In this document: piece by piece, positions 1-64,000 of the stretch
Layout: every line of letters begins with the position of its first letter
How positions within the stretch are numbered: the first letter of the stretch is position 1
Assembly (NCBI RefSeq): GCF_009996735.1
Contig: NZ_JAACYI010000003.1
Coordinates: forward strand, 1 to 64,000
From: Cellulomonas sp. APG4
GTDB taxonomy: Bacteria > Actinomycetota > Actinomycetes > Actinomycetales > Cellulomonadaceae
Direction: 5' to 3'
DNA: 64,000 nt
The notes under the pieces: model-generated
What the model was told of the DNA's origin: nothing
The model's database searches: none
What the model saw: only the letters and a program-made list of their open reading frames with translations
Made by a program: the position numbers and the translations under genes

Positions 1-90
1 TGGCGGGGGGGGGGGCGGTGGCGTCGGCGGGGGGGGGGGTGGCGGCGGCGGGGGCGGTGGCGTCGGCGGGGGCGGTGGCGTCGGCAGCGG
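1..90. repeat. Low-complexity G-rich tract encoding the E2 Ala/Pro linker
   Basis: Imperfect direct repeats of about 18 bp (units like GGCGGTGGCGTC on the plus strand) with three homopolymer G runs of 10-11 bases. Read on the minus strand it stays in frame and encodes ADATAP-type units interrupted by PPP. Such tracts slip during replication and during sequencing. Confidence 0.8.
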
Positions 91-448
91 GGGCACTCCC
101 GGCTGCGGCCGCACATGCGACGGCGCCGTCGTCGTCGGTGGGGTTCTCCGCCTGGCTCGCGAGGTCGGCGTCCCGGCCGAGCAGCGCCGCGACGTCCACC
201 TGCTCGTCGGCGCTCGCCAGGAGCAGAGCGACGGGCGCCCCCACGTCCACGCGGTCGCCTGCGGCCGCGAGCTGCCGGGCGAGCACGCCGTCCTCCTCCG
301 CGGTGAGCTCGACCACGGCCTTGTCGGTCTCGATCTCGGCCAGCAGGTCGCCGACAGCGACGGTCGCGCCCTCGGCCACGGCCCACGAGGCGATCACCGC
401 GTCGGTCGCGTTCGCGAGGACCTCGGGCATGCGCACGATGCTCGCCAT
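1..448 (-). CDS. Dihydrolipoamide acyltransferase (E2), N-terminal part, runs off the window
   Basis: E2 component of a 2-oxoacid dehydrogenase complex, which carries acyl groups from E1 on a swinging lipoyl arm. Only the first 149 codons are here. Residues 1-75 form a lipoyl domain with the typical EIETDKA site, so Lys43 is the predicted lipoylated residue. After about residue 115 the protein becomes an Ala/Pro/Thr/Asp linker with repeated ADATAP units, the usual flexible arm before the subunit-binding and catalytic domains, which lie outside the window. The ATG at 448 overlaps by position with nothing but follows the E1 stop (450-452) by a single base, so the two are co-transcribed and probably translationally coupled. 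The repeat and G/C homopolymers make positions 1-90 hard to sequence. The acyl substrate (pyruvate, acetoin or branched-chain) cannot be told. Confidence 0.88.
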   Translation of the reverse strand, partial: MASIVRMPEVLANATDAVIASWAVAEGATVAVGDLLAEIETDKAVVELTAEEDGVLARQLAAAGDRVDVGAPVALLLASADEQVDVAALLGRDADLASQAENPTDDDGAVACAAAAGSAPAADATAPADATAPAAATPPPADATAPPPA

Positions 449-449
449 C

Positions 450-2630
450 TCAGCCACCGAACCCCTCGACGACGCGGCGCAGGCCCGCCACCACCTCGTC
501 GGTCTTCGCGATCGCGGCCCGCTCGAGCACCTTGGAGATGCTCGGCGACGCCTCGCGGCCGGTGACCCGCTGCACGGGCTGGTCGAGCCAGTCGAAGAAT
601 CGTCGTTGGATCTCGTCCGAGAGCCAGCCGCCGTACGACGTGCCCACAGCCCCCTGCTCGACCACGAGGACGTTGCCCGTCTTGCGGATCGACTCCCCCA
701 CCGTCTGCCAGTCCAGGCTCGCGCGGTCGAGCCAGCGCAGGTCGACCACCTCGGCGTCGACACCGCTCGCCTCGACGGCCTCGAGGCTGTGACCCACCAT
801 GCTCAGGTAGGTCAGCACGGTCACGTCGGTCCCGGGGCGTCGCACGAGAGCGCGACCCACGGGCAGCTGGTAGTCGAGGTCGTCGACCGGCGCGGGGCCC
901 GTGGTGCCGTAGAGGTCCACGTGCTCGAGCACGAGCACCGGGTCGTCGAGCGCGAGCGCCGCGTTGAGCAGGCCCACGTAGTCGAACGGCGTCGACGGCG
1001 CGACGATCCGCCAGCCCGGTGCCGTCGCGAAGATGCCCGCGGGATCCATCGAGTGCTGCGAGCCGTAGCCCGTCCCGGCCGCGACCTTGGTCCGCAGCAC
1101 GAGCGGGACGGCGTTGTCCCCGCCGAACATGTGCCGCGCCTTGCCCACCTGGTTGAAGACCTGGTCGGCCGCGACCCAGAGGAAGTCGGGGTACATGAAC
1201 TCGACCACCGGCCGGAATCTCCCGTCGAGCGCCATCCCGCCGCCCAGGCCGAAGAACGCGTTCTCGCTGATCGGCGTCCCGAGCACGCGACCGGGGAAGG
1301 CATCGGGCAGACCCCTCGTCGCGCCGTTCGTCCCGCCACCCAGCCGGTGCACGTCCTCGCCGAGCACCACGACGCGCTCGTCGGCGGCCATGCGCCGTCC
1401 CATCACCCGCGCGACGGCTTCGATGAAGCGGGTCGGCGCGAGCTCTCCGCCGAACGTCGTCTCCTCCTCGGTGCGTGCACCCGCGACCTCGCTCAGGTCC
1501 CCGCGCACGCCCACGTCCACGAAGTCGGTCGACGGCCACAGCTCGGGCCGGATGCGGCGCACACCCGCCTTGGCGCCGGGCTCGGGCTCGAGGAGCGCAT
1601 CGACGACGGCGGTCATGGCCTCTTGGGCCTGGCGGCGGGCGCCCGCGGCTGTGGGCTCGTCGAGCAGGCCGCGCGCGGCCATCTCCCCCGCGACCCGGTC
1701 GAGCGGGTCGCGCGCGCGCCACCCGGCCTCCTCGTCCTTGGGCCGGTAGCCGAACGCGCTGCCCGGGTAGGGACCGTTCTGGTGGAAGAACCGGTACACC
1801 TCTGCCTCGACCACCGTCGGGCCCTCACCCGAGCGCATGTGCTCGACGGCTGCCTGCGTCGCGAGGTGCACCGCGAGCGGGTCCATCCCGTCCACGCGCC
1901 ACGCCGGGATCCCGAAGCCTGGACCGCGCCCCGAGAGCCGCGGCTCACCGGTGGCCTCGTCGACCCGGGTCGAGACCGCGTACAGGTTGTTCTCGATGAA
2001 GAAGCACAGCGGTACGTCCCACGCCGCCGTGAGGTTCATGCTCTCGAGCACCGACCCGATGTTCACGGCGCCGTCGCCGAAGTAGGTCACGGTCACGTCG
2101 TCGGTCCCGGCGTGCCGCTGGGCCCACGCGTTGCCGGCCGCGAGGGGCACGCCCCCGCCGACGATGGCGTTGGTGCCGAGCGCGCCCGCCTCGCGCCACT
2201 GGAGGTGCATCGACCCTCCGCGCCCGCGGCAGAAGCCCTCGGCGAGGCCGAGGATCTCGGCGAGCGTGCGGCGCAGCACGACGGCGACCTCGTCGGTGAC
2301 GAGCGCCGTCAGGTCGAGCCGGGGTGCGACGTGCGCGATCGCCTTCGCGAGGAACTGGTGGTGCCCGCGGTGCGAGCCGTTGACGCCGTCGGACGAGCGC
2401 AGCGCGAGCACGGAGCCGACGGCGCCGCCCTCCTGGCCGATGCTCGAGTGCGCCGGACCGTGGACCAGGCCCTGGCCGGCGAGCTCGAGGACCGTCTCCT
2501 CGAAGGCCCGGACCAGGTGCAGCTGGCCGAGCATCGTCGCGAGGAGGGCGGGATCGGCGGCGTCCCAGTCCTCCGGCGTGGTGGAGACCTCGACCCACGG
2601 GACGGCCGGCTCGAGCGGCGTGGTGCGCAC
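450..2630 (-). CDS. Thiamine-diphosphate 2-oxoacid dehydrogenase E1, fused alpha and beta subunits
   Basis: Decarboxylates a 2-oxoacid (or acetoin) and passes the acyl unit to the E2 encoded next. The 726-residue protein joins both E1 subunits. Residues 1-375 are the alpha half, with the ThDP motif starting GDGAVN at 185-190 and ending in the NN pair near 214. Residues about 398-726 are the beta half (GEDVHRLGG, SENAFFGLGGG). Most relatives encode the two halves separately. I chose the GTG at 2630 because AGGAGG lies 4 bases upstream; the frame stays open to 2768, but those 46 residues are basic and unlike the family. A promoter with TTGTCA (2705-2710) and TAGGCT (2681-2686) fits this start. 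Substrate unresolved: pyruvate, acetoin and branched-chain enzymes share these motifs. Confidence 0.9.
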   Translation of the reverse strand: MRTTPLEPAVPWVEVSTTPEDWDAADPALLATMLGQLHLVRAFEETVLELAGQGLVHGPAHSSIGQEGGAVGSVLALRSSDGVNGSHRGHHQFLAKAIAHVAPRLDLTALVTDEVAVVLRRTLAEILGLAEGFCRGRGGSMHLQWREAGALGTNAIVGGGVPLAAGNAWAQRHAGTDDVTVTYFGDGAVNIGSVLESMNLTAAWDVPLCFFIENNLYAVSTRVDEATGEPRLSGRGPGFGIPAWRVDGMDPLAVHLATQAAVEHMRSGEGPTVVEAEVYRFFHQNGPYPGSAFGYRPKDEEAGWRARDPLDRVAGEMAARGLLDEPTAAGARRQAQEAMTAVVDALLEPEPGAKAGVRRIRPELWPSTDFVDVGVRGDLSEVAGARTEEETTFGGELAPTRFIEAVARVMGRRMAADERVVVLGEDVHRLGGGTNGATRGLPDAFPGRVLGTPISENAFFGLGGGMALDGRFRPVVEFMYPDFLWVAADQVFNQVGKARHMFGGDNAVPLVLRTKVAAGTGYGSQHSMDPAGIFATAPGWRIVAPSTPFDYVGLLNAALALDDPVLVLEHVDLYGTTGPAPVDDLDYQLPVGRALVRRPGTDVTVLTYLSMVGHSLEAVEASGVDAEVVDLRWLDRASLDWQTVGESIRKTGNVLVVEQGAVGTSYGGWLSDEIQRRFFDWLDQPVQRVTGREASPSISKVLERAAIAKTDEVVAGLRRVVEGFGG

Positions 2631-2779
2631 GCATCCTCCTGGAGCTCGGCGACGGCACCCTCGCCGTCGCGGACCCTTGGAGCCTACGCGCCGATTGGAT
2701 ACAGTGACAAGCCTCTTGTTCGGCCTGCATGCATGCTTGACGAGGTTGACACGGTCTATCGGATACATGGAGGCGACTC
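2631..2779. promoter_or_regulatory. Divergent E1 / VOC promoter region with paired ATYGGATACA repeats
   Basis: For E1 (minus strand) a -35 TTGTCA at 2705-2710 and a -10 TAGGCT at 2681-2686 are 18 bp apart. The direct repeats ATTGGATACA (2694-2703) and ATCGGATACA (2758-2767) start exactly 64 bp apart, about six helical turns. The first lies inside the E1 promoter spacer; the second ends just before the VOC ribosome site (GGAGG, 2769-2773). A 10-bp perfect palindrome GCATGCATGC (2727-2736) sits midway. These are candidate operators for the GntR regulator encoded at 3343; this assignment is inference. The plus-strand promoter is not clear. Confidence 0.55.
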
Positions 2780-3313
2780 ATGGCAGGCATCCCCGGGCTC
2801 GTCGGCACCGAGCACATCGGCTTCACCGTGCCGGACCTCGACGAGGCCGAACGCTTCTTCGTCGACGTCGTCGGGTGCGAGCGGCTGTTCTCGCTCGGCC
2901 CGTTCGCCTCCGACGACGGCTGGATGGCCGATCACCTGAACGTCGACCCGCGCACCGTGATGCGCGAGAACAGGTTCCTGCGCTGCCGCACGGGCCCGAA
3001 CTTCGAGATCTTCCGCTACGAGACCCCCGAGCCGCCCGCACCTCAGCCACGCAACAGCGACATCGGCGGCCACCACCTCGCGTTCTACGTCGAGGACATC
3101 GACGCCGCCGTCGCCTACCTGCGCTCCCGGGGCGTCCGGGTGCTCGGCGAGCCCACGGCGAGCCGCAGCCACAACGAGGGCCAGCGGTGGGTGTACTTCC
3201 TAACGCCGTGGGGCATGCAGCTCGAGCTCGTGAGCTACCCCGACGGCAAGGCCTACGAGCGGGACCCCTCGATCGCGGGGCGGCTCTGGCATCCTGGCGA
3301 CCCGACCGCCTGA
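2780..3313 (+). CDS. VOC-superfamily (glyoxalase/dioxygenase fold) enzyme
   Basis: 177 residues with two vicinal-oxygen-chelate beta-alpha-beta-beta-beta modules. The four expected metal ligands are visible: His in TEHIGF near residue 11, Glu in NFEIF near 75, His in GGHHLAF near 96 and Glu in QLELVSY near 150. The family includes glyoxalases, epimerases, extradiol dioxygenases and resistance proteins, so the reaction cannot be named. GGAGG ends 6 bases before the ATG. It is divergent from the E1/E2 genes and is followed 29 bp later by a GntR regulator, which suggests one small regulated unit handling a 2-oxo or 2-hydroxy acid. The last residues (GRLWHPGDP) resemble tails of actinobacterial VOC proteins annotated as lactoylglutathione-lyase-like. 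Confidence 0.85.
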   Translation: MAGIPGLVGTEHIGFTVPDLDEAERFFVDVVGCERLFSLGPFASDDGWMADHLNVDPRTVMRENRFLRCRTGPNFEIFRYETPEPPAPQPRNSDIGGHHLAFYVEDIDAAVAYLRSRGVRVLGEPTASRSHNEGQRWVYFLTPWGMQLELVSYPDGKAYERDPSIAGRLWHPGDPTA

Positions 3314-3342
3314 GCGGTGTCGCAGCAGAGCACGGAGCAGCC

Positions 3343-3999
3343 ATGACCGAGACCGCGGCCGGCCCCGCGTCGGCGCGCATCGCCGACGGCCTGCGCCGGC
3401 AGATCCTCGGTGGCGAGCGCGCTCCCGGGTCCCGCATCCGGCAGGAGGACCTCGCACGGGAGTTCGGGGCGAGCCGCCTCCCGGTGCGCGATGCGCTGCG
3501 ACGGCTCGAGGCCGAGGGCCTCGTGCGGCTCGTGGCGAGCACCGGGGCGTGGGTCGAGCGCCTGAGCCTCGCCGAGTGCACCGAGGCCTACCTGGTGCGC
3601 GAGCGGCTCGAGCCGCTGCTCCTCGGCCTGTCCGCCCCCCACCTCGACCCCGAGGCGCTCGACCGCCTCGACGACCTCGCGCACCGCATGCAGGGGGCCG
3701 ACCTCGAGACCTTCCTGCGCCTGGACAGGGAGTTCCACCTGCTCTCGTTCAGCGCGGCGCGCACCTACGCGCTCGGCGACCTCGTGCTGCGCCTGTGGAA
3801 CTCGACGCAGCACTACCGGCGCGCCTTCGGGCTGCTCGTGGGCATCGCCGACAGCACCGCGACGCACGCCGAGCACCACCTGCTCGTCGACGCGCTGCGA
3901 CGGGGCCAGGTGCGTGACGCCGAGGAGCTCCTCGCCGTCCACATCCGCCGCACGCGCGTCGAGCTCGCACGCCACCCCGAGCTCTTCGACGGCGCCTGA
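3343..3999 (+). CDS. GntR-family transcriptional regulator, FCD subclass
   Basis: 218 residues. Residues about 10-75 are a winged helix-turn-helix with the typical IRQEDLAREFGASRLPVRDALRRL pattern split around the recognition helix; residues about 85-205 are an all-helical FCD ligand-binding domain. Asp and His in LDREFH, His in EHHLLVDAL and His in AVHIRR occupy the positions that bind metal and ligand in FCD proteins. These regulators usually respond to an organic acid made or used by the neighbouring genes and bind upstream of their own cluster. The ATG at 3343 follows a short gap after the VOC gene, so it is likely co-transcribed with it. It is convergent with the liv operon, 20 bp from livF. 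Confidence 0.9.
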   Translation: MTETAAGPASARIADGLRRQILGGERAPGSRIRQEDLAREFGASRLPVRDALRRLEAEGLVRLVASTGAWVERLSLAECTEAYLVRERLEPLLLGLSAPHLDPEALDRLDDLAHRMQGADLETFLRLDREFHLLSFSAARTYALGDLVLRLWNSTQHYRRAFGLLVGIADSTATHAEHHLLVDALRRGQVRDAEELLAVHIRRTRVELARHPELFDGA

Positions 4000-4019
4000 C
4001 GGGCACGGCCCCGCCCGGG

Positions 4020-4754
4020 TCAGACGCCCGCGGGACGGCCACCGAGGTACAGGCGGGACAGCTCGGGGTCGGCGAGCAGCTCGGGAGCGGGTCCGGAGAT
4101 GTGCACGCGGCCCAGGTCGAGCACGCAGCCCACGTCCGCCGCCTCGAGCGCGCGCCGCGCGTTCTGCTCGACCAGCAGCACCGCCGTGCCGTGGTCGCGC
4201 ATGCGCACGATCTGCTCGAACACCGTCGCGGTCGTCTTGGGGTCCAGGCCCATCGACGGCTCGTCCAGCAGCACGACCTTGGGCTCCATCATCAGCGAGC
4301 GGGCGAACTCGACCTGCTTCTGCTGACCACCGGACAGCAGCCCCGCGAGCTGCCGCCACCGGTCCCCCACGATCGGGAAGATCTCCTGGACGCGAGCGAC
4401 CCGCTCCTCGACCACCGCCTGGTCCCGCACGGTGTAGGCGCCCAGCCGCACGTTCTCCTCGACGGTCATCTCGGGGAAGACGCTGTGGCCCTGGAGCACG
4501 TGCGCGAGGCCCGCCGCGAGCATCTGCTGCGGGGTCCGGCCGGTCACGTCGTCGCCGGCCACCCGGATGGCGCCCGCCCGCGGCTGCAGCATGCCGCTCG
4601 CGACCTTGAGCACCGTGGACTTCCCCGCGCCGTTGGGTCCGACGAGGCACACGATCGTCGACGGCGGCACGTGCACCGAGAGCCCGCGCAGCACGAGGGC
4701 CGCGCGTCCGTAGCCGGCCTCGATGCCGTCGAGTGCGAGGAGCGGTTCAGACAC
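4020..4754 (-). CDS. livF: ABC transporter ATP-binding protein, LivF type
   Basis: Second of the two ATPases of a branched-chain-amino-acid-type (HAAT) importer; it powers the LivHM channel from the cytoplasm. In 244 residues it has Walker A GPNGAGKST at 39-47, signature LSGGQ at 140-144 and Walker B VVLLDEP at 160-166. I chose the GTG at 4754 because it starts VSEPLLALDG at the family N-terminus and overlaps the end of livG by 8 nt (GTG...TGA), a sign of translational coupling. It is the last gene of the five-gene livKHMGF operon and converges on the GntR gene. HAAT systems carry many ligands besides leucine (amides, urea, aromatic acids), so the symbol marks family, not substrate. Confidence 0.93.
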   Translation of the reverse strand: MSEPLLALDGIEAGYGRAALVLRGLSVHVPPSTIVCLVGPNGAGKSTVLKVASGMLQPRAGAIRVAGDDVTGRTPQQMLAAGLAHVLQGHSVFPEMTVEENVRLGAYTVRDQAVVEERVARVQEIFPIVGDRWRQLAGLLSGGQQKQVEFARSLMMEPKVVLLDEPSMGLDPKTTATVFEQIVRMRDHGTAVLLVEQNARRALEAADVGCVLDLGRVHISGPAPELLADPELSRLYLGGRPAGV

Positions 4755-5499
4755 CAAGGTAGGCCTCCAGGACGCGTGGGTCGGTCTGCACCTCGGCGGG
4801 CGCACCCTCGGCGATGGGTCGGCCCCGGTCGAAGACGACGACGTGGTCCGACAGGCTCATCACGAGGTCCATGTTGTGCTCGACGACGATGAACGTCCGG
4901 CCCTCGGCGTTGAGCTCGCGCACGAGGGCCGAGATGCGCCCGATCAGCGCCGGGTTCACGCCGCCCGCGGGCTCGTCGAGCATGACGATGCGCGGCTCGG
5001 CCATGAGCACGCCCGCGAGCTCGAGCAGCTTCTGCTGGCCGTAGGAGATGTTGCGCGCCTCGCTGTGCTCGAGGTGGTCGATGCCGACGCGCCGCAGCCA
5101 CCCGCGCGCGCGCTCGAGCGACTCCTCGTCGTCGGCCCGGCGCCAGAGGTCGGCAGCGGTCGAGCGCACGCCCACGAGCATGTTCTCCATCACCGTCATG
5201 CGTGGGAAGACGCGGCACACCTGGAAGCTGCGGCCCAGGCCGAGGCGCGCGATCCGGTCAGGTGTCGCGCGGCTCACGTCCCGGCCGTCGAGCGTCACCG
5301 TGCCGCGGTCGGCGCGGATCATCCCGGTGACGCAGTTGAAGAACGTCGTCTTGCCCGAGCCGTTGGGGCCGATGATCGCGTTGATCCGCCCGGGCTTGAA
5401 CTCGACGCTCGCGTCGTCGACCGCACGCACCCCGCCGAACGCCTTCGACAGCCCCCGGACGGTCAGCGCACCGCCGGTCACGGTCCCCGTCGCGGTCAT
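4747..5499 (-). CDS. livG: ABC transporter ATP-binding protein, LivG type
   Basis: First ATPase of the HAAT importer. The 250-residue protein has Walker A GPNGSGKTT at 44-52, an ABC signature of the LivG form (ISYGQQK) near 150 and Walker B MLDEP near 168. The ATG at 5499 is chosen because it gives the usual LivG N-terminus and overlaps the livM stop as ATGA. A longer open frame exists upstream but it only runs antisense-like through livM. It forms the nucleotide-binding dimer with LivF. Confidence 0.93.
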   Translation of the reverse strand: MTATGTVTGGALTVRGLSKAFGGVRAVDDASVEFKPGRINAIIGPNGSGKTTFFNCVTGMIRADRGTVTLDGRDVSRATPDRIARLGLGRSFQVCRVFPRMTVMENMLVGVRSTAADLWRRADDEESLERARGWLRRVGIDHLEHSEARNISYGQQKLLELAGVLMAEPRIVMLDEPAGGVNPALIGRISALVRELNAEGRTFIVVEHNMDLVMSLSDHVVVFDRGRPIAEGAPAEVQTDPRVLEAYLGV

Positions 5500-6647
5500 C
5501 GGACCCTCCCCACCCCGCCGGGTGCCACCGGCGCGTCGTCGTCGGGCGCGTCCTGCGTCCCGTCCAGGAGCTGCTGCGCACTGACCTCGCGGATCGAGGA
5601 CGCCTGCGGCCCGAACCGCGCGAACAGGCCCTTGACCGCGGGGATCACGCCCTCGGGCATGAACAGCACGACGAGTGCGAGCAGCAGCCCGGTCGCGACC
5701 AGGTGGAACTGCGTGTCGCCGAACTCCGCCTTGAAGAACTCGATCGCGAGGCCGACCACGATCGCCCCGAGCAACGGCCCGAAGAGCTCGCGGACCCCGC
5801 CCAGGAGCGCCATGAGCACCATGTACGCGCCCATGAGGATGGAGAACTGGAACACCGGGTCGAGGTCGCCGAACCACAGCGCGTACAGGGCGCCCGCGAG
5901 GCCGGTGAAGAACGCCGACCAGGCGAACGCGATGAGCTTGGCGCGGAACGTCGGGACGCCGAGCGCACGCGCCTTGTCCTCGTCCTCGCGCACCGCCTTG
6001 AGCCCCATGCCGAAGCGCGACCTGTCGATGCGCCACCACACGAGCAGCGCGAGCACGAGGGCCGCGACGTAGATGTAGTAGAAGACCTGGTGGTGCTCGG
6101 TCCGCATGAGCCCCTGGAACGCCCGCGGGACCATGAGGCCGGTGGAACCGCCCGTGAGCGAGGCCCAGCTCTGCGCGACGAGCAGCAGGATGAGCACGAA
6201 CGCGATGGTCACGATCACGAACGAGGCGCCGCGCACGCGCAGCGCCGCGACGCCCACCGGGATCGCGATGACGACGACGACCAGCGGGGCGAGCGCGAGG
6301 GCCAGGAAGGGCGACATGCCCGTGCGGTCGATGAGGATCGCGACTGCGTAGGCGCCGAGCCCGAAGTAGGCCGCGTGCCCGAGCGAGATGTACCCCGTGA
6401 ACCCGCCCATGAAGTTCCAGCCGGTCGCCATGAGGGCGTAGTTGAGGATCACGACGCCGGTCGAGAGCAGGTACCCGACCGACGTCGTCATCGGGAAGAC
6501 CAGCACCACGACGGCGAGGGCCACGAGCAGGCCGACGCCGACGAGTCGGCGCGGGTCGCGGAGCAGCGGCGGGCGCGCGGCCCGGTTCCCCGCGGTGCGC
6601 TCGGCCGCGGGCGCGGCCGCCCGCGTGGTCTCAGAAGCGTTGCGCAA
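5496..6647 (-). CDS. livM: Branched-chain-amino-acid-type ABC permease, LivM type
   Basis: Membrane channel subunit of the HAAT importer, 383 residues. A polar N-terminus of about 35 residues is followed by roughly ten hydrophobic segments, with the LivM hallmark GLNYALMATGWNFMGG-like stretch near residues 68-83 and GHAAYFGLGAYAVA shortly after. The start is a TTG at 6647: GGAGG lies 5 bases upstream and no better start follows before the first membrane segment. It overlaps livH by 17 nt. A C-terminal tail of about 45 residues after the last membrane segment is longer than in many homologues and rich in Asp. Confidence 0.92.
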   Translation of the reverse strand: MRNASETTRAAAPAAERTAGNRAARPPLLRDPRRLVGVGLLVALAVVVLVFPMTTSVGYLLSTGVVILNYALMATGWNFMGGFTGYISLGHAAYFGLGAYAVAILIDRTGMSPFLALALAPLVVVVIAIPVGVAALRVRGASFVIVTIAFVLILLLVAQSWASLTGGSTGLMVPRAFQGLMRTEHHQVFYYIYVAALVLALLVWWRIDRSRFGMGLKAVREDEDKARALGVPTFRAKLIAFAWSAFFTGLAGALYALWFGDLDPVFQFSILMGAYMVLMALLGGVRELFGPLLGAIVVGLAIEFFKAEFGDTQFHLVATGLLLALVVLFMPEGVIPAVKGLFARFGPQASSIREVSAQQLLDGTQDAPDDDAPVAPGGVGRVR

Positions 6648-7515
6648 GGCGACCTCCGAAGAATCCCTGCGGCCGCACCATCAGGGTGACGAAGAGGGCC
6701 ACGTAGAAGACGGTCTGGGCCCAGGTGGTCCCGAGCGGCACCTGGAGGAGCGACTGCGTGACGCCCAGCAGCATCGCCGCGACGGCCGCACCCGGGATCG
6801 ACCCGAGGCCGCCGACGACGATGATCGCCATGAGTGGGCCGATCCAGTGCCAGTGGAGCGACGGGTAGATCGTCGCATCGAGCGCCAGGGCGGTGCCACC
6901 GACCGCCGCGGTGGCCAGCCCCAGGCCGAAGCCGTAGCTGGCCACCTTGGCGGTGTCGATGCCGACGAGCTCGGCGGCCTCCTTGTGCTGGATCGTGGCG
7001 CGCAGCGCCTGCCCGAAGGAGGTCTTCTTGAGCACGAACCAGAGGCTGCCGAGCGCGAGCGCGGCGAGGCCGAACGCGACGAGCTTCACGACGGCGACCT
7101 GCGCCCCCAGGACCTCGATGCTCGAGGCCCCGTAGTCCAGCCGGATCCTGCGCTGCACCCCGGTGAAGGTGAAGCCGAGCATCCCCTCGATCACGAGCGC
7201 GATCGCGAAGGTCAGCAGCACCGACATCATCGTCAGCGACGCGGGCTTGAGCCGGGTGATGAGCAGCCGCTGCATCAGCACGCCGATGCCGAAGAACAGC
7301 GGCACGGTGATGAGGAGCGAGATCATCGGGTCCAGCCCCGTCTGCACGGTGAAGAACCAGGCCAGGTAGCCCGCGAGGATGAGGAACGCCGAGTGGGCGA
7401 TCATCACCACGCGCATGACTCCGAAGTAGAGCGTCAGACCCGAGGCCAGCAGGGCGTACAGACCACCCAGCAGGATGCCCAGGATCAGGCTCTGCAGCAG
7501 CAGTGCGGAGGACAT
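6631..7515 (-). CDS. livH: Branched-chain-amino-acid-type ABC permease, LivH type
   Basis: Partner channel subunit of LivM, 294 residues with about eight membrane segments. Family stretches are visible: GLYALLASGLTLYFGVMRVV near residues 17-36 and the late GGLGSIPGAAVAA loop that contacts the ATPases. ATG at 7515, only 9 nt after the stop of the binding-protein gene, which keeps all five liv genes in one transcript. Confidence 0.93.
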   Translation of the reverse strand: MSSALLLQSLILGILLGGLYALLASGLTLYFGVMRVVMIAHSAFLILAGYLAWFFTVQTGLDPMISLLITVPLFFGIGVLMQRLLITRLKPASLTMMSVLLTFAIALVIEGMLGFTFTGVQRRIRLDYGASSIEVLGAQVAVVKLVAFGLAALALGSLWFVLKKTSFGQALRATIQHKEAAELVGIDTAKVASYGFGLGLATAAVGGTALALDATIYPSLHWHWIGPLMAIIVVGGLGSIPGAAVAAMLLGVTQSLLQVPLGTTWAQTVFYVALFVTLMVRPQGFFGGRLAQRF

Positions 7516-7524
7516 GGGCTCAGC

Positions 7525-8769
7525 TCACCACTCCGGCTTGACGGCGATGAACTCGGCTGTCGCCTGGTCCTCGGGGAGCACGATCTCGGGCGAGCCGTCC
7601 ACGTACTGCTGGATGAAGTGCGCGCCGTTCGGCCGGCCCGCCTCGTCCCAGCGCAGGTCACCGACGATGGTCGCGACCTCGTTCTCGTGGAGCCAGTCGA
7701 CGAGCTCGGTCTGGCAGTCACCCTGCTCGGCGCAGCCCACGGCCTCGACGGCCGCGGTGACGACCTGACCCACCGTGTACGCGTTGGCCTCGTCCTCGGT
7801 GGGCTCGCGGCCCTCCTTCTCCATGACCATCTCGACGAAGTTCGCGTTGCCCTCGTACTCGGCCGCGGGCGAGTAGCCGTTCGGCGTCATGATCCCGTCC
7901 ACCTTGTCCGCACCGATGGCCTCGACGAACTCAGGCAGCGTCGGGGCGGTGGTGAACGCCGCCATGCGCGGCTGGTAGCCGAGCTGACGCACCGCGAGGA
8001 TCATGTTGACGCCGTCCTGGTACTGCGTGCCGCCCACGAGCAGGTCGGCGTCGGCCTCGGCGAGCTGCGCCGCGATGCCGCTGAAGTCGGTCGTGTTCGG
8101 CGGGTAGATCTCGTCGACGAGGATCTCGACCCCCGCTTCCTCGAGCTTGGCCTTGAGACCGTTGGCCGCACCCATCGCGAGCGGGTCGTCCATCGAGGCG
8201 AACGAGGCCGTCTCGGGACGCTCGCCGTCGGGCAGCGACATCAGGTGGTCGAAGAGGTAGTCGTAGTGCGTGTCCGCCACGGCGGGGGCGGCGTAGAAGA
8301 GGTTGCGGTAGCCCGCGGCGAAGATGTCCTCGGCCGCACCCGCGGGTTCGACGAAGAGCATCCCGTACTCCTCCGCGACGCGCGCCGAGGGCAGCACGAG
8401 CCGGCTCGAGAAGGGGCCGAAGATGAGGTCGACCTCCTCCTGGGTGATGAGCGCCTCGTAGTCGGCCACCACGCGGTCGGCGTTCGACTGGTCGTCGAGG
8501 ATGACGAGCTCGACCTGGCGCCCGAGCAGGCCGCCGGCCTCGTTGATCTCGTCGCGCCAGATCTCGTAGCCGTTCTGCACGCCCTTGCCGGGCTCGGAGA
8601 AGTCGCCGGTCAACGGCAGCGAGATGCCGATGCGGATCGGGCCGTCGTCGTCGCCCTCCTCCTCGGCGCCTCCACCGCCGCCCGAGGAGCACGCGGTGAG
8701 CAGGAGCGCGGCTCCTGCGACCACGGCCGCGCCACGGGCGCGGCTCCGGGTGAGTCGTCGTGCGGACAT
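7525..8769 (-). CDS. livK: ABC transporter substrate-binding lipoprotein, LivK type (periplasmic-binding-protein fold I)
   Basis: Extracytoplasmic receptor that gives the liv importer its specificity. 414 residues; an Arg-rich n-region and hydrophobic stretch end in a lipobox LLTAC, so Cys27 is the predicted lipidated residue, followed by a Gly-rich and acidic tether. The mature part begins GPIRIGISLPLTGDFSEPG, typical of Peripla_BP_6 proteins. ATG 8769 has AGGAGG 5-6 bases upstream. It is first in the operon, behind a promoter and a LacI-type operator. The ligand is unknown; the downstream enzymes at 11.4-15.2 kb share the operator and probably act on what this protein binds. Confidence 0.93.
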   Translation of the reverse strand: MSARRLTRSRARGAAVVAGAALLLTACSSGGGGGAEEEGDDDGPIRIGISLPLTGDFSEPGKGVQNGYEIWRDEINEAGGLLGRQVELVILDDQSNADRVVADYEALITQEEVDLIFGPFSSRLVLPSARVAEEYGMLFVEPAGAAEDIFAAGYRNLFYAAPAVADTHYDYLFDHLMSLPDGERPETASFASMDDPLAMGAANGLKAKLEEAGVEILVDEIYPPNTTDFSGIAAQLAEADADLLVGGTQYQDGVNMILAVRQLGYQPRMAAFTTAPTLPEFVEAIGADKVDGIMTPNGYSPAAEYEGNANFVEMVMEKEGREPTEDEANAYTVGQVVTAAVEAVGCAEQGDCQTELVDWLHENEVATIVGDLRWDEAGRPNGAHFIQQYVDGSPEIVLPEDQATAEFIAVKPEW

Positions 8770-8847
8770 GGGACCCTCCTACGTCGTCATTGACGGGTTC
8801 ACGGTGCCATAGAGGGCGAGGAGCACTTCCAGGGGGATGAACGGACC

Positions 8848-8859
8848 GCAATCGTTTGC
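8848..8859. promoter_or_regulatory. LacI-type operator in the liv promoter
   Basis: GCAATCGTTTGC, or GCAAACGATTGC on the coding side, matches the usual LacI/GalR operator pattern GCAANCGNTTGC in full. It lies 14 bp downstream of the liv -10 box, where a bound repressor would block transcript initiation or escape. Confidence 0.75.
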
Positions 8860-8872
8860 CCTCGATGCCGCG

Positions 8873-8901
8873 ACGCTATAGGAGCAACCCGGCCCCGTCA
8901 A
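8873..8901 (-). promoter_or_regulatory. Promoter of the livKHMGF operon
   Basis: On the minus strand: -35 TTGACG (8896-8901), 17-bp spacer, -10 TAGCGT (8873-8878). This is a close match to the main actinobacterial sigma consensus and leaves a leader of about 95 nt before livK. Confidence 0.7.
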
Positions 8902-9006
8902 CGCCTCCGCCCACCCCGTGACCCCAGCGTGATCTGGGGCGTCGCGCGCGCTCACAAGGCTGGGATAGCGCTGTCCGATCTGCCCTCGGGCGCCCCGTGT
9001 CGCCCC

Positions 9007-9036
9007 TTGACCGCACACCCGGCCCGTCTCTAGGGT
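9007..9036 (+). promoter_or_regulatory. Promoter of the MFS gene
   Basis: -35 TTGACC (9007-9012), 18-bp spacer, -10 TAGGGT (9031-9036). The predicted transcript start (about 9043) falls inside the operator at 9039-9052. Confidence 0.7.
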
Positions 9037-9038
9037 CG

Positions 9039-9052
9039 TGCAATCGCTTGCA
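9039..9052. promoter_or_regulatory. LacI-type operator at the MFS promoter
   Basis: TGCAATCGCTTGCA: 14 bp with 5-bp perfect arms around a 4-bp centre, core GCAATCGCTTGC. It covers the predicted +1 site of the MFS promoter. Confidence 0.78.
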
Positions 9053-9073
9053 GCAGACGTCGTCAGGAGCGCG

Positions 9074-9109
9074 ATGCCCAGGTCACGTGCACGGCGTCGT
9101 CGTGGCTGA
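9074..9109 (+). CDS. Possible 11-codon Arg-rich leader peptide
   Basis: ATG at 9074 with AGGAG 4 bases upstream, the best ribosome site in the leader, opens a short frame that reads MPRSRARRRRG and stops at 9107-9109. Six of 11 codons are Arg, including three CGT in a row. Its end overlaps the GTG at 9102 proposed for the MFS gene (GTGGCTGA). It may couple or attenuate translation of that gene, or be chance. No homologue is expected to be detectable at this length. Confidence 0.35.
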   Translation: MPRSRARRRRG

Positions 9110-10271
9110 GGCCCGGCCCCTGCGCGTGCTGCACGCCGCGACCTTCCTGAGCTCGTTCGACCGGCTCCTCGTCGCACCCCTCCTGCTGCCGATCGCGCGC
9201 GACCTCGACGCCGAGGTCGCCGAGGTCGCGCTCATGGCCACGGTCTACCTCGTCGGGTACGGCCTCATGCAGGTGGTCTGGGGGCTCGTGTCGGACCGGC
9301 TCGGACGCGTGCGCACGATGCGCCTCGCGATGGTCGTCGCGGGGGTCGCTGGCGTCGCGACCGCACTCTCACCGGGCCTGGCCGCACTGGTCGTGGCACG
9401 CCTCGTCGCAGGCGGGGCGTACGCCGCCGCGGTGCCCGGCGCGATCACGTACATCGGCGACACGGTCCCGGCCGTCCGTCGGCACGCGCCTCTCACCGAC
9501 CTCATGACGGCGACGGCGCTCGGCATGGCGGCGGCGACCCTCGTCGGGGCGCTCCTGGGTGACCTGCTGAGCTGGAGGGTCGCGTTCGGGGTGCCCGCGG
9601 TCGCCGTCCTCGCCGTCTCGCTCGTGCTGCGCGGCGTGCCCGAGCCGTCCGGTCCCGACGCGTCACGGCCGGCGAGCCCACCGGGGCTGCGGGTCCAGGC
9701 GCACCGCGTGCGCGAGGTGCTCACGCACCGGCGCGCGCTGCTCGTGCTGGTGCTCGCGGGCGGCGAGGGCATGGTGCTGCTCGGCGTCATCACCTACCTG
9801 CCGACGGTGCTCCAGGCCGGCGGCACCGGCACCGCGGCGTCGGGTGCCGCGACCGCCGTGTACGGCCTCGCGATCGTCGCCTTCGCGCGCCTGGTGAAGG
9901 CTCTGTCCGCGCGGGTCTCCCCCGCCCGGCTGATCGCCGTCGGAGGTGCGATGGGCCTCGGGTCCTACGGCGCGCTGCTGGTCGACCGCGGCCTGCCGGG
10001 CGTGGTCACGGCATCGGTCCTGCTCGCGGGCGCGTGGGCGTTCATGCACTCGACGATGCAGAACTGGGCGACCCAGGTGGTGCCGACCCTGCGGGCGACG
10101 GTCGTGAGCCTGTTCGCCTCGGCGCTCTTCCTCGGCAGCGCCGCGTGGACGGCGCTCGGGGTGCCGTTCGTCGCGCGCGGCGACCTCGTGCCGTACCTCC
10201 TCGCGGGACTGCTCACCGCACTCGTGCTCACCGCCGTCGCGACCTGGACCCGGCACCGCTTGCCCGGGTGA
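9102..10271 (+). CDS. Major facilitator superfamily transporter
   Basis: 389 residues with about 12 membrane segments; motif A of the family is present after the second segment (GLVSDRLGRVRTMR). It would move a small solute across the membrane, import or export unknown. The start is uncertain: GTG 9102 overlaps the leader ORF stop, GTG 9087 is in the same frame with a weak AGG nearby, and both give a short N-terminus before the first segment. It is divergent from the liv operon, converges on lacI (22 bp apart), and shares the LacI operator with both. A second transporter under the same operator could take up a related compound or release a dead-end product. Confidence 0.85.
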   Translation: MAEARPLRVLHAATFLSSFDRLLVAPLLLPIARDLDAEVAEVALMATVYLVGYGLMQVVWGLVSDRLGRVRTMRLAMVVAGVAGVATALSPGLAALVVARLVAGGAYAAAVPGAITYIGDTVPAVRRHAPLTDLMTATALGMAAATLVGALLGDLLSWRVAFGVPAVAVLAVSLVLRGVPEPSGPDASRPASPPGLRVQAHRVREVLTHRRALLVLVLAGGEGMVLLGVITYLPTVLQAGGTGTAASGAATAVYGLAIVAFARLVKALSARVSPARLIAVGGAMGLGSYGALLVDRGLPGVVTASVLLAGAWAFMHSTMQNWATQVVPTLRATVVSLFASALFLGSAAWTALGVPFVARGDLVPYLLAGLLTALVLTAVATWTRHRLPG

Positions 10272-10293
10272 GCGCCCGTCGGGCCCTGGCGGC

Positions 10294-11313
10294 TCAGCTC
10301 GCCGGTGCCGCGGTCGACCCTCGCACCACGAGGTCCACGGGCAGGGTCGTGGTGGTCGGTGCGGACGAGTCGCCCCCGACCCAGCGGATGAGCAGGCGCG
10401 CCGCCTCGGCCCCGATCTGCGCGTGGGGCACCCGCACCGTGGTGAGGGGTGGAGAGAGCTTGTCGACGAACGGCATGTCGTTGTAGCCGACGACGCTCAT
10501 GTCCTGCGGGCAGCGCAGCCCGCGCTCACGCAGCACGTCGAGCACACCGATCGCGATCTGGTCGTTGCCCGCGACCACGGCGGTGGGCGGCGGTCCTGCA
10601 CGGTCGAGCAGCGCCCGCGCCGCGCGGGCACCCTCGTCGACGGCGTACGCGCGGCACTCCTCGACCATGTCGGTCGCGTCCGGTCCGCACAGCTCGGCCA
10701 CGAGGTGCCGGAACGCACGCGCCCGGTCCGCACCGGTCGAGAGCGAGGACGGCCCCGCGAGGTGCGCGATGCGCCGGTGGCCCAGGCCCACGAGGTGACG
10801 TACGGCCTGCTCGATGCCGTCCCTGTCGTCACCGGTCACGGCCGGGAGCCGCGCCTGGTCGTCCCGTCGGTTGATGAGCACCATCGGCAGGCCCTGGGCC
10901 GCGGCCTCGCGCACCGCCGCGTCGTCGCGCAGCGCCGACGCGATGATCAGGCCGTCCACCTGGCGCGCGCGCAGCGTCTCGAAGCTCTCACGCTCGCGCT
11001 CCGCGTCGTTGTCGGTGTCCGCGATCAGGCACGTGTAGCCCGAGCGCGAGAGCACCTCCTCCGCGCCGCGGACGATCGGCGGGAAGAGGGGGTTCGACAG
11101 GTCCGGCACGACGATGCCGACCATCGTGGTGCGGTTCGTCTTGAGGCCGCGGGCCATCGAGTTGGGCCGGTACGCGAGCGCCTTGGCGGCCGCCTGCACG
11201 CGCCGCACGGTCTGCTCGCTCACCAGGGCCTGCGTCGCGGGGTTGAGCGCACGCGACGCCGTGCCCGGGTGCACGCCCGCGCGCTCGGCCACCTGCTTGA
11301 GCGTGGCGGTCAC
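10294..11313 (-). CDS. LacI-family transcriptional regulator
   Basis: 339 residues. Residues about 3-50 are the LacI helix-turn-helix (TLKQVAERAGVHPGTASRAL) with the hinge helix ending near AYRPNSMARGL; the rest is a periplasmic-binding-protein-like effector domain. The recognition helix is of the kind that reads GCAANCGNTTGC operators, and four such sites lie at the promoters of this cluster, two in front of its own operon, so autoregulation is likely. GTG start at 11313; a GGGGGAGG tract is 11 bases upstream, rather far. It is the last gene of the operon from 15189, 99 bp after the aldehyde dehydrogenase. The effector is unknown; family members mostly bind sugars but some bind nucleosides or acids. 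Confidence 0.93.
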   Translation of the reverse strand: MTATLKQVAERAGVHPGTASRALNPATQALVSEQTVRRVQAAAKALAYRPNSMARGLKTNRTTMVGIVVPDLSNPLFPPIVRGAEEVLSRSGYTCLIADTDNDAERERESFETLRARQVDGLIIASALRDDAAVREAAAQGLPMVLINRRDDQARLPAVTGDDRDGIEQAVRHLVGLGHRRIAHLAGPSSLSTGADRARAFRHLVAELCGPDATDMVEECRAYAVDEGARAARALLDRAGPPPTAVVAGNDQIAIGVLDVLRERGLRCPQDMSVVGYNDMPFVDKLSPPLTTVRVPHAQIGAEAARLLIRWVGGDSSAPTTTTLPVDLVVRGSTAAPAS

Positions 11314-11412
11314 GTCCCGTCGCGCCTCCCCCTGCGTCGCGGCCCGCTCCGCGGGCTCCCCGGCCGGCCCGGGACGCCCGTCAGCGTAGACGAGCGAGGC
11401 CCGCCCACGACG

Positions 11413-12867
11413 TCACCACTCCACGGCGACGTACTTGGACTCGGTGTACTCGAGCATGCCCTCGTGGCCGCCCTCGCGTCCCAGCCCCGACTGCTTGACC
11501 CCGCCGAACGGGGCCGCGGGGTCGGAGACCACACCGCGGTTGAGGCCCACCATGCCGGCCTCGAGGGCCTCGCTCATGCGCAGCCCGCGCGCGAGGTCCC
11601 GCGTGAACACGTAGGCGACGAGGCCGTACTCGGTGCGGTTGGCGAGCCGCACGGCCTCCTCGTCGGAGTCGAACCGGACGACGGGTGCGACCGGCCCGAA
11701 GATCTCCTCCTCGAGGATGCGAGAGGTCGGCGGGACGTCGCTGAGCACCGTCGGCGGGTAGAAGAACCCCCGGCCCTCGACCGCCTCACCACCCGTGACC
11801 ACGCGGGCGCCGTCGTCGACCGCCGCGGCCACGAGCTCGCTCACCTTGTCGACGGCGGCCTGGTTGACGAGCGGCCCGACGGCGGCGTCCTCGAGGCCCG
11901 GCCCGACGCTCAGCCCGGCCATGGCCTCGCCGAGACGGCGGGTGAACTCGTCCGCGACCGCGCGGTGGACGTACATGCGGTTGGCGGCCGTGCAGGCCTC
12001 GCCGCCGTTGCGCATCTTGGCGAGCATCGCGCCCTCGACCGCGACGTCGAGGTCGGCGTCCTCGAGCACGACGAGCGGGGCGTTGCCGCCCAGCTCCATC
12101 GAGCACGAGACCACCTGCTGCGCGGCGAGGCCGAGCAGCGAGCGGCCCACCTCGGTCGAGCCGGTGAACGACAGCTTGCGCACACGCGGGTCCGCGAGCA
12201 CGGCCGAGGCGACGTCTCCCGACCTCCGCGAGGGGAGCACGTTCACGACGCCGTCGGGCACCCCGGCCTCGGAGAGCAGCGCCCCGAGCGCCAGCGCCGT
12301 GAGCGGGGTCTCGGACGCGGGCTTGAGCACCACCGTGCACCCGGCCGCGAGGGCCGGGCCGATCTTGCGGGTCGCCATCGCCGCCGGGAAGTTCCAGGGG
12401 GTGATGAGCAGCGCGATGCCGATCGGCTGCCGCAGCACCATGATCCGGTTCGTGCCCGCGGGCGCCGTGCGCAGCTCGCCCGAGAGCCGCACGGCCTCCT
12501 CGGCGTACCAGCGGAAGAACTCGGCGGCGTAGCGCACCTCGCCGCGCGCGTCCGCGAGGGCCTTGCCGTTCTCGCGCACCATGAGCTCGGCGAGCTGCTC
12601 GGTGCGCTCGGTCATGAGCTCGAAGGCACGCCGGAGGATCTCGCCACGTTCGCGCGGTGCGGTGCGCGCCCACGCGGCGGCGGCCCCGTCGGCCGCGTCG
12701 ACGCAGCGCAGGGCGTCCTCCACCGTGCCGTTCGCGACGTCGGCGATGGGCAGGCCCGTCGCCGGGTCGATGACGTCGAACCGCCCGCCGTCGCCCGCCC
12801 CGACCCAGGCGCCGCCCACGTACAGGTCGGTCGGCACACGCAGGCCCGTCACCAGGTCGTCGATCAT
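11413..12867 (-). CDS. NAD(P)-dependent aldehyde dehydrogenase, succinate-semialdehyde-dehydrogenase-like
   Basis: 484 residues, full length. Oxidises an aldehyde to its acid. Seen: Asn159 in PWNFP, the cofactor loop FTGSTEVGR at 234-242, general base Glu258 in MELGG and catalytic Cys292 in GEACTAANR. The context resembles GabD more than betaine-aldehyde enzymes, so a semialdehyde is the probable substrate. The ATG at 12867 has GAGGAGG 5-6 bases upstream; an open extension upstream lacks family sequence. It follows the M24-like gene after 129 bp and precedes lacI. In the proposed pathway it would oxidise the semialdehyde that the beta-hydroxyacid dehydrogenase forms, or with which that enzyme competes. 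Confidence 0.92.
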   Translation of the reverse strand: MIDDLVTGLRVPTDLYVGGAWVGAGDGGRFDVIDPATGLPIADVANGTVEDALRCVDAADGAAAAWARTAPRERGEILRRAFELMTERTEQLAELMVRENGKALADARGEVRYAAEFFRWYAEEAVRLSGELRTAPAGTNRIMVLRQPIGIALLITPWNFPAAMATRKIGPALAAGCTVVLKPASETPLTALALGALLSEAGVPDGVVNVLPSRRSGDVASAVLADPRVRKLSFTGSTEVGRSLLGLAAQQVVSCSMELGGNAPLVVLEDADLDVAVEGAMLAKMRNGGEACTAANRMYVHRAVADEFTRRLGEAMAGLSVGPGLEDAAVGPLVNQAAVDKVSELVAAAVDDGARVVTGGEAVEGRGFFYPPTVLSDVPPTSRILEEEIFGPVAPVVRFDSDEEAVRLANRTEYGLVAYVFTRDLARGLRMSEALEAGMVGLNRGVVSDPAAPFGGVKQSGLGREGGHEGMLEYTESKYVAVEW

Positions 12868-12996
12868 CGTTCCTCCTCGCTGGGGCGGCGAGCGCCCTGT
12901 CCAGCCCGCCCACGCGTCGACGACGCGTCGGTGCGAGCAGGTCCATCGTGGCCCGCCCGGACGGCGCCTGTCAGCCACCCGGGCGCCGTGCGGCGG

Positions 12997-14241
12997 TCAG
13001 TACGGGTTCGTGACGAAGAGCTCCTGGGCGGGGAAGAGCGTGATCACCTCGCACCCGTCGGCGGTCACGACCACCTCCTCCTCGATCCGTGCGGCCGAGA
13101 ACCCGTCCGAGGCCGGGCAGTAGGTCTCGAGCGCGAAGACCATGCCCTCCTTGATCTCCATCGGGTTCTCGAGCGAGACGAGGCGCGAGATGATGGGCCG
13201 CTCGTGCAGACCGAGGCCGAGGCCGTGCCCGAACTGCAGGCCGAACGCGGCCATCTCGGACGCGAAGCCGAACTCCTCGGCGCGCGGCCACAGCCGGGCC
13301 ACCTGGTCCGTCGTCACGCCCGGGCGGATCACGTCGATCGCCGCGTCGATCCACTCGCGCGCCTTGACGTACGCGTCCACCTGCGACGGCGTCGAGCGCC
13401 CGACGACGAACGTGCGGTAGTAGCAGGTCCGGTAGCCCATGTACGACTGGATGATGTCGAAGAACGCCTGGTCCCCGGGACGGATGAGCCTGTCGGTGAA
13501 GTTGTGGGGGTGCGGGTTGCAGCGCTCGCCCGAGACCGCGTTGATGGCCTCGACGTCGTCCGAGCCCATGTCGTAGAGCTGCTTGTTCGCTATCGCGACG
13601 AGCTCGTTCTCGCGGATGCCGGGCTTGAGCGCCTCGGTGAGGGTCTGGTAGACGCCGTCGACCATCGCCGCGGCCGTCGTGAGGAGCGCGATCTCGTCGC
13701 GCGACTTGATCTTGCGGGCGTCGAGCATCACCTGCTGACCGTCGCGCACGTCGAGGCCCACACGCTGCAGCTCGAGCACCATGGGGAGCTCGGCGATGTC
13801 CACGCCGAGCGGCATGTCTCGCACGCCGGCGCGCGTGAGCTCGTCGACCAGCTCGGCCACGGCCGAGCGCACGAGGCCGGCGTCGGGGTGCACGGCCCCG
13901 CGCAGGCCAAGCATCCCGGCGCGTGAGTTGCCGGGACGCAGCCACGGCGCGTAGATCTCGTGGTGCTTCGCGGCCGAGCCGAAGTCCCAGACGATGGGCT
14001 CCTGGCCGCGCATCAGCAGCGTGTACCGGGCGACCTTGTCGCGCGCCCACTCGCCGATCATCGTCGACGTCGTGTAGCGGATGTTGTTGATGTCGAACAG
14101 CAGGAGCGCCCCGAGCTCGGACGCCTCGAGCGCGGCGCGCGCGCGTGCGAGGCGGTACTCGCGGAGGCGGTCGAAGCTCACGCGCTCCTCGAAGTCGACC
14201 GCCATGCGGCCCGGGGACGGGGTCAGGCTCATGTGCACCAT
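12997..14241 (-). CDS. M24-family (pita-bread fold) hydrolase, creatinase / aminopeptidase-P / DddP-like
   Basis: 414 residues: a creatinase-N-like domain (about 1-165) and a pita-bread catalytic domain (about 180-414). Of the five metal ligands of M24 peptidases, Asp262, His339, Glu372 and Glu387 are in place, but the second Asp is Cys273 (GYRTCYYRT where peptidases have GYxSDxTRT). The family contains non-peptidases: creatinase, which works without metal, the DMSP lyase DddP, and ectoine hydrolase. A small-molecule amide, amidine or betaine substrate is therefore more likely than a peptide. ATG 14241 has AGGAGG 8 bases upstream, inside the end of the preceding gene 3 nt away. Under LacI-operator control with transporter and aldehyde dehydrogenase. 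Confidence 0.85.
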   Translation of the reverse strand: MVHMSLTPSPGRMAVDFEERVSFDRLREYRLARARAALEASELGALLLFDINNIRYTTSTMIGEWARDKVARYTLLMRGQEPIVWDFGSAAKHHEIYAPWLRPGNSRAGMLGLRGAVHPDAGLVRSAVAELVDELTRAGVRDMPLGVDIAELPMVLELQRVGLDVRDGQQVMLDARKIKSRDEIALLTTAAAMVDGVYQTLTEALKPGIRENELVAIANKQLYDMGSDDVEAINAVSGERCNPHPHNFTDRLIRPGDQAFFDIIQSYMGYRTCYYRTFVVGRSTPSQVDAYVKAREWIDAAIDVIRPGVTTDQVARLWPRAEEFGFASEMAAFGLQFGHGLGLGLHERPIISRLVSLENPMEIKEGMVFALETYCPASDGFSAARIEEEVVVTADGCEVITLFPAQELFVTNPY

Positions 14242-14244
14242 CGG

Positions 14245-15189
14245 TCAGCCCTCCTGGGCGGGCACGAGGCCCTCGGTCACCTGCGCGTCCTCGGGCACGA
14301 GCTCGAGGCCCGCCGCGCGCGCCTGCAGCTCGAGGAGGACGGCGAAGTCCTCCGTGGTCCGCCCCTCGGCGACCGCGGCGCCCACCAGCTGGTGCACGAG
14401 CGCCGCGACCGGCATCGGGGCGTCGAGCCGGCGGCCCGCGGCGAGCCCGAGGTCGAAATCCTTGCGCAGCAGCACCGCGGTGAACGTGGGCGTGAGGTCG
14501 AGGTTGACGAAGGCCGGCGTCTTGTAGCGCGTGAACGTCGAGCCCATCACGGAGTCGTTGAGGAACGCGAGGAAGTCGTGGCGCGCGATGCCGCCCTTCT
14601 CCGCGAGCACGGTGATCTCGGCCATCGACTGGGTCACCACGCCGAGGAACAGGTTGTGGCAGATCTTGACCAGCCGCGCCCGCTCACCGTCACCCACGTA
14701 GGTGACCGCACGCGCGATCGCCTCGAGCTGCGGGAGCACGGCGTCGTGGACCTCGCGCGGCCCCGACGTGACCATGGTGAGCCGCCCGGCGTCGATGACC
14801 TTCGCGTTGCCCGACACGGGTGCGGCGAGCAGCCGGACCCCGCGCTCGGCGGCGAGGGCGCGCAGCTCGTCCCCCTGCGTGACGTCGGCGGTGGTCGAGT
14901 CCACCACCACCGGTGGCACCACGTCCCCGGTCAGCAGACCCCCGGGACCGGTGAGGACGGCGCGCAGGTCCGCCGCCGTGGAGACCATCGTGTGGACGAC
15001 GTCGCGGTCCGCGAGCTCGACCGGGCTGTCGACCACGGAAGCACCGAGCGGCTCGAGCGCCTCAGCCTTGGCCCGGGTGCGGTTGTAGACCGCCACGTCG
15101 TAGCCCGCGGCCAGCAGGCGCGCCGCCATCGCGGCGCCCATGCGGCCCGCGCCGATCCAGCCGATCCGGGGCGTGCTCTCGTCGGTCAT
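14245..15189 (-). CDS. NAD(P)-dependent beta-hydroxyacid dehydrogenase family protein
   Basis: 314 residues of the 3-hydroxyisobutyrate / 6-phosphogluconate-dehydrogenase-like family. Rossmann motif GAGRMG at 13-18, substrate loop APVSGN near 124, catalytic Lys175 with Asn179 (LVKICHN) and the C-terminal RKDFDLGL helix are present. The enzyme interconverts a 3- or 4-hydroxyacid and its semialdehyde. Two adjacent ATGs (15192, 15189) exist; GGAG is 4 or 7 bases upstream, so I prefer 15189. First gene of an operon with the M24-like hydrolase, aldehyde dehydrogenase and LacI, behind a promoter flanked by two LacI-type operators. Confidence 0.88.
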   Translation of the reverse strand: MTDESTPRIGWIGAGRMGAAMAARLLAAGYDVAVYNRTRAKAEALEPLGASVVDSPVELADRDVVHTMVSTAADLRAVLTGPGGLLTGDVVPPVVVDSTTADVTQGDELRALAAERGVRLLAAPVSGNAKVIDAGRLTMVTSGPREVHDAVLPQLEAIARAVTYVGDGERARLVKICHNLFLGVVTQSMAEITVLAEKGGIARHDFLAFLNDSVMGSTFTRYKTPAFVNLDLTPTFTAVLLRKDFDLGLAAGRRLDAPMPVAALVHQLVGAAVAEGRTTEDFAVLLELQARAAGLELVPEDAQVTEGLVPAQEG

Positions 15190-15203
15190 CATGCGGCTCC
15201 ATT

Positions 15204-15215
15204 GCAAGCGATTGC
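15204..15215. promoter_or_regulatory. LacI-type operator, downstream copy
   Basis: GCAAGCGATTGC, a full match to GCAANCGNTTGC and the reverse complement of the MFS operator core. It lies 15 bp upstream of the start codon at 15189, next to the ribosome site. Confidence 0.78.
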
Positions 15216-15235
15216 GGCGACAGTTCGTGCGGGCC

Positions 15236-15264
15236 AGTCTGGCAAGCAACGCGCTGCAATGCAA
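15236..15264 (-). promoter_or_regulatory. Probable promoter of the hydroxyacid-dehydrogenase operon
   Basis: On the minus strand: -35 TTGCAT (15259-15264), 17-bp spacer, -10 CAGACT (15236-15241). The -10 is one base from TAnnnT. The -35 overlaps the upstream operator copy. Confidence 0.5.
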
Positions 15265-15272
15265 TCCTTTGC
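15261..15272. promoter_or_regulatory. LacI-type operator, upstream copy
   Basis: GCAATCCTTTGC: outer arms GCAA/TTGC kept, centre one base off CG. It begins 57 bp from the downstream copy, so one repressor tetramer or two dimers could bracket the promoter. Confidence 0.6.
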
Positions 15273-15318
15273 GGTCCGAGACGCGCTCGTTCCCGTCGAG
15301 GCCCGGACGTGGTCCGGC

Positions 15319-16530
15319 TCAGCCCCGGTCGAGCACCGCGACGCACTCGACGTGGTGCGTCATGGGGAACAGGTCGAACGCGCGAAGCTCGCGCAGCCCG
15401 TACCCCAGCTCCTCGAAGTGAGCCACGTCACGCGCGAGAGCGGCAGGGTCGCACGCGACGTACACGACGCGCCCGGCCCCGGTCGCGGCCACCCGCTCGA
15501 CCACGCGCTGGCCCGCACCCACCCTCGGCGGGTCGAGCACCACGACGTCGGCCGCGCCCACCCCGTCCAGCACGTCCGCGACCGCTCCGAGGCGCAGATC
15601 CACCTGCGGCCGCGCGTGCAGGTTGCGCCGCGCGTCGCGCACGGCCCCCGGGTCCCCCTCGACCGCGACCACGCGTCCCGCCTCGCCGACGGCGTCCGCG
15701 AGCGGCGCGCTCAGCAGTCCCGCGCCGGCGTACAGGTCCAGCACCGTCGCGCCGGGCCTGGGGCCGACGGCAGCGCGGACCGCCTCGACGAGCACGCGTG
15801 GCGCCTCCCGATGGACCTGCCAGAAGCCGGCCCCCGCCACCCTCCACACGTAGCGCGTGCCGTCGTCGAGCTCGAGCACCTCACGTACCGAGGTACGCGC
15901 GTTGGGCCGGGTGTCCGCGGCACCACGGTGGAGCGGAACGCCGTCCACGAGCACGAGCGGCCGGTCACCACCCACGGGTGCGACGGCCGTGAGGCGTGCG
16001 CCGGGGGCCCAGTGCCGGGTGAACAGGCCCGCGTCACGCAGCTCGGGCACCGCGAGCGGCATGTCCTCGAGCGGGACGACGTCGTGCGAGCGGTGGCGGT
16101 GCATGCCCGCGCGGCCCGAGGCGTCCGCGACGAGCTCGATGCGCGTGCGCCAGCCGAGACCGGCGCGCTCGTCGTCCCCCGGGGCGCTCTCGACCACGAC
16201 GTCGCGCTCGAGCCGCGCCAGGCGCTCGAGCTGCTCGCGCACCACGGCGGCCTTCCAGCGGTGCTGCCCGTCGAGGGAGACGTGCGCGAGCTCCCCACCG
16301 CCGACGCCTCCGGGGCCCGCCGCGGGCCAGGCCGAGGGGACGCGGTCGGGGCTGGCCTCGAGCACCTCGACCGCGTCGGCACGCCAGAACCGGGCGCTCT
16401 CCCCCGCGTCCGTCAGGACGGCACGCACGCGCTCCCCGGGCAAGGTGTGCCGGACGAAGACCACACGGCCCTCGTGCCGCGCGACGCAGTGCCCGCCGTG
16501 GGCGACGGGGCCCACCTCCAGCTCGATCAC
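15319..16530 (-). CDS. TrmA/RlmCD-family RNA (uracil-5-)-methyltransferase
   Basis: Transfers methyl from SAM to C5 of a uridine in tRNA or rRNA; cytoplasmic. 403 residues: a TRAM-like N-terminal domain (about 1-60), then a Rossmann methyltransferase with the SAM loop DLYAGAGLLS near 268, DPPR at 333-336 and nucleophile Cys360 in VACDPAALARD. The 4Fe-4S Cys cluster of E. coli RlmD is not visible, so this is the cluster-free form. GTG at 16530 overlaps the stop of the permease gene as GTGA. Position next to the permease and TrkA genes recalls M. tuberculosis Rv2689c. The exact target base is unknown. Confidence 0.88.
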   Translation of the reverse strand: MIELEVGPVAHGGHCVARHEGRVVFVRHTLPGERVRAVLTDAGESARFWRADAVEVLEASPDRVPSAWPAAGPGGVGGGELAHVSLDGQHRWKAAVVREQLERLARLERDVVVESAPGDDERAGLGWRTRIELVADASGRAGMHRHRSHDVVPLEDMPLAVPELRDAGLFTRHWAPGARLTAVAPVGGDRPLVLVDGVPLHRGAADTRPNARTSVREVLELDDGTRYVWRVAGAGFWQVHREAPRVLVEAVRAAVGPRPGATVLDLYAGAGLLSAPLADAVGEAGRVVAVEGDPGAVRDARRNLHARPQVDLRLGAVADVLDGVGAADVVVLDPPRVGAGQRVVERVAATGAGRVVYVACDPAALARDVAHFEELGYGLRELRAFDLFPMTHHVECVAVLDRG

Positions 16531-18545
16531 GCGCCGCCCTCCGTCTGTCCCGGCCCCCCGGGCGGTGCGGGCACCCCGCGGCCGCTCGTCGCGGGGTCGA
16601 CCGAGCGCAGCTGCCACGGCACGGAGGCCACGACCACACCGGGGGTGAACAGGAGCCGGCTCTTGAGCCGCAGCGCGCTCTGGTTGTGGAGCAGGTGCTC
16701 CCACCAGTGCCCCACGACGTACTCGGGCACATACACCACGACGAGGTCGCGCGGGCTCGCGCGCCGGATCGACCGCACGTAACCCAGCACCGGCCGCGTG
16801 ATCTCGCGGAACGGGGAGTCGAGGATCTTGAGCGCGACCGGCAGGTCGAGCGCCTCCCACTCCTCGCGCAGGCGCGCGACGTCGTCGGGGTCGACGCTGA
16901 CCGTGACGGCCTCGAGCACGGACGGCCGGGTCGCCCGTGCGTACGCCAGCGCGCGCATCGTGGGCTTGTGCAGCCGCGAGACCAGCACGATCGCGTGCAC
17001 ACGGCTCGGCAGCGCGCGCGCCGCGGCAGGGTCGTCGCCCAGGGCGAGCTCCTCGCTCACCCGCGCGTAGTGGCGACGGATCGCCTGCATGACCACGAAG
17101 ATGCACGCCATCGCGAGCAGCGCGATCCACGCGCCGCGCGTGAACTTGGTGATCAGCACGACAACGAGCACGGTGCCGGTGAGGCCGAGCCCCACGGCGT
17201 TGATCGCGCGCGAGCGCTTCATGCGCGCCCGCGCCTGCGTGTCCGGCTCGGTGCGCAGCTCACGGTTCCAGTGGCGGACCATCCCGAGCTGGCTGAGCGT
17301 GAACGACACGAACACGCCGACGATGTAGAGGTGGATGAGCCGCGTGACCTGGGCGTCGAACGCCCAGATGAGCACGACCGCACCCAGGGCGAGCGAGATG
17401 ATGCCGTTCGAGAACGCGAGCCGGTCGCCGCGCGTGTGGAGCTGGCGCGGCAGGTAGCCGTCGCGCGCGAGGATCGACCCGAGCACCGGGAAGCCGTTGA
17501 ACGCCGTGTTCGCGGCGAGCACGAGGATCAGCCCGGTGACCACGGCGATGAGCGCGATCGCAGGGCCGAAGCCTGAGAACACGGCCTCCGAGAGCTGTGC
17601 GATGAGCGGGTCCTGGACGTACTCCTCACCGACCGGCTCACCGTCGCGGAGGAGCTGCGTCGCCGGGTCCTCCACGATGTGGGCGTGCGTCGCCTGCGCC
17701 AGCAGCAGGATCGACATGATGAAGGTCGTCGAGAGCGTGCCCAGCAGCAGGAGGGTCGTCGCCGCGTTGCGGCTCTTCGGCTTGCGGAAGGCGGGGACGC
17801 CGTTGCTGATCGCCTCGACACCGGTCAGCGCGGCGGATCCCGAGGCGAAGGCGCGCAGCACCAGGAACGCCCCGGCGAGGCCCACGAGCCCCTGGTCGAA
17901 CCCGGACTGCGGGACGATCTCGAGCTCGGCGCTCTCGGCCATCGGCAGCGTGCCGGTCGCCCAGCGGACGAAGCCGACGACCGCGACCGTGCCCACGGCG
18001 GCCATGAAGAGGTACGTGGGCAGGGCGAAGAGACGTCCGGACTCCTTGACCCCGCGCAGGTTGAGCACCATGAGCAGGAGCACGACGCCGATCGCGAAGG
18101 GCGTCTCGTGGCCGCGCAGGGCCGGGACCGCGGCCGCCGCGTACTGCGCCCCCGAGGAGATCGACACGGCGACGGTCAGGACGTAGTCGACGAGCAGCGC
18201 GCTCGCGACCGAGACGCCCGCGCGCGGTCCCAGGTTGACGGTGGCGACCTCGTAGTCACCCCCGCCCGAGGGGTAGGCGTGTACGTTCTGCCGGTAGGAC
18301 GCGACCACGGCGACCAGCACGACGGCGACGGCCAGGCCCACCCACGGTGAGATGAGGGCGGCACCCAGGCCGGCGATCGAGAGCGTGAGCAGGATCTCGT
18401 CCGGGGCGTACGCGACCGACGACAGCGCGTCCGAGGCGAAGACAGGCAGCGCGATGCGCTTGCGCAGCAACGTGTGGCCCAGGCGCTCCGTACGGAAGGG
18501 GCGACCGAGCACGAGCCGCTTGGCGGCGTCGGCGACATCAGACAC
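16527..18545 (-). CDS. APC-superfamily permease, KimA-like potassium importer
   Basis: 672 residues. About 12 membrane segments occupy residues 35-450; the first carry the KimA-type signature ALPVFASDALSSVAYAPDE. A cytosolic C-terminal domain of about 200 residues follows, as in KimA, a high-affinity K+/H+ symporter that is inhibited by c-di-AMP in Bacillus. Divergent from two RCK (TrkA-type) genes only 54 bp away, which supports a K+ role: Rv2690c/Rv2691/Rv2692 in mycobacteria are ordered the same way. GTG at 18545. It is co-transcribed with the methyltransferase gene. That substrate is K+ and not an amino acid is inference. Confidence 0.82.
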   Translation of the reverse strand: MSDVADAAKRLVLGRPFRTERLGHTLLRKRIALPVFASDALSSVAYAPDEILLTLSIAGLGAALISPWVGLAVAVVLVAVVASYRQNVHAYPSGGGDYEVATVNLGPRAGVSVASALLVDYVLTVAVSISSGAQYAAAAVPALRGHETPFAIGVVLLLMVLNLRGVKESGRLFALPTYLFMAAVGTVAVVGFVRWATGTLPMAESAELEIVPQSGFDQGLVGLAGAFLVLRAFASGSAALTGVEAISNGVPAFRKPKSRNAATTLLLLGTLSTTFIMSILLLAQATHAHIVEDPATQLLRDGEPVGEEYVQDPLIAQLSEAVFSGFGPAIALIAVVTGLILVLAANTAFNGFPVLGSILARDGYLPRQLHTRGDRLAFSNGIISLALGAVVLIWAFDAQVTRLIHLYIVGVFVSFTLSQLGMVRHWNRELRTEPDTQARARMKRSRAINAVGLGLTGTVLVVVLITKFTRGAWIALLAMACIFVVMQAIRRHYARVSEELALGDDPAAARALPSRVHAIVLVSRLHKPTMRALAYARATRPSVLEAVTVSVDPDDVARLREEWEALDLPVALKILDSPFREITRPVLGYVRSIRRASPRDLVVVYVPEYVVGHWWEHLLHNQSALRLKSRLLFTPGVVVASVPWQLRSVDPATSGRGVPAPPGGPGQTEGGA

Positions 18546-18585
18546 GAGAGCCCATGCTAGGCCCGCGCGGGCCCGCCGGACGGTA

Positions 18586-18591
18586 TAGCGT
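18586..18591 (+). promoter_or_regulatory. -10 box of ceoB/trkA, probable leaderless start
   Basis: TAGCGT (also TATAGC at 18584) ends 8 nt before the GTG at 18600; no ribosome site lies between, so the transcript probably begins at the start codon. Confidence 0.55.
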
Positions 18592-18599
18592 CACCGTCT

Positions 18600-19268
18600 G
18601 TGCACTTCGTCATCATGGGCTGCGGCCGCGTGGGAGCCACGCTCGCCCAGTCGCTCGAGTCGCGTGGCCACTCGGTCGCGGTGATCGACCAGAACCCCGA
18701 TGCCTTCCGTCGCCTCGAGGCCGAGTTCACCGGGCGTCGTGTCACGGGTCTCGGCTTCGACCGCCAGACGCTCGTCCAGGCCGGCGTCGAGGACGCCTAC
18801 GCGTTCGCTGCGGTCTCCGACGGCGACAACTCGAACATCCTCGCCGCGCGCGTGGTCCGCGAGACCTACGGCGTCTCCAACGTCGTCGCACGGATCTACG
18901 ACCCGCACCGCGCCGAGATCTACCAGCGGCTCGGCATCCCGACGGTCGCGACGGTGCGCTGGACGGCCGACCAGGTGCTGCGCCGCATGCTCCCGATGGG
19001 CGCGACGGACGAGTACCGGGACGCGTCCGGGCAGGTGGTCATGGCCCAGATGGACATCCACCCGGGCTGGATCGGGCTCCCGCTCACCCACATCGAGCAG
19101 GTGACCGGGACCCGGGTCGCCTACGTGACCCGCTACGGCGACGGGGTGCTGCCCGGCCCCGACACGGTGCTCCAGGAGAACGACCTGGTCCACCTCATGG
19201 TTCTCGCGACCGAGGTCCCGCGGGTCGAACGCGTCCTGACGCACGTGCCGCCGGAGGTCGAGGGATGA
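18600..19268 (+). CDS. ceoB: TrkA/CeoB potassium-uptake regulator, RCK protein
   Basis: Cytosolic K+ channel gating or regulatory subunit. 222 residues: an RCK_N Rossmann domain with GCGRVG at 7-12 and Asp30 for NAD(H), followed by a TrkA_C domain (about 137-222). GTG start, leaderless. The next gene is a second RCK protein overlapping by ATGA, so both are made together and may form a hetero-octamer. No TrkH/KtrB membrane subunit is in the window; the divergent KimA-like permease is the nearest candidate partner. Confidence 0.9.
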   Translation: MHFVIMGCGRVGATLAQSLESRGHSVAVIDQNPDAFRRLEAEFTGRRVTGLGFDRQTLVQAGVEDAYAFAAVSDGDNSNILAARVVRETYGVSNVVARIYDPHRAEIYQRLGIPTVATVRWTADQVLRRMLPMGATDEYRDASGQVVMAQMDIHPGWIGLPLTHIEQVTGTRVAYVTRYGDGVLPGPDTVLQENDLVHLMVLATEVPRVERVLTHVPPEVEG

Positions 19269-19939
19269 AGGTCGTCATCGCGGGAGCGGGCTCGGTCGGT
19301 CGGTCGATCGCCACGGAGCTGCTCGCCAACGACCACGAGGTCACCCTCGTGGACAAGCAGCCGAGCGCGATGCGTGTCGCCTCCGTGGCCGACGCGGAGT
19401 GGCTCCTGGCCGACGCGTGCGAGCTCTCGACGCTCACCCAGGCCAAGGTCGACGAGTGCGACGTGATCGTCGCGGCGACTGGCGACGACAAGGTCAACCT
19501 CGTGGTCTCGCTGCTGGCGAAGACCGAGTACGGCGTCCCGCGCACGGTCGCCCGGGTCAACAACCCCAAGAACGAGTGGATGTTCGACGAGGCCTGGGGC
19601 GTCGACGTCGCGGTCTCCACGCCGCGGATCATGACGGCGATGGTCGAGGAGGCCGTCGCGGTCGGCGACCTCGTCAAGATCTTCACGTTCCACCAGTCGG
19701 GTGCCGAGATCCTCGAGCTGACGCTGCCCGAGGACGCCCCGCTCGTGGGCGTGCGGGTGGGTCAGGTGGTCTGGCCCCCGGACACGGTGCTCGCCGCGAT
19801 CGTGCGTGGCCCGCGCCCCATCGCGCCGAGCCCCGACGACACCCTCGAAGCCGGCGACGAGCTGCTCATCGTGGCGGGGTCCCAGGCCGATCTTCCTGCT
19901 CTGCACGAGCTGCTGGTGAAGCCACCAGCAGCCACGTGA
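19265..19939 (+). CDS. ceoC: TrkA/CeoC potassium-uptake regulator, second RCK protein
   Basis: 224 residues with the same two-domain layout: GAGSVG at 7-12, Asp30-Lys in LVDKQP for the nucleotide, TrkA_C from about 135. ATG at 19265 overlaps the ceoB stop (ATGA). Its last 74 bp overlap the end of the convergent DUF3159 gene. Confidence 0.9.
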   Translation: MKVVIAGAGSVGRSIATELLANDHEVTLVDKQPSAMRVASVADAEWLLADACELSTLTQAKVDECDVIVAATGDDKVNLVVSLLAKTEYGVPRTVARVNNPKNEWMFDEAWGVDVAVSTPRIMTAMVEEAVAVGDLVKIFTFHQSGAEILELTLPEDAPLVGVRVGQVVWPPDTVLAAIVRGPRPIAPSPDDTLEAGDELLIVAGSQADLPALHELLVKPPAAT

Positions 19940-20579
19940 GCCACAGGCCGAGCGCGAACAGCGGCAGGCCCATCGCGAGCTTCGCCGTGCCGAGCCAGCC
20001 CACGGCCTCCTCGCCCTGCAGCCACAGTGGGACCTGTACCGCGAGCCGGGCCGAGAACAGGCCGACCCACAGCCACGTGGCCCACGCGTAGCGACGACGC
20101 AGGTGCGCGGCCGCGACTCCCGGTGCGGTGCGCCACGACATGTCACGCCCACGCAGGAGGCTCACGAGCACGCCCACGACGGGCCAGCGCACCAGGATCG
20201 ACACCAGGGCCCCCAGCGCCCACGCGACGTTCACCCACAGCCCGTACGTGAAGTAGTCCTGGGCCTCGCCCGTGCGCCAGGCCCAGATCGCGCCGATGCC
20301 GACGCCGGCCACCCCGGAGAACGCCTGGGTGGCCGGCGTCCGTTGCACGAGTCGCAGCACGACGGCGAGGGCGGCCGCGGCGAGCGAGGCGACGAGGGCG
20401 GGTGCCAGGTCGCGCGTCGCGACGAACACGACGACGAACAGCAGGCCCGGTGCGATCGACTCGACCGCTCCCCGGACACCTCCGACGGCGTCGGCGAAGC
20501 TGAACTCGTCGCCCGCGAGCGCCTGCACGCCACGACCGGTGCGCGGAGCCCGAGGGTCGCCGTCGGCCTGCTCAACCAT
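19866..20579 (-). CDS. DUF3159 family membrane protein
   Basis: 237 residues, function unknown. A soluble N-terminus of about 40 residues is followed by six hydrophobic segments. It matches the actinobacterial DUF3159 pattern by the early SIAPGLLFVVVFVATRDL stretch and by position after an OB-fold gene (Rv2693c/Rv2694c order). Its start overlaps the preceding gene by 8 nt. Its 3' end runs 74 bp into ceoC on the other strand. Confidence 0.8.
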   Translation of the reverse strand: MVEQADGDPRAPRTGRGVQALAGDEFSFADAVGGVRGAVESIAPGLLFVVVFVATRDLAPALVASLAAAALAVVLRLVQRTPATQAFSGVAGVGIGAIWAWRTGEAQDYFTYGLWVNVAWALGALVSILVRWPVVGVLVSLLRGRDMSWRTAPGVAAAHLRRRYAWATWLWVGLFSARLAVQVPLWLQGEEAVGWLGTAKLAMGLPLFALGLWLTWLLVASPAARAEQEDRPGTPPR

Positions 20580-20961
20580 GGGGCCGCGCGCTCAGCTCGT
20601 AGCGGGGGTTGAACATGGTGCGCCGACCGTCCTGCGTGCAGACGAAGCCGCGCAGCCGTGCGCGCCTGCCGGGCTCGATGCCCGCGATCCTGCGCTGACC
20701 GGTCCACACCACGCGCAGGGCGCCGCTGCCGTCGTAGAGCTCGGCCTCGAGCGCCGGCACGTTCTCGCGCGCCCGGAGCGTGACGCTGCGCAGCACGCCC
20801 GCGACCTCGGCGGGCTGCCGGTCGCGCAGGTCGGCAATCGCCGCGCAGCCGCGCCGCGCGCTCTCCTGGCGTTCCTCGGTGGCCTCGAGCTCGGCCTGCG
20901 ACGCCACGAGGGCGTGCAGCGCGCCCCGGAGGCGCCCGACCCGCTGCGCCGTCGTCGCCAT
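20572..20961 (-). CDS. OB-fold nucleic-acid-binding domain protein
   Basis: 129 residues. After a helical N-terminus (1-45) a short OB-fold follows (VAGVLRSVTLRAR ... YDGSGALRVVWTGQRRIAGIEPG), as in actinobacterial homologues of Rv2694c. Ligand and role unknown; single-stranded nucleic acid binding is the family guess. ATG at 20961 shares one base with the stop of the DUF3710 gene, so the genes are coupled. Confidence 0.8.
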   Translation of the reverse strand: MATTAQRVGRLRGALHALVASQAELEATEERQESARRGCAAIADLRDRQPAEVAGVLRSVTLRARENVPALEAELYDGSGALRVVWTGQRRIAGIEPGRRARLRGFVCTQDGRRTMFNPRYELSARPHG

Positions 20962-21662
20962 CAGCGGGTCTCGGTGATCTCGGGGCCCCGCTCGAGCGGG
21001 TCGGCCGCGGGCTGCGGCGGGGGCACAGCGGCCGGCCGCTGGCCCGGGAGGTGGAGGGCGAGCAGCTCGCGCGGCACCCGCGGCTCGCTGCCCCGGACCA
21101 CCACGGCGTCGGCGAACACGCCCTCGAGCACGGTCGCCTCGGCCGGCTCGACAGCGGCCCGACCCGTCAGCACGCCGCGCAGGAACCAGCGCGGTCCGTC
21201 GTAGCCCAGGAACCGCGCGGGTCGGTGCCCGGTGCGTCCTTCCTGCGTGCGCACCGGCAGACGCGCGAGCAGCTCGCGCCCGAACGGGCCCGGCAGGTCG
21301 TCGACCGACCCGCCCTGCTTGACCACCGACTCCGCGATCTCCGCCCGGATCTCGTCCCAGATGCCCTCGGTGCGCGGCGCGGCGAAGACCTGGAGCTGGA
21401 GCGCCGAGCCGCCGAGCGACACCGCGGCCGCCGTCACGGTCTTGGAGCTCTTCTCGACCTCCATGCGCAGCTCCATGCCGTCGCGGCCGGGCAGCCACAG
21501 GGCGCCCAGGTCGAGCCGGCGACCGCGCTCGGGGACCTCGCTGACGTCCCACGGGCCACGTTCTCGGGCCGTCGCGTCGGACGAGGACGAGGCGGGCCCG
21601 TCGGCCGACGTCGTCGGCTCCTGGTCCTGCGCCGGCTGCTTGGCACGCCGGAAGACGCTCAC
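20961..21662 (-). CDS. DUF3710 family protein
   Basis: 233 residues, cytosolic, function unknown. A polar low-complexity N-terminus (1-40) precedes a compact domain with RLDLGALWLPGRDGMELRM and a Pro-rich tail. Conserved in Actinobacteria beside dut (compare Rv2696c). GTG at 21662 with AGGAGG 4 bases upstream. Second gene of the dut operon, 54 bp after dut. Confidence 0.82.
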   Translation of the reverse strand: MSVFRRAKQPAQDQEPTTSADGPASSSSDATARERGPWDVSEVPERGRRLDLGALWLPGRDGMELRMEVEKSSKTVTAAAVSLGGSALQLQVFAAPRTEGIWDEIRAEIAESVVKQGGSVDDLPGPFGRELLARLPVRTQEGRTGHRPARFLGYDGPRWFLRGVLTGRAAVEPAEATVLEGVFADAVVVRGSEPRVPRELLALHLPGQRPAAVPPPQPAADPLERGPEITETR

Positions 21663-21716
21663 ACTGCCTCCTGAAGAACGGACACCACGACGATAGACGC
21701 CCTGGGCATCCGGACC

Positions 21717-22193
21717 CTACTCGGACGCCCCACCCGGGCCCCAGCCGCCGCTCGACCCGAAGCCGTTGGCGCCGCGGTGCGAGCCGGGCAGCCGCTCGGC
21801 ACGCACGAACCGGGCGTGCTCGACCCGCTGGACCACGAGCTGGGCCACGCGGTCCCCCCGGCGAAGCACGACCTCCTCGTCACCCGTGTTCAGCAGCGTG
21901 ACCTGGATCTCGCCGCGGTAGCCGGCGTCGACGGTCCCCGGCGCGTTCACCACGGTGATCCCGTGCCGGGCCGCGAGGCCCGAGCGGGGGTGCACGAAGC
22001 CCGCGTACCCGTCCGGCAGGGCGATGCTCACCCCGGTCGGCACCGTGCTGCGCGCGCCGGGGGCGAGCACGACGTCGACCCTGGTCACCAGGTCGGCCCC
22101 GGCGTCACCGGGATGGGCGTAGGCAGGTTCGGGCAGCTCGTCGTCGAGGAGCACGAGCAGCACCTCGACGGGTGCGGCGCTGGGCTGGTCCAC
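21717..22193 (-). CDS. dut: Deoxyuridine 5'-triphosphate nucleotidohydrolase (dUTPase)
   Basis: Hydrolyses dUTP to dUMP and PPi, keeping uracil out of DNA and feeding dTMP synthesis. 158 residues, the size of trimeric dUTPases, with all five motifs: DAGADL near 33, [10 protein letters not shown] near 75, the uridine-binding hairpin [13 protein letters not shown] near 90-102, RVAQLVV near 122 and the C-terminal P-loop-like [11 protein letters not shown] near 142-152. GTG at 22193; a -10 box ends 7 nt upstream, so leaderless. It heads the operon dut-DUF3710-OB-DUF3159. Confidence 0.95.
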
Positions 22194-22200
22194 GCCGGGG

Positions 22201-22206
22201 AGCCTA
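22201..22206 (-). promoter_or_regulatory. -10 box of dut, probable leaderless start
   Basis: TAGGCT on the minus strand, 7 nt before GTG 22193. No good -35 box and no ribosome site seen. Confidence 0.5.
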
Positions 22207-22298
22207 GTGCGCAGGCGCTGTCGGCACCGGGACGTCCGTGGGTGCGCGGCGCCATCGGTGACCGCCGCGCCGTCGGCCGGGGATGGGATGCTGGGCAC

Positions 22299-22772
22299 GT
22301 GAGCACCACGAGCCCGTCCCCGCGCACCACGAGCCCGTTGCACCGCGAGCGCCTCTGGCCCGGTCCGCTCGGCTGGTCGCTGGTCCTCGGATTCGCCGTC
22401 CTCGTGACGATCTCGCTGCACCCCGTGCGCCCCGCGGTCGCGTACGTCGTCGGCGCAGCGAGCCTGGCGGCAGGTGCCGCCGTGGCCGTGCGCACAGCCG
22501 CGGTCGTGGAGGTGCGCGACGGTGAGCTGCGCGCGGGGCCGGCGCACATCCCGGTGGCGCTGCTCGGGCCCGCCCGCGTGCTCGACAAGGACGGCGTCCG
22601 AGCCGCCCTCGGTCCCGGATCGGACGCCCGCACGTTCGCGGTGCTGCGCGCCTGGGTGCCGGGGGCCGTGCACGTCGAGGTGGCCGACCAGGCCGACCCG
22701 ACACCCGCGTGGCTGGTCTCGAGCCGGCGTCCCGAGGCCCTGCGCTCGGCCCTCGAGGCCGCGCGCGACTGA
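22299..22772 (+). CDS. DUF3093 family membrane protein
   Basis: 157 residues, function unknown. Two hydrophobic segments near residues 24-41 and 46-62 are followed by a soluble domain ([16 protein letters not shown]). Matches the actinobacterial DUF3093 family found divergent from dut (compare Rv2698). GTG at 22299 chosen because the family N-terminus ([10 protein letters not shown]) follows shortly; the frame is open further upstream but antisense to dut. Confidence 0.8.
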
Positions 22773-22861
22773 ACGGACGGCGCTGCGGCGCGGGCGAGGC
22801 GGCGAGGCGGCGACGCGGCGCGACCGACCGGCTCCTGCCTGCGGTCCCCGGGGACGACGAA

Positions 22862-22884
22862 GGCCCGGGGAACGTCCCCGGGCC
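22862..22884. terminator. Bidirectional hairpin between DUF3093 and DUF4193
   Basis: Perfect 10-bp stem GGCCCGGGGA / TCCCCGGGCC with a 3-nt loop between two convergent genes; no T-tract, as usual in such genomes. Confidence 0.7.
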
Positions 22885-22923
22885 CGTCGGTGGTGGTGCC
22901 GCACGACACCTGCGCCGCGTGCG

Positions 22924-23220
22924 TCAGGCGCACTCGGAGCAGATGAGCTCGCCGTTCCTCTCGCTCGCGAGCTGGCTGCGGTGGTGCACGAGGAAGCACT
23001 TCGAGCAGGTGAACTCGTCGGCCTGACGCGGGAGGACCCGCACCGAGAGCTCCTCACCCGAGAGGTCCGCACCCGGGAGCTCGAAGCCCTCGGCGGCCTC
23101 CGTCTCGTCCTCGTCGACCACGCCCGAGTTCTTGTCGGATCGGCGCGCCTGGAGCTCCTGGAGGGAGTCCTCCGAGAGGTCCTCCTCGGTCTTGCGCGGG
23201 GCGTCGTAGTCGGTGGCCAT
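22924..23220 (-). CDS. DUF4193 family zinc-ribbon protein
   Basis: 98 residues. An acidic N-terminal half ([17 protein letters not shown]) is followed by a zinc ribbon with two Cys pairs, CSKC and CSEC, near residues 74-97. The family is abundant and conserved in Actinobacteria (compare Rv2699c); its role is unknown. The ATG at 23220 begins [10 protein letters not shown], the usual start. The 188-bp gap upstream must hold its promoter but I see no clear boxes. Confidence 0.85.
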
Positions 23221-23408
23221 CAGGCGTTTCACACTCCGTGTCGTCCAGGTCCGTGACGTCACGGCGGGTCGCCGTCCGACGTCGGTACGTACTCAATGCA
23301 CGACCGGCGTCCGTTGTTCCCGCTGCGATCGGCGAGGGGATTGTGCACCATGCCGGGGTGCGAGGACCAACACGCGCGCCGACGGGCCCCGCACGGAAGC
23401 CCGGACGG

Positions 23409-24257
23409 TCAGGCCTCGTCGGAGTCGGCGTCCAGCTCCTCGAGCAGCGAGACGAGCGCCTCGACCGTGGGCGCGGGTCCCGCGACCGTCATCTCGGTGG
23501 TGGCGGGGGCCCCGCGCAGGCCTCGCACCACTCCCCCTGCCTCCGCGACCACGAGGCTCGCGGCCGCCAGGTCCCACGCGCCCAGGCCCCGCTCCCAGTA
23601 CGCGTCCAGGTTGCCCGTCGCGACCATGCACATGTCGATCGCCGACGAGCCGATGCGCCGCACGTCACGCACGCGCGGCAGCACCTCGGCCACCACACGC
23701 GCCTGCACGCGCTTGCGATCGGCCCGGTAGCCGAACCCGGTCGCGACGAGGCTGCGGTCGAGGGGTGCGGGCTCGTTGACGTGCACGGGCCTGCCGTCGA
23801 GCCGCGCGCCGAGCGCGGCCCCCGCCGTCCACGTGCGGCCGTCCGCGACCGCGTGCACGCAGCCCGCGACGACCGTCCACGTCGCAGGGTCCGGCTCGCC
23901 CACGACGGCGGCCACCGAGATCGCGTAGGCCGGGATCCCGTAGAGGTAGTTGACCGTGCCGTCGACCGGGTCCAGCACCCAGGTCACCCCGCTCGAGCCC
24001 GCGACCAGCCCCTCCTCCTCACCCAGCACGCCGTCGTCGGGCCGCTCGGCCGCGAGGCCGCTGCGCAGCAGCTCCTCGGACGCGAGGTCCATCGCGGTCA
24101 CCACGTCGATCGGGCTCGACTTGGTGGCGGCGACGTCCACGCGGTCCGGCCGACCCTCGAGCACCAGCCGTCCCGCGGCGCGGGCGAGGCGCTCGGCCGT
24201 CGCGACCAGCTCGGAGACCTCGGCGGCGGGCAGGGGCGAGGACGCGGGAGAGCTCAT
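23409..24257 (-). CDS. Inositol-monophosphatase-family phosphatase (SuhB-like)
   Basis: 282 residues. Mg-dependent sugar-phosphate phosphatase; likely substrates are inositol-1-phosphate, fructose-1,6-bisphosphate or PAP. Metal ligands are visible: Glu80-Glu81 in GEEEG, then the DPVDGT motif at 96-101 and Asp in GAWDLAAA near 221. Position beside DUF4193 recalls Rv2701c (suhB). ATG at 24257 has GGAGG only one base before it, too close to act, so the real start may be leaderless. Confidence 0.88.
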   Translation of the reverse strand: MSSPASSPLPAAEVSELVATAERLARAAGRLVLEGRPDRVDVAATKSSPIDVVTAMDLASEELLRSGLAAERPDDGVLGEEEGLVAGSSGVTWVLDPVDGTVNYLYGIPAYAISVAAVVGEPDPATWTVVAGCVHAVADGRTWTAGAALGARLDGRPVHVNEPAPLDRSLVATGFGYRADRKRVQARVVAEVLPRVRDVRRIGSSAIDMCMVATGNLDAYWERGLGAWDLAAASLVVAEAGGVVRGLRGAPATTEMTVAGPAPTVEALVSLLEELDADSDEA

Positions 24258-24370
24258 GCCTCCATCCTGCCCGACCACCCACGGCTCCCGCCCGGCCGCG
24301 GCACACCGGCCCGCCTCCCCGCGCCGCGCGCGCCCAGGTGGCACTCTCGTACCTGACGTCGGAGGTGACC

Positions 24371-25510
24371 ATGAGCGAGCTCGAGCTGGTCGGTCTGCAC
24401 GAGGACGGTGAGCACATCGTCCTCCAGGGACCGGACGGTCAGCGCTTCCGCCTGCCCATCGACGAGGCGCTCCGCGCGGCCGTCCGCCGCGACCGGCCGC
24501 AGCTCGAGCAGGCACGCGTCGAGGCCGCGGGCGCCCTCCCGCCGCGCGAGATCCAGAGCCGCATCCGTGCGGGTGCGAGCGCCGAGGAGGTCGCCGAGGA
24601 GTCCGGCATGAGCCTCGCGGTGGTCCGCCGGTACGAGGGCCCGGTGCTCGCCGAGCGCGACTTCGTCGCGAGCCAGGCGCGCGCCACGCGCATCGGGCAC
24701 GACGCGAGCGCCCCCGTGCTGGGTGACCTGGTGACCGACCGCCTCGCGACCCGCGGGGTCGAGGCGGCCACCATCGCGTGGGACGCCGCGCGTCAGGGCT
24801 CGGGACCGTGGACGGTCCAGGTCACGTTCACCGCCGGCGACGGCGAGCGCAGCGCCCGGTGGGTCTACGACGCGGGCGCCCGCACGGTACGCGCCGTCGA
24901 CGACGAGGCACGGTGGCTCTCCGAGACCGAGCTCGCGGACGAGCCGATCCCGCGTCGCCACCTCGCCGCCGTGCGTGACCAGGTGTTCGACGTCGAGGTC
25001 GACGAGGCCCTGCGCCCCGTGCTCGCCTCGGTCGACCTGGCACCCGCACCCCAGGCCGAGCCCGAGCCCGAGCCGGACCCGCAGGCCAGCACCCACGCGC
25101 TGCTCGACGACCTCACCGACCGCCGCGGGGTGCGGCAGGAGCTCTCGCTCGAGGGCGACGACGACGAGGACTTCGAGGGCTTCGGCCCGCAGCACACCTT
25201 CGACTTCGCGGAGGACCTGGGTCCCGTGCCCGCGGCGCACCCACCCCACTCGCGGCCCGAGGAGGCCGTCGACGCGCGCGTCCTCGACATGCCCGCTCGG
25301 CGCGGCCCGGAGGCCGACCACGCGACGCGGCCGCCCCAGGAGGAGACGCTGCCGCTCGCCGACGTGGGGCCCGGCGGTGAGCCCGCGCCCGAGGCTGCCC
25401 GCGACGAGGCCGCGGCCGACGAGGCCCCGGCCCCGGCGCGCAGGTCCCGCAAGGGTCGGGCGAGCGTGCCCAGCTGGGACGAGATCGTCTTCGGGGCCCG
25501 TACCGACTGA
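24371..25510 (+). CDS. sepH: SepH-like cell-division protein (DUF3071)
   Basis: Actinobacterial divisome protein that stimulates FtsZ assembly. 379 residues: an N-terminal DUF3071 domain (1-170) with an HTH-like stretch (SAEEVAEESGMSLAVVRRYEGP) known to be essential in Streptomyces SepH; a long acidic, Pro/Glu-rich disordered middle (about 225-350); and the conserved C-terminal tip PSWDEIVFG near 366-374. GGAGGT is 4 bases before the ATG at 24371. Convergent with tdk, 6 bp apart. Confidence 0.88.
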   Translation: MSELELVGLHEDGEHIVLQGPDGQRFRLPIDEALRAAVRRDRPQLEQARVEAAGALPPREIQSRIRAGASAEEVAEESGMSLAVVRRYEGPVLAERDFVASQARATRIGHDASAPVLGDLVTDRLATRGVEAATIAWDAARQGSGPWTVQVTFTAGDGERSARWVYDAGARTVRAVDDEARWLSETELADEPIPRRHLAAVRDQVFDVEVDEALRPVLASVDLAPAPQAEPEPEPDPQASTHALLDDLTDRRGVRQELSLEGDDDEDFEGFGPQHTFDFAEDLGPVPAAHPPHSRPEEAVDARVLDMPARRGPEADHATRPPQEETLPLADVGPGGEPAPEAARDEAAADEAPAPARRSRKGRASVPSWDEIVFGARTD

Positions 25511-25516
25511 GCGACG

Positions 25517-26176
25517 TCAGCCGCCTGCACGCTCGAGGTCGAACGGCAGCGTGTCGGCGGGCGGCGCGAGCGCGCGCGCGACGGCGACGGTCATCTGCCG
25601 CATGTGGTGACGGCGGCAAAGGACCTCGTACCCCACGGTGGCGGCCGCATCGGTGTCCCCCACGACCACCTGCTCGCCCTCGACGACCATCACACCGCCC
25701 ACCGTGCGCGCGTTGTGCGTGGCCCGCGCGCCGCACCAGCACAGCGACATGACCTGGAGCACCTCGACGCGGTCGGCGAGCTCGATGAGGCGGGCCGAGC
25801 CCGGGAACAGCCGGGTCCGGAAGTCGGCGGTGATGCCGAACGCGTAGACGTCGACGCCCATCTCGTCCACGAGGGCCGCGAGCTGCTCGACCTGGGTGGG
25901 CGAGTAGAACTGGGCCTCGTCGCACACCAGGTAGTCGACCCGTTCACCGCGCGTCCGGCGCTGGACGACGTCGTCCCAGAAGTCCGTGGCGTCGGTCACC
26001 TCGACGGCCGGGTGACGCAGGCCGAGCCGCGACGAGAGGACGTCGGGGCCGCCCCGGTCGTTGCGCGTGAAGATGACGCCGCCGCGGCCGCGTGCCGCGT
26101 GGTTGTGGTCGAGCTGCAGCGCGAGCGTGGACTTGCCGCAGTCCATCGTCCCGCTGAAGAAGACCAGCTCCGCCAT
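25517..26176 (-). CDS. tdk: Thymidine kinase
   Basis: Phosphorylates deoxythymidine for salvage. 219 residues of the type II (TK1-like) family: Walker A GTMDCGKST at 9-17, catalytic base Glu in the CDEAQF loop near 87, and a zinc knuckle formed by CWC near 146 and the CRRHH stretch near 190. It is the last gene of a run DUF5998 - phosphatase - tdk, 13 bp after the phosphatase gene. The C-terminal 25 residues after the zinc site are poorly conserved in general. Confidence 0.93.
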   Translation of the reverse strand: MAELVFFSGTMDCGKSTLALQLDHNHAARGRGGVIFTRNDRGGPDVLSSRLGLRHPAVEVTDATDFWDDVVQRRTRGERVDYLVCDEAQFYSPTQVEQLAALVDEMGVDVYAFGITADFRTRLFPGSARLIELADRVEVLQVMSLCWCGARATHNARTVGGVMVVEGEQVVVGDTDAAATVGYEVLCRRHHMRQMTVAVARALAPPADTLPFDLERAGG

Positions 26177-26189
26177 GCGTCCTCCCCCG

Positions 26190-27350
26190 TCAGGTCACGA
26201 CCACGAGGGGGACGAGCATCTCCCCGGGTGTGAACGAGCCGTGCATGCCGCGCAGCTCGAGCGAGCGCGCGGTCTGGGTGCGCGAGTCACCGACGCCGCC
26301 GTCGCCGGTGGCCGCGACGACGACGTCGCCCAGGAGCGGGCGTACGTGCTCGGAGACCTCGCCGAACCACCCCGCCGCGACGGCCTCGTCACGGCGCGCG
26401 AGCACCACCGCGTCCCCGAGCACCTCCTGCCAGCGGGTGAGCACGTCGTCCACCTGACCCGCTGCGACGTGCAGGTGGCTCGCGCGCGGCTCACCCGCGA
26501 TCAGGGGCACGTCCTTGCTGAGCGCGGGCGTGCTCGCGACGTCCACGACGCCGCCCTGCGGCACGTCGACCATGCCGTGGTCGGCCGTGACCACGAGGAC
26601 GGTGCCGCGTGGCATGGACCGCGCCAGCCGGGCCAGCTCGCGGTCGAGCGCGGTGAGCTGGTCGGCCCACTCGCGCGAGCGCCAGCCGTACTGGTGGCCC
26701 GCCTTGTCGACGTCGCCCCAGTAGAGGTAGACGAGCCCCGGTGCCATGAGCTCGAGCAGGGCCGCGTCGACGCGGTCGGCGAGGCCCTCCGCGCCCACGT
26801 ACCGCGCACCGCGCAGCGCAGCCTCGGTGAGCCCCGACCCCTCGAACCGCGGCGGGCCCACCGACGTCACCTCGCGGCCCCCGTCACGCAGACGCTCGAA
26901 CACGGTGGCCTCACGCTGCCAGCCGTGAGGGTCCCCCGCGCCCTCCCACGAGACGAGGTTCGCGAGCGACCCGGTGTCGGGGTTCCGCACCGTGTAGCCG
27001 ACCATCCCCGTGCGTCCCGCGGGCAGGCCGGTGCCGAACACACCCATCGAGGCGGCCGTGGTCGACGGGAAGGCCGCCGTCAGCTCGCGCGCGTCCCCGA
27101 GGGCGGAGCGCAGGAACGGGGCGTGCCCGCTGCGCTCGGTCAGCATCCGGTGGCCCAGGCCGTCGACGAGCACCACGCACACGCGTTCCGCCGCGGGGAG
27201 GCCGAGCCGCGCCGCGCGCGCGGGCGCCCCGACCCCGGTGGCGCCGAGCGCGTGCGCGCACGCCGGGAGCACGTCCGTCAGGCTCGGTCCGGCGTACCCG
27301 GGTGCGACGAAGCCGGCCGCCGCGAAAGCCGCGTCGAGCGCTGCCGTCAT
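26190..27350 (-). CDS. Alkaline-phosphatase-superfamily phosphodiesterase (nucleotide pyrophosphatase type)
   Basis: 386 residues, no signal peptide, so probably cytosolic. Metal and nucleophile motifs of the type I phosphodiesterase/nucleotide pyrophosphatase fold are present in order: Asp in VLVDGLGH near 62, Thr in FPSTTAASMG near 95 as nucleophile, Asp/His in GDVDKAGHQYG near 214-222, DH in TADHGM near 255 and His in GMHGSF near 372. Natural substrate unknown. The ATG at 27350 overlaps the DUF5998 stop as ATGA. Confidence 0.85.
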   Translation of the reverse strand: MTAALDAAFAAAGFVAPGYAGPSLTDVLPACAHALGATGVGAPARAARLGLPAAERVCVVLVDGLGHRMLTERSGHAPFLRSALGDARELTAAFPSTTAASMGVFGTGLPAGRTGMVGYTVRNPDTGSLANLVSWEGAGDPHGWQREATVFERLRDGGREVTSVGPPRFEGSGLTEAALRGARYVGAEGLADRVDAALLELMAPGLVYLYWGDVDKAGHQYGWRSREWADQLTALDRELARLARSMPRGTVLVVTADHGMVDVPQGGVVDVASTPALSKDVPLIAGEPRASHLHVAAGQVDDVLTRWQEVLGDAVVLARRDEAVAAGWFGEVSEHVRPLLGDVVVAATGDGGVGDSRTQTARSLELRGMHGSFTPGEMLVPLVVVT

Positions 27351-27919
27351 CGGGACGCGACGTCGACGGCCGACAGCGCGCGGGCGAAGGCGAGCGCGCC
27401 CCGGACCGCCTCCTCGCCCTCCGCGTGGGCCGACACCCGCACGACGACGTCGTCGGGCGCGCTCGTCCCGGTGAAGCCGTGATCGGCCTCGCAGGCGGGG
27501 TCCCCGCACGTCGCGGGCTCGAGGTCGAGCCGCTGCACCCCGCCCCACCCCAGCGCGAGCGTCACCTCGGCCGGCAGGGCACCCGGCCGGTGCCGCGCCG
27601 GGTCCGGGACCACGTGGGTCAGGGAGACCGTGCGCAGGTTGCGCAACGGGACCGACTCCGTGGTCGCGGAGGCGCTCGCGGACGGGTGCTCGCTGTCGGC
27701 AGGGTGGTCGTCGACATGCGCGAGCACCAGGCGCGAGGAGGTCAGGGCGAGCACCGTGACGTGGCGGCGCACCTCGGCGGAGTCGAACGTCGTCTCGGGG
27801 TGCACCAGGTGGGCGACCACCTCCTCGCCCGCGAGCGCGACGTCCATGACGTCGCCCACGAGCTCGGGGTAGTAGCCCGCGAGGTGCAGGCTGCGGCGCA
27901 GGTCGGTGGTGTCAGGCAC
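27347..27919 (-). CDS. DUF5998 family protein
   Basis: 190 residues, function unknown. Starts [20 protein letters not shown], the pattern of a conserved actinobacterial family; two Cys (CGDPAC near residue 130) might bind metal. GTG at 27919. First gene of the run with the phosphodiesterase and tdk. No membrane segment or signal. Confidence 0.72.
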
Positions 27920-28004
27920 CGGCCCATCCTTCCATCCCCGGCGGTGTGGCCACCGCCCCCGTCCACCGTGCCGCGCGCTGCTCCGACGCTCCGCGGCGCG
28001 CTCC

Positions 28005-30713
28005 TCACTCGGGCAGGGCGCGTCGGCCGCCGTCAGCGCGGCCGCCCGGCTCGCTCGCCAGGGTGACGCGCGCCGCGAGCACGGAAGCGCCCTGCTCGCC
28101 CACCACGACGGGGTGCAGCTCGAGGCCGTGCAGCTCGGGAAGGTCGTCGGCGAGCACCGCGACCCGGGCCAGCACGTCCTCGAGCGCGGGCACGTCGAGG
28201 GGTGCGACACCGCGGTAGCCGAAGAGCCGGGGCGCGGCGCGCACCGACCGGACCATCTCGGCGACGTCCACCTCGGTGAGGGGCGCGACCCCGTAGCTCA
28301 CGTCACCGAGCAGGTCGACCGCGTCGCCCGCGAGGCCGAACGAGACCACCGGGCCGAACCGTGGGTCCTCCGCGCTGCGGATCACGCATGCGGCACCCGC
28401 CGGGGCCATCCGCTGGACCTCGACGGTCGCGGCCGCCTCGCCGGCGGCCGACAGGTGCGCACGCATCTGCGCCATCGCGTCGCGCAGCGCCTGAGGTCCC
28501 GAGACGTCGAGCCGCACGCCGCCCAGGTCGATCCGGTGGCGCAGGTGCTGCGCCGTGCTCTTGAGCGCGACCGGCCAGCCCAGGTCCTCGGCCGCCGCGA
28601 CCGCGTCGTCGACGTCGGCCACGACGCGGGTCGGCCAGACGTCGATGCCGTAGCACCCGACGAGCCGTGCGGCCCGCTCGGGTGGCAGCGTGAGCTCGGC
28701 GCCGGGCGGCACGCTCGCGAGGGCCTCGTCGACGAGCGCGCGGGCCGCGGCGCGGTCGAGGCCGGGCGGGTCCAGCGGCGTGCCACGGTCGGCCGCGCGC
28801 CAGGCGCCGTAGCGTGCCGCGGCCGCGAGCGCGAGCACGCCGTCCTCGGGTGCTGCGTAGGCGGGCACGGTGCGCGCGCGCCCCTGCGCGTCGGTCGCGG
28901 TGAGCTCGGGCGTCAGGCCCGTGTGCCCGAGGATCGTCGCGACGGTGGTGCGGCCCGAGCGTGCCGCGGCCTCGGCCACGAGGCGGGTGAGCTCCGGGTC
29001 GACCTCACCCGTCGTCGGCACGTGCACCACGACGACGGCGTCGTTGCCCGGGTCCGCGTACACCGCCTCGATCTCCGCCTCGAGGCGACGCACCTCGTCG
29101 GCGTCGCCCGCGGCCGTCGGTCGGACCGCACGCTGCTCCACGACCGTGAGGCCGGCGGAGGCGGCCGCCTCGGCGACGAGGGCCGCGAGGGGCGCCGAAC
29201 CCGCGACGACGGCGACACGGCGGCCTGCCGGCAGCGGCTGGTGCACGAGGAGCTGGCACACGTCCAGCAGCTGGTGGGTGTTCTCGACCCGCACGACGCC
29301 GGCCTGGCGCAGCATCTCCTCGAGCACGCGCCTGGGCGCACGCGTGCGCCGCACCACGTGCCCGGGCGGGACCACGTGACCCGAGCGTCCCGCGGGCAGC
29401 ACGACCACCGGCTTGGTCGCCGCGAGCCGTCGGGCGACCCGCGCGAACTTGCGCGGGTTGCCGATCGACTCGAGGTACAGGCCCACGACGTCGGTGCTCT
29501 CGTCCTCGGTCCAGAACTGCATCGCGTCGTTGCCCGAGACGTCGGCCCGGTTGCCCGACGACACGAAGGTCGACAGCCCGAGGCCGCGGCGGCGGGCCGA
29601 GGCGAGCATCCCCACCGCGAGCGGCGCCGACTGGCAGAACAGCGCGAGCCCACCCGGTCCGGGCAGCTCGGCCGCGAGCGAGGCGTTGACGCCGGGGTGC
29701 TCGGCGGTCGGCTGCCGGAAGAAGCCGTAGGACGCGGGCCCGAGGACCCGCATCCCGGCGGCGTGCGCGGTCCGCACGAGGTCGCGCTGGAGCTCGAGCC
29801 CCTCGGGTCCGGTCTCGGCGAACCCCGCGCCCAGCACGACGACGGCGTGCGGCCGCAGCCGCGAGGCGCGTCGGACCACGTGGGCCGCCTGGGCCGCGGC
29901 GACGGCGAGCACGAGCAGGTCCACGCTCCCCTCCACGTCGGCGAGGTCGGCGCAGCGGCGCACGCCGGGCACCTCGAGGCCCACCGCGTGCACCTCGAGC
30001 CCTCCCCCCGCCACGAGATGGGTCAGGACGGTGCGAGCAGCGGCGGCGTTCGCGTCGTCGGCCACGACGAGCACCGACCGTGGGGTCAGGAGCCCGCGCA
30101 CCGATCTCGCCTCGGCGCGGTGCTCGCGGTCGGCCATGACCGCGATCGAGCGCTCGGTCGGGTCGATCGCGAAGCTGACCGAGACGATCCCGTCGTCGAG
30201 GCTCTGCCGCAGCTCGTAGCCCGCTTCCCGGAACACGCCCAGCATCGCCCCGTTGGTGGGCAGCACCTCGGCCGTGAACCGGCGCACACCGCGTTCGCGG
30301 GCGGCAGCGGCGAGGTGCTCGAGCAGCACCGACCCCACGCCGCGTCCGTGGTGGTGGTCGGACACGTTGAACGCGACCTCCGCGACCGTGGGCTCGATCC
30401 GGTCGAACCGCGCGACGCCGATGATGTGCTCGGTCTCGTCGATCGTCGCGAGCGCGACGATCGCGACCCGGTCCACGTGGTCCACCACCGTGAAGCGCTC
30501 GAGGTCGCGTGGGCCGAGCCGCTCGAGCGGCGCGAAGAACCGGAAGTAGGTCGACCTCTCGGACTGCGCGACGTGGAACGCCTGGAGCGCGTCCGCGTCC
30601 TCCGGCCGGATGGGGCGCACGTGCGCGGTGCCGCCGTCACGGAGCACGACGTCGGCCTCCCACCGCGTGGGGTACGCGGGGGGCGGGGACGCGGGACGGT
30701 CGTCGTCGGCCAT
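28005..30713 (-). CDS. Pat-type protein lysine acetyltransferase: GNAT fused to ADP-forming acyl-CoA synthetase-like domains
   Basis: 902 residues. Residues about 15-180 are a GNAT domain ([13 protein letters not shown], then [12 protein letters not shown] for acetyl-CoA). Then come a CoA-binding domain (about 195-320), succinyl-CoA-ligase-like flavodoxin domains (about 330-640) and an ATP-grasp domain (about 660-890). GNAT at the N-terminus is the order seen in Streptomyces PatA; Salmonella Pat has it at the C-terminus. Such enzymes acetylate and silence acyl-CoA synthetases, and the large domains usually serve as a sensor. ATG at 30713 with a -10 box 7 nt upstream: leaderless. The fadD at 52.4 kb is a possible substrate, not shown. 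Confidence 0.88.
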
Positions 30714-30720
30714 GGCAGTC

Positions 30721-30726
30721 AGGCTA
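30721..30726 (-). promoter_or_regulatory. -10 box of the Pat gene, probable leaderless start
   Basis: TAGCCT on the minus strand, 7 nt before ATG 30713. Confidence 0.5.
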
Positions 30727-30866
30727 GGGGGTCCCCCGTCGACGTCACGGGTCCGACGGCCCCTCCGTCCGCGCGTCGGGTCGGCGCACGGCCCCGTACG
30801 GTGGACAATGGTCCGTCCCGGCCCTGTGCCGCCCGCACGACCGCACCCCGAGGAGCCCCCCGAGCG

Positions 30867-33350
30867 ATGGCCCGCCGCCGCACCGGAACGACCGACCCGG
30901 CCGACGCCCCCGTCGAGGAGACGATCGTCGACATCGACGTCGCCGCGGAGATGGAGGGCTCGTTCCTCGAGTACGCGTACTCGGTCATCTACGCCCGCGC
31001 GCTGCCCGACGCGCGTGACGGTCTCAAGCCGGTGCAGCGCCGCATCCTGTTCCAGATGGCCGACATGGGGCTGCGCCCCGATCGCGCGCACGTCAAGTCG
31101 GCCCGCGTGGTCGGCGAGGTGATGGGCAAGCTCCACCCGCACGGCGACACCGCGATCTACGACGCGCTGGTACGCATGGCGCAGCCGTTCTCGCTGCGCC
31201 TGCCGCTCGTGGACGGGCACGGCAACTTCGGCTCGCTCGACGACGGCCCCGCCGCCCCCCGCTACACCGAGGCGCGCCTGGCCCCCGCCGCGATGGCGAT
31301 GGTCGCCGACCTCGACGAGGACGTCGTCGACTTCGTCCCGAACTACGACAACAAGCTCACCCAGCCGGGCGTGCTGCCGGCGGCGATCCCCAACCTGCTC
31401 GTCAACGGCGCCTCGGGCATCGCCGTCGGCATGGCCACCAACATGGCGCCGCACAACCTCGTCGAGGTCGTCGCCGCGGCACGCCACCTCGTCGCCCACC
31501 CGGACGCGTCGCTCGAGGACCTCATGCGGTTCGTGCCGGGGCCGGACCTGCCGACGGGCGGCAAGATCGTGGGCCTCGACGGCATCCGCGACGCGTACGC
31601 GGCGGGTCGGGGCAGCTTCCGGATCCGGGCGACCACGCGGATCGAGAACGTCACGCCGCGCCGCAAGGGCATCGTCGTCACAGAGCTGCCGTACCTCGTG
31701 GGCCCGGAGAAGGTGATCGAGAAGATCAAGGAGGGCGTCCAGGCCAAGAAGCTCTCCGGCATCACCTCGGTGGTCGACCTGACCGACCGGCAGCACGGGC
31801 TCCGCCTGGTGATCGAGGTCAAGACGGGGTTCAACCCCGAGGCCGTGCTCGAGCAGCTCTACCGCTACACGCCGATGGAGGACTCGTTCGGCCTCAACAA
31901 CGTGGCGCTCGTGGACGGCCAGCCGCGCACGCTCGGCCTGCGCGAGATGCTCGAGGTGTGGGTGGGCCACCGCCTCGAGGTGGTCCGCCGCCGCTCGACC
32001 CATCGCCTGGCGAAGCGCCGCGAGCGGCTGCACCTCGTCGAGGGCCTGCTCGTGGCGATCCTCGACATCGACGAGGTCATCCAGGTGATCCGCACGTCGG
32101 ACACCGCCGACGCCGCGCGTGAGCGCCTCATGGGCGTCTTCGACCTGTCACACCCGCAGGCGGAGTACATCCTCGAGCTGCGGCTGCGTCGGCTGACCAA
32201 GTTCTCGCGCCTCGAGCTCGAGAAGGAGGCCGAGCAGCTGCGGCGGGAGATCGCCGAGCTCGAGGCGATCCTGGCCGACGACGCGTTGCTGCGCTCGGTC
32301 GTGAGCGACGAGATGGCGCAGGTCGCCCAGACCTACGGCACGCCGCGGCGCACGATCCTGCTCGAGTCCGCGGGCGGCACCGGCGTCGTCGGTGCCGCGG
32401 CACCCGCCCGCGGCCGCTCCGCGACACCCCTCGAGATCGCGGACACCCCCTGCTGGGCCCTGCTCTCGGCGACGGGCCTGCTCGCGCGCACGGCCGACGA
32501 GTCCGAGCCCGTGCGCGCAGGACGCAGGTCCTCGCACGACGTCGTGCTCTCGGCGCTGCCGACGAGCGCCCGCGCCGAGATCGGCGCCCTGACGTCACGT
32601 GGGCGCGTACGACGGCTGTCCGTGCTCGACCTGCCGGCCCTGCCCCCGACCGACGGCCCGCCGTCGCTCTCCGGCGGGCTGCCGCTGAGCGAGGTGCTCG
32701 AGCTCGAGCCGGGTGAGCGCGTGCTCGCGCTCGTCTCGCTCGACGCGGGCACCCCGCTCGCGCTGGGGACCGCGGGAGGCGTGGTCAAGCGCGTGGTCGG
32801 CGAGGCCGCACCTGCGCGTGACGTCTGGGACGTCATCACCCTGCGTGACGGTGACGAGGTGGTCGGGGCGGCGGTCGCCGCCGACGACGACGAGCTGGTG
32901 CTCGTGACCGACGACGCGCAGCTGCTCCACTTCGGTGCCGCCTCGGTACGGCCGCAGGGTCGGGCGGCCGGGGGCATGACCGGCATCAAGCTCGGTGAGG
33001 GCCGCCGGGTGGTGCACTTCGGGGTGCTGCCCGCAGCGAGCCTCGCCGACCCGCAGGCGCCGCCGGTCGTCGTGACGGTCGCGGGCGCGGCGGGTGCGCT
33101 GCCGGGCACGCAGGCGGGTTCGGCGAAGGTCACGTCGTTCGCGCTGTACCCCGCCAAGGGACGCGCGACCGGAGGCGTCCGGGCGCACCGGTTCCTGCGG
33201 GGCGAGGACGCGCTGCTGCTCGCCTGGGTCGGCCCGTCCCCCGCCCGGGGCACGGGCTCGGGCGGCCAGTCGGTCGAGCTGCCCGAGGTCGACCAGCGGC
33301 GGGACGGCTCGGGGACGCCGCTCGCGGCCCCGCTCCACGCGGTGGGCTGA
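30867..33350 (+). CDS. DNA topoisomerase IV subunit A / second gyrase A (ParC, GyrA2)
   Basis: Type IIA topoisomerase cleavage subunit, 827 residues. The 5Y-CAP domain has the quinolone-pocket stretch [10 protein letters not shown] at 90-99, with Thr95 and Asp99 at the positions of E. coli GyrA Ser83 and Asp87, and catalytic Tyr133 in APRYTEARL. The coiled-coil and C-gate follow to about 490, then a degenerate six-blade C-terminal domain without a clear GyrA box, as in ParC. The partner subunit is at 34469. Streptomyces has a comparable second pair near hrdB. ATG at 30867; the GAGGAG run 10 bases upstream is a weak ribosome site. Confidence 0.9.
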
Positions 33351-33364
33351 GGGCCGCGCCGCGC

Positions 33365-33398
33365 CGTCGTCCCGGGGTCGAGCCGGGGAGCGACGACG
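33365..33398. terminator. Hairpin between parC-like and GNAT genes
   Basis: Imperfect stem CGTCGTCCCGG / CCGGGGAGCGACGACG with a 7-nt loop and a small bulge, filling the 48-bp gap between two convergent genes. Confidence 0.5.
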
Positions 33399-34421
33399 TC
33401 AGATCTCGACGCTGTAGAGCACCTCGCCGTGCACGGCCTCGTAGCCGAGGCGCGCGTAGAGGCCGTGCGCGCCGGTGGGGTTGTCGTTGTCGACGGTGAG
33501 CACCGCGTACTCCATGCCGTCGGCCCGGAACGCCTCCATCGCGCGCGTGAGCAGGGCCACTGCCACACGCCGTCCGCGCCACGCCCGTCGCACGCCGAGC
33601 AGGTCGGTGTAGCCGCACGTGTAGCCGAGGACGGGCCAGTCCTGCTCGTAGCGTCCCGCGAGCGTGTAGCCCACGACGGCGCCGTCGCGGTCGACCGCCA
33701 CGAAGCTCCAGCCCGGGGCGAAGTGGGTGCGGTGCTGACGCCAGGTCTCGGGCGACTGCGGCTCGGAGCCCCAGTGGTCGGCGAACACCTCGTTGTGCAC
33801 CGGGAGGGCCGCGTCGTCGAGCTCGTCGGACCACGGGAGCACCCGCACCCCGTCCGGAGCGGCGACCTCGGGAAGGGGCGCACGCAGGTCGCGGCGCATC
33901 GTGGTGTACCAGCGGACGGGGCTGAAGCCGGCGGCCGCGTACAGGCGTCGCTGGTCGCGTGCGTCCTCGTCGACGTAGACGGCCAGCCGCGCGGGCGCGG
34001 TCTTGCCGGTCGCGGCGAGGAGCTGCCGGCCGCGGCCCTCCATCCACGCGAGCACCGCGCGTCCGATGCCGCGCCCGCGCCACTGCGGGTGCACCGTCCC
34101 CCGCAGGAACGCCCGCACGGTGCGCTCGTCGTCGGGACGCACCTCAGCCATCGCGAACGCGCGCAGCACGCCGTCGTGGTCGAACCCGCCCAGGGTGTCG
34201 GTCCGGGGGGTGCGCCACGAGCCCTCGAACAGCTCGCGCACCTCGGGAAGCGAGCTCACGCGGGGCGACCGGTCGTGCTCCTCCGAGGCACGCAGCAGGC
34301 CGTGCAGCGCCTCGGCGTCGTCGTGGCCGAGCGCGCGCCACGTGAGCTCGAGGTGGAGCGGCGGCAGCTCGAGCACCTCGGGGGCGTCGGCGCGGTCGGC
34401 GATCGGGTCCATCGTCCTCAC
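33399..34421 (-). CDS. Two-domain GNAT-family N-acetyltransferase
   Basis: 340 residues with tandem GNAT folds: domain 1 (about 25-180) has the acetyl-CoA loop QWRGRGIGRAVL near 113-124; domain 2 (about 190-340) has RAWRGRRVAVALL. The double-GNAT layout is that of mycothiol synthase MshD, but the similarity seen is general, so the substrate is open. GTG at 34421 follows a TAGGTT box by 6 nt (leaderless); an alternative ATG lies at 34412. Convergent with the parC-like gene. Confidence 0.8.
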   Translation of the reverse strand: MRTMDPIADRADAPEVLELPPLHLELTWRALGHDDAEALHGLLRASEEHDRSPRVSSLPEVRELFEGSWRTPRTDTLGGFDHDGVLRAFAMAEVRPDDERTVRAFLRGTVHPQWRGRGIGRAVLAWMEGRGRQLLAATGKTAPARLAVYVDEDARDQRRLYAAAGFSPVRWYTTMRRDLRAPLPEVAAPDGVRVLPWSDELDDAALPVHNEVFADHWGSEPQSPETWRQHRTHFAPGWSFVAVDRDGAVVGYTLAGRYEQDWPVLGYTCGYTDLLGVRRAWRGRRVAVALLTRAMEAFRADGMEYAVLTVDNDNPTGAHGLYARLGYEAVHGEVLYSVEI

Positions 34422-34427
34422 ACCCCC

Positions 34428-34433
34428 AACCTA
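34428..34433 (-). promoter_or_regulatory. -10 box of the GNAT gene, probable leaderless start
   Basis: TAGGTT on the minus strand, 6 nt before GTG 34421. Confidence 0.5.
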
Positions 34434-34468
34434 GCCACCGCGGGCCGCGCGCCGCGGGTGCGTCCCGC

Positions 34469-36598
34469 TCATGCGTCGATGCGTGCACGGTCGAGCTGTG
34501 CCGCACCGGCCACGATGAAGTCCCGGCGGGGGGCGACCTCGGAGCCCATCAGCAGCTCGAACACGCGCTCGGCGGCCGCGGCGTCGGCCGCGGTCACGCG
34601 ACGCAGCGTGCGGTGCCGGGGGTCCATCGTGGTCTCGGCGAGCTGGTCGGCGTCCATCTCCCCCAGGCCCTTGTAGCGCTGGATGTCCTCCTTGTAGCGC
34701 CGACCGGACTTCTCGAGACGGCGCAGGGTCGCCGCGAGCTCGGTCTCCGAGTACGTGTAGAGGTACTCGCCCTTGCGCGAGCCCTGGCCGAGCACCTCGA
34801 CCCGGTGCAGCGGCGGCACCGCGGCGAACACGCGGCCCGCGTCGACGAGCGGGCGCATGTAGCGGAAGAAGAGCGTGAGCAGAAGGGTGCGGATGTGCGC
34901 GCCGTCGACGTCGGCGTCCGTCATCAGCACGACCTTGCCGTAGCGCGCCGCCTCGAGGTCGAAGCTGCGACCTGAGCCCGCACCCAGCACCTGGATGATC
35001 GCGGCGCACTCGGCGTTCTTGAGCATGTCCGAGATGGACGCCTTCTGGACGTTCAGGATCTTGCCGCGGATGGGCAGCAACGCCTGGAAGTCCGAGCTGC
35101 GTGCGAGCTTCGCGGTCCCGAGCGCGCTGTCACCCTCGACGATGAACAGCTCGCTGCGCTCGACGTCGTCGCTGCGGCAGTCCGCGAGCTTGGACGGCAG
35201 CGCCGAGGTCTCGAGCGCGTTCTTCCGGCGCGAGATCTCCTTCTGCTTGCGCGCGGACAGGCGCGCGCGCATCTCGGCGACGATCTTCTCGAGCACGAGC
35301 GAGGACTGGGACTTCAGGTCGCGCTTGGTGGACGTGAGCAGGGCCGTGAGCTCGCTCTCGACGACCTTCGCGACGATGCCACGCACCGGCCCGGTGCCGA
35401 GCACCTCCTTGGTCTGTCCCTCGAACTGCGGCTCGGCCAGGCGCACCGTGAGGACCGCCGTGAGGCCCGCGAGCACGTCGTCCTTCTCGATGCGCTCGCT
35501 CGAGTCCTTGGTCGAGACCTTGAGCCGACGCGCGTTGGCCTCGATCTGCTTGCGCAGCGTCTTGACCAGCGCCTGCTCGAAGCCGGCGAGGTGCGTCCCG
35601 CCCTTGGGCGTGGCGATGATGTTGACGAAGGTGCGCACCTCGGTGTCGTAGCCCGTCCCCCACCGCAGCGCGACGTCCACCTCGCACTCGCGCGTGACCT
35701 CCTGCGACGTGAGGTGACCGCGTCCGTCGAGCACCGGGACGGTCTCGGTGAACGTGCCCGCGCCCGTGAGGCGCCACGTCTCGGTGATCGGCGCGTCCGG
35801 CGCGAGGAAGTCGACGAAGTCGACGGCCCCGCCGTGGTGGACGAACGTCTCCTCTTGCGGGCCGTCCGCCCCGGGCGTCCCCGCCAGGCCACGCTCGTCG
35901 CGCAGCACGACCGTCAGGCCGGGGACGAGGAACGTCGTCTGGCGCACCCGCGAGACGAGCTCGTCGTAGCTGAAGACCGCACTCTTCGGGAAGACCTGCC
36001 GGTCGGCCCAGTAGCGCACGCGCGTCCCCGTCCGGGCACGTGCGACCTTGCCGACGACCGCCAGCTCCGAGGCCTCGACGAACGGGGTGAAGGGCGACTC
36101 GGGGTCGGGTCCGGACCTGCCGTCGGCGAACACGCCGGGCTCGCCGCGGTGGAAGGTCATCCGGTGCGTGCGACCGCCGCGGTCGACCTCGACGTCGAGC
36201 CGTGCCGACAGCGCGTTGACGACGCTCGCACCCACGCCGTGCAGACCGCCCGACGCCGCGTAGGAGCCTCCGCCGAACTTCCCACCCGCGTGCAGCTTGG
36301 TGAACACGACCTCGACGCCCGTGAGACCGGTCTTGGGCTCGACGTCCACGGGGATGCCCCGCCCGTTGTCGCGCACCTCGACCGACGAGTCCCGGTGCAG
36401 CACGATCTCGATCCGGTCGCAGTGACCGCCCAGGGCCTCGTCGACGGAGTTGTCGATGATCTCCCACAGGCAGTGCATGAGACCGCGCGAGTCGGTGGTC
36501 CCGATGTACATGCCGGGTCGCTTGCGGACCGCCTCGAGCCCCTCGAGGACGGACAGGTGGCGGGCGGTGTAGCTCGTCTCGGACAGCGTGCTGGTCAC
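34469..36598 (-). CDS. DNA topoisomerase IV subunit B / second gyrase B (ParE, GyrB2)
   Basis: ATPase subunit of the type IIA enzyme, 709 residues. The GHKL ATP site shows IIDNSVDEA, DNGRGIP and GLHGVGASVVNAL within residues 45-140; transducer domain to about 400; Toprim with VEGDSALGTA and the metal triad DADVDGAH. Length fits ParE and actinobacterial GyrB. GTG at 36598 is preceded by TAGGCT ending 8 nt upstream (leaderless). With the subunit at 30867, in convergent orientation and separated by a GNAT gene, it should form a decatenase. Window data cannot say whether another gyrase pair exists elsewhere, but one is expected near dnaA. Confidence 0.92.
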   Translation of the reverse strand: MTSTLSETSYTARHLSVLEGLEAVRKRPGMYIGTTDSRGLMHCLWEIIDNSVDEALGGHCDRIEIVLHRDSSVEVRDNGRGIPVDVEPKTGLTGVEVVFTKLHAGGKFGGGSYAASGGLHGVGASVVNALSARLDVEVDRGGRTHRMTFHRGEPGVFADGRSGPDPESPFTPFVEASELAVVGKVARARTGTRVRYWADRQVFPKSAVFSYDELVSRVRQTTFLVPGLTVVLRDERGLAGTPGADGPQEETFVHHGGAVDFVDFLAPDAPITETWRLTGAGTFTETVPVLDGRGHLTSQEVTRECEVDVALRWGTGYDTEVRTFVNIIATPKGGTHLAGFEQALVKTLRKQIEANARRLKVSTKDSSERIEKDDVLAGLTAVLTVRLAEPQFEGQTKEVLGTGPVRGIVAKVVESELTALLTSTKRDLKSQSSLVLEKIVAEMRARLSARKQKEISRRKNALETSALPSKLADCRSDDVERSELFIVEGDSALGTAKLARSSDFQALLPIRGKILNVQKASISDMLKNAECAAIIQVLGAGSGRSFDLEAARYGKVVLMTDADVDGAHIRTLLLTLFFRYMRPLVDAGRVFAAVPPLHRVEVLGQGSRKGEYLYTYSETELAATLRRLEKSGRRYKEDIQRYKGLGEMDADQLAETTMDPRHRTLRRVTAADAAAAERVFELLMGSEVAPRRDFIVAGAAQLDRARIDA

Positions 36599-36606
36599 GG
36601 TGCCCG

Positions 36607-36612
36607 AGCCTA
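36607..36612 (-). promoter_or_regulatory. -10 box of the parE-like gene, probable leaderless start
   Basis: TAGGCT on the minus strand, 8 nt before GTG 36598. Confidence 0.5.
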
Positions 36613-36729
36613 GACGCTGTCGCCCGGCGCGCCGGGATGCCTCGCCGCGCCGCGGCGACGGGCTACGCGGTGAGCGAACCGGCGCCTCCCGCGGCGTGCG
36701 ATCCGCGGAGCCGATGGCACGATGGTCGT

Positions 36730-36948
36730 GTGACGACGACGACGACCTCCCCGTTGACCGCGGCCGACCGGTGCGACCGGTGCGGCGCCCAGGCGTACGT
36801 GCGTGTGGTCCTGCCGACAGGTGAGCTGCTGTTCTGCGCCCACCACGCACGCCGCCACGCCCCGGCCTTCTCGGACCTGGCCGTGCACGTCCAGGACGAG
36901 ACCGACCGCCTGCTCGAGGAGCACGGCGCCGGAGCCGCGGCTCGCTGA
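36730..36948 (+). CDS. Small conserved protein with Cys/His zinc-finger-like motif (DUF7455-like)
   Basis: 72 residues. Begins VTTTTTSPLTAADRCDRCGAQ and has CxxC at 15-18 with CAHH near 36-39, a likely zinc site. Such small proteins sit next to gyrB2 and sigA in many Actinobacteria; role unknown. GTG 36730 starts the family N-terminus. Divergent from the parE-like gene. Confidence 0.75.
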   Translation: MTTTTTSPLTAADRCDRCGAQAYVRVVLPTGELLFCAHHARRHAPAFSDLAVHVQDETDRLLEEHGAGAAAR

Positions 36949-36964
36949 GCACACTCACGCCTGG

Positions 36965-36992
36965 AGGCCCGGTCCGTCGACGGACCGGGCCT
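36965..36992. terminator. Terminator hairpin after the small zinc protein
   Basis: 28-bp perfect inverted repeat AGGCCCGGTCCGTC / GACGGACCGGGCCT, followed by CTCGTCGTCCTG. Confidence 0.75.
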
Positions 36993-37092
36993 CTCGTCGT
37001 CCTGCAGGCGCCGCCGCGCTCCCACGTCGCGCGCGGCGATCACCCGTGCCGCTACCGTCCTCCCGACCGCAGGAGCGATTCGTGGAGGCGCC

Positions 37093-37584
37093 GTGGACCT
37101 GGTGAACCTGTTCGTGGGGCTGGCGATCCTCGTCGGCCTGGCGGGCATCGTGCTCCCGGTCCTCCCGGGCTCCCTCATCATCGGGCTCGCGGTGCTCGTG
37201 TGGGCGATCGACGCCGAGGCCGGGGCCGCCTGGGGCGTCCTGGCCGTGGTGGTGCTCCTCCTGGTGGCGGGCTGGTCGGCGACGTACGTCCTCACCGGAC
37301 GGCGGGTCCAGAACGCCGGCGTGCCGAGGTCGTCGATCATCGCGGGTGGGCTCGCAGGCATCCTCGGGTTCTTCGTGATCCCTGTGGTCGGGCTGTTCCT
37401 GTTCTTCGCGGGCGGGCTCTACCTCGCCGAGCGTCGACGGCTGGGCGATCCCCTCGCCGCCCGCCGCACAGCGGTCCTCGCGCTCAAGGCCACGGCGCTC
37501 GGGATGGTCGTCGAGCTCGGCCTCGCGCTTGTGGCCGCCGCGACGTGGGCGATCGCGGCGCTCGGCGTCGGCGTCGGCGGCTGA
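37093..37584 (+). CDS. DUF456 family membrane protein
   Basis: 163 residues with four to five hydrophobic segments. The early GIVLPVLPGSLIIGLAVLVWA stretch is the DUF456 mark. Function unknown. GTG at 37093 has GGAGG 4 bases upstream. Convergent with sigA; a shared terminator lies between. Confidence 0.82.
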   Translation: MDLVNLFVGLAILVGLAGIVLPVLPGSLIIGLAVLVWAIDAEAGAAWGVLAVVVLLLVAGWSATYVLTGRRVQNAGVPRSSIIAGGLAGILGFFVIPVVGLFLFFAGGLYLAERRRLGDPLAARRTAVLALKATALGMVVELGLALVAAATWAIAALGVGVGG

Positions 37585-37630
37585 GCGCCTGCGCGCGGCG
37601 GGCCGCGCGTGCCGCCGTCCGGACATGCCG

Positions 37631-37661
37631 AGGGCCCCGTCACACGGAGTGACAGGGCCCT
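37631..37661. terminator. Bidirectional terminator between DUF456 and sigA
   Basis: Stem AGGGCCC-c-GTCAC / GTGAC-a-GGGCCCT with a 5-nt loop and one mismatch. Confidence 0.75.
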
Positions 37662-37694
37662 GGCGCGGGTCGGTCGCGGCCTGGCTGCGCGCCC

Positions 37695-39227
37695 TCAGTC
37701 GAGGTAGTCGCGCAGCACCTGCGAGCGGCTCGGGTGACGCAGCTTCGACATGGTCTTGGACTCGATCTGACGGATCCGCTCCCGCGTCACGCCGTAGACC
37801 TTGCCGATCTCGTCGAGGGTCTTGGGCTGACCGTCCGTGAGGCCGAAGCGCATCGAGACCACGCCTGCCTCGCGCTCGGACAGCGTGTCGAGCACCTGGT
37901 GCAGCTGCTCCTGCAGCAGCGTGAAGCTCACGGCGTCAGCCGGGACCACGGCCTCGGAGTCCTCGATGAGGTCACCGAACTCGCTGTCGCCGTCCTCACC
38001 GAGCGGCGTGTGCAGCGAGATGGGCTCGCGTCCGTACTTCTGGACCTCGACGACCTTCTCGGGGGTCATGTCGAGCTCCTTGGCGAGCTCCTCGGGCGTG
38101 GGCTCACGGCCCAGGTCCTGGAGCATCTGCCGCTGGACGCGCGCGAGCTTGTTGATGACCTCGACCATGTGCACGGGGATGCGGATGGTGCGGGCCTGGT
38201 CGGCCATGGCGCGCGTGATCGCCTGGCGGATCCACCAGGTCGCGTACGTCGAGAACTTGTAGCCCTTGGTGTAGTCGAACTTCTCGACCGCACGGATGAG
38301 GCCCAGGTTGCCCTCCTGGATCAGGTCCAGGAACAGCATGCCTCGACCCGTGTACCGCTTGGCGAGAGAGACGACGAGGCGCAGGTTCGCCTCGAGCAGG
38401 TGGTTCTTCGCCCGACGGCCGTCGGACGCGATCCACTCGAGCTCGCGCCGCAGCTTGGGCTCGAGCTTGCCGGCGCTCGCGAGCTTCTCCTCGGCGAACA
38501 GGCCGGCCTCGATCCGCTTGGCGAGCTCGACCTCCTGCTCCGCGTTCAGGAGCGCGACCTTGCCGATCTGCTTGAGGTAGTCCTTGACCGGGTCGGCGGT
38601 CGCGCCCGCGGTGACGACCTGCTGCGCGGGGGCGTCGTCGTCGTCCGCGTCCGAGTACGTGAAGCCCTTGTCCTCGGTCTCCTCCTCGGCCGGCGTCACC
38701 ACGTCGACCACGTCGCCCTCGGCGACGACGTCGTCGTCACCGGGCTCGACCTCGGGAGCGTCGGCATCGGCTGCGGTCTCGGGGGCAGCCTTGCCGCGGG
38801 TCGTCGCCTTCACAGGACCCGCCGTCTTCGCGCTCGCGCCCTTGGTCGCCGTCCTGGTGCCGGCACCCTTGGCGGTCGACGACGTGCTCTTGGTGCCCGC
38901 TGCCGCCTTGGCCGAGGCGGCACGCGTCGCGGTGCCCGAGGCGGCCTCGCCCTCGGCGGGCGCCTTGGCGGTGGTGGTGCTCGTTCGGCGCGCAGCAGCG
39001 GCGGCCACGGCGGGACGCGCCGCGGGCTCGGTGACGGTGACGCCGGCCTCGCTCAGACCGCGGACGACGGCGCGCAACCGCTTGGCAGGGACCTGCGCGG
39101 TCTCGCACGCGACCCGGACGGCATCACCGTCGACGGTGCCGTGGGTGCGACCGCGCAGCACCAGCTCCTGGAGAGCGGGGTGCTCGAACTCGCGCGGGAG
39201 TGCAGGACGGGAAGGAAGGGATGACAC
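37695..39227 (-). CDS. sigA: Principal RNA polymerase sigma factor (SigA/HrdB, sigma-70 group 1)
   Basis: Directs housekeeping transcription. 510 residues. The N-terminal 205 residues include region 1.1-like sequence and an Ala/Lys/Thr-rich then acidic stretch (about 70-190) typical of actinobacterial SigA. Region 1.2 begins [12 protein letters not shown] near 213; region 2 has [19 protein letters not shown] and the melting segment [12 protein letters not shown]; region 4.2 has [13 protein letters not shown]. The C-terminus LRDYLD is the family end. GTG at 39227 with AAAGG 7 bases upstream. A -10 TACAAT at 39282-39287 gives a leader of about 50 nt. Confidence 0.96.
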
Positions 39228-39281
39228 AGAGAACCTTTCGGCAGCGCCAGGCTCGGAGAGAAGGTCCGGGGGTAGACAGAC

Positions 39282-39287
39282 ATTGTA
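39282..39287 (-). promoter_or_regulatory. -10 box of sigA
   Basis: TACAAT on the minus strand, a near-consensus -10, about 55 nt before the GTG. The -35 region (around 39305) is weak and overlaps the terminator hairpin of the upstream gene. Confidence 0.5.
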
Positions 39288-39309
39288 ACGTCCGAGGGCG
39301 CTCAGATGT

Positions 39310-39342
39310 GCCCCAGGAGCTCATCCGGGGAGCTCCTGGGGC
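39310..39342. terminator. Terminator hairpin after the universal stress protein gene
   Basis: Perfect 13-bp stem GCCCCAGGAGCTC / GAGCTCCTGGGGC with a 7-nt loop, 19 bp past the stop codon and just before the sigA promoter. Confidence 0.8.
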
Positions 39343-39360
39343 GTCCCTGACGCACCGGGA

Positions 39361-39762
39361 TCAGCCTGCTGCGGGTTTGACAGCGAGCACGGGGCACGGC
39401 GCGTCGAGCAGGATGCGCTGCGCGTTGGAGCCCAGCAGCAGCTTGCCCACGGGGCTGCGTCGGCGGAGCCCGATGACGATGAGCTGGGCCCCCTCGCCCT
39501 CGGCGGCCGCGATGATGTCGTCGGCCGCGTCGCGGCCACGCGTCGTCTGACGCACCTCGTGGACGACGTCGAGCTCGTCGAGGCGGCGTTCGACCTCGTC
39601 CGCCTGCTCGTCGAGGCGCGGGCCCTGCTCGCTGCCGAAGCGGTGCCCGCGCTCGCTCAGCACCACGACGAGACGCACGTGCCGCCGGGCGGCCTCCGCT
39701 GCCGCGGCCTCGAGCGCGGCCGAGCCCTCCGGTGTCGCGACGTAGCCGACCACCACGCTCAT
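39361..39762 (-). CDS. Universal stress protein (UspA family)
   Basis: 133 residues, a single Usp domain. The C-terminal ATP-binding pattern G-x2-G-x9-G-S/T type is visible in GLRRRSPVGKLLLGSNAQRIL near 104-124. Cytosolic, stress-linked; exact role unknown. ATG at 39762 with GGAGG 5-6 bases upstream. Directly upstream of sigA but separated by a strong terminator. Confidence 0.88.
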   Translation of the reverse strand: MSVVVGYVATPEGSAALEAAAAEAARRHVRLVVVLSERGHRFGSEQGPRLDEQADEVERRLDELDVVHEVRQTTRGRDAADDIIAAAEGEGAQLIVIGLRRRSPVGKLLLGSNAQRILLDAPCPVLAVKPAAG

Positions 39763-39844
39763 GGGTCCTCCCGGGCCTCGATGTCCGCTCGACGCTACCG
39801 GATCACGGCCCCCTGCACCCCACGGTCCCCGCACCGGTCGCGGC

Positions 39845-41035
39845 TCAGGCGGGGACGCCGCGTCGCAGCCACCCCGGGGGCATGCCGTGGTCGATCGCCT
39901 CCTGCACGAGCCGCGCGAGCCGGTGACCCGGGTCCTCCGCGAGCGCCTGCTCCAGCAGCACCGCGGCACGTGCGCCGTCCCCCTCCCACCACGCGAGGAC
40001 GCCGAGGAGCGTCACGCTCGGGACGTGCGTCCCACGGGCGGCGTGCGCGCTCACGGCCCCCAGCAGCGCGCGGGCGCCCGCGACGCGTGCCTCCTCGGGA
40101 CGTCGACCACGCACGGGGTCCACGATCACCTGGAGCGCCGCGCCCACCTCGGGCCCCGCGTCCCCGGCGACGACACGCTCGCCCAGCCGCTCCGTGCCCG
40201 GGACCAGACGCAGCAGCACCGCGTCCCGGACCAGCACGTCGTCGAGTGCGGCCTGCAGCCGCCCGAGCACCACGGCTGCCGGCGGCGCCCACCCGTGCGG
40301 ACCACGTCCGGACCCTTCTCCCGTCGCCACCCCGCGTGCCACGGCGCCGCCGACCTCGGCCGTCGCGCGGTCGAGCTCGTGCGCCCACACCTCGAGGCCG
40401 TCGCGTCGCCACCGGCGCACGTCGTCCTCGCTGCGCGCGCCGAGCCCGCGCGCGGCCCAGCGCGAGCGGGCGCGGCGGGCCGACCTCCTCGCCGTGGCCG
40501 TCGCGGTGTCCGCGACGCGCAGCGAGTCCCGCGACGTCGCGACACTCGCGCCGAGCGCGACCATGCGCGCGCTCACCTCGGTGGACTCGAGCTCGTGCAC
40601 GGACCGCGGCAAGGCGTCCCGGCACCCGGGCTCGGTGCACCCGTGCTCGTGGAAGACCTGCGTCCCGACGGCCCACACGCCGACGTCGTCGACGAAGTGG
40701 TCGGCCGCCTCACGCACCACGTCGACCGCGCGCGCCACGTCCGGATCCGGGACGGGCCCGGTGGCCCGCTCGGAGTACACCGCCACGAGGAGCCGCCGGG
40801 CACCGTCCTCGACCAGGTGGTGGACGAGCTGACGGGCCACCCGGGCGCCGTCGTCGGCATCCGCGAGGTCGGCGAGGTCGACCCGCGCGACGAGCCCGGT
40901 GCTCCCCCGGCTGCCGCGCAGGCTCAGCAGGGCGACGCTCTCCTCGGGACGGAACCCGAGCTGGAAGGGGATCAGGGACAGCAGCTCGCGCACGTCGCGC
41001 GTCGTGATCGTCATGGGCATGTCCCGATCCGACAC
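39845..41035 (-). CDS. DUF4192 family protein
   Basis: 396 residues, cytosolic, function unknown. Opens with TRDVRELLSLIPFQLGFRPEESVALLSLRG, the DUF4192 signature region, and has several Cys/His (EHGCTEPGC near 131-139). GTG 41035, or ATG 41020 or 41014, could all be the start; the longest is given. Actinobacterial family often near sigA. Confidence 0.8.
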   Translation of the reverse strand: MSDRDMPMTITTRDVRELLSLIPFQLGFRPEESVALLSLRGSRGSTGLVARVDLADLADADDGARVARQLVHHLVEDGARRLLVAVYSERATGPVPDPDVARAVDVVREAADHFVDDVGVWAVGTQVFHEHGCTEPGCRDALPRSVHELESTEVSARMVALGASVATSRDSLRVADTATATARRSARRARSRWAARGLGARSEDDVRRWRRDGLEVWAHELDRATAEVGGAVARGVATGEGSGRGPHGWAPPAAVVLGRLQAALDDVLVRDAVLLRLVPGTERLGERVVAGDAGPEVGAALQVIVDPVRGRRPEEARVAGARALLGAVSAHAARGTHVPSVTLLGVLAWWEGDGARAAVLLEQALAEDPGHRLARLVQEAIDHGMPPGWLRRGVPA

Positions 41036-41177
41036 CCCAGGCGACCCGTCGCTGCGACGGGGCCCCGGCGCCTGTGGACGCGCGGCCAGGGGCGGGGCTG
41101 TGGGCGACGCGGCGAGAGCGACCCCAAACGATCGCTTTCACCCGGCGCGCACGGTCGGTGCGTGCGCCCGGCGGCGA

Positions 41178-41183
41178 TACCCT
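41178..41183 (+). promoter_or_regulatory. -10 box of the putative lipoprotein gene, probable leaderless start
   Basis: TACCCT, 6 nt before ATG 41190. Confidence 0.4.
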
Positions 41184-41189
41184 CGAGGC

Positions 41190-41822
41190 ATGGCCGAGGC
41201 GGGGAGCGCCGAGTCGACGACGGGACGTCGTCGTGCACGGCGTCGTGCGCGCTCGTCACTCGGTGTCCTCTGCGCGTTCGTCGTCCTCGGTGCCGGGGCG
41301 TGCGGGACCGCACCCGACCCGACCGACGGTCCGTCCGCCGCGGTCGCGACCGTCACGGGAGTCGAGGACGACGCCACCGTCACCGCGGACACCGGCACCG
41401 CGGGGCCCGCGCCCGCGAGCGACGACGAAGGACCTGCGGCGGAGGCCGGCGACACGACGGTACCCACCGAGCGCTCGGCGGTGCGCTCGGTGGTCGAGGG
41501 GTTCCCGGTCGACCTCCTCCCGCTCCCCGAGGACGCGATGATCCTCGTGACCTCGGCGGTCCCCGTCGGCGACTCCGAAGCCCAGGAGGTCTCGCTCAAC
41601 CTCCGCACCCGCGCGACGCCGGCCGAGGTGCTCGAGCTGTACCGCGCCTCGCTCACGTCGGCCGGTTTCACCGAGCTCCCCACCGACGCACCGCACGACG
41701 AGCTCGCGGCGGAGGCGACCTTCATCCGGTCGGGCGGCGACGAGCTCGTGTCGGTCGGCGTGCTGGACGACGACGGGCTGCGCTCGGTGACCATCGGCGG
41801 GCGCCTGCGCACGCAGGAGTGA
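41190..41822 (+). CDS. Putative secreted lipoprotein, unknown function
   Basis: 210 residues. A very Arg-rich n-region (residues 12-21) and a hydrophobic stretch (23-36) end at GAGAC, so Cys38 may be lipidated, although the lipobox is not canonical. A disordered acidic Thr/Ala region (40-95) follows, then a small folded domain (about 100-210) with a pattern (DAMILVTSAVPVGDSEAQEV, then LYRASLTSAGF) like bacterial lipoproteins with a repeated alpha-beta sandwich. I do not recognise the family. It lies upstream of the polyprenyl synthase gene in the same direction. Confidence 0.72.
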   Translation: MAEAGSAESTTGRRRARRRARSSLGVLCAFVVLGAGACGTAPDPTDGPSAAVATVTGVEDDATVTADTGTAGPAPASDDEGPAAEAGDTTVPTERSAVRSVVEGFPVDLLPLPEDAMILVTSAVPVGDSEAQEVSLNLRTRATPAEVLELYRASLTSAGFTELPTDAPHDELAAEATFIRSGGDELVSVGVLDDDGLRSVTIGGRLRTQE

Positions 41823-41851
41823 TCACGACCTCGCGGAGCACGCGCTCCACC

Positions 41852-41857
41852 TAGGGT
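41852..41857 (+). promoter_or_regulatory. -10 box of the polyprenyl synthase gene, probable leaderless start
   Basis: TAGGGT, 6 nt before GTG 41864. Confidence 0.55.
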
Positions 41858-41863
41858 GGGCAC

Positions 41864-42985
41864 GTGACCCACGCCTCAGGACTCGTCGACGTCGAGGGTG
41901 TCCGCTCCACCGTCGACTCCCTGCTCGCCGCCCACGTCGATGGTCTGCGTGACGAGCTCGCGGGCCTCGGCCCCGAGGTGGGCCCGCTCCTCGATGCGCT
42001 CGCCACGATGCTCTCCGGCGGCAAGCGGCTCCGCGCGGCCCTCTGCTACTGGTCGTGGCGGGCGCACGGCGGAACGCCGGACCACGGCTGCGCGACCGGT
42101 GTCGATGCGACCCACGTGATGCGGGTCGGAGCCTCGCTCGAGCTCTTCCAGGCGGCCGCGCTCTTCCACGACGACGTGATGGACGCCTCCGACCTGCGCC
42201 GCGGGCGTCCCGCCGCGCACCGGGTGTTCGAGGAGCGCCACCGCGAACGGGACTGGGCAGGGGACCCGGCCCGCTTCGGCGAGTCGGCCGCCATCCTGCT
42301 GGGAGACCTCGCGCTGATCGCGAGCGAGCGTGAGGTGTCCGAGGCGCTCGTGGGCGCCGCCGAGCCCACGCTCGCCCGCGCACGCGCCGTGTTCGACCGC
42401 ATGCGCACCGAGGTCACGGTGGGCCAGTACCTCGACGTGCTCGCCCAGGCCCTCCCGTGGGGCGTCGACCCGGCCGTGGACGAGCGCCGAGCGCGCGTGG
42501 TGCTGCGCGCCAAGAGCGCGCGGTACAGCGTCGAGCACCCGCTGAGCCTCGGCGCGGCTCTCGCGGGGGCGGACGACGACGCCCTGGCACGGTGCCGTGA
42601 GGTCGGCCTCCCGCTCGGGGAGGCGTTCCAGCTCCGGGACGACCTCCTCGGCGTCTACGGCGACCCGTCCACGACGGGCAAGCCCGCCGGCGACGACCTG
42701 CGCGAGGGCAAGCGCACCGTGCTCGTCGCACGCGCGATGGCAGCTGCCGACGACAACCTCCGCGAGCTTCTCCTGCGCGACCTCGGCCGGCGCGACCTGA
42801 CGGACGGCGACGTCGCCGACCTGCGCGACCGGCTGCGTGACACGGGAGCGGTCGCGGGCCTCGAGGAGCTCATCGACGACCTCGCGCGGCCTGCGCTCGA
42901 CGCACTGGCCGCCGCCCCGCTCGCCGAGGACGGCCGGGCCATGCTGCTCGACCTCGGGCGCGCGCTGGTCGAGCGCTCGGCCTGA
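41864..42985 (+). CDS. Polyprenyl (geranylgeranyl-type) diphosphate synthase
   Basis: Condenses isopentenyl diphosphate onto an allylic diphosphate to make a C15-C20 or longer chain for menaquinone, carotenoids or wall lipid carriers. 373 residues: first Asp-rich motif DDVMD at 103-107, second motif DDLLGVYGD starting at 259, and Lys/Arg for diphosphate binding in SGGKRLR near 51-57. Product length cannot be read with certainty. GTG at 41864, leaderless. Position next to the Rv2175c-like and PknL-like genes recalls idsA2 (Rv2173). Confidence 0.9.
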   Translation: MTHASGLVDVEGVRSTVDSLLAAHVDGLRDELAGLGPEVGPLLDALATMLSGGKRLRAALCYWSWRAHGGTPDHGCATGVDATHVMRVGASLELFQAAALFHDDVMDASDLRRGRPAAHRVFEERHRERDWAGDPARFGESAAILLGDLALIASEREVSEALVGAAEPTLARARAVFDRMRTEVTVGQYLDVLAQALPWGVDPAVDERRARVVLRAKSARYSVEHPLSLGAALAGADDDALARCREVGLPLGEAFQLRDDLLGVYGDPSTTGKPAGDDLREGKRTVLVARAMAAADDNLRELLLRDLGRRDLTDGDVADLRDRLRDTGAVAGLEELIDDLARPALDALAAAPLAEDGRAMLLDLGRALVERSA

Positions 42986-43030
42986 CCCGCCAGAGGCCCT
43001 GGCCCGGACCTCTCCTGACGCACCAGCGGC

Positions 43031-43420
43031 TCAGAGCGCCTCAGCCTGCGCGCGGCGTCGGATCTCCGTCTTGTGCCCGAGCGCGAGCGCCTCGACCGGC
43101 GTGCGCGGACGCACCGGACCGGTGCCGAGCGACTCGAGCGAGGGGTCGGGGGTGAAGAGCCACCGCACGGCCTCGTCGTCGCTCATCCCGGCATCGGCGA
43201 GGAGCACGAGCGTGCCCTGGAGCGACGGCACGACCTGCCACCCCTCCTCCACCTGCACGAGGAACGCGGCGGGGACGCTCAGGATGCGTCGCTCACCCCG
43301 GCGCACCGCTACGAGGCGCTGCTCCTGGAGCATGCGGCGCACCCTGCCGACGTCGGTACCGAGCCGCTCGGCGGCGTCGGGAAGGGGCAACCACTCGGGC
43401 ACGAGCTCATCCAGGTCCAC
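43031..43420 (-). CDS. Rv2175c-family winged-helix DNA-binding protein
   Basis: 129 residues. N-terminal winged HTH (WLPLPDAAERLGTDVGRVRRML, 10-31) and a C-terminal helical part. Its M. tuberculosis relative Rv2175c binds DNA and is released when phosphorylated by the neighbouring kinase PknL; here a PknL/PknB-like kinase is 1.4 kb away. A Thr that could be targeted is at residue 22 (GTDVGR). GTG at 43420, leaderless behind TAGGCT. DNA target unknown. Confidence 0.85.
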   Translation of the reverse strand: MDLDELVPEWLPLPDAAERLGTDVGRVRRMLQEQRLVAVRRGERRILSVPAAFLVQVEEGWQVVPSLQGTLVLLADAGMSDDEAVRWLFTPDPSLESLGTGPVRPRTPVEALALGHKTEIRRRAQAEAL

Positions 43421-43426
43421 GGCCGA

Positions 43427-43432
43427 AGCCTA
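43427..43432 (-). promoter_or_regulatory. -10 box of the Rv2175c-like gene, probable leaderless start
   Basis: TAGGCT on the minus strand, 6 nt before GTG 43420. Confidence 0.5.
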
Positions 43433-43625
43433 GGCGCATCACCCGAATGCCCGCGCGCCCGCTCTTCCCCGTGGCGTCGAGCTCCGTTACCGTTCACTCT
43501 TGTCACACCAGTCTCAAGAAGCACAACTGTCACACGATCACCACGACGCGCGACGTGCCCGACCGCACCCGCCGTCAGCGCCACCAGCCGCCCCGACGGG
43601 CGCGGCCCATGAGGGGAACACGACC

Positions 43626-44807
43626 ATGGCCGAGGCCCTGCTCACCGCCACAACCGCATCACCGGGCCGCCGCCTGGCCAGCGGGACAGGGGTGGGCCTC
43701 GCGCTCGCCGTGGTGTCCGTCGCGACGGGGGCCACGCCCGCACAGGCCGCCGAGGACTACACGGTCCGCCCGGGCGACACCGTGTCCCACATCGCCCAGC
43801 GCACGTCGACGTCGGTCGGCCAGATCGTGGCGGCGAACGGGCTCGACCGGCGCGCGACCATCCGCGCCGGTCAGCGGCTCGTCATCCCTCAGCCTGCGCA
43901 GGCCCCGGCCGCACCCGCGGCGGCACCGGCCGCACGGACGCACGCCGTCGTCAGCGGGGACACGGTGTCAGCGATCGCCGCGCGCTACGGCACCACCGTG
44001 GCCGCCGTCGTGCAGGCCAACGGTCTCGACAGCCGCGCCTTCATCCGCGCCGGGCAGACCCTGACGATCCCCACCGGCGCGGGCGGTGCCGCGCCGGTCG
44101 CCGCATCTGCGCCCGCGAGCTCGACCGGTGCGCGAACGCACACGGTCGCGCGCGGTGAGACCGTCTCGGGGATCGCCGCGCGCTACGGCACCACCGTGAC
44201 CGCCGTCGTGCAGGCCAACGGTCTCGACAGCCGCGCCTTCATCCGCGCCGGGCAGAAGCTCCAGGTGCCTGCCGGCGGCGGCACGTCGTCGGCCCCCGCG
44301 ACCACGCGCCCCACGTCAGGCCTCGTCGGCAGCACCTTCGCGGGTCGCACCTACCCGCAGGCCACGGTCGCGTCCGCGAACCAGAACAAGGCGACGCTGC
44401 TCGAGCTCGGCGTCCCCAGCCGAGACGAGATGCAGGCGCTCGTGCGCTCCACCGCCCTCGAGATGGGCGTCGACCCGGCCCTCGCACAGGCGATCGCCCA
44501 CCAGGAGTCGGGCTTCGACCAGACCGCCGTCTCCCCCGCCAACGCCATCGGCACCATGCAGGTGATCCCGAGCTCGGGCGAGTGGGCCTCCGACCTCGTG
44601 GGTCGCGACCTCAACCTGCTCGACCCGCAGGACAACGTGGTGGCCGGCGTCGCGATCCTGCGCAGCCTCGTCGCCACGAGCCCTGACCTCTCGACGGCGA
44701 TCGCCTCGTACTACCAGGGCCAGGCCGGCGTGCGGAAGCACGGCATGTACCCGGACACGCGCCGGTACGTCGCCAACGTCCGCACGCTCATGTCGCGCTT
44801 CGCCTGA
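43626..44807 (+). CDS. Secreted LysM / lytic transglycosylase peptidoglycan hydrolase
   Basis: 393 residues. A signal peptide (1-42) probably cuts after AQA. Three LysM domains follow (about 45-88, 102-147, 165-210), the second and third nearly identical (SAIAARYGTT, VVQANGLDSRAFIRAGQ), then a C-terminal SLT/goose-lysozyme fold (275-390) with catalytic Glu294 in HQESGFD and the IGTMQVIP motif. It should bind glycan strands and cleave them outside the cell. ATG 43626 gives a normal signal peptide; GAGGGG lies about 9 bases upstream. The frame is open to 43500, but that part is not signal-like. It lies between a DNA-binding protein and a wall-sensing kinase. Confidence 0.9.
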   Translation: MAEALLTATTASPGRRLASGTGVGLALAVVSVATGATPAQAAEDYTVRPGDTVSHIAQRTSTSVGQIVAANGLDRRATIRAGQRLVIPQPAQAPAAPAAAPAARTHAVVSGDTVSAIAARYGTTVAAVVQANGLDSRAFIRAGQTLTIPTGAGGAAPVAASAPASSTGARTHTVARGETVSGIAARYGTTVTAVVQANGLDSRAFIRAGQKLQVPAGGGTSSAPATTRPTSGLVGSTFAGRTYPQATVASANQNKATLLELGVPSRDEMQALVRSTALEMGVDPALAQAIAHQESGFDQTAVSPANAIGTMQVIPSSGEWASDLVGRDLNLLDPQDNVVAGVAILRSLVATSPDLSTAIASYYQGQAGVRKHGMYPDTRRYVANVRTLMSRFA

Positions 44808-44830
44808 CGGGTTCTCGCGCTCCCGGAACG

Positions 44831-44836
44831 TAGACT
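44831..44836 (+). promoter_or_regulatory. -10 box of the PASTA kinase gene, probable leaderless start
   Basis: TAGACT, 7 nt before GTG 44844. Confidence 0.55.
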
Positions 44837-44843
44837 GCGGCCC

Positions 44844-46979
44844 GTGGCAGCCACTCTCACCGACCCGCTCCTCGGCCATCTGGTCGACGGCCGGTACGAG
44901 GTGCTGTCCAGGATCGCCCGCGGCGGCATGGCCACGGTCTACCTGGCCACCGACCGTCGGCTCGACCGCGAGGTCGCGCTCAAGGTGATGCACCCCCACC
45001 TGGCCGAGGGGGGCGCCGGTTCCGAGTTCGTCGCACGGTTCCGCCGAGAGGCCCGCGCTGCGGCGCGGCTCACGCACCCGGGCCTGGTGGGGGTCTTCGA
45101 CCAGGGCGTCGACGGCGACACGAGCTACCTGACGATGGAGTACGTCGAGGGCACGAACCTGCGACGTCACCTCGGCGAACAGGGATCCCTCCCGGTGCGT
45201 GAGGCACTCGCCACGACCGAGTCGGTGCTCGACGCGCTCGCCGCCGCCCACCGGGCGGGGCTCGTGCACCGCGACGTCAAGCCGGAGAACGTGCTGCTCG
45301 CGACGGACGGCCGTGTCAAGGTCGCCGACTTCGGGCTGGCCCGGGCGGTGACCGAGGTGACCGCGACCGCCACCGGCACGGTGCTCGGCACGGTCGCCTA
45401 CCTCGCGCCCGAGCTCGTCGCGCACGGTGCGAGCGACCCGCGCACCGACGTGTACGCGGTCGGGATCCTGCTCTACGAGATGCTCACCGGCTCCCAGCCG
45501 TTCACCGGCGCCACTCCGATCCAGGTCGCGTACCAGCACGTCAACAGCGACATCCCGAGCCCGTCCGACGCCGTCCGCTGGCTCCCCGTCGAGATCGACG
45601 AGCTCGTCGAGGCCCTCGCGGCGCGCGACCCCGCCGAGCGCCCGGTGCACGCGGGTGCCGCGCTGGCGCTCGTGCGGCAGACCCGCGCCGCCCTCGACGA
45701 GGCGACGCTCGACAGACGGGCGGACGTCCAGCCGTCGCTCACGCTCCCCCCGGCCACCGACGGCGTCCCCGGCGAGGCGCCGGCCGGTGTCGACGGCGCC
45801 GACGGCACGGACGCAGGCGACTCCGCCGCTCCGGGGCAGGACGCACCCGCCGAGGACGAGCGGGCCACGTCCGCCGTGGCCTCCGCCACCTCGATGACGG
45901 CGACCGACCACGACGCGACCACGGTCCTCGACGTGCCCGGCCGGTCCCCCGCGCCCGAGGACGACGACGAGGGTCCGGGCCGCACCGTCGCTCTCCAGAT
46001 CGGCACGGGCCTGCACGACGACGACACGGCGACCTCCGGGGACGAGCGCAGCGAGCCCGCCGCGCTGCGGACCTGGCGTACGCGCGTGCGCGCACTGCTG
46101 ATCGCCATCGCGGTGGTCGCCGTCGGCGGCATCCTCGCCGTCTGGTACGCGGCCTGGGGCCCGGGCGCCTACGCGACGGTCCCTGCCGGACTCGTGGGCG
46201 CGAGCCTCGCGGAGGCGCAGGAGGCGCTCACCGCGCAGCGCCTCGCGCACACGTCCGAGGAGGTCTTCCACCCGACGGCACCCGCCGGCGACGTCGTCGC
46301 GGTCGACCCGGGTGAGGGCGACCGGATCCTCAAGGACGGCACGGTCGAGATCGCCGTCTCCAAGGGCCCCGATCTCCGCGTGGTTCCGGAGGGGCTGGTC
46401 GGCACGCCGACCGACGCAGCCGTGGCGGCGCTCACCGAGGCGGGCTTCGAGGTGCCGGAGCCGACGCCGCAGTACAGCGACACCGTCGCCGAGGGCGACG
46501 TGGTGGCGCTGTCCGTCGAGGACGGCGCGAGCCTGCCTGTCGGCACCGAGGTCGTCGTCACGACCTCGCGCGGCCCCGAGCCCGTCGTCGTCAAGAGCGT
46601 CATCGGGGCCGAGCGCGAGCAGGCGACCGCCGTGCTGGAGGCGGACGGGCTCGTGGTCGAGATCGTCGAGGAGTACACCGAGGACTACGAGACGTACCCC
46701 GCGGGTGTGGTCATGGCGCAGACGCCCGAGCCCGAGGCCGACGCGTTCCGCACCGACACCGTGACTCTCACCGTGTCCCTCGGAGCCCCCCTCGTCGAGG
46801 TGCCGAACGTCCTGCGGCAGGGCGTCGAGGCCGCGACGAACACGCTCGAAGCCGCGGGCTTCGTCGTGGAGACGCAGCGAGCGGACGCCTACTTCGGGCT
46901 CGGCTTCGTCGTCGGCCAGAGCGTGAACGGCGGCGCTCAGGCCCCGAAGGGCTCAGCCATCACGCTGACCATCACGTAG
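44844..46979 (+). CDS. Membrane Ser/Thr protein kinase with four PASTA repeats (PknB/PknL-like)
   Basis: 711 residues. Kinase domain 18-275: glycine loop ARGGMA, Lys47, catalytic HRD at 142-144 with KPEN, DFG Asp162, activation loop TATGTVLGTVAY. An acidic disordered juxtamembrane part (285-405) leads to one membrane segment (about 414-433) and four extracellular PASTA repeats (about 442-711), which bind peptidoglycan fragments. Expected role: sense wall precursors and phosphorylate growth regulators. M. tuberculosis PknL, in the same gene position, lacks PASTA repeats, so domain content here is that of PknB. Likely targets include the Rv2175c-like protein. GTG start, leaderless. Confidence 0.93.
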   Translation: MAATLTDPLLGHLVDGRYEVLSRIARGGMATVYLATDRRLDREVALKVMHPHLAEGGAGSEFVARFRREARAAARLTHPGLVGVFDQGVDGDTSYLTMEYVEGTNLRRHLGEQGSLPVREALATTESVLDALAAAHRAGLVHRDVKPENVLLATDGRVKVADFGLARAVTEVTATATGTVLGTVAYLAPELVAHGASDPRTDVYAVGILLYEMLTGSQPFTGATPIQVAYQHVNSDIPSPSDAVRWLPVEIDELVEALAARDPAERPVHAGAALALVRQTRAALDEATLDRRADVQPSLTLPPATDGVPGEAPAGVDGADGTDAGDSAAPGQDAPAEDERATSAVASATSMTATDHDATTVLDVPGRSPAPEDDDEGPGRTVALQIGTGLHDDDTATSGDERSEPAALRTWRTRVRALLIAIAVVAVGGILAVWYAAWGPGAYATVPAGLVGASLAEAQEALTAQRLAHTSEEVFHPTAPAGDVVAVDPGEGDRILKDGTVEIAVSKGPDLRVVPEGLVGTPTDAAVAALTEAGFEVPEPTPQYSDTVAEGDVVALSVEDGASLPVGTEVVVTTSRGPEPVVVKSVIGAEREQATAVLEADGLVVEIVEEYTEDYETYPAGVVMAQTPEPEADAFRTDTVTLTVSLGAPLVEVPNVLRQGVEAATNTLEAAGFVVETQRADAYFGLGFVVGQSVNGGAQAPKGSAITLTIT

Positions 46980-46983
46980 TCGG

Positions 46984-47061
46984 CCGGGGGCGCGTGCGCC
47001 GGCCGTGGTGGGCCTGGCGGACGCGCGCAGCGCGTCGGGTAGGCCCAGCACGCGCCCCCGG
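46984..47061. terminator. Nested three-stem palindrome between convergent kinase and aroG genes
   Basis: Outer stem 14 bp (46984-46997 with 47048-47061), middle stem 7 bp (TGGGCCT 47009-47015 with AGGCCCA 47041-47047) and inner stem 7 bp (GACGCGC 47020-47026 with GCGCGTC 47030-47036), all perfect. It could end transcription from both sides. Confidence 0.7.
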
Positions 47062-47106
47062 ACCGGCGACACCGACCGCCCATCGACCCGTCGACCCGTC
47101 GAGAGG

Positions 47107-48459
47107 TCACACCGACCGGATCATCTCCGCGACCTGGAACGCCATCTCGAGCGACTGCTGGTGGTTGAGCCTCGGGTCCACGAGGGTCTCATAGCGCCGG
47201 GCGAGCCCGGCGTCGTCGATCTCCTCGCTCCCGCCCAGCACCTCGGTCACGTCGTCCCCGGTGAGCTCGATGTGCAGGCCGCCGGGCACCGAGCCCACGG
47301 CCCGGTGCACCTCGAAGAACCCGCGGACCTCGTCGAGCACGTCCTCGAGCCGGCGGGTCTTGTAGCCGCTGGCCGAGGTGATGGTGTTGCCGTGCATCGG
47401 GTCGGTCACCCACGTCACGGGACGACCCGACGCCGTGACCTTCTCGACCAGCGCGGGCAGCACGTCCCGGATGCGGCCCGCACCCATGCGCGTGATGAAC
47501 GTCAGCCGCCCCGGGATGTCCGTGGGGTTGAGCTTGTCCATCAGCGCGAGGGCGTCGTCAGCCGTGGTCGTCGGGCCGAGCTTGACGCCGATCGGGTTGC
47601 GCACGCGAGACAGGAAGTCGACGTGCGCGCCGTCGAGCTGCCGGGTGCGCTCCCCGATCCACAGGAAGTGCGCCGAGCAGTCGTACGCGGTGCCGGTCCT
47701 GGAGTCGATGCGCGTGAGCGCACGCTCGTAGTCCAGCAGCAGGGCCTCGTGGCTCGAGAAGAACTCGACCGTCCGCAGCGCGTCGAAGTCGGCACCGGCC
47801 GCGGCCATGAACCTGATCGCGCGGTCGATCTCGTTCGCGGTCTCCTCGTAGCGCGCGTACGCCTTGTTCGCGAGGAAGCCACGGTTCCACTCGTGCACCC
47901 GACGCAGGTCGGCGAAGCCGCCCGTGGTGAACGCCCGGATGAGGTTCAGCGTCGCGGACGAGCGGTGGTAGGCGTCGAGCAGGCGCCGCGGGTCCGGGGT
48001 ACGCGACTCGGGCGTGAACGCGTGCGCGTTGACCGCGTCGCCGCGGTACGCCGGGAGCGTCACGCCGTCACGCGTCTCGTCGTCGGAGCTGCGCGGCTTG
48101 GCGTACTGGCCCGCCATCCGTCCCATCTTGATGACCGGCAGGCTCGCGCCGTACGTGAGCACCACGGCCATCTGGAGGATGGTCTTGATCTTGTTCCGGA
48201 TGTTGTCGGCCGTCGCCTCGGCGAAGGTCTCGGCGCAGTCACCGCCCTGGAGGAGGAAGGCCTCGCCACGGCCCGCGGCGGCGAGCCGTGCGGTGAGCAC
48301 GTCCGCCTCACCCGCGAACACGAGCGGCGGGAGCGAGCCGAGCTCCTCCGAGACCGTCACCACGGCCGTCGGGTCCGGCCACGACGGCTGCTGGCGGGCC
48401 GCGAGGTCACGCCACGCGTCGAGCCCCGCGACCAGCGCGGGGTCGGGCGCGACGCTCAT
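47107..48459 (-). CDS. aroG: 3-deoxy-7-phosphoheptulonate (DAHP) synthase, class II
   Basis: Joins PEP and erythrose-4-phosphate in the first shikimate step. 450 residues, class II (plant/actinobacterial) type: FLLQGGDCAETF near 69-80 carries the metal Cys, KMGRMAGQYAKPRS near 110-123, HFLWIGERTRQLDGAH near 250 and the DPMHGNT metal motif near 366. Mycobacterial AroG has N-terminal extra elements for Phe/Trp sensing; the start here at ATG 48459 keeps about the same length. It overlaps the stop of the phosphofructokinase gene (ATGA). Confidence 0.94.
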   Translation of the reverse strand: MSVAPDPALVAGLDAWRDLAARQQPSWPDPTAVVTVSEELGSLPPLVFAGEADVLTARLAAAGRGEAFLLQGGDCAETFAEATADNIRNKIKTILQMAVVLTYGASLPVIKMGRMAGQYAKPRSSDDETRDGVTLPAYRGDAVNAHAFTPESRTPDPRRLLDAYHRSSATLNLIRAFTTGGFADLRRVHEWNRGFLANKAYARYEETANEIDRAIRFMAAAGADFDALRTVEFFSSHEALLLDYERALTRIDSRTGTAYDCSAHFLWIGERTRQLDGAHVDFLSRVRNPIGVKLGPTTTADDALALMDKLNPTDIPGRLTFITRMGAGRIRDVLPALVEKVTASGRPVTWVTDPMHGNTITSASGYKTRRLEDVLDEVRGFFEVHRAVGSVPGGLHIELTGDDVTEVLGGSEEIDDAGLARRYETLVDPRLNHQQSLEMAFQVAEMIRSV

Positions 48460-49676
48460 GACGTGCGTGCCGGGACGAGCGGCTGGCCGATGCCCTCGAG
48501 GAGCGTGCCGAACCACGGCTGCGACACGTCGAACGCCTTGCCGCCCGCGATGCGCGGGAACGCGATCGCCGTGAGCCGGTTGCCGTTCTCCTCGTCGTGC
48601 CCGATCACGCCGGACTCGCCCTTGAGGGCGCACTCGACCGCGAGGTCCGTCATCGACTTGATGAGGCGCAGGTCCTCCGCGTTGGCCGCGGCGGCGCGCG
48701 AGTAGTAGCCGCTCTTCTGGACCATGACCTTCTCGGCGCCCAGGCGCTCGGCGAACTGCTTCGCGAACCACTGGCCAGGGTTGATCGTGTCGAGCTTCAC
48801 GTGCCCGAACGGGTCGCGCTCGACGGTCTCCCCCGCGGCCTCGAGCTGCTCGACGATCTCGTGCATGCCCGCGCCCTCGGACAGGAAGATGTTGACGTTG
48901 CCGACCTCGTCCATGACGGTGCGCAGGCGCGCGGCCTCGGCGTCGATGTCGATCGCGAGCTCGGGCAGGAACACGGCGTGCACGTCCCAGCGCTCACGGC
49001 TCAGACCGATGCTGGGGACCCACTCCTGGGTGTCGAGCCACTTGCGGTACTCGGCGGCTGCCGCGGCCGTCAGCCAGCCGCAGTGGCGGCCCATGACCTC
49101 GTGGACGATGAGCATGCGGTTGCCAGAGCGGTGCTCACCGATGATGTTCCGGGCGAATCCCGCGGCCTCCTCGGCCGCGGTCCAGGCACCGAGCGACTGC
49201 TTGATCGGCACGACGTCGTTGTCGATCGTCTTGGGGAGCCCGACGACGGTGAGCTCGTAGCCGTTCTCGTGCAGGTAGGCCGCGAGGTCGGCCGCGGTGG
49301 TGTTCGTGTCGTCGCCGCCGATGGTGTGGAGCACGTCCACGCCGTCGGCCTTGAGCTGCTCGGCGGCGACCTGCAGCGGGTCCTCGCCCTCACGCACGAG
49401 GCCGCGCTTGACGCAGTCCTTCGCGTTGGTGAGCTTGACGCGCGAGTTGCCGATCGGGCTGCCACCGAAGCGGTGCAGCAGGCCCGCCTTGGCGCGCGCC
49501 TCGTCGTCGACCACGATCTTGGTGCCCGTCAGCAGCCCGTGGTAGCCGTGCTCGTAGGCGATGATCTCGACCTCGGGCGCGATCTCCGTGTAGCGCTCGA
49601 TCAGCCCGCCGACGGCGGACGACAGGCAGGGGGCGAAGCCACCGGCCGTGAGCAGAGCGACACGACGAACCGACAT
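48456..49676 (-). CDS. pfp: 6-phosphofructokinase, pyrophosphate-dependent type
   Basis: Interconverts fructose-6-phosphate and fructose-1,6-bisphosphate. 406 residues. GGDDTNT near 119-125, with Asp where ATP enzymes have Gly, and PKTIDND near 148 mark the PPi-type active site, so the donor is probably PPi and the reaction reversible. Starts MSVRRVALLTAGGFAPCLSSAVGG. ATG at 49676 with GGAAGG 6 bases upstream. First gene of a two-gene unit with aroG. Confidence 0.88.
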   Translation of the reverse strand: MSVRRVALLTAGGFAPCLSSAVGGLIERYTEIAPEVEIIAYEHGYHGLLTGTKIVVDDEARAKAGLLHRFGGSPIGNSRVKLTNAKDCVKRGLVREGEDPLQVAAEQLKADGVDVLHTIGGDDTNTTAADLAAYLHENGYELTVVGLPKTIDNDVVPIKQSLGAWTAAEEAAGFARNIIGEHRSGNRMLIVHEVMGRHCGWLTAAAAAEYRKWLDTQEWVPSIGLSRERWDVHAVFLPELAIDIDAEAARLRTVMDEVGNVNIFLSEGAGMHEIVEQLEAAGETVERDPFGHVKLDTINPGQWFAKQFAERLGAEKVMVQKSGYYSRAAAANAEDLRLIKSMTDLAVECALKGESGVIGHDEENGNRLTAIAFPRIAGGKAFDVSQPWFGTLLEGIGQPLVPARTS

Positions 49677-49724
49677 GGTGCACCTTCCGTAGGGACGACA
49701 GCTCACCCCGATCCGGGGCGGGCC

Positions 49725-50525
49725 TCATCCTAGTGGTGCGGAACCCTCGTCCTCGGGCGGGACCGGCACCTGGACGTCGGGCGCCGGACGCCCCCCGGGG
49801 GCCGCCTGCCCGGACTCGGCGGGCGCGACCTCGTCGGGCCGGTGGCCCGCGGCGATCCGCGCCTTCGCGGTCGCGGCGTAGACGTCGACGTACTCCTGCC
49901 CCGACAGGCTCATCAGGGCGTACATGATCTCGTCGGTGACCGAGCGCAGGATGAACCTGTCGTTCTCCATGCCCTTGTACCGGCTGAAGTCGAGAGGCTC
50001 GCCGACCACGATGCCCAGTCGCATGGGCTTGGGGATGACGCGGCCGATGGGCTGCGCGACGTTCGTCCCGATCATCGCGACCGGGACCACCGGGGCCCCG
50101 GACTCGAGCGCGAGGCGCGCGACGCCGGTCTTGCCGCGGTAGAGGCGGCCGTCAGGGCTGCGGGTCCCCTCGGGGTAGATGCCGAAGAGTCCGCCCTCCT
50201 CGAGCACCTGCAGGCCGGTGCGCAGGGCCGCCTCGCTCGCCTTGCCGCCCCCGCGGTCCACCGGGATCGTCCCGACGCCGCGGAAGAACCCCGCCTTGAG
50301 CCGACCGGTGACACCCTTGCCGGTGAAGTACTCGGCCTTGCCGATGAAGCGGATCTTGCGCGAGAGCACGAGCGGGAGGACGAACGAGTCGATCACCGCG
50401 AGGTGGTTGCTCGCGAGGATCGCGCCGCCCGACGCGGGGACGTTCTCGAGCCCGCGCACCCACGGGCGGAACATCCCGCGCAGCAGCGGTCCCGCGAGGA
50501 CCCGCTTCATCAACCAGTAGAACAA
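49725..50525 (-). CDS. 1-acyl-sn-glycerol-3-phosphate acyltransferase (PlsC family)
   Basis: Makes phosphatidic acid from lysophosphatidate at the inner membrane face. 266 residues with the NHxxxxD motif (His41, Asp46 in SNHLAVID), FIGKAEYF near 60 and EGTRS near 119. A Pro/Ala-rich tail (about 225-266) is not part of the enzyme fold. The start is a TTG at 50525, with GGAGGTGA 4-7 bases upstream; no other start precedes the family N-terminus. Compare Rv2182c in the same relative position. Confidence 0.9.
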   Translation of the reverse strand: MFYWLMKRVLAGPLLRGMFRPWVRGLENVPASGGAILASNHLAVIDSFVLPLVLSRKIRFIGKAEYFTGKGVTGRLKAGFFRGVGTIPVDRGGGKASEAALRTGLQVLEEGGLFGIYPEGTRSPDGRLYRGKTGVARLALESGAPVVPVAMIGTNVAQPIGRVIPKPMRLGIVVGEPLDFSRYKGMENDRFILRSVTDEIMYALMSLSGQEYVDVYAATAKARIAAGHRPDEVAPAESGQAAPGGRPAPDVQVPVPPEDEGSAPLG

Positions 50526-50580
50526 ACCGTCACCTCCGCCGCGGCGCCCACGCGATCCGCGCGCAGCGTCTGTCCGACTC

Positions 50581-50586
50581 TAGAGT
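50581..50586 (+). promoter_or_regulatory. -10 box of the two-TM hypothetical gene, probable leaderless start
   Basis: TAGAGT, 7 nt before ATG 50594. Confidence 0.5.
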
Positions 50587-50593
50587 GCTCTGC

Positions 50594-51262
50594 ATGGCCG
50601 CACGTCCGCACGACGCCGCCGATCCGCCCGACGAGCCCGACCGGTCGCCCCGCGACGACGACGGCGAGGTCACGCCCGCCGAGCACCCTGACGAGCCCCG
50701 CGACGGTACAGCAGATCCCGACGACGTGGACCGACGCTGGGCCGAGATCGTGGCGCAGCTGGGCGACCTCGGCGCCGCGGACGACCTACCGCAGGACCCA
50801 GCCCCGCCACGCCGCCCACGCCTTCCGGGCGCCGCACGACCCGAGCGCGACGGCGGACGTCGCGCGACGGGGGACGCCGGGCCGCCCCGTGCGGCGGGCC
50901 AGGGGCACGACGGCCGCACGACCGGCGGCACGCGACCGGACGGCGACGAGCAGGGGCTCCCCGGGCCTGCCGTCGGACCGCGGGCCTGGTCCCCCGACCC
51001 AGCGGTCGAGGAGGCCGAGGACCACTTCGTGCCACCCGACCCCGGGCCCGTGCTCGGCGGTGACCCCCTGCTGACACTGGCGTGGGTCGCCGTGGTCGCC
51101 GTCCCGGCCCTGCTCCTCGTGACCGTGCTCGCCTGGCGCGACGTGCCCGCCCTCGTGCTCCAGCTCGCCGGGGCCGCCTTCGTGCTCGCGCTCGGTCTGC
51201 TCGTGTGGCGCATGCCCGCACGGAGGGACGACGACGACCACGGGCCGGGTGCCGTCGTCTGA
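50594..51262 (+). CDS. Hypothetical membrane protein with long disordered N-terminus
   Basis: 222 residues, not recognised. Residues 1-155 are Asp/Pro/Arg/Gly-rich and likely disordered, with a short helical patch DVDRRWAEIVAQLGDL near 46-61. Two hydrophobic segments (about 162-182 and 188-206) end in a basic-acidic tip. The layout (soluble tail and two C-terminal segments) is common among actinobacterial small membrane proteins of unknown role. ATG at 50594, leaderless. Convergent with the glucokinase gene. Confidence 0.65.
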   Translation: MAARPHDAADPPDEPDRSPRDDDGEVTPAEHPDEPRDGTADPDDVDRRWAEIVAQLGDLGAADDLPQDPAPPRRPRLPGAARPERDGGRRATGDAGPPRAAGQGHDGRTTGGTRPDGDEQGLPGPAVGPRAWSPDPAVEEAEDHFVPPDPGPVLGGDPLLTLAWVAVVAVPALLLVTVLAWRDVPALVLQLAGAAFVLALGLLVWRMPARRDDDDHGPGAVV

Positions 51263-51298
51263 CACAGGTCGGCGACGGGGGTACCGCGCTCCGGCTCG

Positions 51299-52246
51299 TC
51301 AGAGCCGAGCGAGGTCGGCCGCGCCCACGATGCCGGCCTCGTTGCCCAGCGCCGCCAGCGCGATGTGGGCCTCGGGGCGGAAGCCACGGCCCGACAGGTG
51401 CGCGAGGTACGCCTCCTGCGCGGGCGCGAGCAACAGGTCGCCCGCGGCGCCGACGCCGCCTCCCACCACGACGAGAGCGGGGTCGAGCAGCGCCGCGACC
51501 GACGCCGATCCCGCACCGATCCAACGGCCCAGCTCGGCGAGCAGCTCGATCGCGAGCGGGTCGCCCTCCTGCGCCGCGAGCGTGACCGAGGGGCCCGCCA
51601 CAGCCTCGGCGTCGCCCCCCGCGAGCTCGAGCAGACGCCGGGCACGTCCGGGCCGCGCCGCGGCCGCGAGCCGCGCCTCCCGGACGAGCGCGCTCCCCGA
51701 CGCGTACTGCTCCCAGCAGCCCCTCAGGCCGCAGCCGCACAGGTGGCCGTCCGGGACGACACGCAGGTGACCGACCTCCGCCGCGACTCCCCACGCCCCG
51801 CGGACGAGGCGGCCGCCGACGACGAGCGCGCCCCCCAGCCCGGTGCCGACCGTCAGGAGCAGCATGTCGTCGACGTCGCGCCCCACGCCGAACCGGAACT
51901 CGGCCCAGCCTGCGGCGTTCGCGTCGTTCTCGACCACGATCCGCAGGTCGGGGCGACCGATGAGCGCGCCGATCCGGTCCCGCAGCGGATAGTCGCGCCA
52001 TGCGATGTTCGCGCCGAAGAGCGCCGTCGCGCGGTCGGAGCTGATGAAGCCTGCCGCCGCGACCCCGAGGGCCCCGACCTCACGTCCCTGCGAGAGCTCG
52101 ACGAACAGGTCAGCCACGGCGCGGTCGATCTCGGCGGCGTCGCCCGCGACGGTGCTCCGCTTGGCCTTGGCGAGGATCGTGCCGTCCTCGTCGACCAGAC
52201 CCGCGGCGATCTTCGTCCCGCCGATGTCCACACCGATCGCGTACAT
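51299..52246 (-). CDS. ROK-family glucokinase
   Basis: Phosphorylates glucose (or a related sugar) with ATP. 315 residues without an HTH, so an enzyme and not a ROK repressor. ATP loop DIGGTKIA at 7-14, sugar loop ENDANAAGWAE near 101-111, and the zinc motif CGCGLRGCWE near 169-178 with upstream His in GHL. ATG at 52246 with AGGACGGAC just upstream. Divergent from fadD; the two promoters share a palindrome. Confidence 0.9.
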   Translation of the reverse strand: MYAIGVDIGGTKIAAGLVDEDGTILAKAKRSTVAGDAAEIDRAVADLFVELSQGREVGALGVAAAGFISSDRATALFGANIAWRDYPLRDRIGALIGRPDLRIVVENDANAAGWAEFRFGVGRDVDDMLLLTVGTGLGGALVVGGRLVRGAWGVAAEVGHLRVVPDGHLCGCGLRGCWEQYASGSALVREARLAAAARPGRARRLLELAGGDAEAVAGPSVTLAAQEGDPLAIELLAELGRWIGAGSASVAALLDPALVVVGGGVGAAGDLLLAPAQEAYLAHLSGRGFRPEAHIALAALGNEAGIVGAADLARL

Positions 52247-52297
52247 GTCCGTCCTTGCTCCGGATGAGGGATCGCCGGCGGGTGCCGACGCCAGGGC

Positions 52298-52303
52298 AGG
52301 CTA
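52298..52303 (-). promoter_or_regulatory. -10 box of the glucokinase gene
   Basis: TAGCCT on the minus strand, about 51 nt before the ATG. The -35 position falls in the palindrome at 52316-52329. Confidence 0.45.
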
Positions 52304-52315
52304 CCCAGGTCCGGG

Positions 52316-52329
52316 CCTGACGCGTCAGG
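52316..52329. promoter_or_regulatory. Perfect 14-bp palindrome between glucokinase and fadD promoters
   Basis: CCTGACGCGTCAGG. It ends 12 bp from the glucokinase -10 and 14 bp from the fadD -10, so it overlaps both -35 regions. Candidate operator for a dimeric regulator; none is encoded beside it. Confidence 0.5.
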
Positions 52330-52343
52330 ACGATCGGACTGGG

Positions 52344-52349
52344 TAGGGT
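52344..52349 (+). promoter_or_regulatory. -10 box of fadD
   Basis: TAGGGT, 33 nt before ATG 52383. Confidence 0.5.
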
Positions 52350-52382
52350 CAGGGCACCCTTCCGTCTGTCAATGGAGTCAGC

Positions 52383-54197
52383 ATGGACGAGTTCCACTCC
52401 CCCCTCCTCACCGAGTCCGCGCCCGAGGACAACATCAGCTCGCTGCTCGCGGCGCGCCTGGCCGCGAGCGGTGACCAGCCGCTGATCGAGCACAAGCCTG
52501 AGGGCACCGACACCTGGAGCTCGCTCACGGCACGCGAGTTCGACGCACGCGTCGTCCAGGTCGCCAAGGGGCTCGTGGCACGCGGCGTGGAGCCCGGGGA
52601 CACCGTCGGCATCATGAGCCGGACGCGGTACGAGTGGACGCTCCTCGACTTCGCGATCTGGGCCGCCGGCGCGGTCCCCGTGCCGCTGTACGAGACCTCG
52701 TCGGCCGAGCAGGTGGAGTGGATCCTCACCGACGCCGACGTCAGCCTCCTGGTGGTCGAGACGGCTCAGCACGCCGCCGTCGTCGACGAGGTGCGCTCCG
52801 CCGCGACGACGCTGCGCGAGGTCCTCGTGATCGACGACGGCGCGATCGACACCCTCGCCGCCGCCGGCACGGACGTGCCCGACGACGAGATCGCCCGGCG
52901 GCGCGCGCTCGCGAACCTCGACGACGTCGCGACGATCATCTACACCTCCGGGACGACGGGCCGCCCGAAGGGCGCCGAGCTGACCCACGGCAACTTCGTC
53001 GTGCTGACCCGGAACGCGGTCGCGAGGTTGGGCTCGGACGTCTGCCCGCCGGGGTCGCGCACGCTGCTGTTCATGCCGCTCGCGCACGTCTTCGCACGCT
53101 TCATCGAGGTCCTCGTGCTCCCGGCGGGCGCGGTCCTCGGCCACACCCCCGACACCAAGAACCTCGTCGCCGACCTGGGCACCTTCCGGCCCACGTTCAT
53201 CCTCTCCGTGCCTCGTGTGTTCGAGAAGGTCTACAACTCCTCCGAGCAGAAGGCCGCCGCAGGGGGCAAGCGCGGCATCTTCCAGCGCGCGGCCAAGACC
53301 GCGATCGTGTACTCGAGGGCTCTCGACGAGCCCAAGGGCCCGAGCCCGTGGCTGCGCCTGCAGCACAAGGTCGCCGACGTCCTCGTGCTCTCCAAGCTCC
53401 GCAAGGCGCTCGGTGGCCAGGCCCAGTGGGCGATCTCGGGCGGTGCGCCGCTGGGCGAGCGCCTCGGCCACTTCTACCGAGGCGTGGGCCTGCGGGTGCT
53501 CGAGGGCTACGGCCTGACCGAGACCACGGCGCCGACGAGCGTGAACGTGCCCGACGGGATCAAGATCGGCACGGTCGGTCCCCCGCTGCCGGGCTGCTCG
53601 ATCCGGATCGCCGCCGACGGCGAGGTGCTCGTCAAGGGGCCGCACGTCTTCGCCCGCTACCACGGCAACACCGAGGCCACCGCGGCGGCGATCGTCGACG
53701 GCTGGTTCCACACCGGCGACCTCGGCTCGATGGATGCCGACGGCTACGTGCGCATCACCGGCCGCAAGAAGGAGATCATCGTCACGGCCGGTGGCAAGAA
53801 CGTCGCGCCGGCGGTGCTCGAGGATCGCCTGCGCGGCCACCCCCTGGTGAGCCAGGTGGTGGTGGTCGGGGACGCGAAGCCGTTCATCGGGGCGCTCATC
53901 ACGCTCGATGCCGAGGCCCTGCCCGGGTGGCTCGCGACGCACGACCTGCCCGAGATGGACGTCGCGACGGCCGCGCAGAACCCCGAGGTCCGTGCGGCGC
54001 TCGACCGGGCCGTCGAACGGACCAACAAGGCGGTGTCGCGGGCTGAGTCGATCCGTCGCTACACCGTCCTCACGACCGACTTCACCGTCGAGAACGCATT
54101 CCTGACGCCGTCGCTCAAGGTGAAGCGCGAGCGCGTGCTCACGGCATTCACGGACGAGATCGAGGCGCTCTACGACGGGTCGCGCACCTCGGCCTGA
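52383..54197 (+). CDS. fadD: Long-chain fatty-acid-CoA ligase (AMP-forming)
   Basis: Activates a fatty acid to acyl-CoA through acyl-AMP; membrane-associated in many species. 604 residues: P-loop YTSGTTGRPKG near 184-194, LFMPLAHVF near 224, YGLTET near 378, motif GWFHTGDLG near 440 and the catalytic Lys region ending near 588 (TPSLKVKRERV). The plant/bacterial FAA1-like length fits long chains; compare fadD15 (Rv2187). ATG at 52383 with GGAG 5 bases upstream. The product could feed glycerolipid synthesis by the PlsC-like enzyme nearby; Pat-type acetylation of the late Lys is possible. Confidence 0.92.
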   Translation: MDEFHSPLLTESAPEDNISSLLAARLAASGDQPLIEHKPEGTDTWSSLTAREFDARVVQVAKGLVARGVEPGDTVGIMSRTRYEWTLLDFAIWAAGAVPVPLYETSSAEQVEWILTDADVSLLVVETAQHAAVVDEVRSAATTLREVLVIDDGAIDTLAAAGTDVPDDEIARRRALANLDDVATIIYTSGTTGRPKGAELTHGNFVVLTRNAVARLGSDVCPPGSRTLLFMPLAHVFARFIEVLVLPAGAVLGHTPDTKNLVADLGTFRPTFILSVPRVFEKVYNSSEQKAAAGGKRGIFQRAAKTAIVYSRALDEPKGPSPWLRLQHKVADVLVLSKLRKALGGQAQWAISGGAPLGERLGHFYRGVGLRVLEGYGLTETTAPTSVNVPDGIKIGTVGPPLPGCSIRIAADGEVLVKGPHVFARYHGNTEATAAAIVDGWFHTGDLGSMDADGYVRITGRKKEIIVTAGGKNVAPAVLEDRLRGHPLVSQVVVVGDAKPFIGALITLDAEALPGWLATHDLPEMDVATAAQNPEVRAALDRAVERTNKAVSRAESIRRYTVLTTDFTVENAFLTPSLKVKRERVLTAFTDEIEALYDGSRTSA

Positions 54198-54213
54198 GCG
54201 CGACTCTCCCGCT

Positions 54214-54248
54214 CGGGGCGGCCGGCCGCGGCGCGGGCGGCCGCCCCG
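54214..54248. terminator. Bidirectional terminator after fadD
   Basis: Perfect 11-bp stem CGGGGCGGCCG / CGGCCGCCCCG with a 13-nt loop, between convergent genes. Confidence 0.75.
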
Positions 54249-54311
54249 GGTCGTGACCGGTCGGCCACGGCCGCGCGCCCCGGCGGCGACCACGAGCCAC
54301 CTCCCGGGGCA

Positions 54312-54554
54312 TCAGCCGGTGCGCACGAGCCTGAGCGGGGGCACGAGGCCCGAGCGTGCGAGCACCTCGATCGCACCCCGTTCGGCGTCGTCCAGCTCCA
54401 CGGTGCGCCCCGTCGCGTGCTCGGTCGCCGTCGGTGAGCCGCGCCGTGGACCCGACGGTCCGACACCTTCACGCACGGGGACGGTGAGGAACGTGACGAC
54501 GCAGTCGGTGCAGGCCTCGCCCCGCACCGAGCAGCCTCCGCAGTCGATGATCAT
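54312..54554 (-). CDS. Small Cys-rich conserved protein, unknown function
   Basis: 80 residues. Starts MIIDCGGCSVRGEACTDC: Cys5, 8, 15 and 18 could bind zinc or an Fe-S cluster. The C-terminal half is ELDDAERGAIEVLARSGLVPPLRL, a short helical element. Similar small proteins are conserved near the DnaQ-UvrC-like gene in Actinobacteria, from memory. Divergent from that gene. Role unknown. Confidence 0.7.
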   Translation of the reverse strand: MIIDCGGCSVRGEACTDCVVTFLTVPVREGVGPSGPRRGSPTATEHATGRTVELDDAERGAIEVLARSGLVPPLRLVRTG

Positions 54555-54684
54555 GCGGCGACCGTACGCAGAGCCTCCGACACGCCTCGTGCACGGCCCG
54601 GTCCTCCAGGGCCGGGAGCGGCCGGCGGGCCGCCTCGTGCGGCGCGTCCCGCCCGCGGTGCCGACGCGTGTCGGTGCCCCCGGC

Positions 54685-54690
54685 TAGCGT
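54685..54690 (+). promoter_or_regulatory. -10 box of the DnaQ-UvrC-like gene, probable leaderless start
   Basis: TAGCGT, 7 nt before ATG 54698. Confidence 0.5.
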
Positions 54691-54697
54691 CCGCGGC

Positions 54698-56575
54698 ATG
54701 CTCCACCCGCCCGTCACCCACGTGCAACCCACGCTCGAGGACGTGGGGACGCCCCTGTCGCGGGTGACGTTCGTGGTGCTCGACCTCGAGACCACGGGCG
54801 GCACGCCCGCGACGGCCGGGATCACCGAGGTCGGGGCGGTCAAGGTCCGGGGCGGCGAGGTGCTCGGCGAGCTCCAGACGCTCGTCGACCCTGGCGGACC
54901 GGTACCGGCCTTCATCGCGTCCCTCACGGGCATCACCACGTCGATGGTGCGCGGCGCACCGCGCATCGAGCAGGTGCTCCCGAGCCTGCTCGAGTTCCTG
55001 CAGGGCTCGGTGCTCGTGGCGCACAACGCGAGCTTCGACGTGGGCTTCCTGCGTGCGGCCGCCGCCGAGCACGGCTACGGCTGGCCCGATGTCCAGGTGG
55101 TCGACACCGTCGCGCTCGCGCGTCGCGCGGTCACGCGTGACGAGGTCCCCAACCACAAGCTGGGGACGCTCGCAGCCTACTTCCGCGCCACGGTGACACC
55201 CGACCACCGCGCGCTCTCGGATGCGCGCGCCACGGTCGACGTCCTGCACGCGCTCCTCGCGCGGCTCGCGCCGCTCGGGATCACGCACCTCGAGGACCTC
55301 GCGACGGCCACGGACCCGGTCCCGGCCGCACGGCGCCGCAAGCGTCACCTCGCCGACGGACTACCTGACGCGCCCGGCGTCTACCAGTTCCGCGACGCGC
55401 GCGGCGAGGTGCTCTACGTGGGCGTCTCGACGTCGATCCGCACCCGGGTGCGCAGCTACTTCACGGCCGCCGAGCACCGGCGACGCATGAACGAGATGGT
55501 CGGCCTCGCCGAGCAGGTCGTGCCCATCGTGTGCGGCACCGTGCTCGAGGCCCGCGTGCGAGAGCTCCGTCTGATCGCCGAGCACGCCCCGCGGTACAAC
55601 CGCCGGTCCCGCTCCCCCGAGCGGATGCCGTGGGTCCGCCTCACCACGGAGCCGTTCCCCCGCCTGACCGTCACCCGGCAGGTGCGTCACGACGACCTCT
55701 CCGCCGGGCCGCCCGCCTACATCGGCCCCTTCCCGAGCCGCGCCGCCGCGCTCCAGGCCGTCGACGCCCTGCACGCGACCTTCCCGCTGCGGCAGTGCAC
55801 CGGACGCCTCCCCCGGGTGCCGTCACCCACCGCCTCGGCCTGCGCCCTCGCCGGCATGGGCCGCTGCGGGGCACCGTGCACCGGCGGCCAGGACGTCGAC
55901 GGGTACACCGCGGTCGTGGACGCCGTCCGGGCCGCGATGCTCGTCGACCCGGCGCCGGTGGTCCGCGTGCACGCCGCGCGTATCGCGGCCCTCACCGCCG
56001 AGGAGCGCTTCGAGGAGGCTGCGGCGTGGCGCGACCGTCTCCAGGTCTTCCTCCGGGGGGCGGCGCGGGCGCAGCGATCTGCTCGCGCCGGACGGAACCG
56101 CCAGCTCGTCGCCGCGCGCCGCGACCAGGCGGGCGGCTGGGAGGTCGTCGTCGTCCGCCATGGCCGGCTGTGCGGCTCGATGGTGACGCCGCGCGGCGCC
56201 GACCCCCGCCCCGCGATCGAGGCCCTGCTCGCGGTCGCCGAGGACGTCGCACCCCCCGTGAGTCCCGCGACCGCCGCCCACCCGGAGGAGAGCGACCTGG
56301 TGCTGCGCTGGCTCGAGGAGCCGGGCGTGCGCCTGGTGGACGTCGCCGAGGACGAGGGCTGGGCCTGCCCGGTGAACGGCGCCGAGTCGTGGCAGGACCC
56401 TGCGAGCACCGCAGCCGCCGTGGCGGCCGCGCGGGTCGGCTCGGCCACCACGACGGGGTGCGACACCGCCGAGGGTGGAGCCGGTCCAGACGAGCCCGTC
56501 GGCCACCCCGGCTCCGGCCACGTCCCCGCACGTCGGGTCGGTGCCGGCGGCGCCGGGACGCGCGGCGCGGCATGA
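54698..56575 (+). CDS. DEDDh exonuclease fused to GIY-YIG (UvrC/Cho-like) nuclease
   Basis: 625 residues joining two nucleases. Residues 20-190 are a DnaQ-like 3'-5' exonuclease with Exo I DLETTG (Asp29, Glu31), Exo II HNASFDVGF near 114-122 and Exo III HRALSDA near 174-180. Residues about 225-305 are a GIY-YIG domain (PGVYQFRDARGEVLYVGVS). A UvrC-like middle with CALAGMGRCGAPC near 383-395 and a UVR-like helix pair (FEEAAAWRDRL) follows; the last 70 residues are disordered. It lacks the UvrC RNase-H half, as in Cho. M. tuberculosis Rv2191 has this architecture. Probable role in DNA repair incision; substrate unproven. Confidence 0.88.
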   Translation: MLHPPVTHVQPTLEDVGTPLSRVTFVVLDLETTGGTPATAGITEVGAVKVRGGEVLGELQTLVDPGGPVPAFIASLTGITTSMVRGAPRIEQVLPSLLEFLQGSVLVAHNASFDVGFLRAAAAEHGYGWPDVQVVDTVALARRAVTRDEVPNHKLGTLAAYFRATVTPDHRALSDARATVDVLHALLARLAPLGITHLEDLATATDPVPAARRRKRHLADGLPDAPGVYQFRDARGEVLYVGVSTSIRTRVRSYFTAAEHRRRMNEMVGLAEQVVPIVCGTVLEARVRELRLIAEHAPRYNRRSRSPERMPWVRLTTEPFPRLTVTRQVRHDDLSAGPPAYIGPFPSRAAALQAVDALHATFPLRQCTGRLPRVPSPTASACALAGMGRCGAPCTGGQDVDGYTAVVDAVRAAMLVDPAPVVRVHAARIAALTAEERFEEAAAWRDRLQVFLRGAARAQRSARAGRNRQLVAARRDQAGGWEVVVVRHGRLCGSMVTPRGADPRPAIEALLAVAEDVAPPVSPATAAHPEESDLVLRWLEEPGVRLVDVAEDEGWACPVNGAESWQDPASTAAAVAAARVGSATTTGCDTAEGGAGPDEPVGHPGSGHVPARRVGAGGAGTRGAA

Positions 56576-56606
56576 TGGGGCCACTCGTACCGACGGAGGG
56601 CAGGCC

Positions 56607-56888
56607 ATGATCACCGCCATCGTGCTCATCGACGCGGACCCCGCGCGCATCCCCGAGATCTGCGCCGAGGTCGCCGAGGTCCGCGGGGTGTCCGAGGTCT
56701 ACTCGGTGACCGGCGAGGTGGACATCATCGCGACGGTCCGCGTGCGCGAGCACGACCAGCTCGCGGACGTCATCGCGGACTCGATCAGCAAGGTCGAGGG
56801 CGTCCTGCGGACCCAGACCTACATCGCGTTCCGCGCCTACTCCTCGGAAGACCTCGAGGAGGCCTTCGACCTGGGCCTCGAGGGCTGA
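56607..56888 (+). CDS. Stand-alone Lrp/AsnC ligand-binding (RAM) domain protein
   Basis: 93 residues made only of an AsnC_trans_reg / RAM fold: MITAIVLIDADPARIPEI, then GVSEVYSVTGEVDIIATVRV. It has no HTH. Such proteins bind small ligands (often amino acids) and form oligomers; some tune full-length Lrp proteins. Here it sits next to trpD and after the nuclease gene, so an amino-acid link is possible but unproven. GGAGG (56595-56599) lies 7 bases before the ATG. Confidence 0.85.
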   Translation: MITAIVLIDADPARIPEICAEVAEVRGVSEVYSVTGEVDIIATVRVREHDQLADVIADSISKVEGVLRTQTYIAFRAYSSEDLEEAFDLGLEG

Positions 56889-56911
56889 TCCGGCCGGGTC
56901 CGCCGAGCCCC

Positions 56912-57973
56912 TCAGCGAGCCGAGGCCGCGACCCAGCGGTTGAGCAGCTCCTGGGCCCGTCCGTCGTCGACGGCGGCCCGCGCGTGGCCGAGCCCTGCGA
57001 CGAGGCGCTCTGCGAGCGTTCCCTGCGACGTTCCCTCGAGCGTCCCGTCGGCCACGAGCCCTGCGGCGGCGTTGAGCAGCACCGTCTCGCGCACGGCACC
57101 GGGCTCGCCGCGGAGGAAGCGCCGGACCACCTCCGCGTTGTGCTCCGGCGCTCCACCGCGCAGCTGCTCGAGCCACACCGGTTCCAGGCCGAGGTCGGCG
57201 ACGGGGTCCACCCGCTGCTCGTCCACCTCACCCCCGCGCACCCACCAGACCGTCGCGGGCCCGGTCGCCGCGAGCTCGTCGAGCCCCTCGTGCCCGCGGA
57301 ACACGAGCGCGTCGCGTCCCCTCGCGGCAAGGACCCCCGCCATCAGAGCCGCCATGCGCGCGTCCGCGACCCCGATGGCCGAGGCCTCGGGCTGAGCCGG
57401 GTTCGTGAGCGGCCCCAGGGAGTTGAACGCCGTCGGGACGCCGAGATCCCGGCGCACGGCGCCGGCGTGCCGCATCGACGGGTGGAACACCTGCGCGAAG
57501 CAGAAGGTGATCCCGACCTCCGTCGCGAGCTCGGCCACGCGCTCGGGCTCCTGGTCGAGCCGCACCCCGAGGGCCTCGAGCACGTCGGCGGTGCCCGTCG
57601 AGGACGAGGCGGCGCGGTTGCCGTGCTTGACGACGCGCACCCCGGCGGCCGCCGCCACGAGCGACGCCATCGTCGAGATGTTGACGGTGTGGTGCATGTC
57701 ACCGCCGGTGCCGACGATGTCGAGGCATCGGCCCGGGACACTGATCCGTCGCGCGTGGGCGAGCATCTCCTCCACGAGCCCGCCGAGCTCCGCGACGGTC
57801 TCGCCCTTGGCCCGCAGCGCGACGAGGAAGCCCGCGAGCTGCACGGGACCGGCCTCCCCGCGCATCACCTGACCCATGACCCACCGGGTGTCGGCGGTGC
57901 CCAGGTCCCGGCCGGCGACCAGCCGGGAGAGCACCTCGGGCCACGTGGGTGCGGCCACCTCGCCTGCGGTCAC
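56912..57973 (-). CDS. trpD: Anthranilate phosphoribosyltransferase
   Basis: Transfers phosphoribose from PRPP to anthranilate, second step of tryptophan synthesis. 353 residues with DIVGTGGD near 85-92, NISTMAS near 97, [21 protein letters not shown] near 115 (anthranilate and PRPP loops) and GPLTNPA near 184. GTG at 57973, 4 nt after the stop of the receiver-domain gene; a clear ribosome site is missing, so translation is probably coupled. Not with other trp genes here; the lone trpD before ctaE-qcrCAB matches Rv2192c-Rv2196. Confidence 0.93.
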
Positions 57974-57977
57974 GACG

Positions 57978-58421
57978 TCACGCCCCGACCGCGGCCCGCA
58001 GCATCTCGGCGACCTTGTCCTGCACGACGATGGGGTCGAGGGGCCGCGTGAGGACACCGTCCGCCTGGGACCACGAGGCGAGCCACGCGTCCTGCGGCCG
58101 CGCGATGAGCACGAGCACCGGTGGGCAGCGGAAGATCTCGTCCTTGAGCTGACGGCACACGCCCATGCCACCGCTCTTGCCTGCCTCGCCGTCGAGGATC
58201 ACGAGGTCGACCCCACCCGCCTCGACCCTGTCGACGACAGCCGCGTGCGTCGCGGTCTCGACCCACTCGATCGGCGCGAGGTCGCGCCCCGCCCGACGCC
58301 CCACCGCGAGACGGACCTGCTCGCGGACCTCGGGGTGGTCGCTGTAGAGGAGCACACGGAGCCGCGGGTCGCCCTCGGCCTCCGCGACGTCCCACTCGTC
58401 CTGCGTCCCGGCCTGGCCCAT
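57978..58421 (-). CDS. Degenerate response-regulator receiver domain protein
   Basis: 147 residues, one REC-like domain and no output domain. Phospho-acceptor candidate Asp77 (LVILDGEAG) and acidic Asp28 (YSDHPE) are kept, but the switch Thr/Ser is Ala (LIARPQD) and the conserved Lys is Arg (LTRPLDP). It may be a phosphate-independent interaction domain. Co-transcribed with trpD, divergent from ctaE. No histidine kinase nearby. Confidence 0.8.
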
Positions 58422-58587
58422 CTCGCCTCCACGTCGACTCGCGGTGGGCCGGTGATCGGCCCCGCTGCACCGCGGGCAATCTTGTCACGGACACGGCGTC
58501 GGCGTCGGACACCGCCGCCGTGCACCGCGACGCGCCCGGACGGCCGGGCGATCTGGGCCCTTGGACCCATGAACGCCGCGCGTCCGC

Positions 58588-58593
58588 CATAAT
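58588..58593 (+). promoter_or_regulatory. -10 box of the ctaE-qcrCAB cluster, probable leaderless start
   Basis: CATAAT, 6 nt before GTG 58600. A TTGGAC at 58561 is 21 bp upstream, too far for a standard -35. The divergent gap 58422-58599 also holds the receiver/trpD promoter, for which I see no clear boxes. Confidence 0.45.
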
Positions 58594-58599
58594 GACAGC

Positions 58600-59238
58600 G
58601 TGTCAACCGCAACGGCTGCCTCCAGCACGCGCCCGCACATGAGTGTCAACCGCCCCAACCCGGTGTCGGTCGGCACCATCGTGTGGCTGGCGAGCGAGCT
58701 CATGTTCTTCGCAGGGCTCTTCGCGATGTACTTCACGACCCGGGCCACCGTGCCCGAGCTCTGGCCGGTCGAGACCGCGAAGCTCAACCTGACGTTCGCG
58801 TCGATCAACACCGCGATCCTCGTCGCGAGCTCGATCACGTGCCAGATGGGCGTGTGGGCGGCCGAACGGTTCCAGCCCCGCCGCACCGGCGGCCTCCTCC
58901 AGGTCAACCGCTGGGGCATGCACGAGTGGATGTCGATGACGTACGTCATGGGCGCGATCTTCGTGGCGGGCCAGGTGTTCGAGTACGCCGAGCTCGTCGA
59001 GCACGGCCTCACGATCTCCTCGAGCCCGTACGGCTCGGTGTTCTACCTGACGACGGGCTTCCACGGCCTGCACGTCGTGGGCGGGCTCATCGCGTTCCTG
59101 TTCCTGCTCGGCCGCTCGTTCGCCGCCAAGCGCTTCGGCCACCACGAGGCGACGACGGCGATCGTCGTCTCCTACTACTGGCACTTCGTGGACGTCGTCT
59201 GGATCGCCCTCTTCGGCGCGATCTACCTGATCCGATGA
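58600..59238 (+). CDS. ctaE: Cytochrome c oxidase subunit III (aa3 type)
   Basis: Membrane subunit of the aa3 oxidase that reduces O2. 212 residues with five membrane segments, the short form; conserved parts are [14 protein letters not shown] near 33-46, [13 protein letters not shown] near 150-162 and [14 protein letters not shown] near 192-205. GTG start, leaderless. First gene of ctaE-qcrC-qcrA-qcrB, which encodes the bc1-aa3 supercomplex parts of Actinobacteria. Confidence 0.95.
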
Positions 59239-59311
59239 CCGCGGACCGCATCCACGCGGCCCTCAGGGGCCGTAGCACCTGTACGACGACCGACGAGATG
59301 AGGATCGTTCC

Positions 59312-60091
59312 GTGAAGGCCATCGCCGCCCGCAGGCACCACCGGCTGGCGCCGGTCGTCCTGCTCCTGCTGGCGCTGCTCGTGACCGGCGCGCTCTACGC
59401 CGTGCTCGCACCGAGCGCCCAGAGCGCGCCCGCGCCCACCGAGGACGACGTCGTCGCGGGCGAGGCCCTCTTCCAGGCCAACTGCGCGACGTGCCACGGC
59501 CCGAACGCCGAGGGCCGCGAGGGCGCGCCCTCCCTGATCGGGGTCGGCGCCGCAGCGGTCGACTTCCAGGTCTCGACCGGGCGCATGCCCATGCAGATGA
59601 ACGGGCCGCAGGCGGCCGCCAAGCCCCCGCAGTTCGAGGAGGAGGAGATCGCACAGCTCGCCGCGTACGTCGCGTCCCTCGGCCCCGGGCCGGCGATCCC
59701 TTCCGACGAGCAGGTGGACCCCGCCCTCGGTGACGCGGCCAACGGTATGGCCCTGTTCCGGACCAACTGCGCGATGTGCCACGGTGCGATCGGCAAGGGC
59801 GGCGCCCTGTCCGAGGGCAAGTACGCACCTGACCTGTCCGGGAGCACGCCCACCGAGATCTACGAGGCGATGCTCACGGGCCCGCAGTCGATGCCCGTCT
59901 TCAACGACGCCAACCTGACCCCCGAGGAGAAGCGCGACATCATCGCCTACCTCGACGTCCAGCAGGCCGGCTCACCGGGTGGGACGGACCTTGGGTCCGT
60001 CGGTCCCGTGGCCGAGGGCCTGTGGGTCTGGGTCGTCGGCATCGGCCTGCTCATCTCCCTCAGCGTCTGGATCGGAGCGAAGTCCTCATGA
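59312..60091 (+). CDS. qcrC: Diheme cytochrome c subunit of the bc1 complex
   Basis: Carries electrons from the Rieske centre directly to aa3 oxidase, replacing soluble cytochrome c. 259 residues: an N-terminal membrane anchor (about 13-33), two heme c sites CATCH (58-62) and CAMCH (153-157), and a C-terminal membrane helix (about 234-255). GTG at 59312 with GAGGAT about 10 bases upstream. The stop overlaps qcrA by ATGA. Confidence 0.96.
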   Translation: MKAIAARRHHRLAPVVLLLLALLVTGALYAVLAPSAQSAPAPTEDDVVAGEALFQANCATCHGPNAEGREGAPSLIGVGAAAVDFQVSTGRMPMQMNGPQAAAKPPQFEEEEIAQLAAYVASLGPGPAIPSDEQVDPALGDAANGMALFRTNCAMCHGAIGKGGALSEGKYAPDLSGSTPTEIYEAMLTGPQSMPVFNDANLTPEEKRDIIAYLDVQQAGSPGGTDLGSVGPVAEGLWVWVVGIGLLISLSVWIGAKSS

Positions 60092-61140
60092 GCGCGGACA
60101 AGCCGACCACCGACCTGACGACGTCGTCGACCTCGACGTCCTCGGTCGAGCACCACGGCGACCACGTGCCCGAGCGGTTCGAGAACCCTGGTCTGCCGCC
60201 GCACGTCCACCGCATGGGAGACACGGACCCGGCGGCCGCCAAGCGCTCCGAGCGCCAGGTCGTCGCGCTCTTCACGCTGTCGATCATCGGCACCATCGGG
60301 TTCGTCGTGGCGTACTTCGCCGTGCCTCCGGGTGAGACGGTCGCGAGCATGCGCCTGTCCAACCTGCTGCTGGGCATCGGGCTCTTCCTCGCGATGTTCG
60401 GCATCGGCGTCGCCGCCGTGCACTGGGCCAAGACCCTCATGTCCGACCACGAGCGCGTCGAGGCCCGCCACCCGCAGAAGAGCGACCCCGAGACCCGCGC
60501 GGGGGCGATCGCCGCGCTGAGCGAGGGCGCCGCCGACTCGGGCATCCAGCGCCGCAGCCTGCTCAAGGGCGCCGTGGTGTCCGCCGTGGCGCTCGCCCCG
60601 CTCACGATCGCCGTGCCCCTCGTCGGTGAGGTGGGCGGCGACTGGAACGTCTCGAAGTTCCGCCACACCCTGTGGGAGCGGGGACGCCGCCTCACGCGCG
60701 ACCCGTCCGGCACCCCGATCAAGCCGGCCGAGGTCACCCGTGGCTCGGTCTACCACGTGATCCCCGACGGCCTGCGGGAGGCCGACCACTGGATCGAGGA
60801 GAAGGCGAAGGCCGTCGTCCTCATGGTCCGGATCGACCCCGACCAGCTCACCGAGGCTGACGACCGCAAGGACTGGTCGTACGAGGGCATCGTCGCCTAC
60901 TCGAAGATCTGCACCCACGTGGGCTGCCCCGTGGCGCTCTACGAGCAGCAGACCCACCACCTCCTGTGCCCGTGCCACCAGTCGACGTTCGACATGGCCG
61001 ACGGCGCCAAGGTGGTGTTCGGCCCCGCGAGCCGGCCACTGCCGCAGCTGCCGATCACGGTCGACGACGAGGGGTACCTCATCGCGCAGGACGACTTCAA
61101 CGAACCGATCGGCCCGAGCTACTGGGAGCGTCTGAAGTGA
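60088..61140 (+). CDS. qcrA: Rieske iron-sulfur subunit of the bc1 complex
   Basis: 350 residues. Three membrane segments (about 58-80, 92-112 and 160-180) anchor it, as in other actinobacterial QcrA proteins. The 2Fe-2S domain at the C-terminus has CTHVGC (Cys275, His277, Cys280) and CPCH (Cys294, Cys296, His297): Cys275/His277/Cys294/His297 bind the cluster, the other two form the disulfide. The twin-Arg-like QRRSLLKG before the third segment fits Tat-assisted insertion. Confidence 0.96.
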   Translation: MSADKPTTDLTTSSTSTSSVEHHGDHVPERFENPGLPPHVHRMGDTDPAAAKRSERQVVALFTLSIIGTIGFVVAYFAVPPGETVASMRLSNLLLGIGLFLAMFGIGVAAVHWAKTLMSDHERVEARHPQKSDPETRAGAIAALSEGAADSGIQRRSLLKGAVVSAVALAPLTIAVPLVGEVGGDWNVSKFRHTLWERGRRLTRDPSGTPIKPAEVTRGSVYHVIPDGLREADHWIEEKAKAVVLMVRIDPDQLTEADDRKDWSYEGIVAYSKICTHVGCPVALYEQQTHHLLCPCHQSTFDMADGAKVVFGPASRPLPQLPITVDDEGYLIAQDDFNEPIGPSYWERLK

Positions 61141-62882
61141 GCACTCGAGCGACTACCGCCGAGCGCGCTGCCGGCGGGACGGCGGACTACCTCGACCAGC
61201 GCACGGGCATCGGCCTGGCGGTCAAGAACTTCGCGCGCAAGATCTTCCCCGACCACTGGTCGTTCCTGCTCGGGGAGATCGCGCTCTACTCGTTCGTGGT
61301 GCTGCTCATCTCGGGCGTCTTCCTCACGATGTTCTTCGTGCCGAGCATGGGCCTCATCGAGTACGAGGGCCCGCTCGCGTCGATGGACGGCGTCGAGATG
61401 TCCGAGGCGTTCGCGTCGACCCTGCACCTGTCGTTCGAGGTGACGGGCGGTCTGCTGATGCGGCAGATCCACCACTGGGCAGCGCTGCTGTTCATGGCCT
61501 CGATCGTGACGCACATGATGCGCGTCTTCTTCACGGGAGCGTTCCGCAAGCCCCGTGAGATCAACTGGCTCGTGGGCTTCGTGCTGATGATCCTGGGCCT
61601 CGGCGCAGGCTTCACCGGCTACTCCCTGCCGGACGACGTGCTGTCGGGGAACGGTCTGCGGATCACGGACGGCGTCGTCAAGTCGATCCCCATCATCGGC
61701 AGCTACATGTCGTACTTCATCTTCGGTGGCGAGTTCCCGGGTGAGCACATCATCCCCCGGCTCTTCACGATGCACATCCTGCTGATCCCGGGGCTCATCC
61801 TGGCCCTCATCGGCCTGCACCTGTTCCTCGTGGTCGTGCACAAGCACACGCACTTCCCCGGGCCCGGGCGCACGGACCGGAACGTCGTCGGCTTCCCCCT
61901 GTTCCCGGTGTACGTCGCCAAGGCCGGCGGCTTCTTCTTCGTGGTCTTCGGCATCCTCGCCCTGATGGGCGGCACGATGACCATCAACCCGGTGTGGAAC
62001 TACGGCCCGTACGACCCCTCCCCCGTGTCGGCGGGTGCGCAACCCGACTGGTACATGCTCTTCCTCGAGGGCTCGCTACGGCTCATGCCAGGGCCGGGCT
62101 GGGAGTGGGTGATCGGTGGCTACACGCTGCCGATGAACGTGCTCATCCCCGCCGTCGTGATCCCCGGGCTGCTGTTCACGATGCTCGCCCTCTACCCGTT
62201 CGTCGAGGCGTTCGCCACGGGCGACAAGCGTGAGCACCACGTGCTCGACCGGCCGCGCAACGCCCCCGTCCGCACCGCGTCGGGCGTCGCGATCCTGACG
62301 GCGTTCTTCATCCTCATCCTCGCGGGGTCCAACGACCTCATCGCGACGCACTTCGACCTGTCGATCAACGACATCACACGCATCTTCCGCGTGCTCGTGA
62401 TCGCGCTGCCGATCCTCGCGTTCTGGGTCACCAAGCGAATCTGCCTGGGCCTGCAGCGCAAGGACCGCGACCTCGTCCTGCACGGGCACGAGAGCGGGCG
62501 CATCGTGCGCCTGGCGCACGGTGAGTACCTCGAGGTGCACACGCCCCTCGACGAGTACGAGCGGTGGACCCTCGTCCAGCACGAGCCGCGTCGTCCGCTC
62601 GAGCTCGAGCCCGCCGAGGACGAGCGCGGGGTGCGCCGCAAGGGCTACCGCCGCGACGCGATCCGGGCCCGCGTCTCGCGGTTCTTCTACGAGGACCGCG
62701 TCGAGCCCGTCACACCCGCCGAGCTCGCTGCGGCGCACTCCCACGGCGAGCACGACGCCCTCGAGGGCGGTGCAGGCGGCCAGGAGCAGATCGAGGCGTC
62801 GCAGGCACACGACACGCAGCCCGCCGCGGGTGGGGCGGTCGCGGGCAGGTCCGCACGTGGACACGACGCGCGGGATCGCTGA
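61137..62882 (+). CDS. qcrB: Cytochrome b subunit of the bc1 complex
   Basis: Oxidises menaquinol and holds both b hemes. 581 residues with nine or so membrane segments. Heme His residues lie in the second and fourth segments (MRQIHHWAALLF; FTMHILLIPG with HLFLVVVHKH following). The Qo loop has DPSPVSAGAQPDWYM near 297-311, the form of actinobacterial bcc complexes targeted by QcrB inhibitors. The C-terminal 130 residues are a soluble, charged, partly His/Gln-rich tail. GTG at 61137 overlaps the qcrA stop (GTGA). Confidence 0.96.
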   Translation: MSTRATTAERAAGGTADYLDQRTGIGLAVKNFARKIFPDHWSFLLGEIALYSFVVLLISGVFLTMFFVPSMGLIEYEGPLASMDGVEMSEAFASTLHLSFEVTGGLLMRQIHHWAALLFMASIVTHMMRVFFTGAFRKPREINWLVGFVLMILGLGAGFTGYSLPDDVLSGNGLRITDGVVKSIPIIGSYMSYFIFGGEFPGEHIIPRLFTMHILLIPGLILALIGLHLFLVVVHKHTHFPGPGRTDRNVVGFPLFPVYVAKAGGFFFVVFGILALMGGTMTINPVWNYGPYDPSPVSAGAQPDWYMLFLEGSLRLMPGPGWEWVIGGYTLPMNVLIPAVVIPGLLFTMLALYPFVEAFATGDKREHHVLDRPRNAPVRTASGVAILTAFFILILAGSNDLIATHFDLSINDITRIFRVLVIALPILAFWVTKRICLGLQRKDRDLVLHGHESGRIVRLAHGEYLEVHTPLDEYERWTLVQHEPRRPLELEPAEDERGVRRKGYRRDAIRARVSRFFYEDRVEPVTPAELAAAHSHGEHDALEGGAGGQEQIEASQAHDTQPAAGGAVAGRSARGHDARDR

Positions 62883-62901
62883 GAAACGACGAGAGTGGGA
62901 C

Positions 62902-62919
62902 GTGGCGGGTCCATCCCGC
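62902..62919. terminator. Small hairpin after qcrB
   Basis: TGGCGGG/CCCGCC stem with a 5-nt loop, in the 95-bp gap before sodA. Weak; could also be part of the sodA leader. Confidence 0.35.
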
Positions 62920-62977
62920 CGTGCCAGCAGAAACCGAGCCGTCGCGCTACCGCGCGACCTGACCGGAGGTGCCATGC

Positions 62978-63601
62978 ATGGCTGACTACACCCTTCCCGA
63001 CCTTCCCTACGACTACGCCGCCCTCGAGCCGCACATCTCGGGCCGCATCATGGAGCTGCACCACGACAAGCACCATGCGGCCTACGTCACGGGGGCCAAC
63101 ACCGCCCTCGAGAAGATGGCCGAGGCCCGGGACAAGGGTGACCACGGCTCGGTGAACCTGCTCGAGAAGAACCTCGCGTTCAACCTCGGCGGCCACGTCA
63201 ACCACACCGCGTTCTGGCAGAACCTCTCGCCGGACGGTGGCGACAAGCCCACGGGTGAGCTGGCGGCCGCGATCGACGAGTTCTTCGGCTCGTTCGACGC
63301 GTTCCAGAAGCAGTTCACAGCCAACGCGGCGGGGATCCAGGGCTCCGGCTGGTCGATCCTCGCGTGGGACTCGCTGGGCCAGAAGCTCGCTACGTTCCAG
63401 CTCTACGACCAGCAGGGCAACATCCCCCTGGGCATCGTCCCGATCGTCCTCCTGGACATGTGGGAGCACGCCTTCTACCTGGACTACGTGAACGTCAAGG
63501 CCGACTACATCGCGGCCTGGTGGAACATCGTCAACTGGGCGGACGCCGAGCAGCGCTTCCAGCGTGCGCGCACGCAGACGACGGGCCTCATCGTCCCCTG
63601 A
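62978..63601 (+). CDS. sodA: Superoxide dismutase, Mn/Fe type
   Basis: Converts superoxide to H2O2 and O2 in the cytoplasm. 207 residues with the four metal ligands in standard motifs: His in MELHHDKHH near 27, His in NHTAFWQNL near 80, and Asp and His in [11 protein letters not shown] near 162-166. Metal choice (Mn or Fe) is not decidable by eye. ATG 62978 chosen over the overlapping out-of-frame ATG at 62974; GGAGGT is 7 bases upstream. Placed after the respiratory cluster, a main superoxide source. Confidence 0.95.
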
Positions 63602-63614
63602 GGACGGACCGACC

Positions 63615-63654
63615 CCGAAGGGGTGCACACGCTCTGTCGTGTGCACCCCTTCGG
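63615..63654. terminator. Strong terminator after sodA
   Basis: Perfect 16-bp stem CCGAAGGGGTGCACAC / GTGTGCACCCCTTCGG with an 8-nt loop. Confidence 0.88.
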
Positions 63655-63675
63655 CGTTCAAGGGAGGGAGAAGGT

Positions 63676-64000
63676 GTGGACGCATGGCTCGGCCAACCGG
63701 ACGGACGGCTCCGCCTCTTCTGGGGACCCACGGGAGCAAAGGCCGCACTCGCGGCCGATACGGACGTCGTCGTCGTCGTGGACGTCCTCTCGTTCACCAC
63801 GGCGGTGTCCGTCGCCCTCGACAACGGCACGGAGGTGATCCCCTTCCCGGAGCGGGGCGCCGCCGCAGCAGCAGCCGCTGCGGCCTCGGACGCGGTTCTC
63901 GCTGCGCCCCGTGAGCCGCGGCGCGTCCCGCCCCAGCCCTCCGGCGATGACCCAGCCAGCGGGCCCCCGAGCCTGTCGCCGGCGTCGCTCCGCGCAGCAC
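63676..64000 (+). CDS. ComB-like 2-phosphosulfolactate phosphatase family protein, 5' part, runs off the window
   Basis: 108 codons, open to the window end. The stretch LFWGPTGAKAALAADTDVVVVVDVLSFTTAVSVALDNG, seen over residues 14-51, matches the N-terminus of the ComB family (DVLRATST-like motif, here DVLSFTTA). ComB removes phosphate from 2-phosphosulfolactate in coenzyme M synthesis; in Actinobacteria, which do not make coenzyme M, the real substrate is unknown. GTG at 63676 with GGGAGG 8 bases upstream. Confidence 0.7.
   Translation, partial: MDAWLGQPDGRLRLFWGPTGAKAALAADTDVVVVVDVLSFTTAVSVALDNGTEVIPFPERGAAAAAAAAASDAVLAAPREPRRVPPQPSGDDPASGPPSLSPASLRAA

Follow-up and report, generated by a model that had tools for sequence, protein, structure and literature searches.

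A probable local LacI-family regulon around an unusual M24-family enzyme in Cellulomonas sp. APG4

We found that a Liv-type importer operon, an MFS transporter gene and an operon encoding a 3-hydroxyisobutyrate dehydrogenase family enzyme (HIBADH), an M24-family enzyme, an aldehyde dehydrogenase (ALDH) and a LacI-family repressor share four palindromic sites in a stretch of 64,000 nucleotides of Cellulomonas sp. APG4 (the window). These genes quite probably constitute a local, autoregulated catabolic regulon, which would probably serve to break down an amide-like acid via a succinate-semialdehyde-like intermediate. The genes, the sites, their conservation and the LacI clade are direct observations on sequence, and on them a regulation by a local LacI regulon appears well supported; binding, repression and induction by LacI are what we infer from them.

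Genes and palindromic sites of the cluster

The gene calls of an initial annotation of this DNA, comprising the Liv-type operon, MFS, hydroxyacid dehydrogenase, M24, aldehyde dehydrogenase and lacI, were confirmed (Table 1). The importer has the domain set of a HAAT (Liv-type) system (PF13458 185.3 bits, PF02653 88.4 bits, PF00005 105.3 and 105.1 bits), and the solved relatives of its LivK are mostly amino-acid/amide binders (general amino-acid binders). Of the NCBIfam models listed (for the ALDH, the best 25 of 43), none was matched above its cut-off by any of the three enzymes.

Table 1. Genes and predicted operators of the cluster, in window coordinates
Feature	Coordinates	Strand	Remarks
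Fused E1 alpha/beta, 2-oxoacid-dehydrogenase-type	450..2768	-	E1 models, below cut-off
LivF-like ATPase	4020..4754	-	PF00005 above cut-off
LivG-like ATPase	4747..5499	-	PF00005, PF12399 above cut-offs
LivM-like permease	5496..6647	-	UrtC/LivM models, below cut-off
LivH-like permease	6631..7515	-	PF02653
LivK-like (HAAT) solute-binding protein	7525..8769	-	PF13458
Predicted operator O1	8848..8859	.	GCAATCGTTTGC, exact; centre 84.5 bp upstream of livK start
Predicted operator O2	9039..9052	.	TGCAATCGCTTGCA, 14-bp palindrome; centre 56.5 bp upstream of MFS start
MFS transporter	9102..10271	+	PF07690
LacI-family repressor	10294..11313	-	PF00356, PF13377; last gene of the operon it would control
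Succinate-semialdehyde-dehydrogenase-like ALDH	11413..12867	-	PF00171; longer start at 12978 possible
M24-family enzyme	12997..14241	-	PF00557; invariant Cys273 in motif YRTCYYR
HIBADH, 3-hydroxyisobutyrate dehydrogenase (beta-hydroxyacid) family	14245..15192	-	PF03446, PF14833; first gene of the operon; solved relatives found
Predicted operator O3 (proximal)	15204..15215	.	GCAAGCGATTGC, exact; centre 17.5 bp upstream of HIBADH start
Predicted operator O4 (distal)	15261..15272	.	GCAATCCTTTGC, one mismatch; centre 74.5 bp upstream of HIBADH start

A pattern search of the window recovered all four GCAA...TTGC sites where they had been placed, three of them matching GCAANCGNTTGC exactly and the remaining one (O4) with one mismatch; in O2 the exact 12-bp match, GCAATCGCTTGC, occupies 9040-9051 within the longer palindrome. 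The central dinucleotide is CG in O1-O3 and CC in O4. Counted from the starts at 8769 (livK), 9102 (MFS) and 15192 (HIBADH), the operator centres lie at 17.5-84.5 bp, with three of the four inside the usual 30-140 bp range and O3 outside it. Two of the sites had been said to bracket the operon promoter; the 57-bp spacing of O3 and O4 is correct, and since no sigma-70-like promoter was found in 8600-15500, the pair is presumed rather than seen to flank one.

Upon scanning the 3.74 Mb genome for the motif, as the initial annotation had suggested, we found four exact GCAANCGNTTGC sites, three of which fall within these 6.4 kb, where about 0.007 would be expected by proportion; a control pattern, the motif read backward, had 8 exact matches in the genome. 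The fourth exact site (C8:11623) lies ~100 bp upstream of a gene for an SBP_bac_1-type binding protein, with another lacI nearby, and is therefore probably the operator of another repressor. With up to 2 mismatches allowed, the pattern has 24 matches in the window where chance would give 25.7, and so this loose form proves nothing by itself. Furthermore, a matrix trained on 43 sites from other taxa, with the window and its closest relatives left out and with core columns invariant by construction because all training sites were exact matches, ranked the four sites as the top four in 64 kb (O2 19.8 bits, O1 18.1, O4 17.1, O3 16.3), more than 10 bits above the next match at 5.7 and against a null maximum of 11.7. 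A model (R1) built on the 41 distinct sequences among these 43 sites recovered the four sites and nothing else in the window at E<=10, and over the whole genome at E<=10 had a single match, O1 at 8848 (E 0.61). A chance motif was rejected on the genome rarity, the matrix ranking and the palindrome excess in the loci of relatives.

Recurrence of sites, repressor and enzymes in other genomes

Comparison with homologous clusters, a further check proposed at the outset, revealed that the sites and the LacI clade recur with M24 in distant taxa, which lends support to the earlier claim of one local regulon with its own lacI, two transporters and three enzymes. The 80 loci with M24 relatives contain 66 palindromes, compared to 21 for 11 permuted half-sites together. 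There are 47 palindromes in the 47 loci with a LacI match and 19 in the 33 loci without, while the permuted half-sites have 0-6 each in loci with LacI and 0-1 each in those lacking it. When pooling the exact sites of the 47 LacI-containing loci with those of the window and three further loci (L118, L135, L139), 40 of 50 fall in the interval from 350 bp upstream of a module gene start to 60 bp inside the gene. In a tree that included 20 of the genome's 25 other LacI-like matches, 54 of the 56 LacI genes from M24 loci group with that of the window (support 0.945) and none of the 20 same-genome paralogs falls inside; this clade spans actinobacteria, chloroflexi-type bacteria and proteobacteria.

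Across the 80 loci, whose ORF lists still contain some antisense frames, M24 is linked to HIBADH in 53, E1-alpha in 51, LacI in 47, ALDH in 30 and LivK in 23, and across the 32 loci of at least 20 kb in 24, 21, 25, 18 and 14, respectively. The layout itself is kept in Occultella, with exact sites between MFS and livK and, before HIBADH, a pair of sites with one mismatch each at a spacing of 58 bp. Site pairs 56-58 bp apart before HIBADH are found in Georgenia (L035, where the distal site is weak at 9.2 bits) and in both Occultella loci (L036, L037). An MFS homologue (54-55%) diverges from livK in both Occultella, the only genus in which MFS accompanies the cluster, with a weaker homologue in L137. 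The transporters vary by lineage between Liv, TRAP and sugar ABC types, so that one substrate for all lineages is not assured, and the M24 family is patchy, occurring in 42 of 296 genomes of the class (E<=1e-60).

The shared recurrence of repressor, switch sites and enzymes in bacterial groups far apart makes this look like a real, widespread pathway; it also seems to have been described by nobody before, and our literature search found no paper on this cluster. We consider it an evenly balanced question whether there exists a widespread undescribed catabolic pathway around a new M24 class with Cys replacing the metal-ligand Asp. In its fuller form this pathway would combine M24, a 2-oxoacid-dehydrogenase-like E1/E2, HIBADH and an SSADH-like ALDH, governed by LacI orthologues of one clade, and would extend over actinobacteria, chloroflexi-type bacteria and proteobacteria, with haloarchaea having a distant version of it. 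With regulator, operators and enzymes moving jointly across phyla, a single growth or binding assay on a culturable relative from Occultella or Georgenia could identify the substrate in many genomes whose M24 gene is at present annotated merely as a peptidase, for instance on plasmids.

A family scan of 121 of the 365 filtered neighbour ORFs (TauE 5 members, DctP 4, Amidohydro_2 4, FrsA-like 3, BKACE 2) pointed to no substrate. Separately, stretches marked by operators in two proteobacterial MAGs (G296, G297) and in Propylenella (G300) carry a second M24 along with TRAP genes, TonB receptors and molybdenum hydroxylases, several of these names being a reading of the translations (in G296, ten proteins were compared with NCBIfam and ten with Pfam); no clear pathway was recognised in these stretches.

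Enzymes and proposed chemistry

The ALDH scores highest, among the models listed, with TIGR01780 (SSADH), at 570.1 bits below the cut-off of 646.35. Seven of its eight closest solved relatives are named SSADH, the best being 3jz4 (E 1.3e-147), which we take to be GabD of E. coli, and R167 and R286, presumably the arginines with the SSADH role, are each kept in 37 of 40 rows. This closeness to succinate-semialdehyde dehydrogenases makes the semialdehyde product proposed earlier plausible. HIBADH belongs to its family by Pfam domains and by Lys176 (62/62 rows), and reaches 140.1 bits of the 291.6 demanded by TIGR01692, the model of 3-hydroxyisobutyrate dehydrogenase proper.

The enzyme set of the initial annotation proved incomplete, as its range (8848-15272) leaves outside the fused E1, of a type that recurs with M24 in the 51 loci given above. 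E1 is present in 13 of 15 longer same-class M24 stretches, and in six of these it has 65-75% likeness to the window's E1, which is 78-80% conserved in Georgenia and both Occultella. The fused E1 has no operator, the pattern being without a match at up to 2 mismatches in 1-8576; it probably belongs to the same pathway. In the same-class stretches L128-L134 and L142 (M24 56-61%), E1 is present and no close HIBADH or ALDH was found, so that the latter two are not essential to the role of M24 there.

We propose that, when no inducer is present, LacI dimers on O1, O2 and the O3/O4 pair would hold down the liv importer, MFS and the HIBADH-M24-ALDH-lacI operon, and that a pathway compound would release LacI; with lacI placed at the end of the operon it would repress, the response would limit itself. 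Every chemical step and the substrate are conjecture. The imported solute would probably be an amide- or amino-acid-like acid, which M24 could cleave as a C-N hydrolase. One product, an omega-hydroxy acid, would be oxidised by HIBADH to a succinate-semialdehyde-like aldehyde and taken by ALDH to a dicarboxylate, and the other part would yield a 2-oxoacid or alpha-hydroxyketone and then an acyl-CoA via the E1 complex.

Among the alternatives, a doubtful but serious one is an acetoin-type route, in which M24 and the dehydrogenase make an alpha-hydroxyketone acid that E1/E2 and CoA convert to acetyl-CoA and a carboxylated aldehyde, the latter passing via ALDH to a dicarboxylate. Acetoin dehydrogenase operons consist of E1, E2 and an aldehyde dehydrogenase; similarly, M24, E1alpha, E1beta, ALDH and E2 are arranged consecutively on plasmids of the Roseobacter group as well as in a proteobacterial MAG. 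The E1-beta of a relative exceeds the cut-off of PRK09212 (PDH E1-beta subfamily; 341.9 vs 321), near which acetoin dehydrogenases presumably belong, and SDRs most like acetoin reductase adjoin M24 (in L101, below cut-off; also so annotated). However, the window's fused E1 passes no cut-off, pyruvate or another 2-oxoacid is equally possible as the E1 substrate, no known compound fits, the ALDH is SSADH-like, and M24 and HIBADH are to our knowledge not part of such operons.

Pantothenate catabolism, which proceeds through pantothenase, pantoate 4-dehydrogenase, aldopantoate dehydrogenase and 2-oxoisovalerate dehydrogenase, would assign these roles to M24, HIBADH, ALDH and E1/E2, respectively. 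It is the sole pathway we know of with amide hydrolysis, an omega-hydroxy acid, a C4-type semialdehyde and a 2-oxoacid dehydrogenase in a row. We nonetheless judge it improbable: no dimethylmalate-dehydrogenase-like or beta-alanine gene is among the recurring neighbours, nor among the top families (best 25 of 106 and best 25 of 73) to which the 121 neighbour ORFs were assigned, PDH structures outscore 2-oxoisovalerate dehydrogenases as matches of a relative's E1-beta, and some M24 stretches have E1 without HIBADH or ALDH. Also in its favour, pantothenase is a protein without identity according to a 2023 paper (PMC10393543); the pathway proposed here, if true, could supply genes for such orphan activities.

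Repressor specificity and the M24 active site

E. coli LacI tetramerises through a C-terminal helix. The repressor of the window has both LacI domains above cut-off (PF00356 43.4 bits, cut-off 27; PF13377 140.1 bits, cut-off 26.5); at 339 aa, it ends five residues past the Peripla_BP_3 match (171-334), leaving no room for that helix. Looping between O3 and O4, as first envisaged, is therefore disfavoured for a lac-type tetramer; the 57-bp spacing, at ~5.4 helical turns, is an unusual one that is conserved in part. Operator pairing may matter in some other way, because of 21 site pairs with a spacing of 50-140 bp, 12 have one of 56-58 or 67-70 bp.

The sites could instead be those of another LacI paralog, or a generic LacI motif, with their grouping around this LacI coincidental. 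In the survey by Ravcheev et al. 2014 (PMC4052901), central-CG palindromes are the norm of the family (1173/1303 regulators), and with 25 other LacI-like matches in the genome, cross-binding is possible; the fourth exact site also lies near a different lacI. With three of the four genome sites at this cluster, and with sites and LacI clade recurring together across phyla, we find such a coincidence very improbable. The predicted regulon of this LacI resembles the local catabolic regulons of that survey in its even central-CG palindrome near starts, the repressor gene inside and the small transport and catabolic gene set, and differs in its HAAT-type importer and acid-processing enzymes, with no recognisable sugar pathway. 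There, 176 of 182 LacI groups with assigned pathways control carbohydrate metabolism and effectors are mostly sugars, so that an amide substrate fits poorly.

Finally, we examined the M24 enzyme in an alignment of 111 rows (109 distinct sequences, the window gene twice; rows under 80% length left out). Canonical M24 metallopeptidases bind metal through D, D, H, E and E; here the second Asp is Cys273 in 111/111 rows and D262, H339, E372 and E387 are kept, making the invariant Cys a direct target for enzymology. H244 and H246 (111/111) and H346 (97/111) occupy what we take to be the positions of the M24 hydrolase histidines. That M24 is a DMSP lyase (DddP) or ectoine hydrolase, with the cluster degrading that osmolyte, is hardly credible, since DddP, its best NCBIfam and PDB match, scores 118.6 bits against a cut-off of 600 and DoeA 63.2 against 613 (63.3 against 575), and DddP D377 aligns with H346 (H 97, W 14 of 111) and Y366 with F333 (F 111/111), in addition to the Cys. 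DMSP and ectoine, both earlier candidates, are therefore disfavoured for the M24 step, on scores and for DddP also on residues. The DddP structures (4rzy, 4s00, 4s01, 4b28) are nearly full-length matches at TM 0.77-0.79 and 23% identity. The M24 fold of the small-molecule hydrolases creatinase (TM 0.69-0.72) and DoeA is alike as well (0.69-0.75 on query for the two together), at 16-21% identity.

Predicted operator sites and the LacI repressor

By comparative standards, the local LacI regulon that the initial annotation proposed for this cluster is real. A pattern search of the window recovered all four sites at the positions it had named (O1-O4, see table). When up to two mismatches are allowed, the pattern occurs 24 times in the window against 25.7 expected by chance, and thus only stricter tests count. 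In the source genome (3.74 Mb, 48 contigs, 99.98% complete), of which the window is C33:1-64000, exact GCAANCGNTTGC is present at four places, three of them inside 6.4 kb of the window, and the backward-read control pattern at eight; the motif is therefore clustered in the window and not enriched genome-wide. The fourth exact site (C8:11623, outside the window) lies about 100 bp upstream of a binding-protein gene (SBP_bac_1), near another lacI.

We scored the window with a weight matrix trained on 43 exact sites that precede module genes in M24 loci L038-L114, with the window, Georgenia and Occultella excluded. The four sites scored 19.8, 18.1, 17.1 and 16.3, the next best position 5.7, and the maximum over 20 simulated windows (first-order Markov) was 11.7, by which the one-mismatch site O4 matches the others in quality. 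Additionally, a model of the 41 distinct ones among these sites found only these four places in the window (E<=10). The same model run across the genome returned only the site at 8848 (E 0.61), which is weak evidence against further targets because the model is short and the search, being filtered, listed one of the four known sites.

The genome contains 26 LacI-like matches including that of the window, one with an in-frame stop. Since the other 25 reach 43% identity to the window LacI, relatives at 38-50% cannot be called its orthologues on percent identity only. In a midpoint-rooted FastTree tree of the window LacI, 56 LacI genes of M24 loci and 20 of the paralogs, the window LacI and 54 of the 56 form one clade (support 0.945) holding none of the 20 paralogs. 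The two outside it are second LacIs of L067 and L139, and L071, L074, L080 and L096 each have two LacIs within it.

Paired sites are spaced 56-58 bp in the window, Georgenia (L035), Occultella (L036, L037), L062 and L071, and 67-70 bp in L042, L054, L063, L069, L070 and L118. Together these classes account for 12 of the 21 pairs whose spacing is 50-140 bp; the remaining nine range from 61 to 131 bp. Some loci come from sister species, some pairs precede livK instead of HIBADH or M24, and at least one site of the pair is weak in L035, L069, L071 and L118. The classes lie about one helical turn apart, both near half-integral turns (57/10.5 = 5.4; 68/10.5 = 6.5), whereas the pairs in a LacI survey peak at 13, 22 and 32 bp (PMC4052901, section 9). 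Looping through the two sites before HIBADH, as had been suggested, is not favoured because the window LacI has no room for a tetramer helix; two LacI dimers on either side of a promoter would be the simpler reading.

Features of the cluster, in window coordinates
Feature	Position	Direction	Remark
Fused E1	450-2768		
LivK to LivF	LivK 7525-8769	leftward from O1	
O1	8848-8859		before livK
O2	9039-9052		before MFS
MFS gene	9102-10271	rightward from O2	
LacI	10294-11313	leftward	
SSADH-like ALDH	11413-12867	leftward	alternatively from 12978
M24 enzyme	12997-14241	leftward	
Cys273 motif GYRTCYYRT codons	13411-13437	minus	within the M24 gene
HIBADH-family dehydrogenase	14245-15192	leftward	
O3	15204-15215		before HIBADH
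O4	15261-15272		before HIBADH; one mismatch

No sigma-70-like promoter and no terminator-like site was found in 8600-15500.

Conservation of the module among relatives

Among the contigs searched, the M24 gene is closest to that of Georgenia sp. SYP-B2076, at 92%, and to those of two Occultella species, at 86-87%. Its distribution in the class to which the window belongs is patchy, with matches at E<=1e-60 in 42 of 296 genomes including the source genome. Across 80 M24 loci, the best 80 of 247 relatives (69-92% identity) and many of them clipped by contig ends, the neighbours within set identity limits were HIBADH (53), E1-alpha (51), E1-beta (44), LacI (47), ALDH (30) and LivK (23). Restricting the count to the 32 loci with 20 kb or more of sequence gave 24, 21, 21, 25, 18 and 14, respectively, with at least one of HIBADH, ALDH and E1 present in 29.

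Of the 47 loci with a LacI match, 28 carry the exact palindrome, at 47 sites in total, and of the 33 loci without, 13 carry it, at 19 sites; 11 permuted half-sites combined yield 19 and 2 in the two groups, respectively. Contig ends or an unlinked lacI may account for sites in loci without a match, such as Georgenia L035, which has two exact sites and no adjoining LacI match. Among 50 exact sites from the 47 LacI loci, the window, L118, L135 and L139, 40 lie close to the start of a module gene, at most 350 bp upstream of it or 60 bp into the gene; some of the ten elsewhere adjoin TRAP, TauE, FrsA-like or TonB-type genes. Furthermore, both Occultella genomes share with the window the presence of two exact sites between MFS and livK, and have a pair of one-mismatch sites, spaced 58 bp, before HIBADH.

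A TauE/SafE-type permease is repeatedly near M24 (L056, L060, L061, L078, L097, L099, L113) and adjoins an operator in L060 and L099. In a proteobacterial MAG (G296, C51:34570-71934, L186-L188), a stretch of about 37 kb holds 11 of the genome's 13 GCAAWCGWTTGC sites (backward control 0); their neighbours, as read, are TonB receptors, two molybdenum-hydroxylase pairs, TRAP genes, a second M24, and an HMGL-like and cytidylyltransferase pair.

The M24 enzyme

The best curated match of the M24 enzyme is DddP, at 118.6 of 600 bits, and its best solved matches are DddP structures followed by Xaa-Pro peptidases. Its structure predicted from 39 sequences (pLDDT 86.6, pTM 0.86; residues 1-14 and 238-246 under pLDDT 50) gave TM scores of 0.77-0.79 to DddP, about 0.65-0.76 to Xaa-Pro dipeptidases, 0.73-0.75 to DoeA and 0.69-0.72 to creatinase. 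Residues D262, H339, E372 and E387 are kept, and the second metal-ligand Asp is replaced by Cys273 in all 111 aligned rows, which comprise 109 distinct sequences. The plasmid relatives checked share this Cys, as do two haloarchaeal relatives (37-39% identity); Asp stands there in the second M24 of G296, which is more distant (33%).

DddP has D377 and Y366, residues altered in solved variants according to the structure titles, whereas the window enzyme aligns H346 and F333 at these positions. All 111 rows keep H244 and H246, and at the position of H346 there is His in 97 rows and Trp in 14. The retention of these histidines, together with the lack of D377 and Y366, points to a mechanism of the hydrolase type and away from that of DddP, a case weakened by the 14 Trp rows and the poorly predicted 238-246. 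The haloarchaeal relatives retain only H244 of the three histidines.

M24 relatives at 37-39% are located on haloarchaeal plasmids (L125, L126), and that of Haloferax mediterranei adjoins E1 alpha/beta; a gene annotated as SSADH and an NAD(P)-dependent oxidoreductase are also near.

Probable extent and possible chemistry of the pathway

The members of the original gene list were confirmed; the list itself is likely too narrow, with E1 recurring near M24. The fused E1 is conserved at 78-80% in Georgenia and both Occultella species (with one in-frame TGA in the O. aeris copy). The Occultella copies share a contig with M24 and are found some kb past the Liv genes. E1 is near M24 in 13 of 15 longer stretches of the class, six at 65-75% to the window E1 and seven at 34-42%; in the scanned neighbour loci most E1 matches have 32-44% identity to the fused E1, with L010 at 71%. 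On a Streptomyces plasmid LacI, HIBADH, M24, ALDH, a VOC protein, fused E1 (67-73%), E2 and importer genes are grouped. A relative's E1-beta exceeds a PDH-type subfamily cut-off; the window's own E1 is above no cut-off of the models tried. The distant same-class stretches L128-L134 and L142 have M24 and E1 without close HIBADH or ALDH, so M24 and E1 may be the core and the other genes substrate-specific.

Besides the fused E1 alpha/beta, window 450-3999 encodes a VOC-like protein and a GntR-type regulator, all three at model scores under the cut-off, and no LacI operator was found in it. Plasmids of Streptomyces and Paenarthrobacter also combine E1 and VOC.

Of the eight solved structures closest to the ALDH, seven carry the name succinate-semialdehyde dehydrogenase (best E 1.3e-147), and arginines at two positions that are carboxylate-binding in SSADH are each kept in 37 of 40 rows. 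The closest solved relatives of the HIBADH-family protein are 6PGDH-like proteins, 2-hydroxymethylglutarate dehydrogenase, N-PAC and tartronate-semialdehyde reductase. Combined, these features suggest a C4-C5 semialdehyde acid.

NCBIfam and Pfam scans and the open-access literature searched yielded no description of the pathway, and no database or structure comparison run here named the substrate. Hydrolysis of an omega-hydroxy-acid amide with later 2-oxoacid oxidation fits the enzyme set, a shape for which pantothenate catabolism is one known example. A 2023 article calls the pantothenate hydrolase protein unknown (PMC10393543). Acetoin-type cleavage of an alpha-hydroxyketone acid to an acyl-CoA and a semialdehyde fits the enzyme set as well. 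A polyol-like or hydroxy-acid solute is also possible, since LacI effectors are usually sugars according to the LacI survey (PMC4052901), and M24 is paired with sugar-type ABC genes on Roseobacter-group plasmids.

In its gene table, a Paenarthrobacter sp. R1 plasmid (L122) places RidA, M24, an NAD(P)-dependent oxidoreductase, an SDR and lpdA together, with a flavin reductase, predicted to be the sulfonamide-resistance protein SulR, a few kb away.
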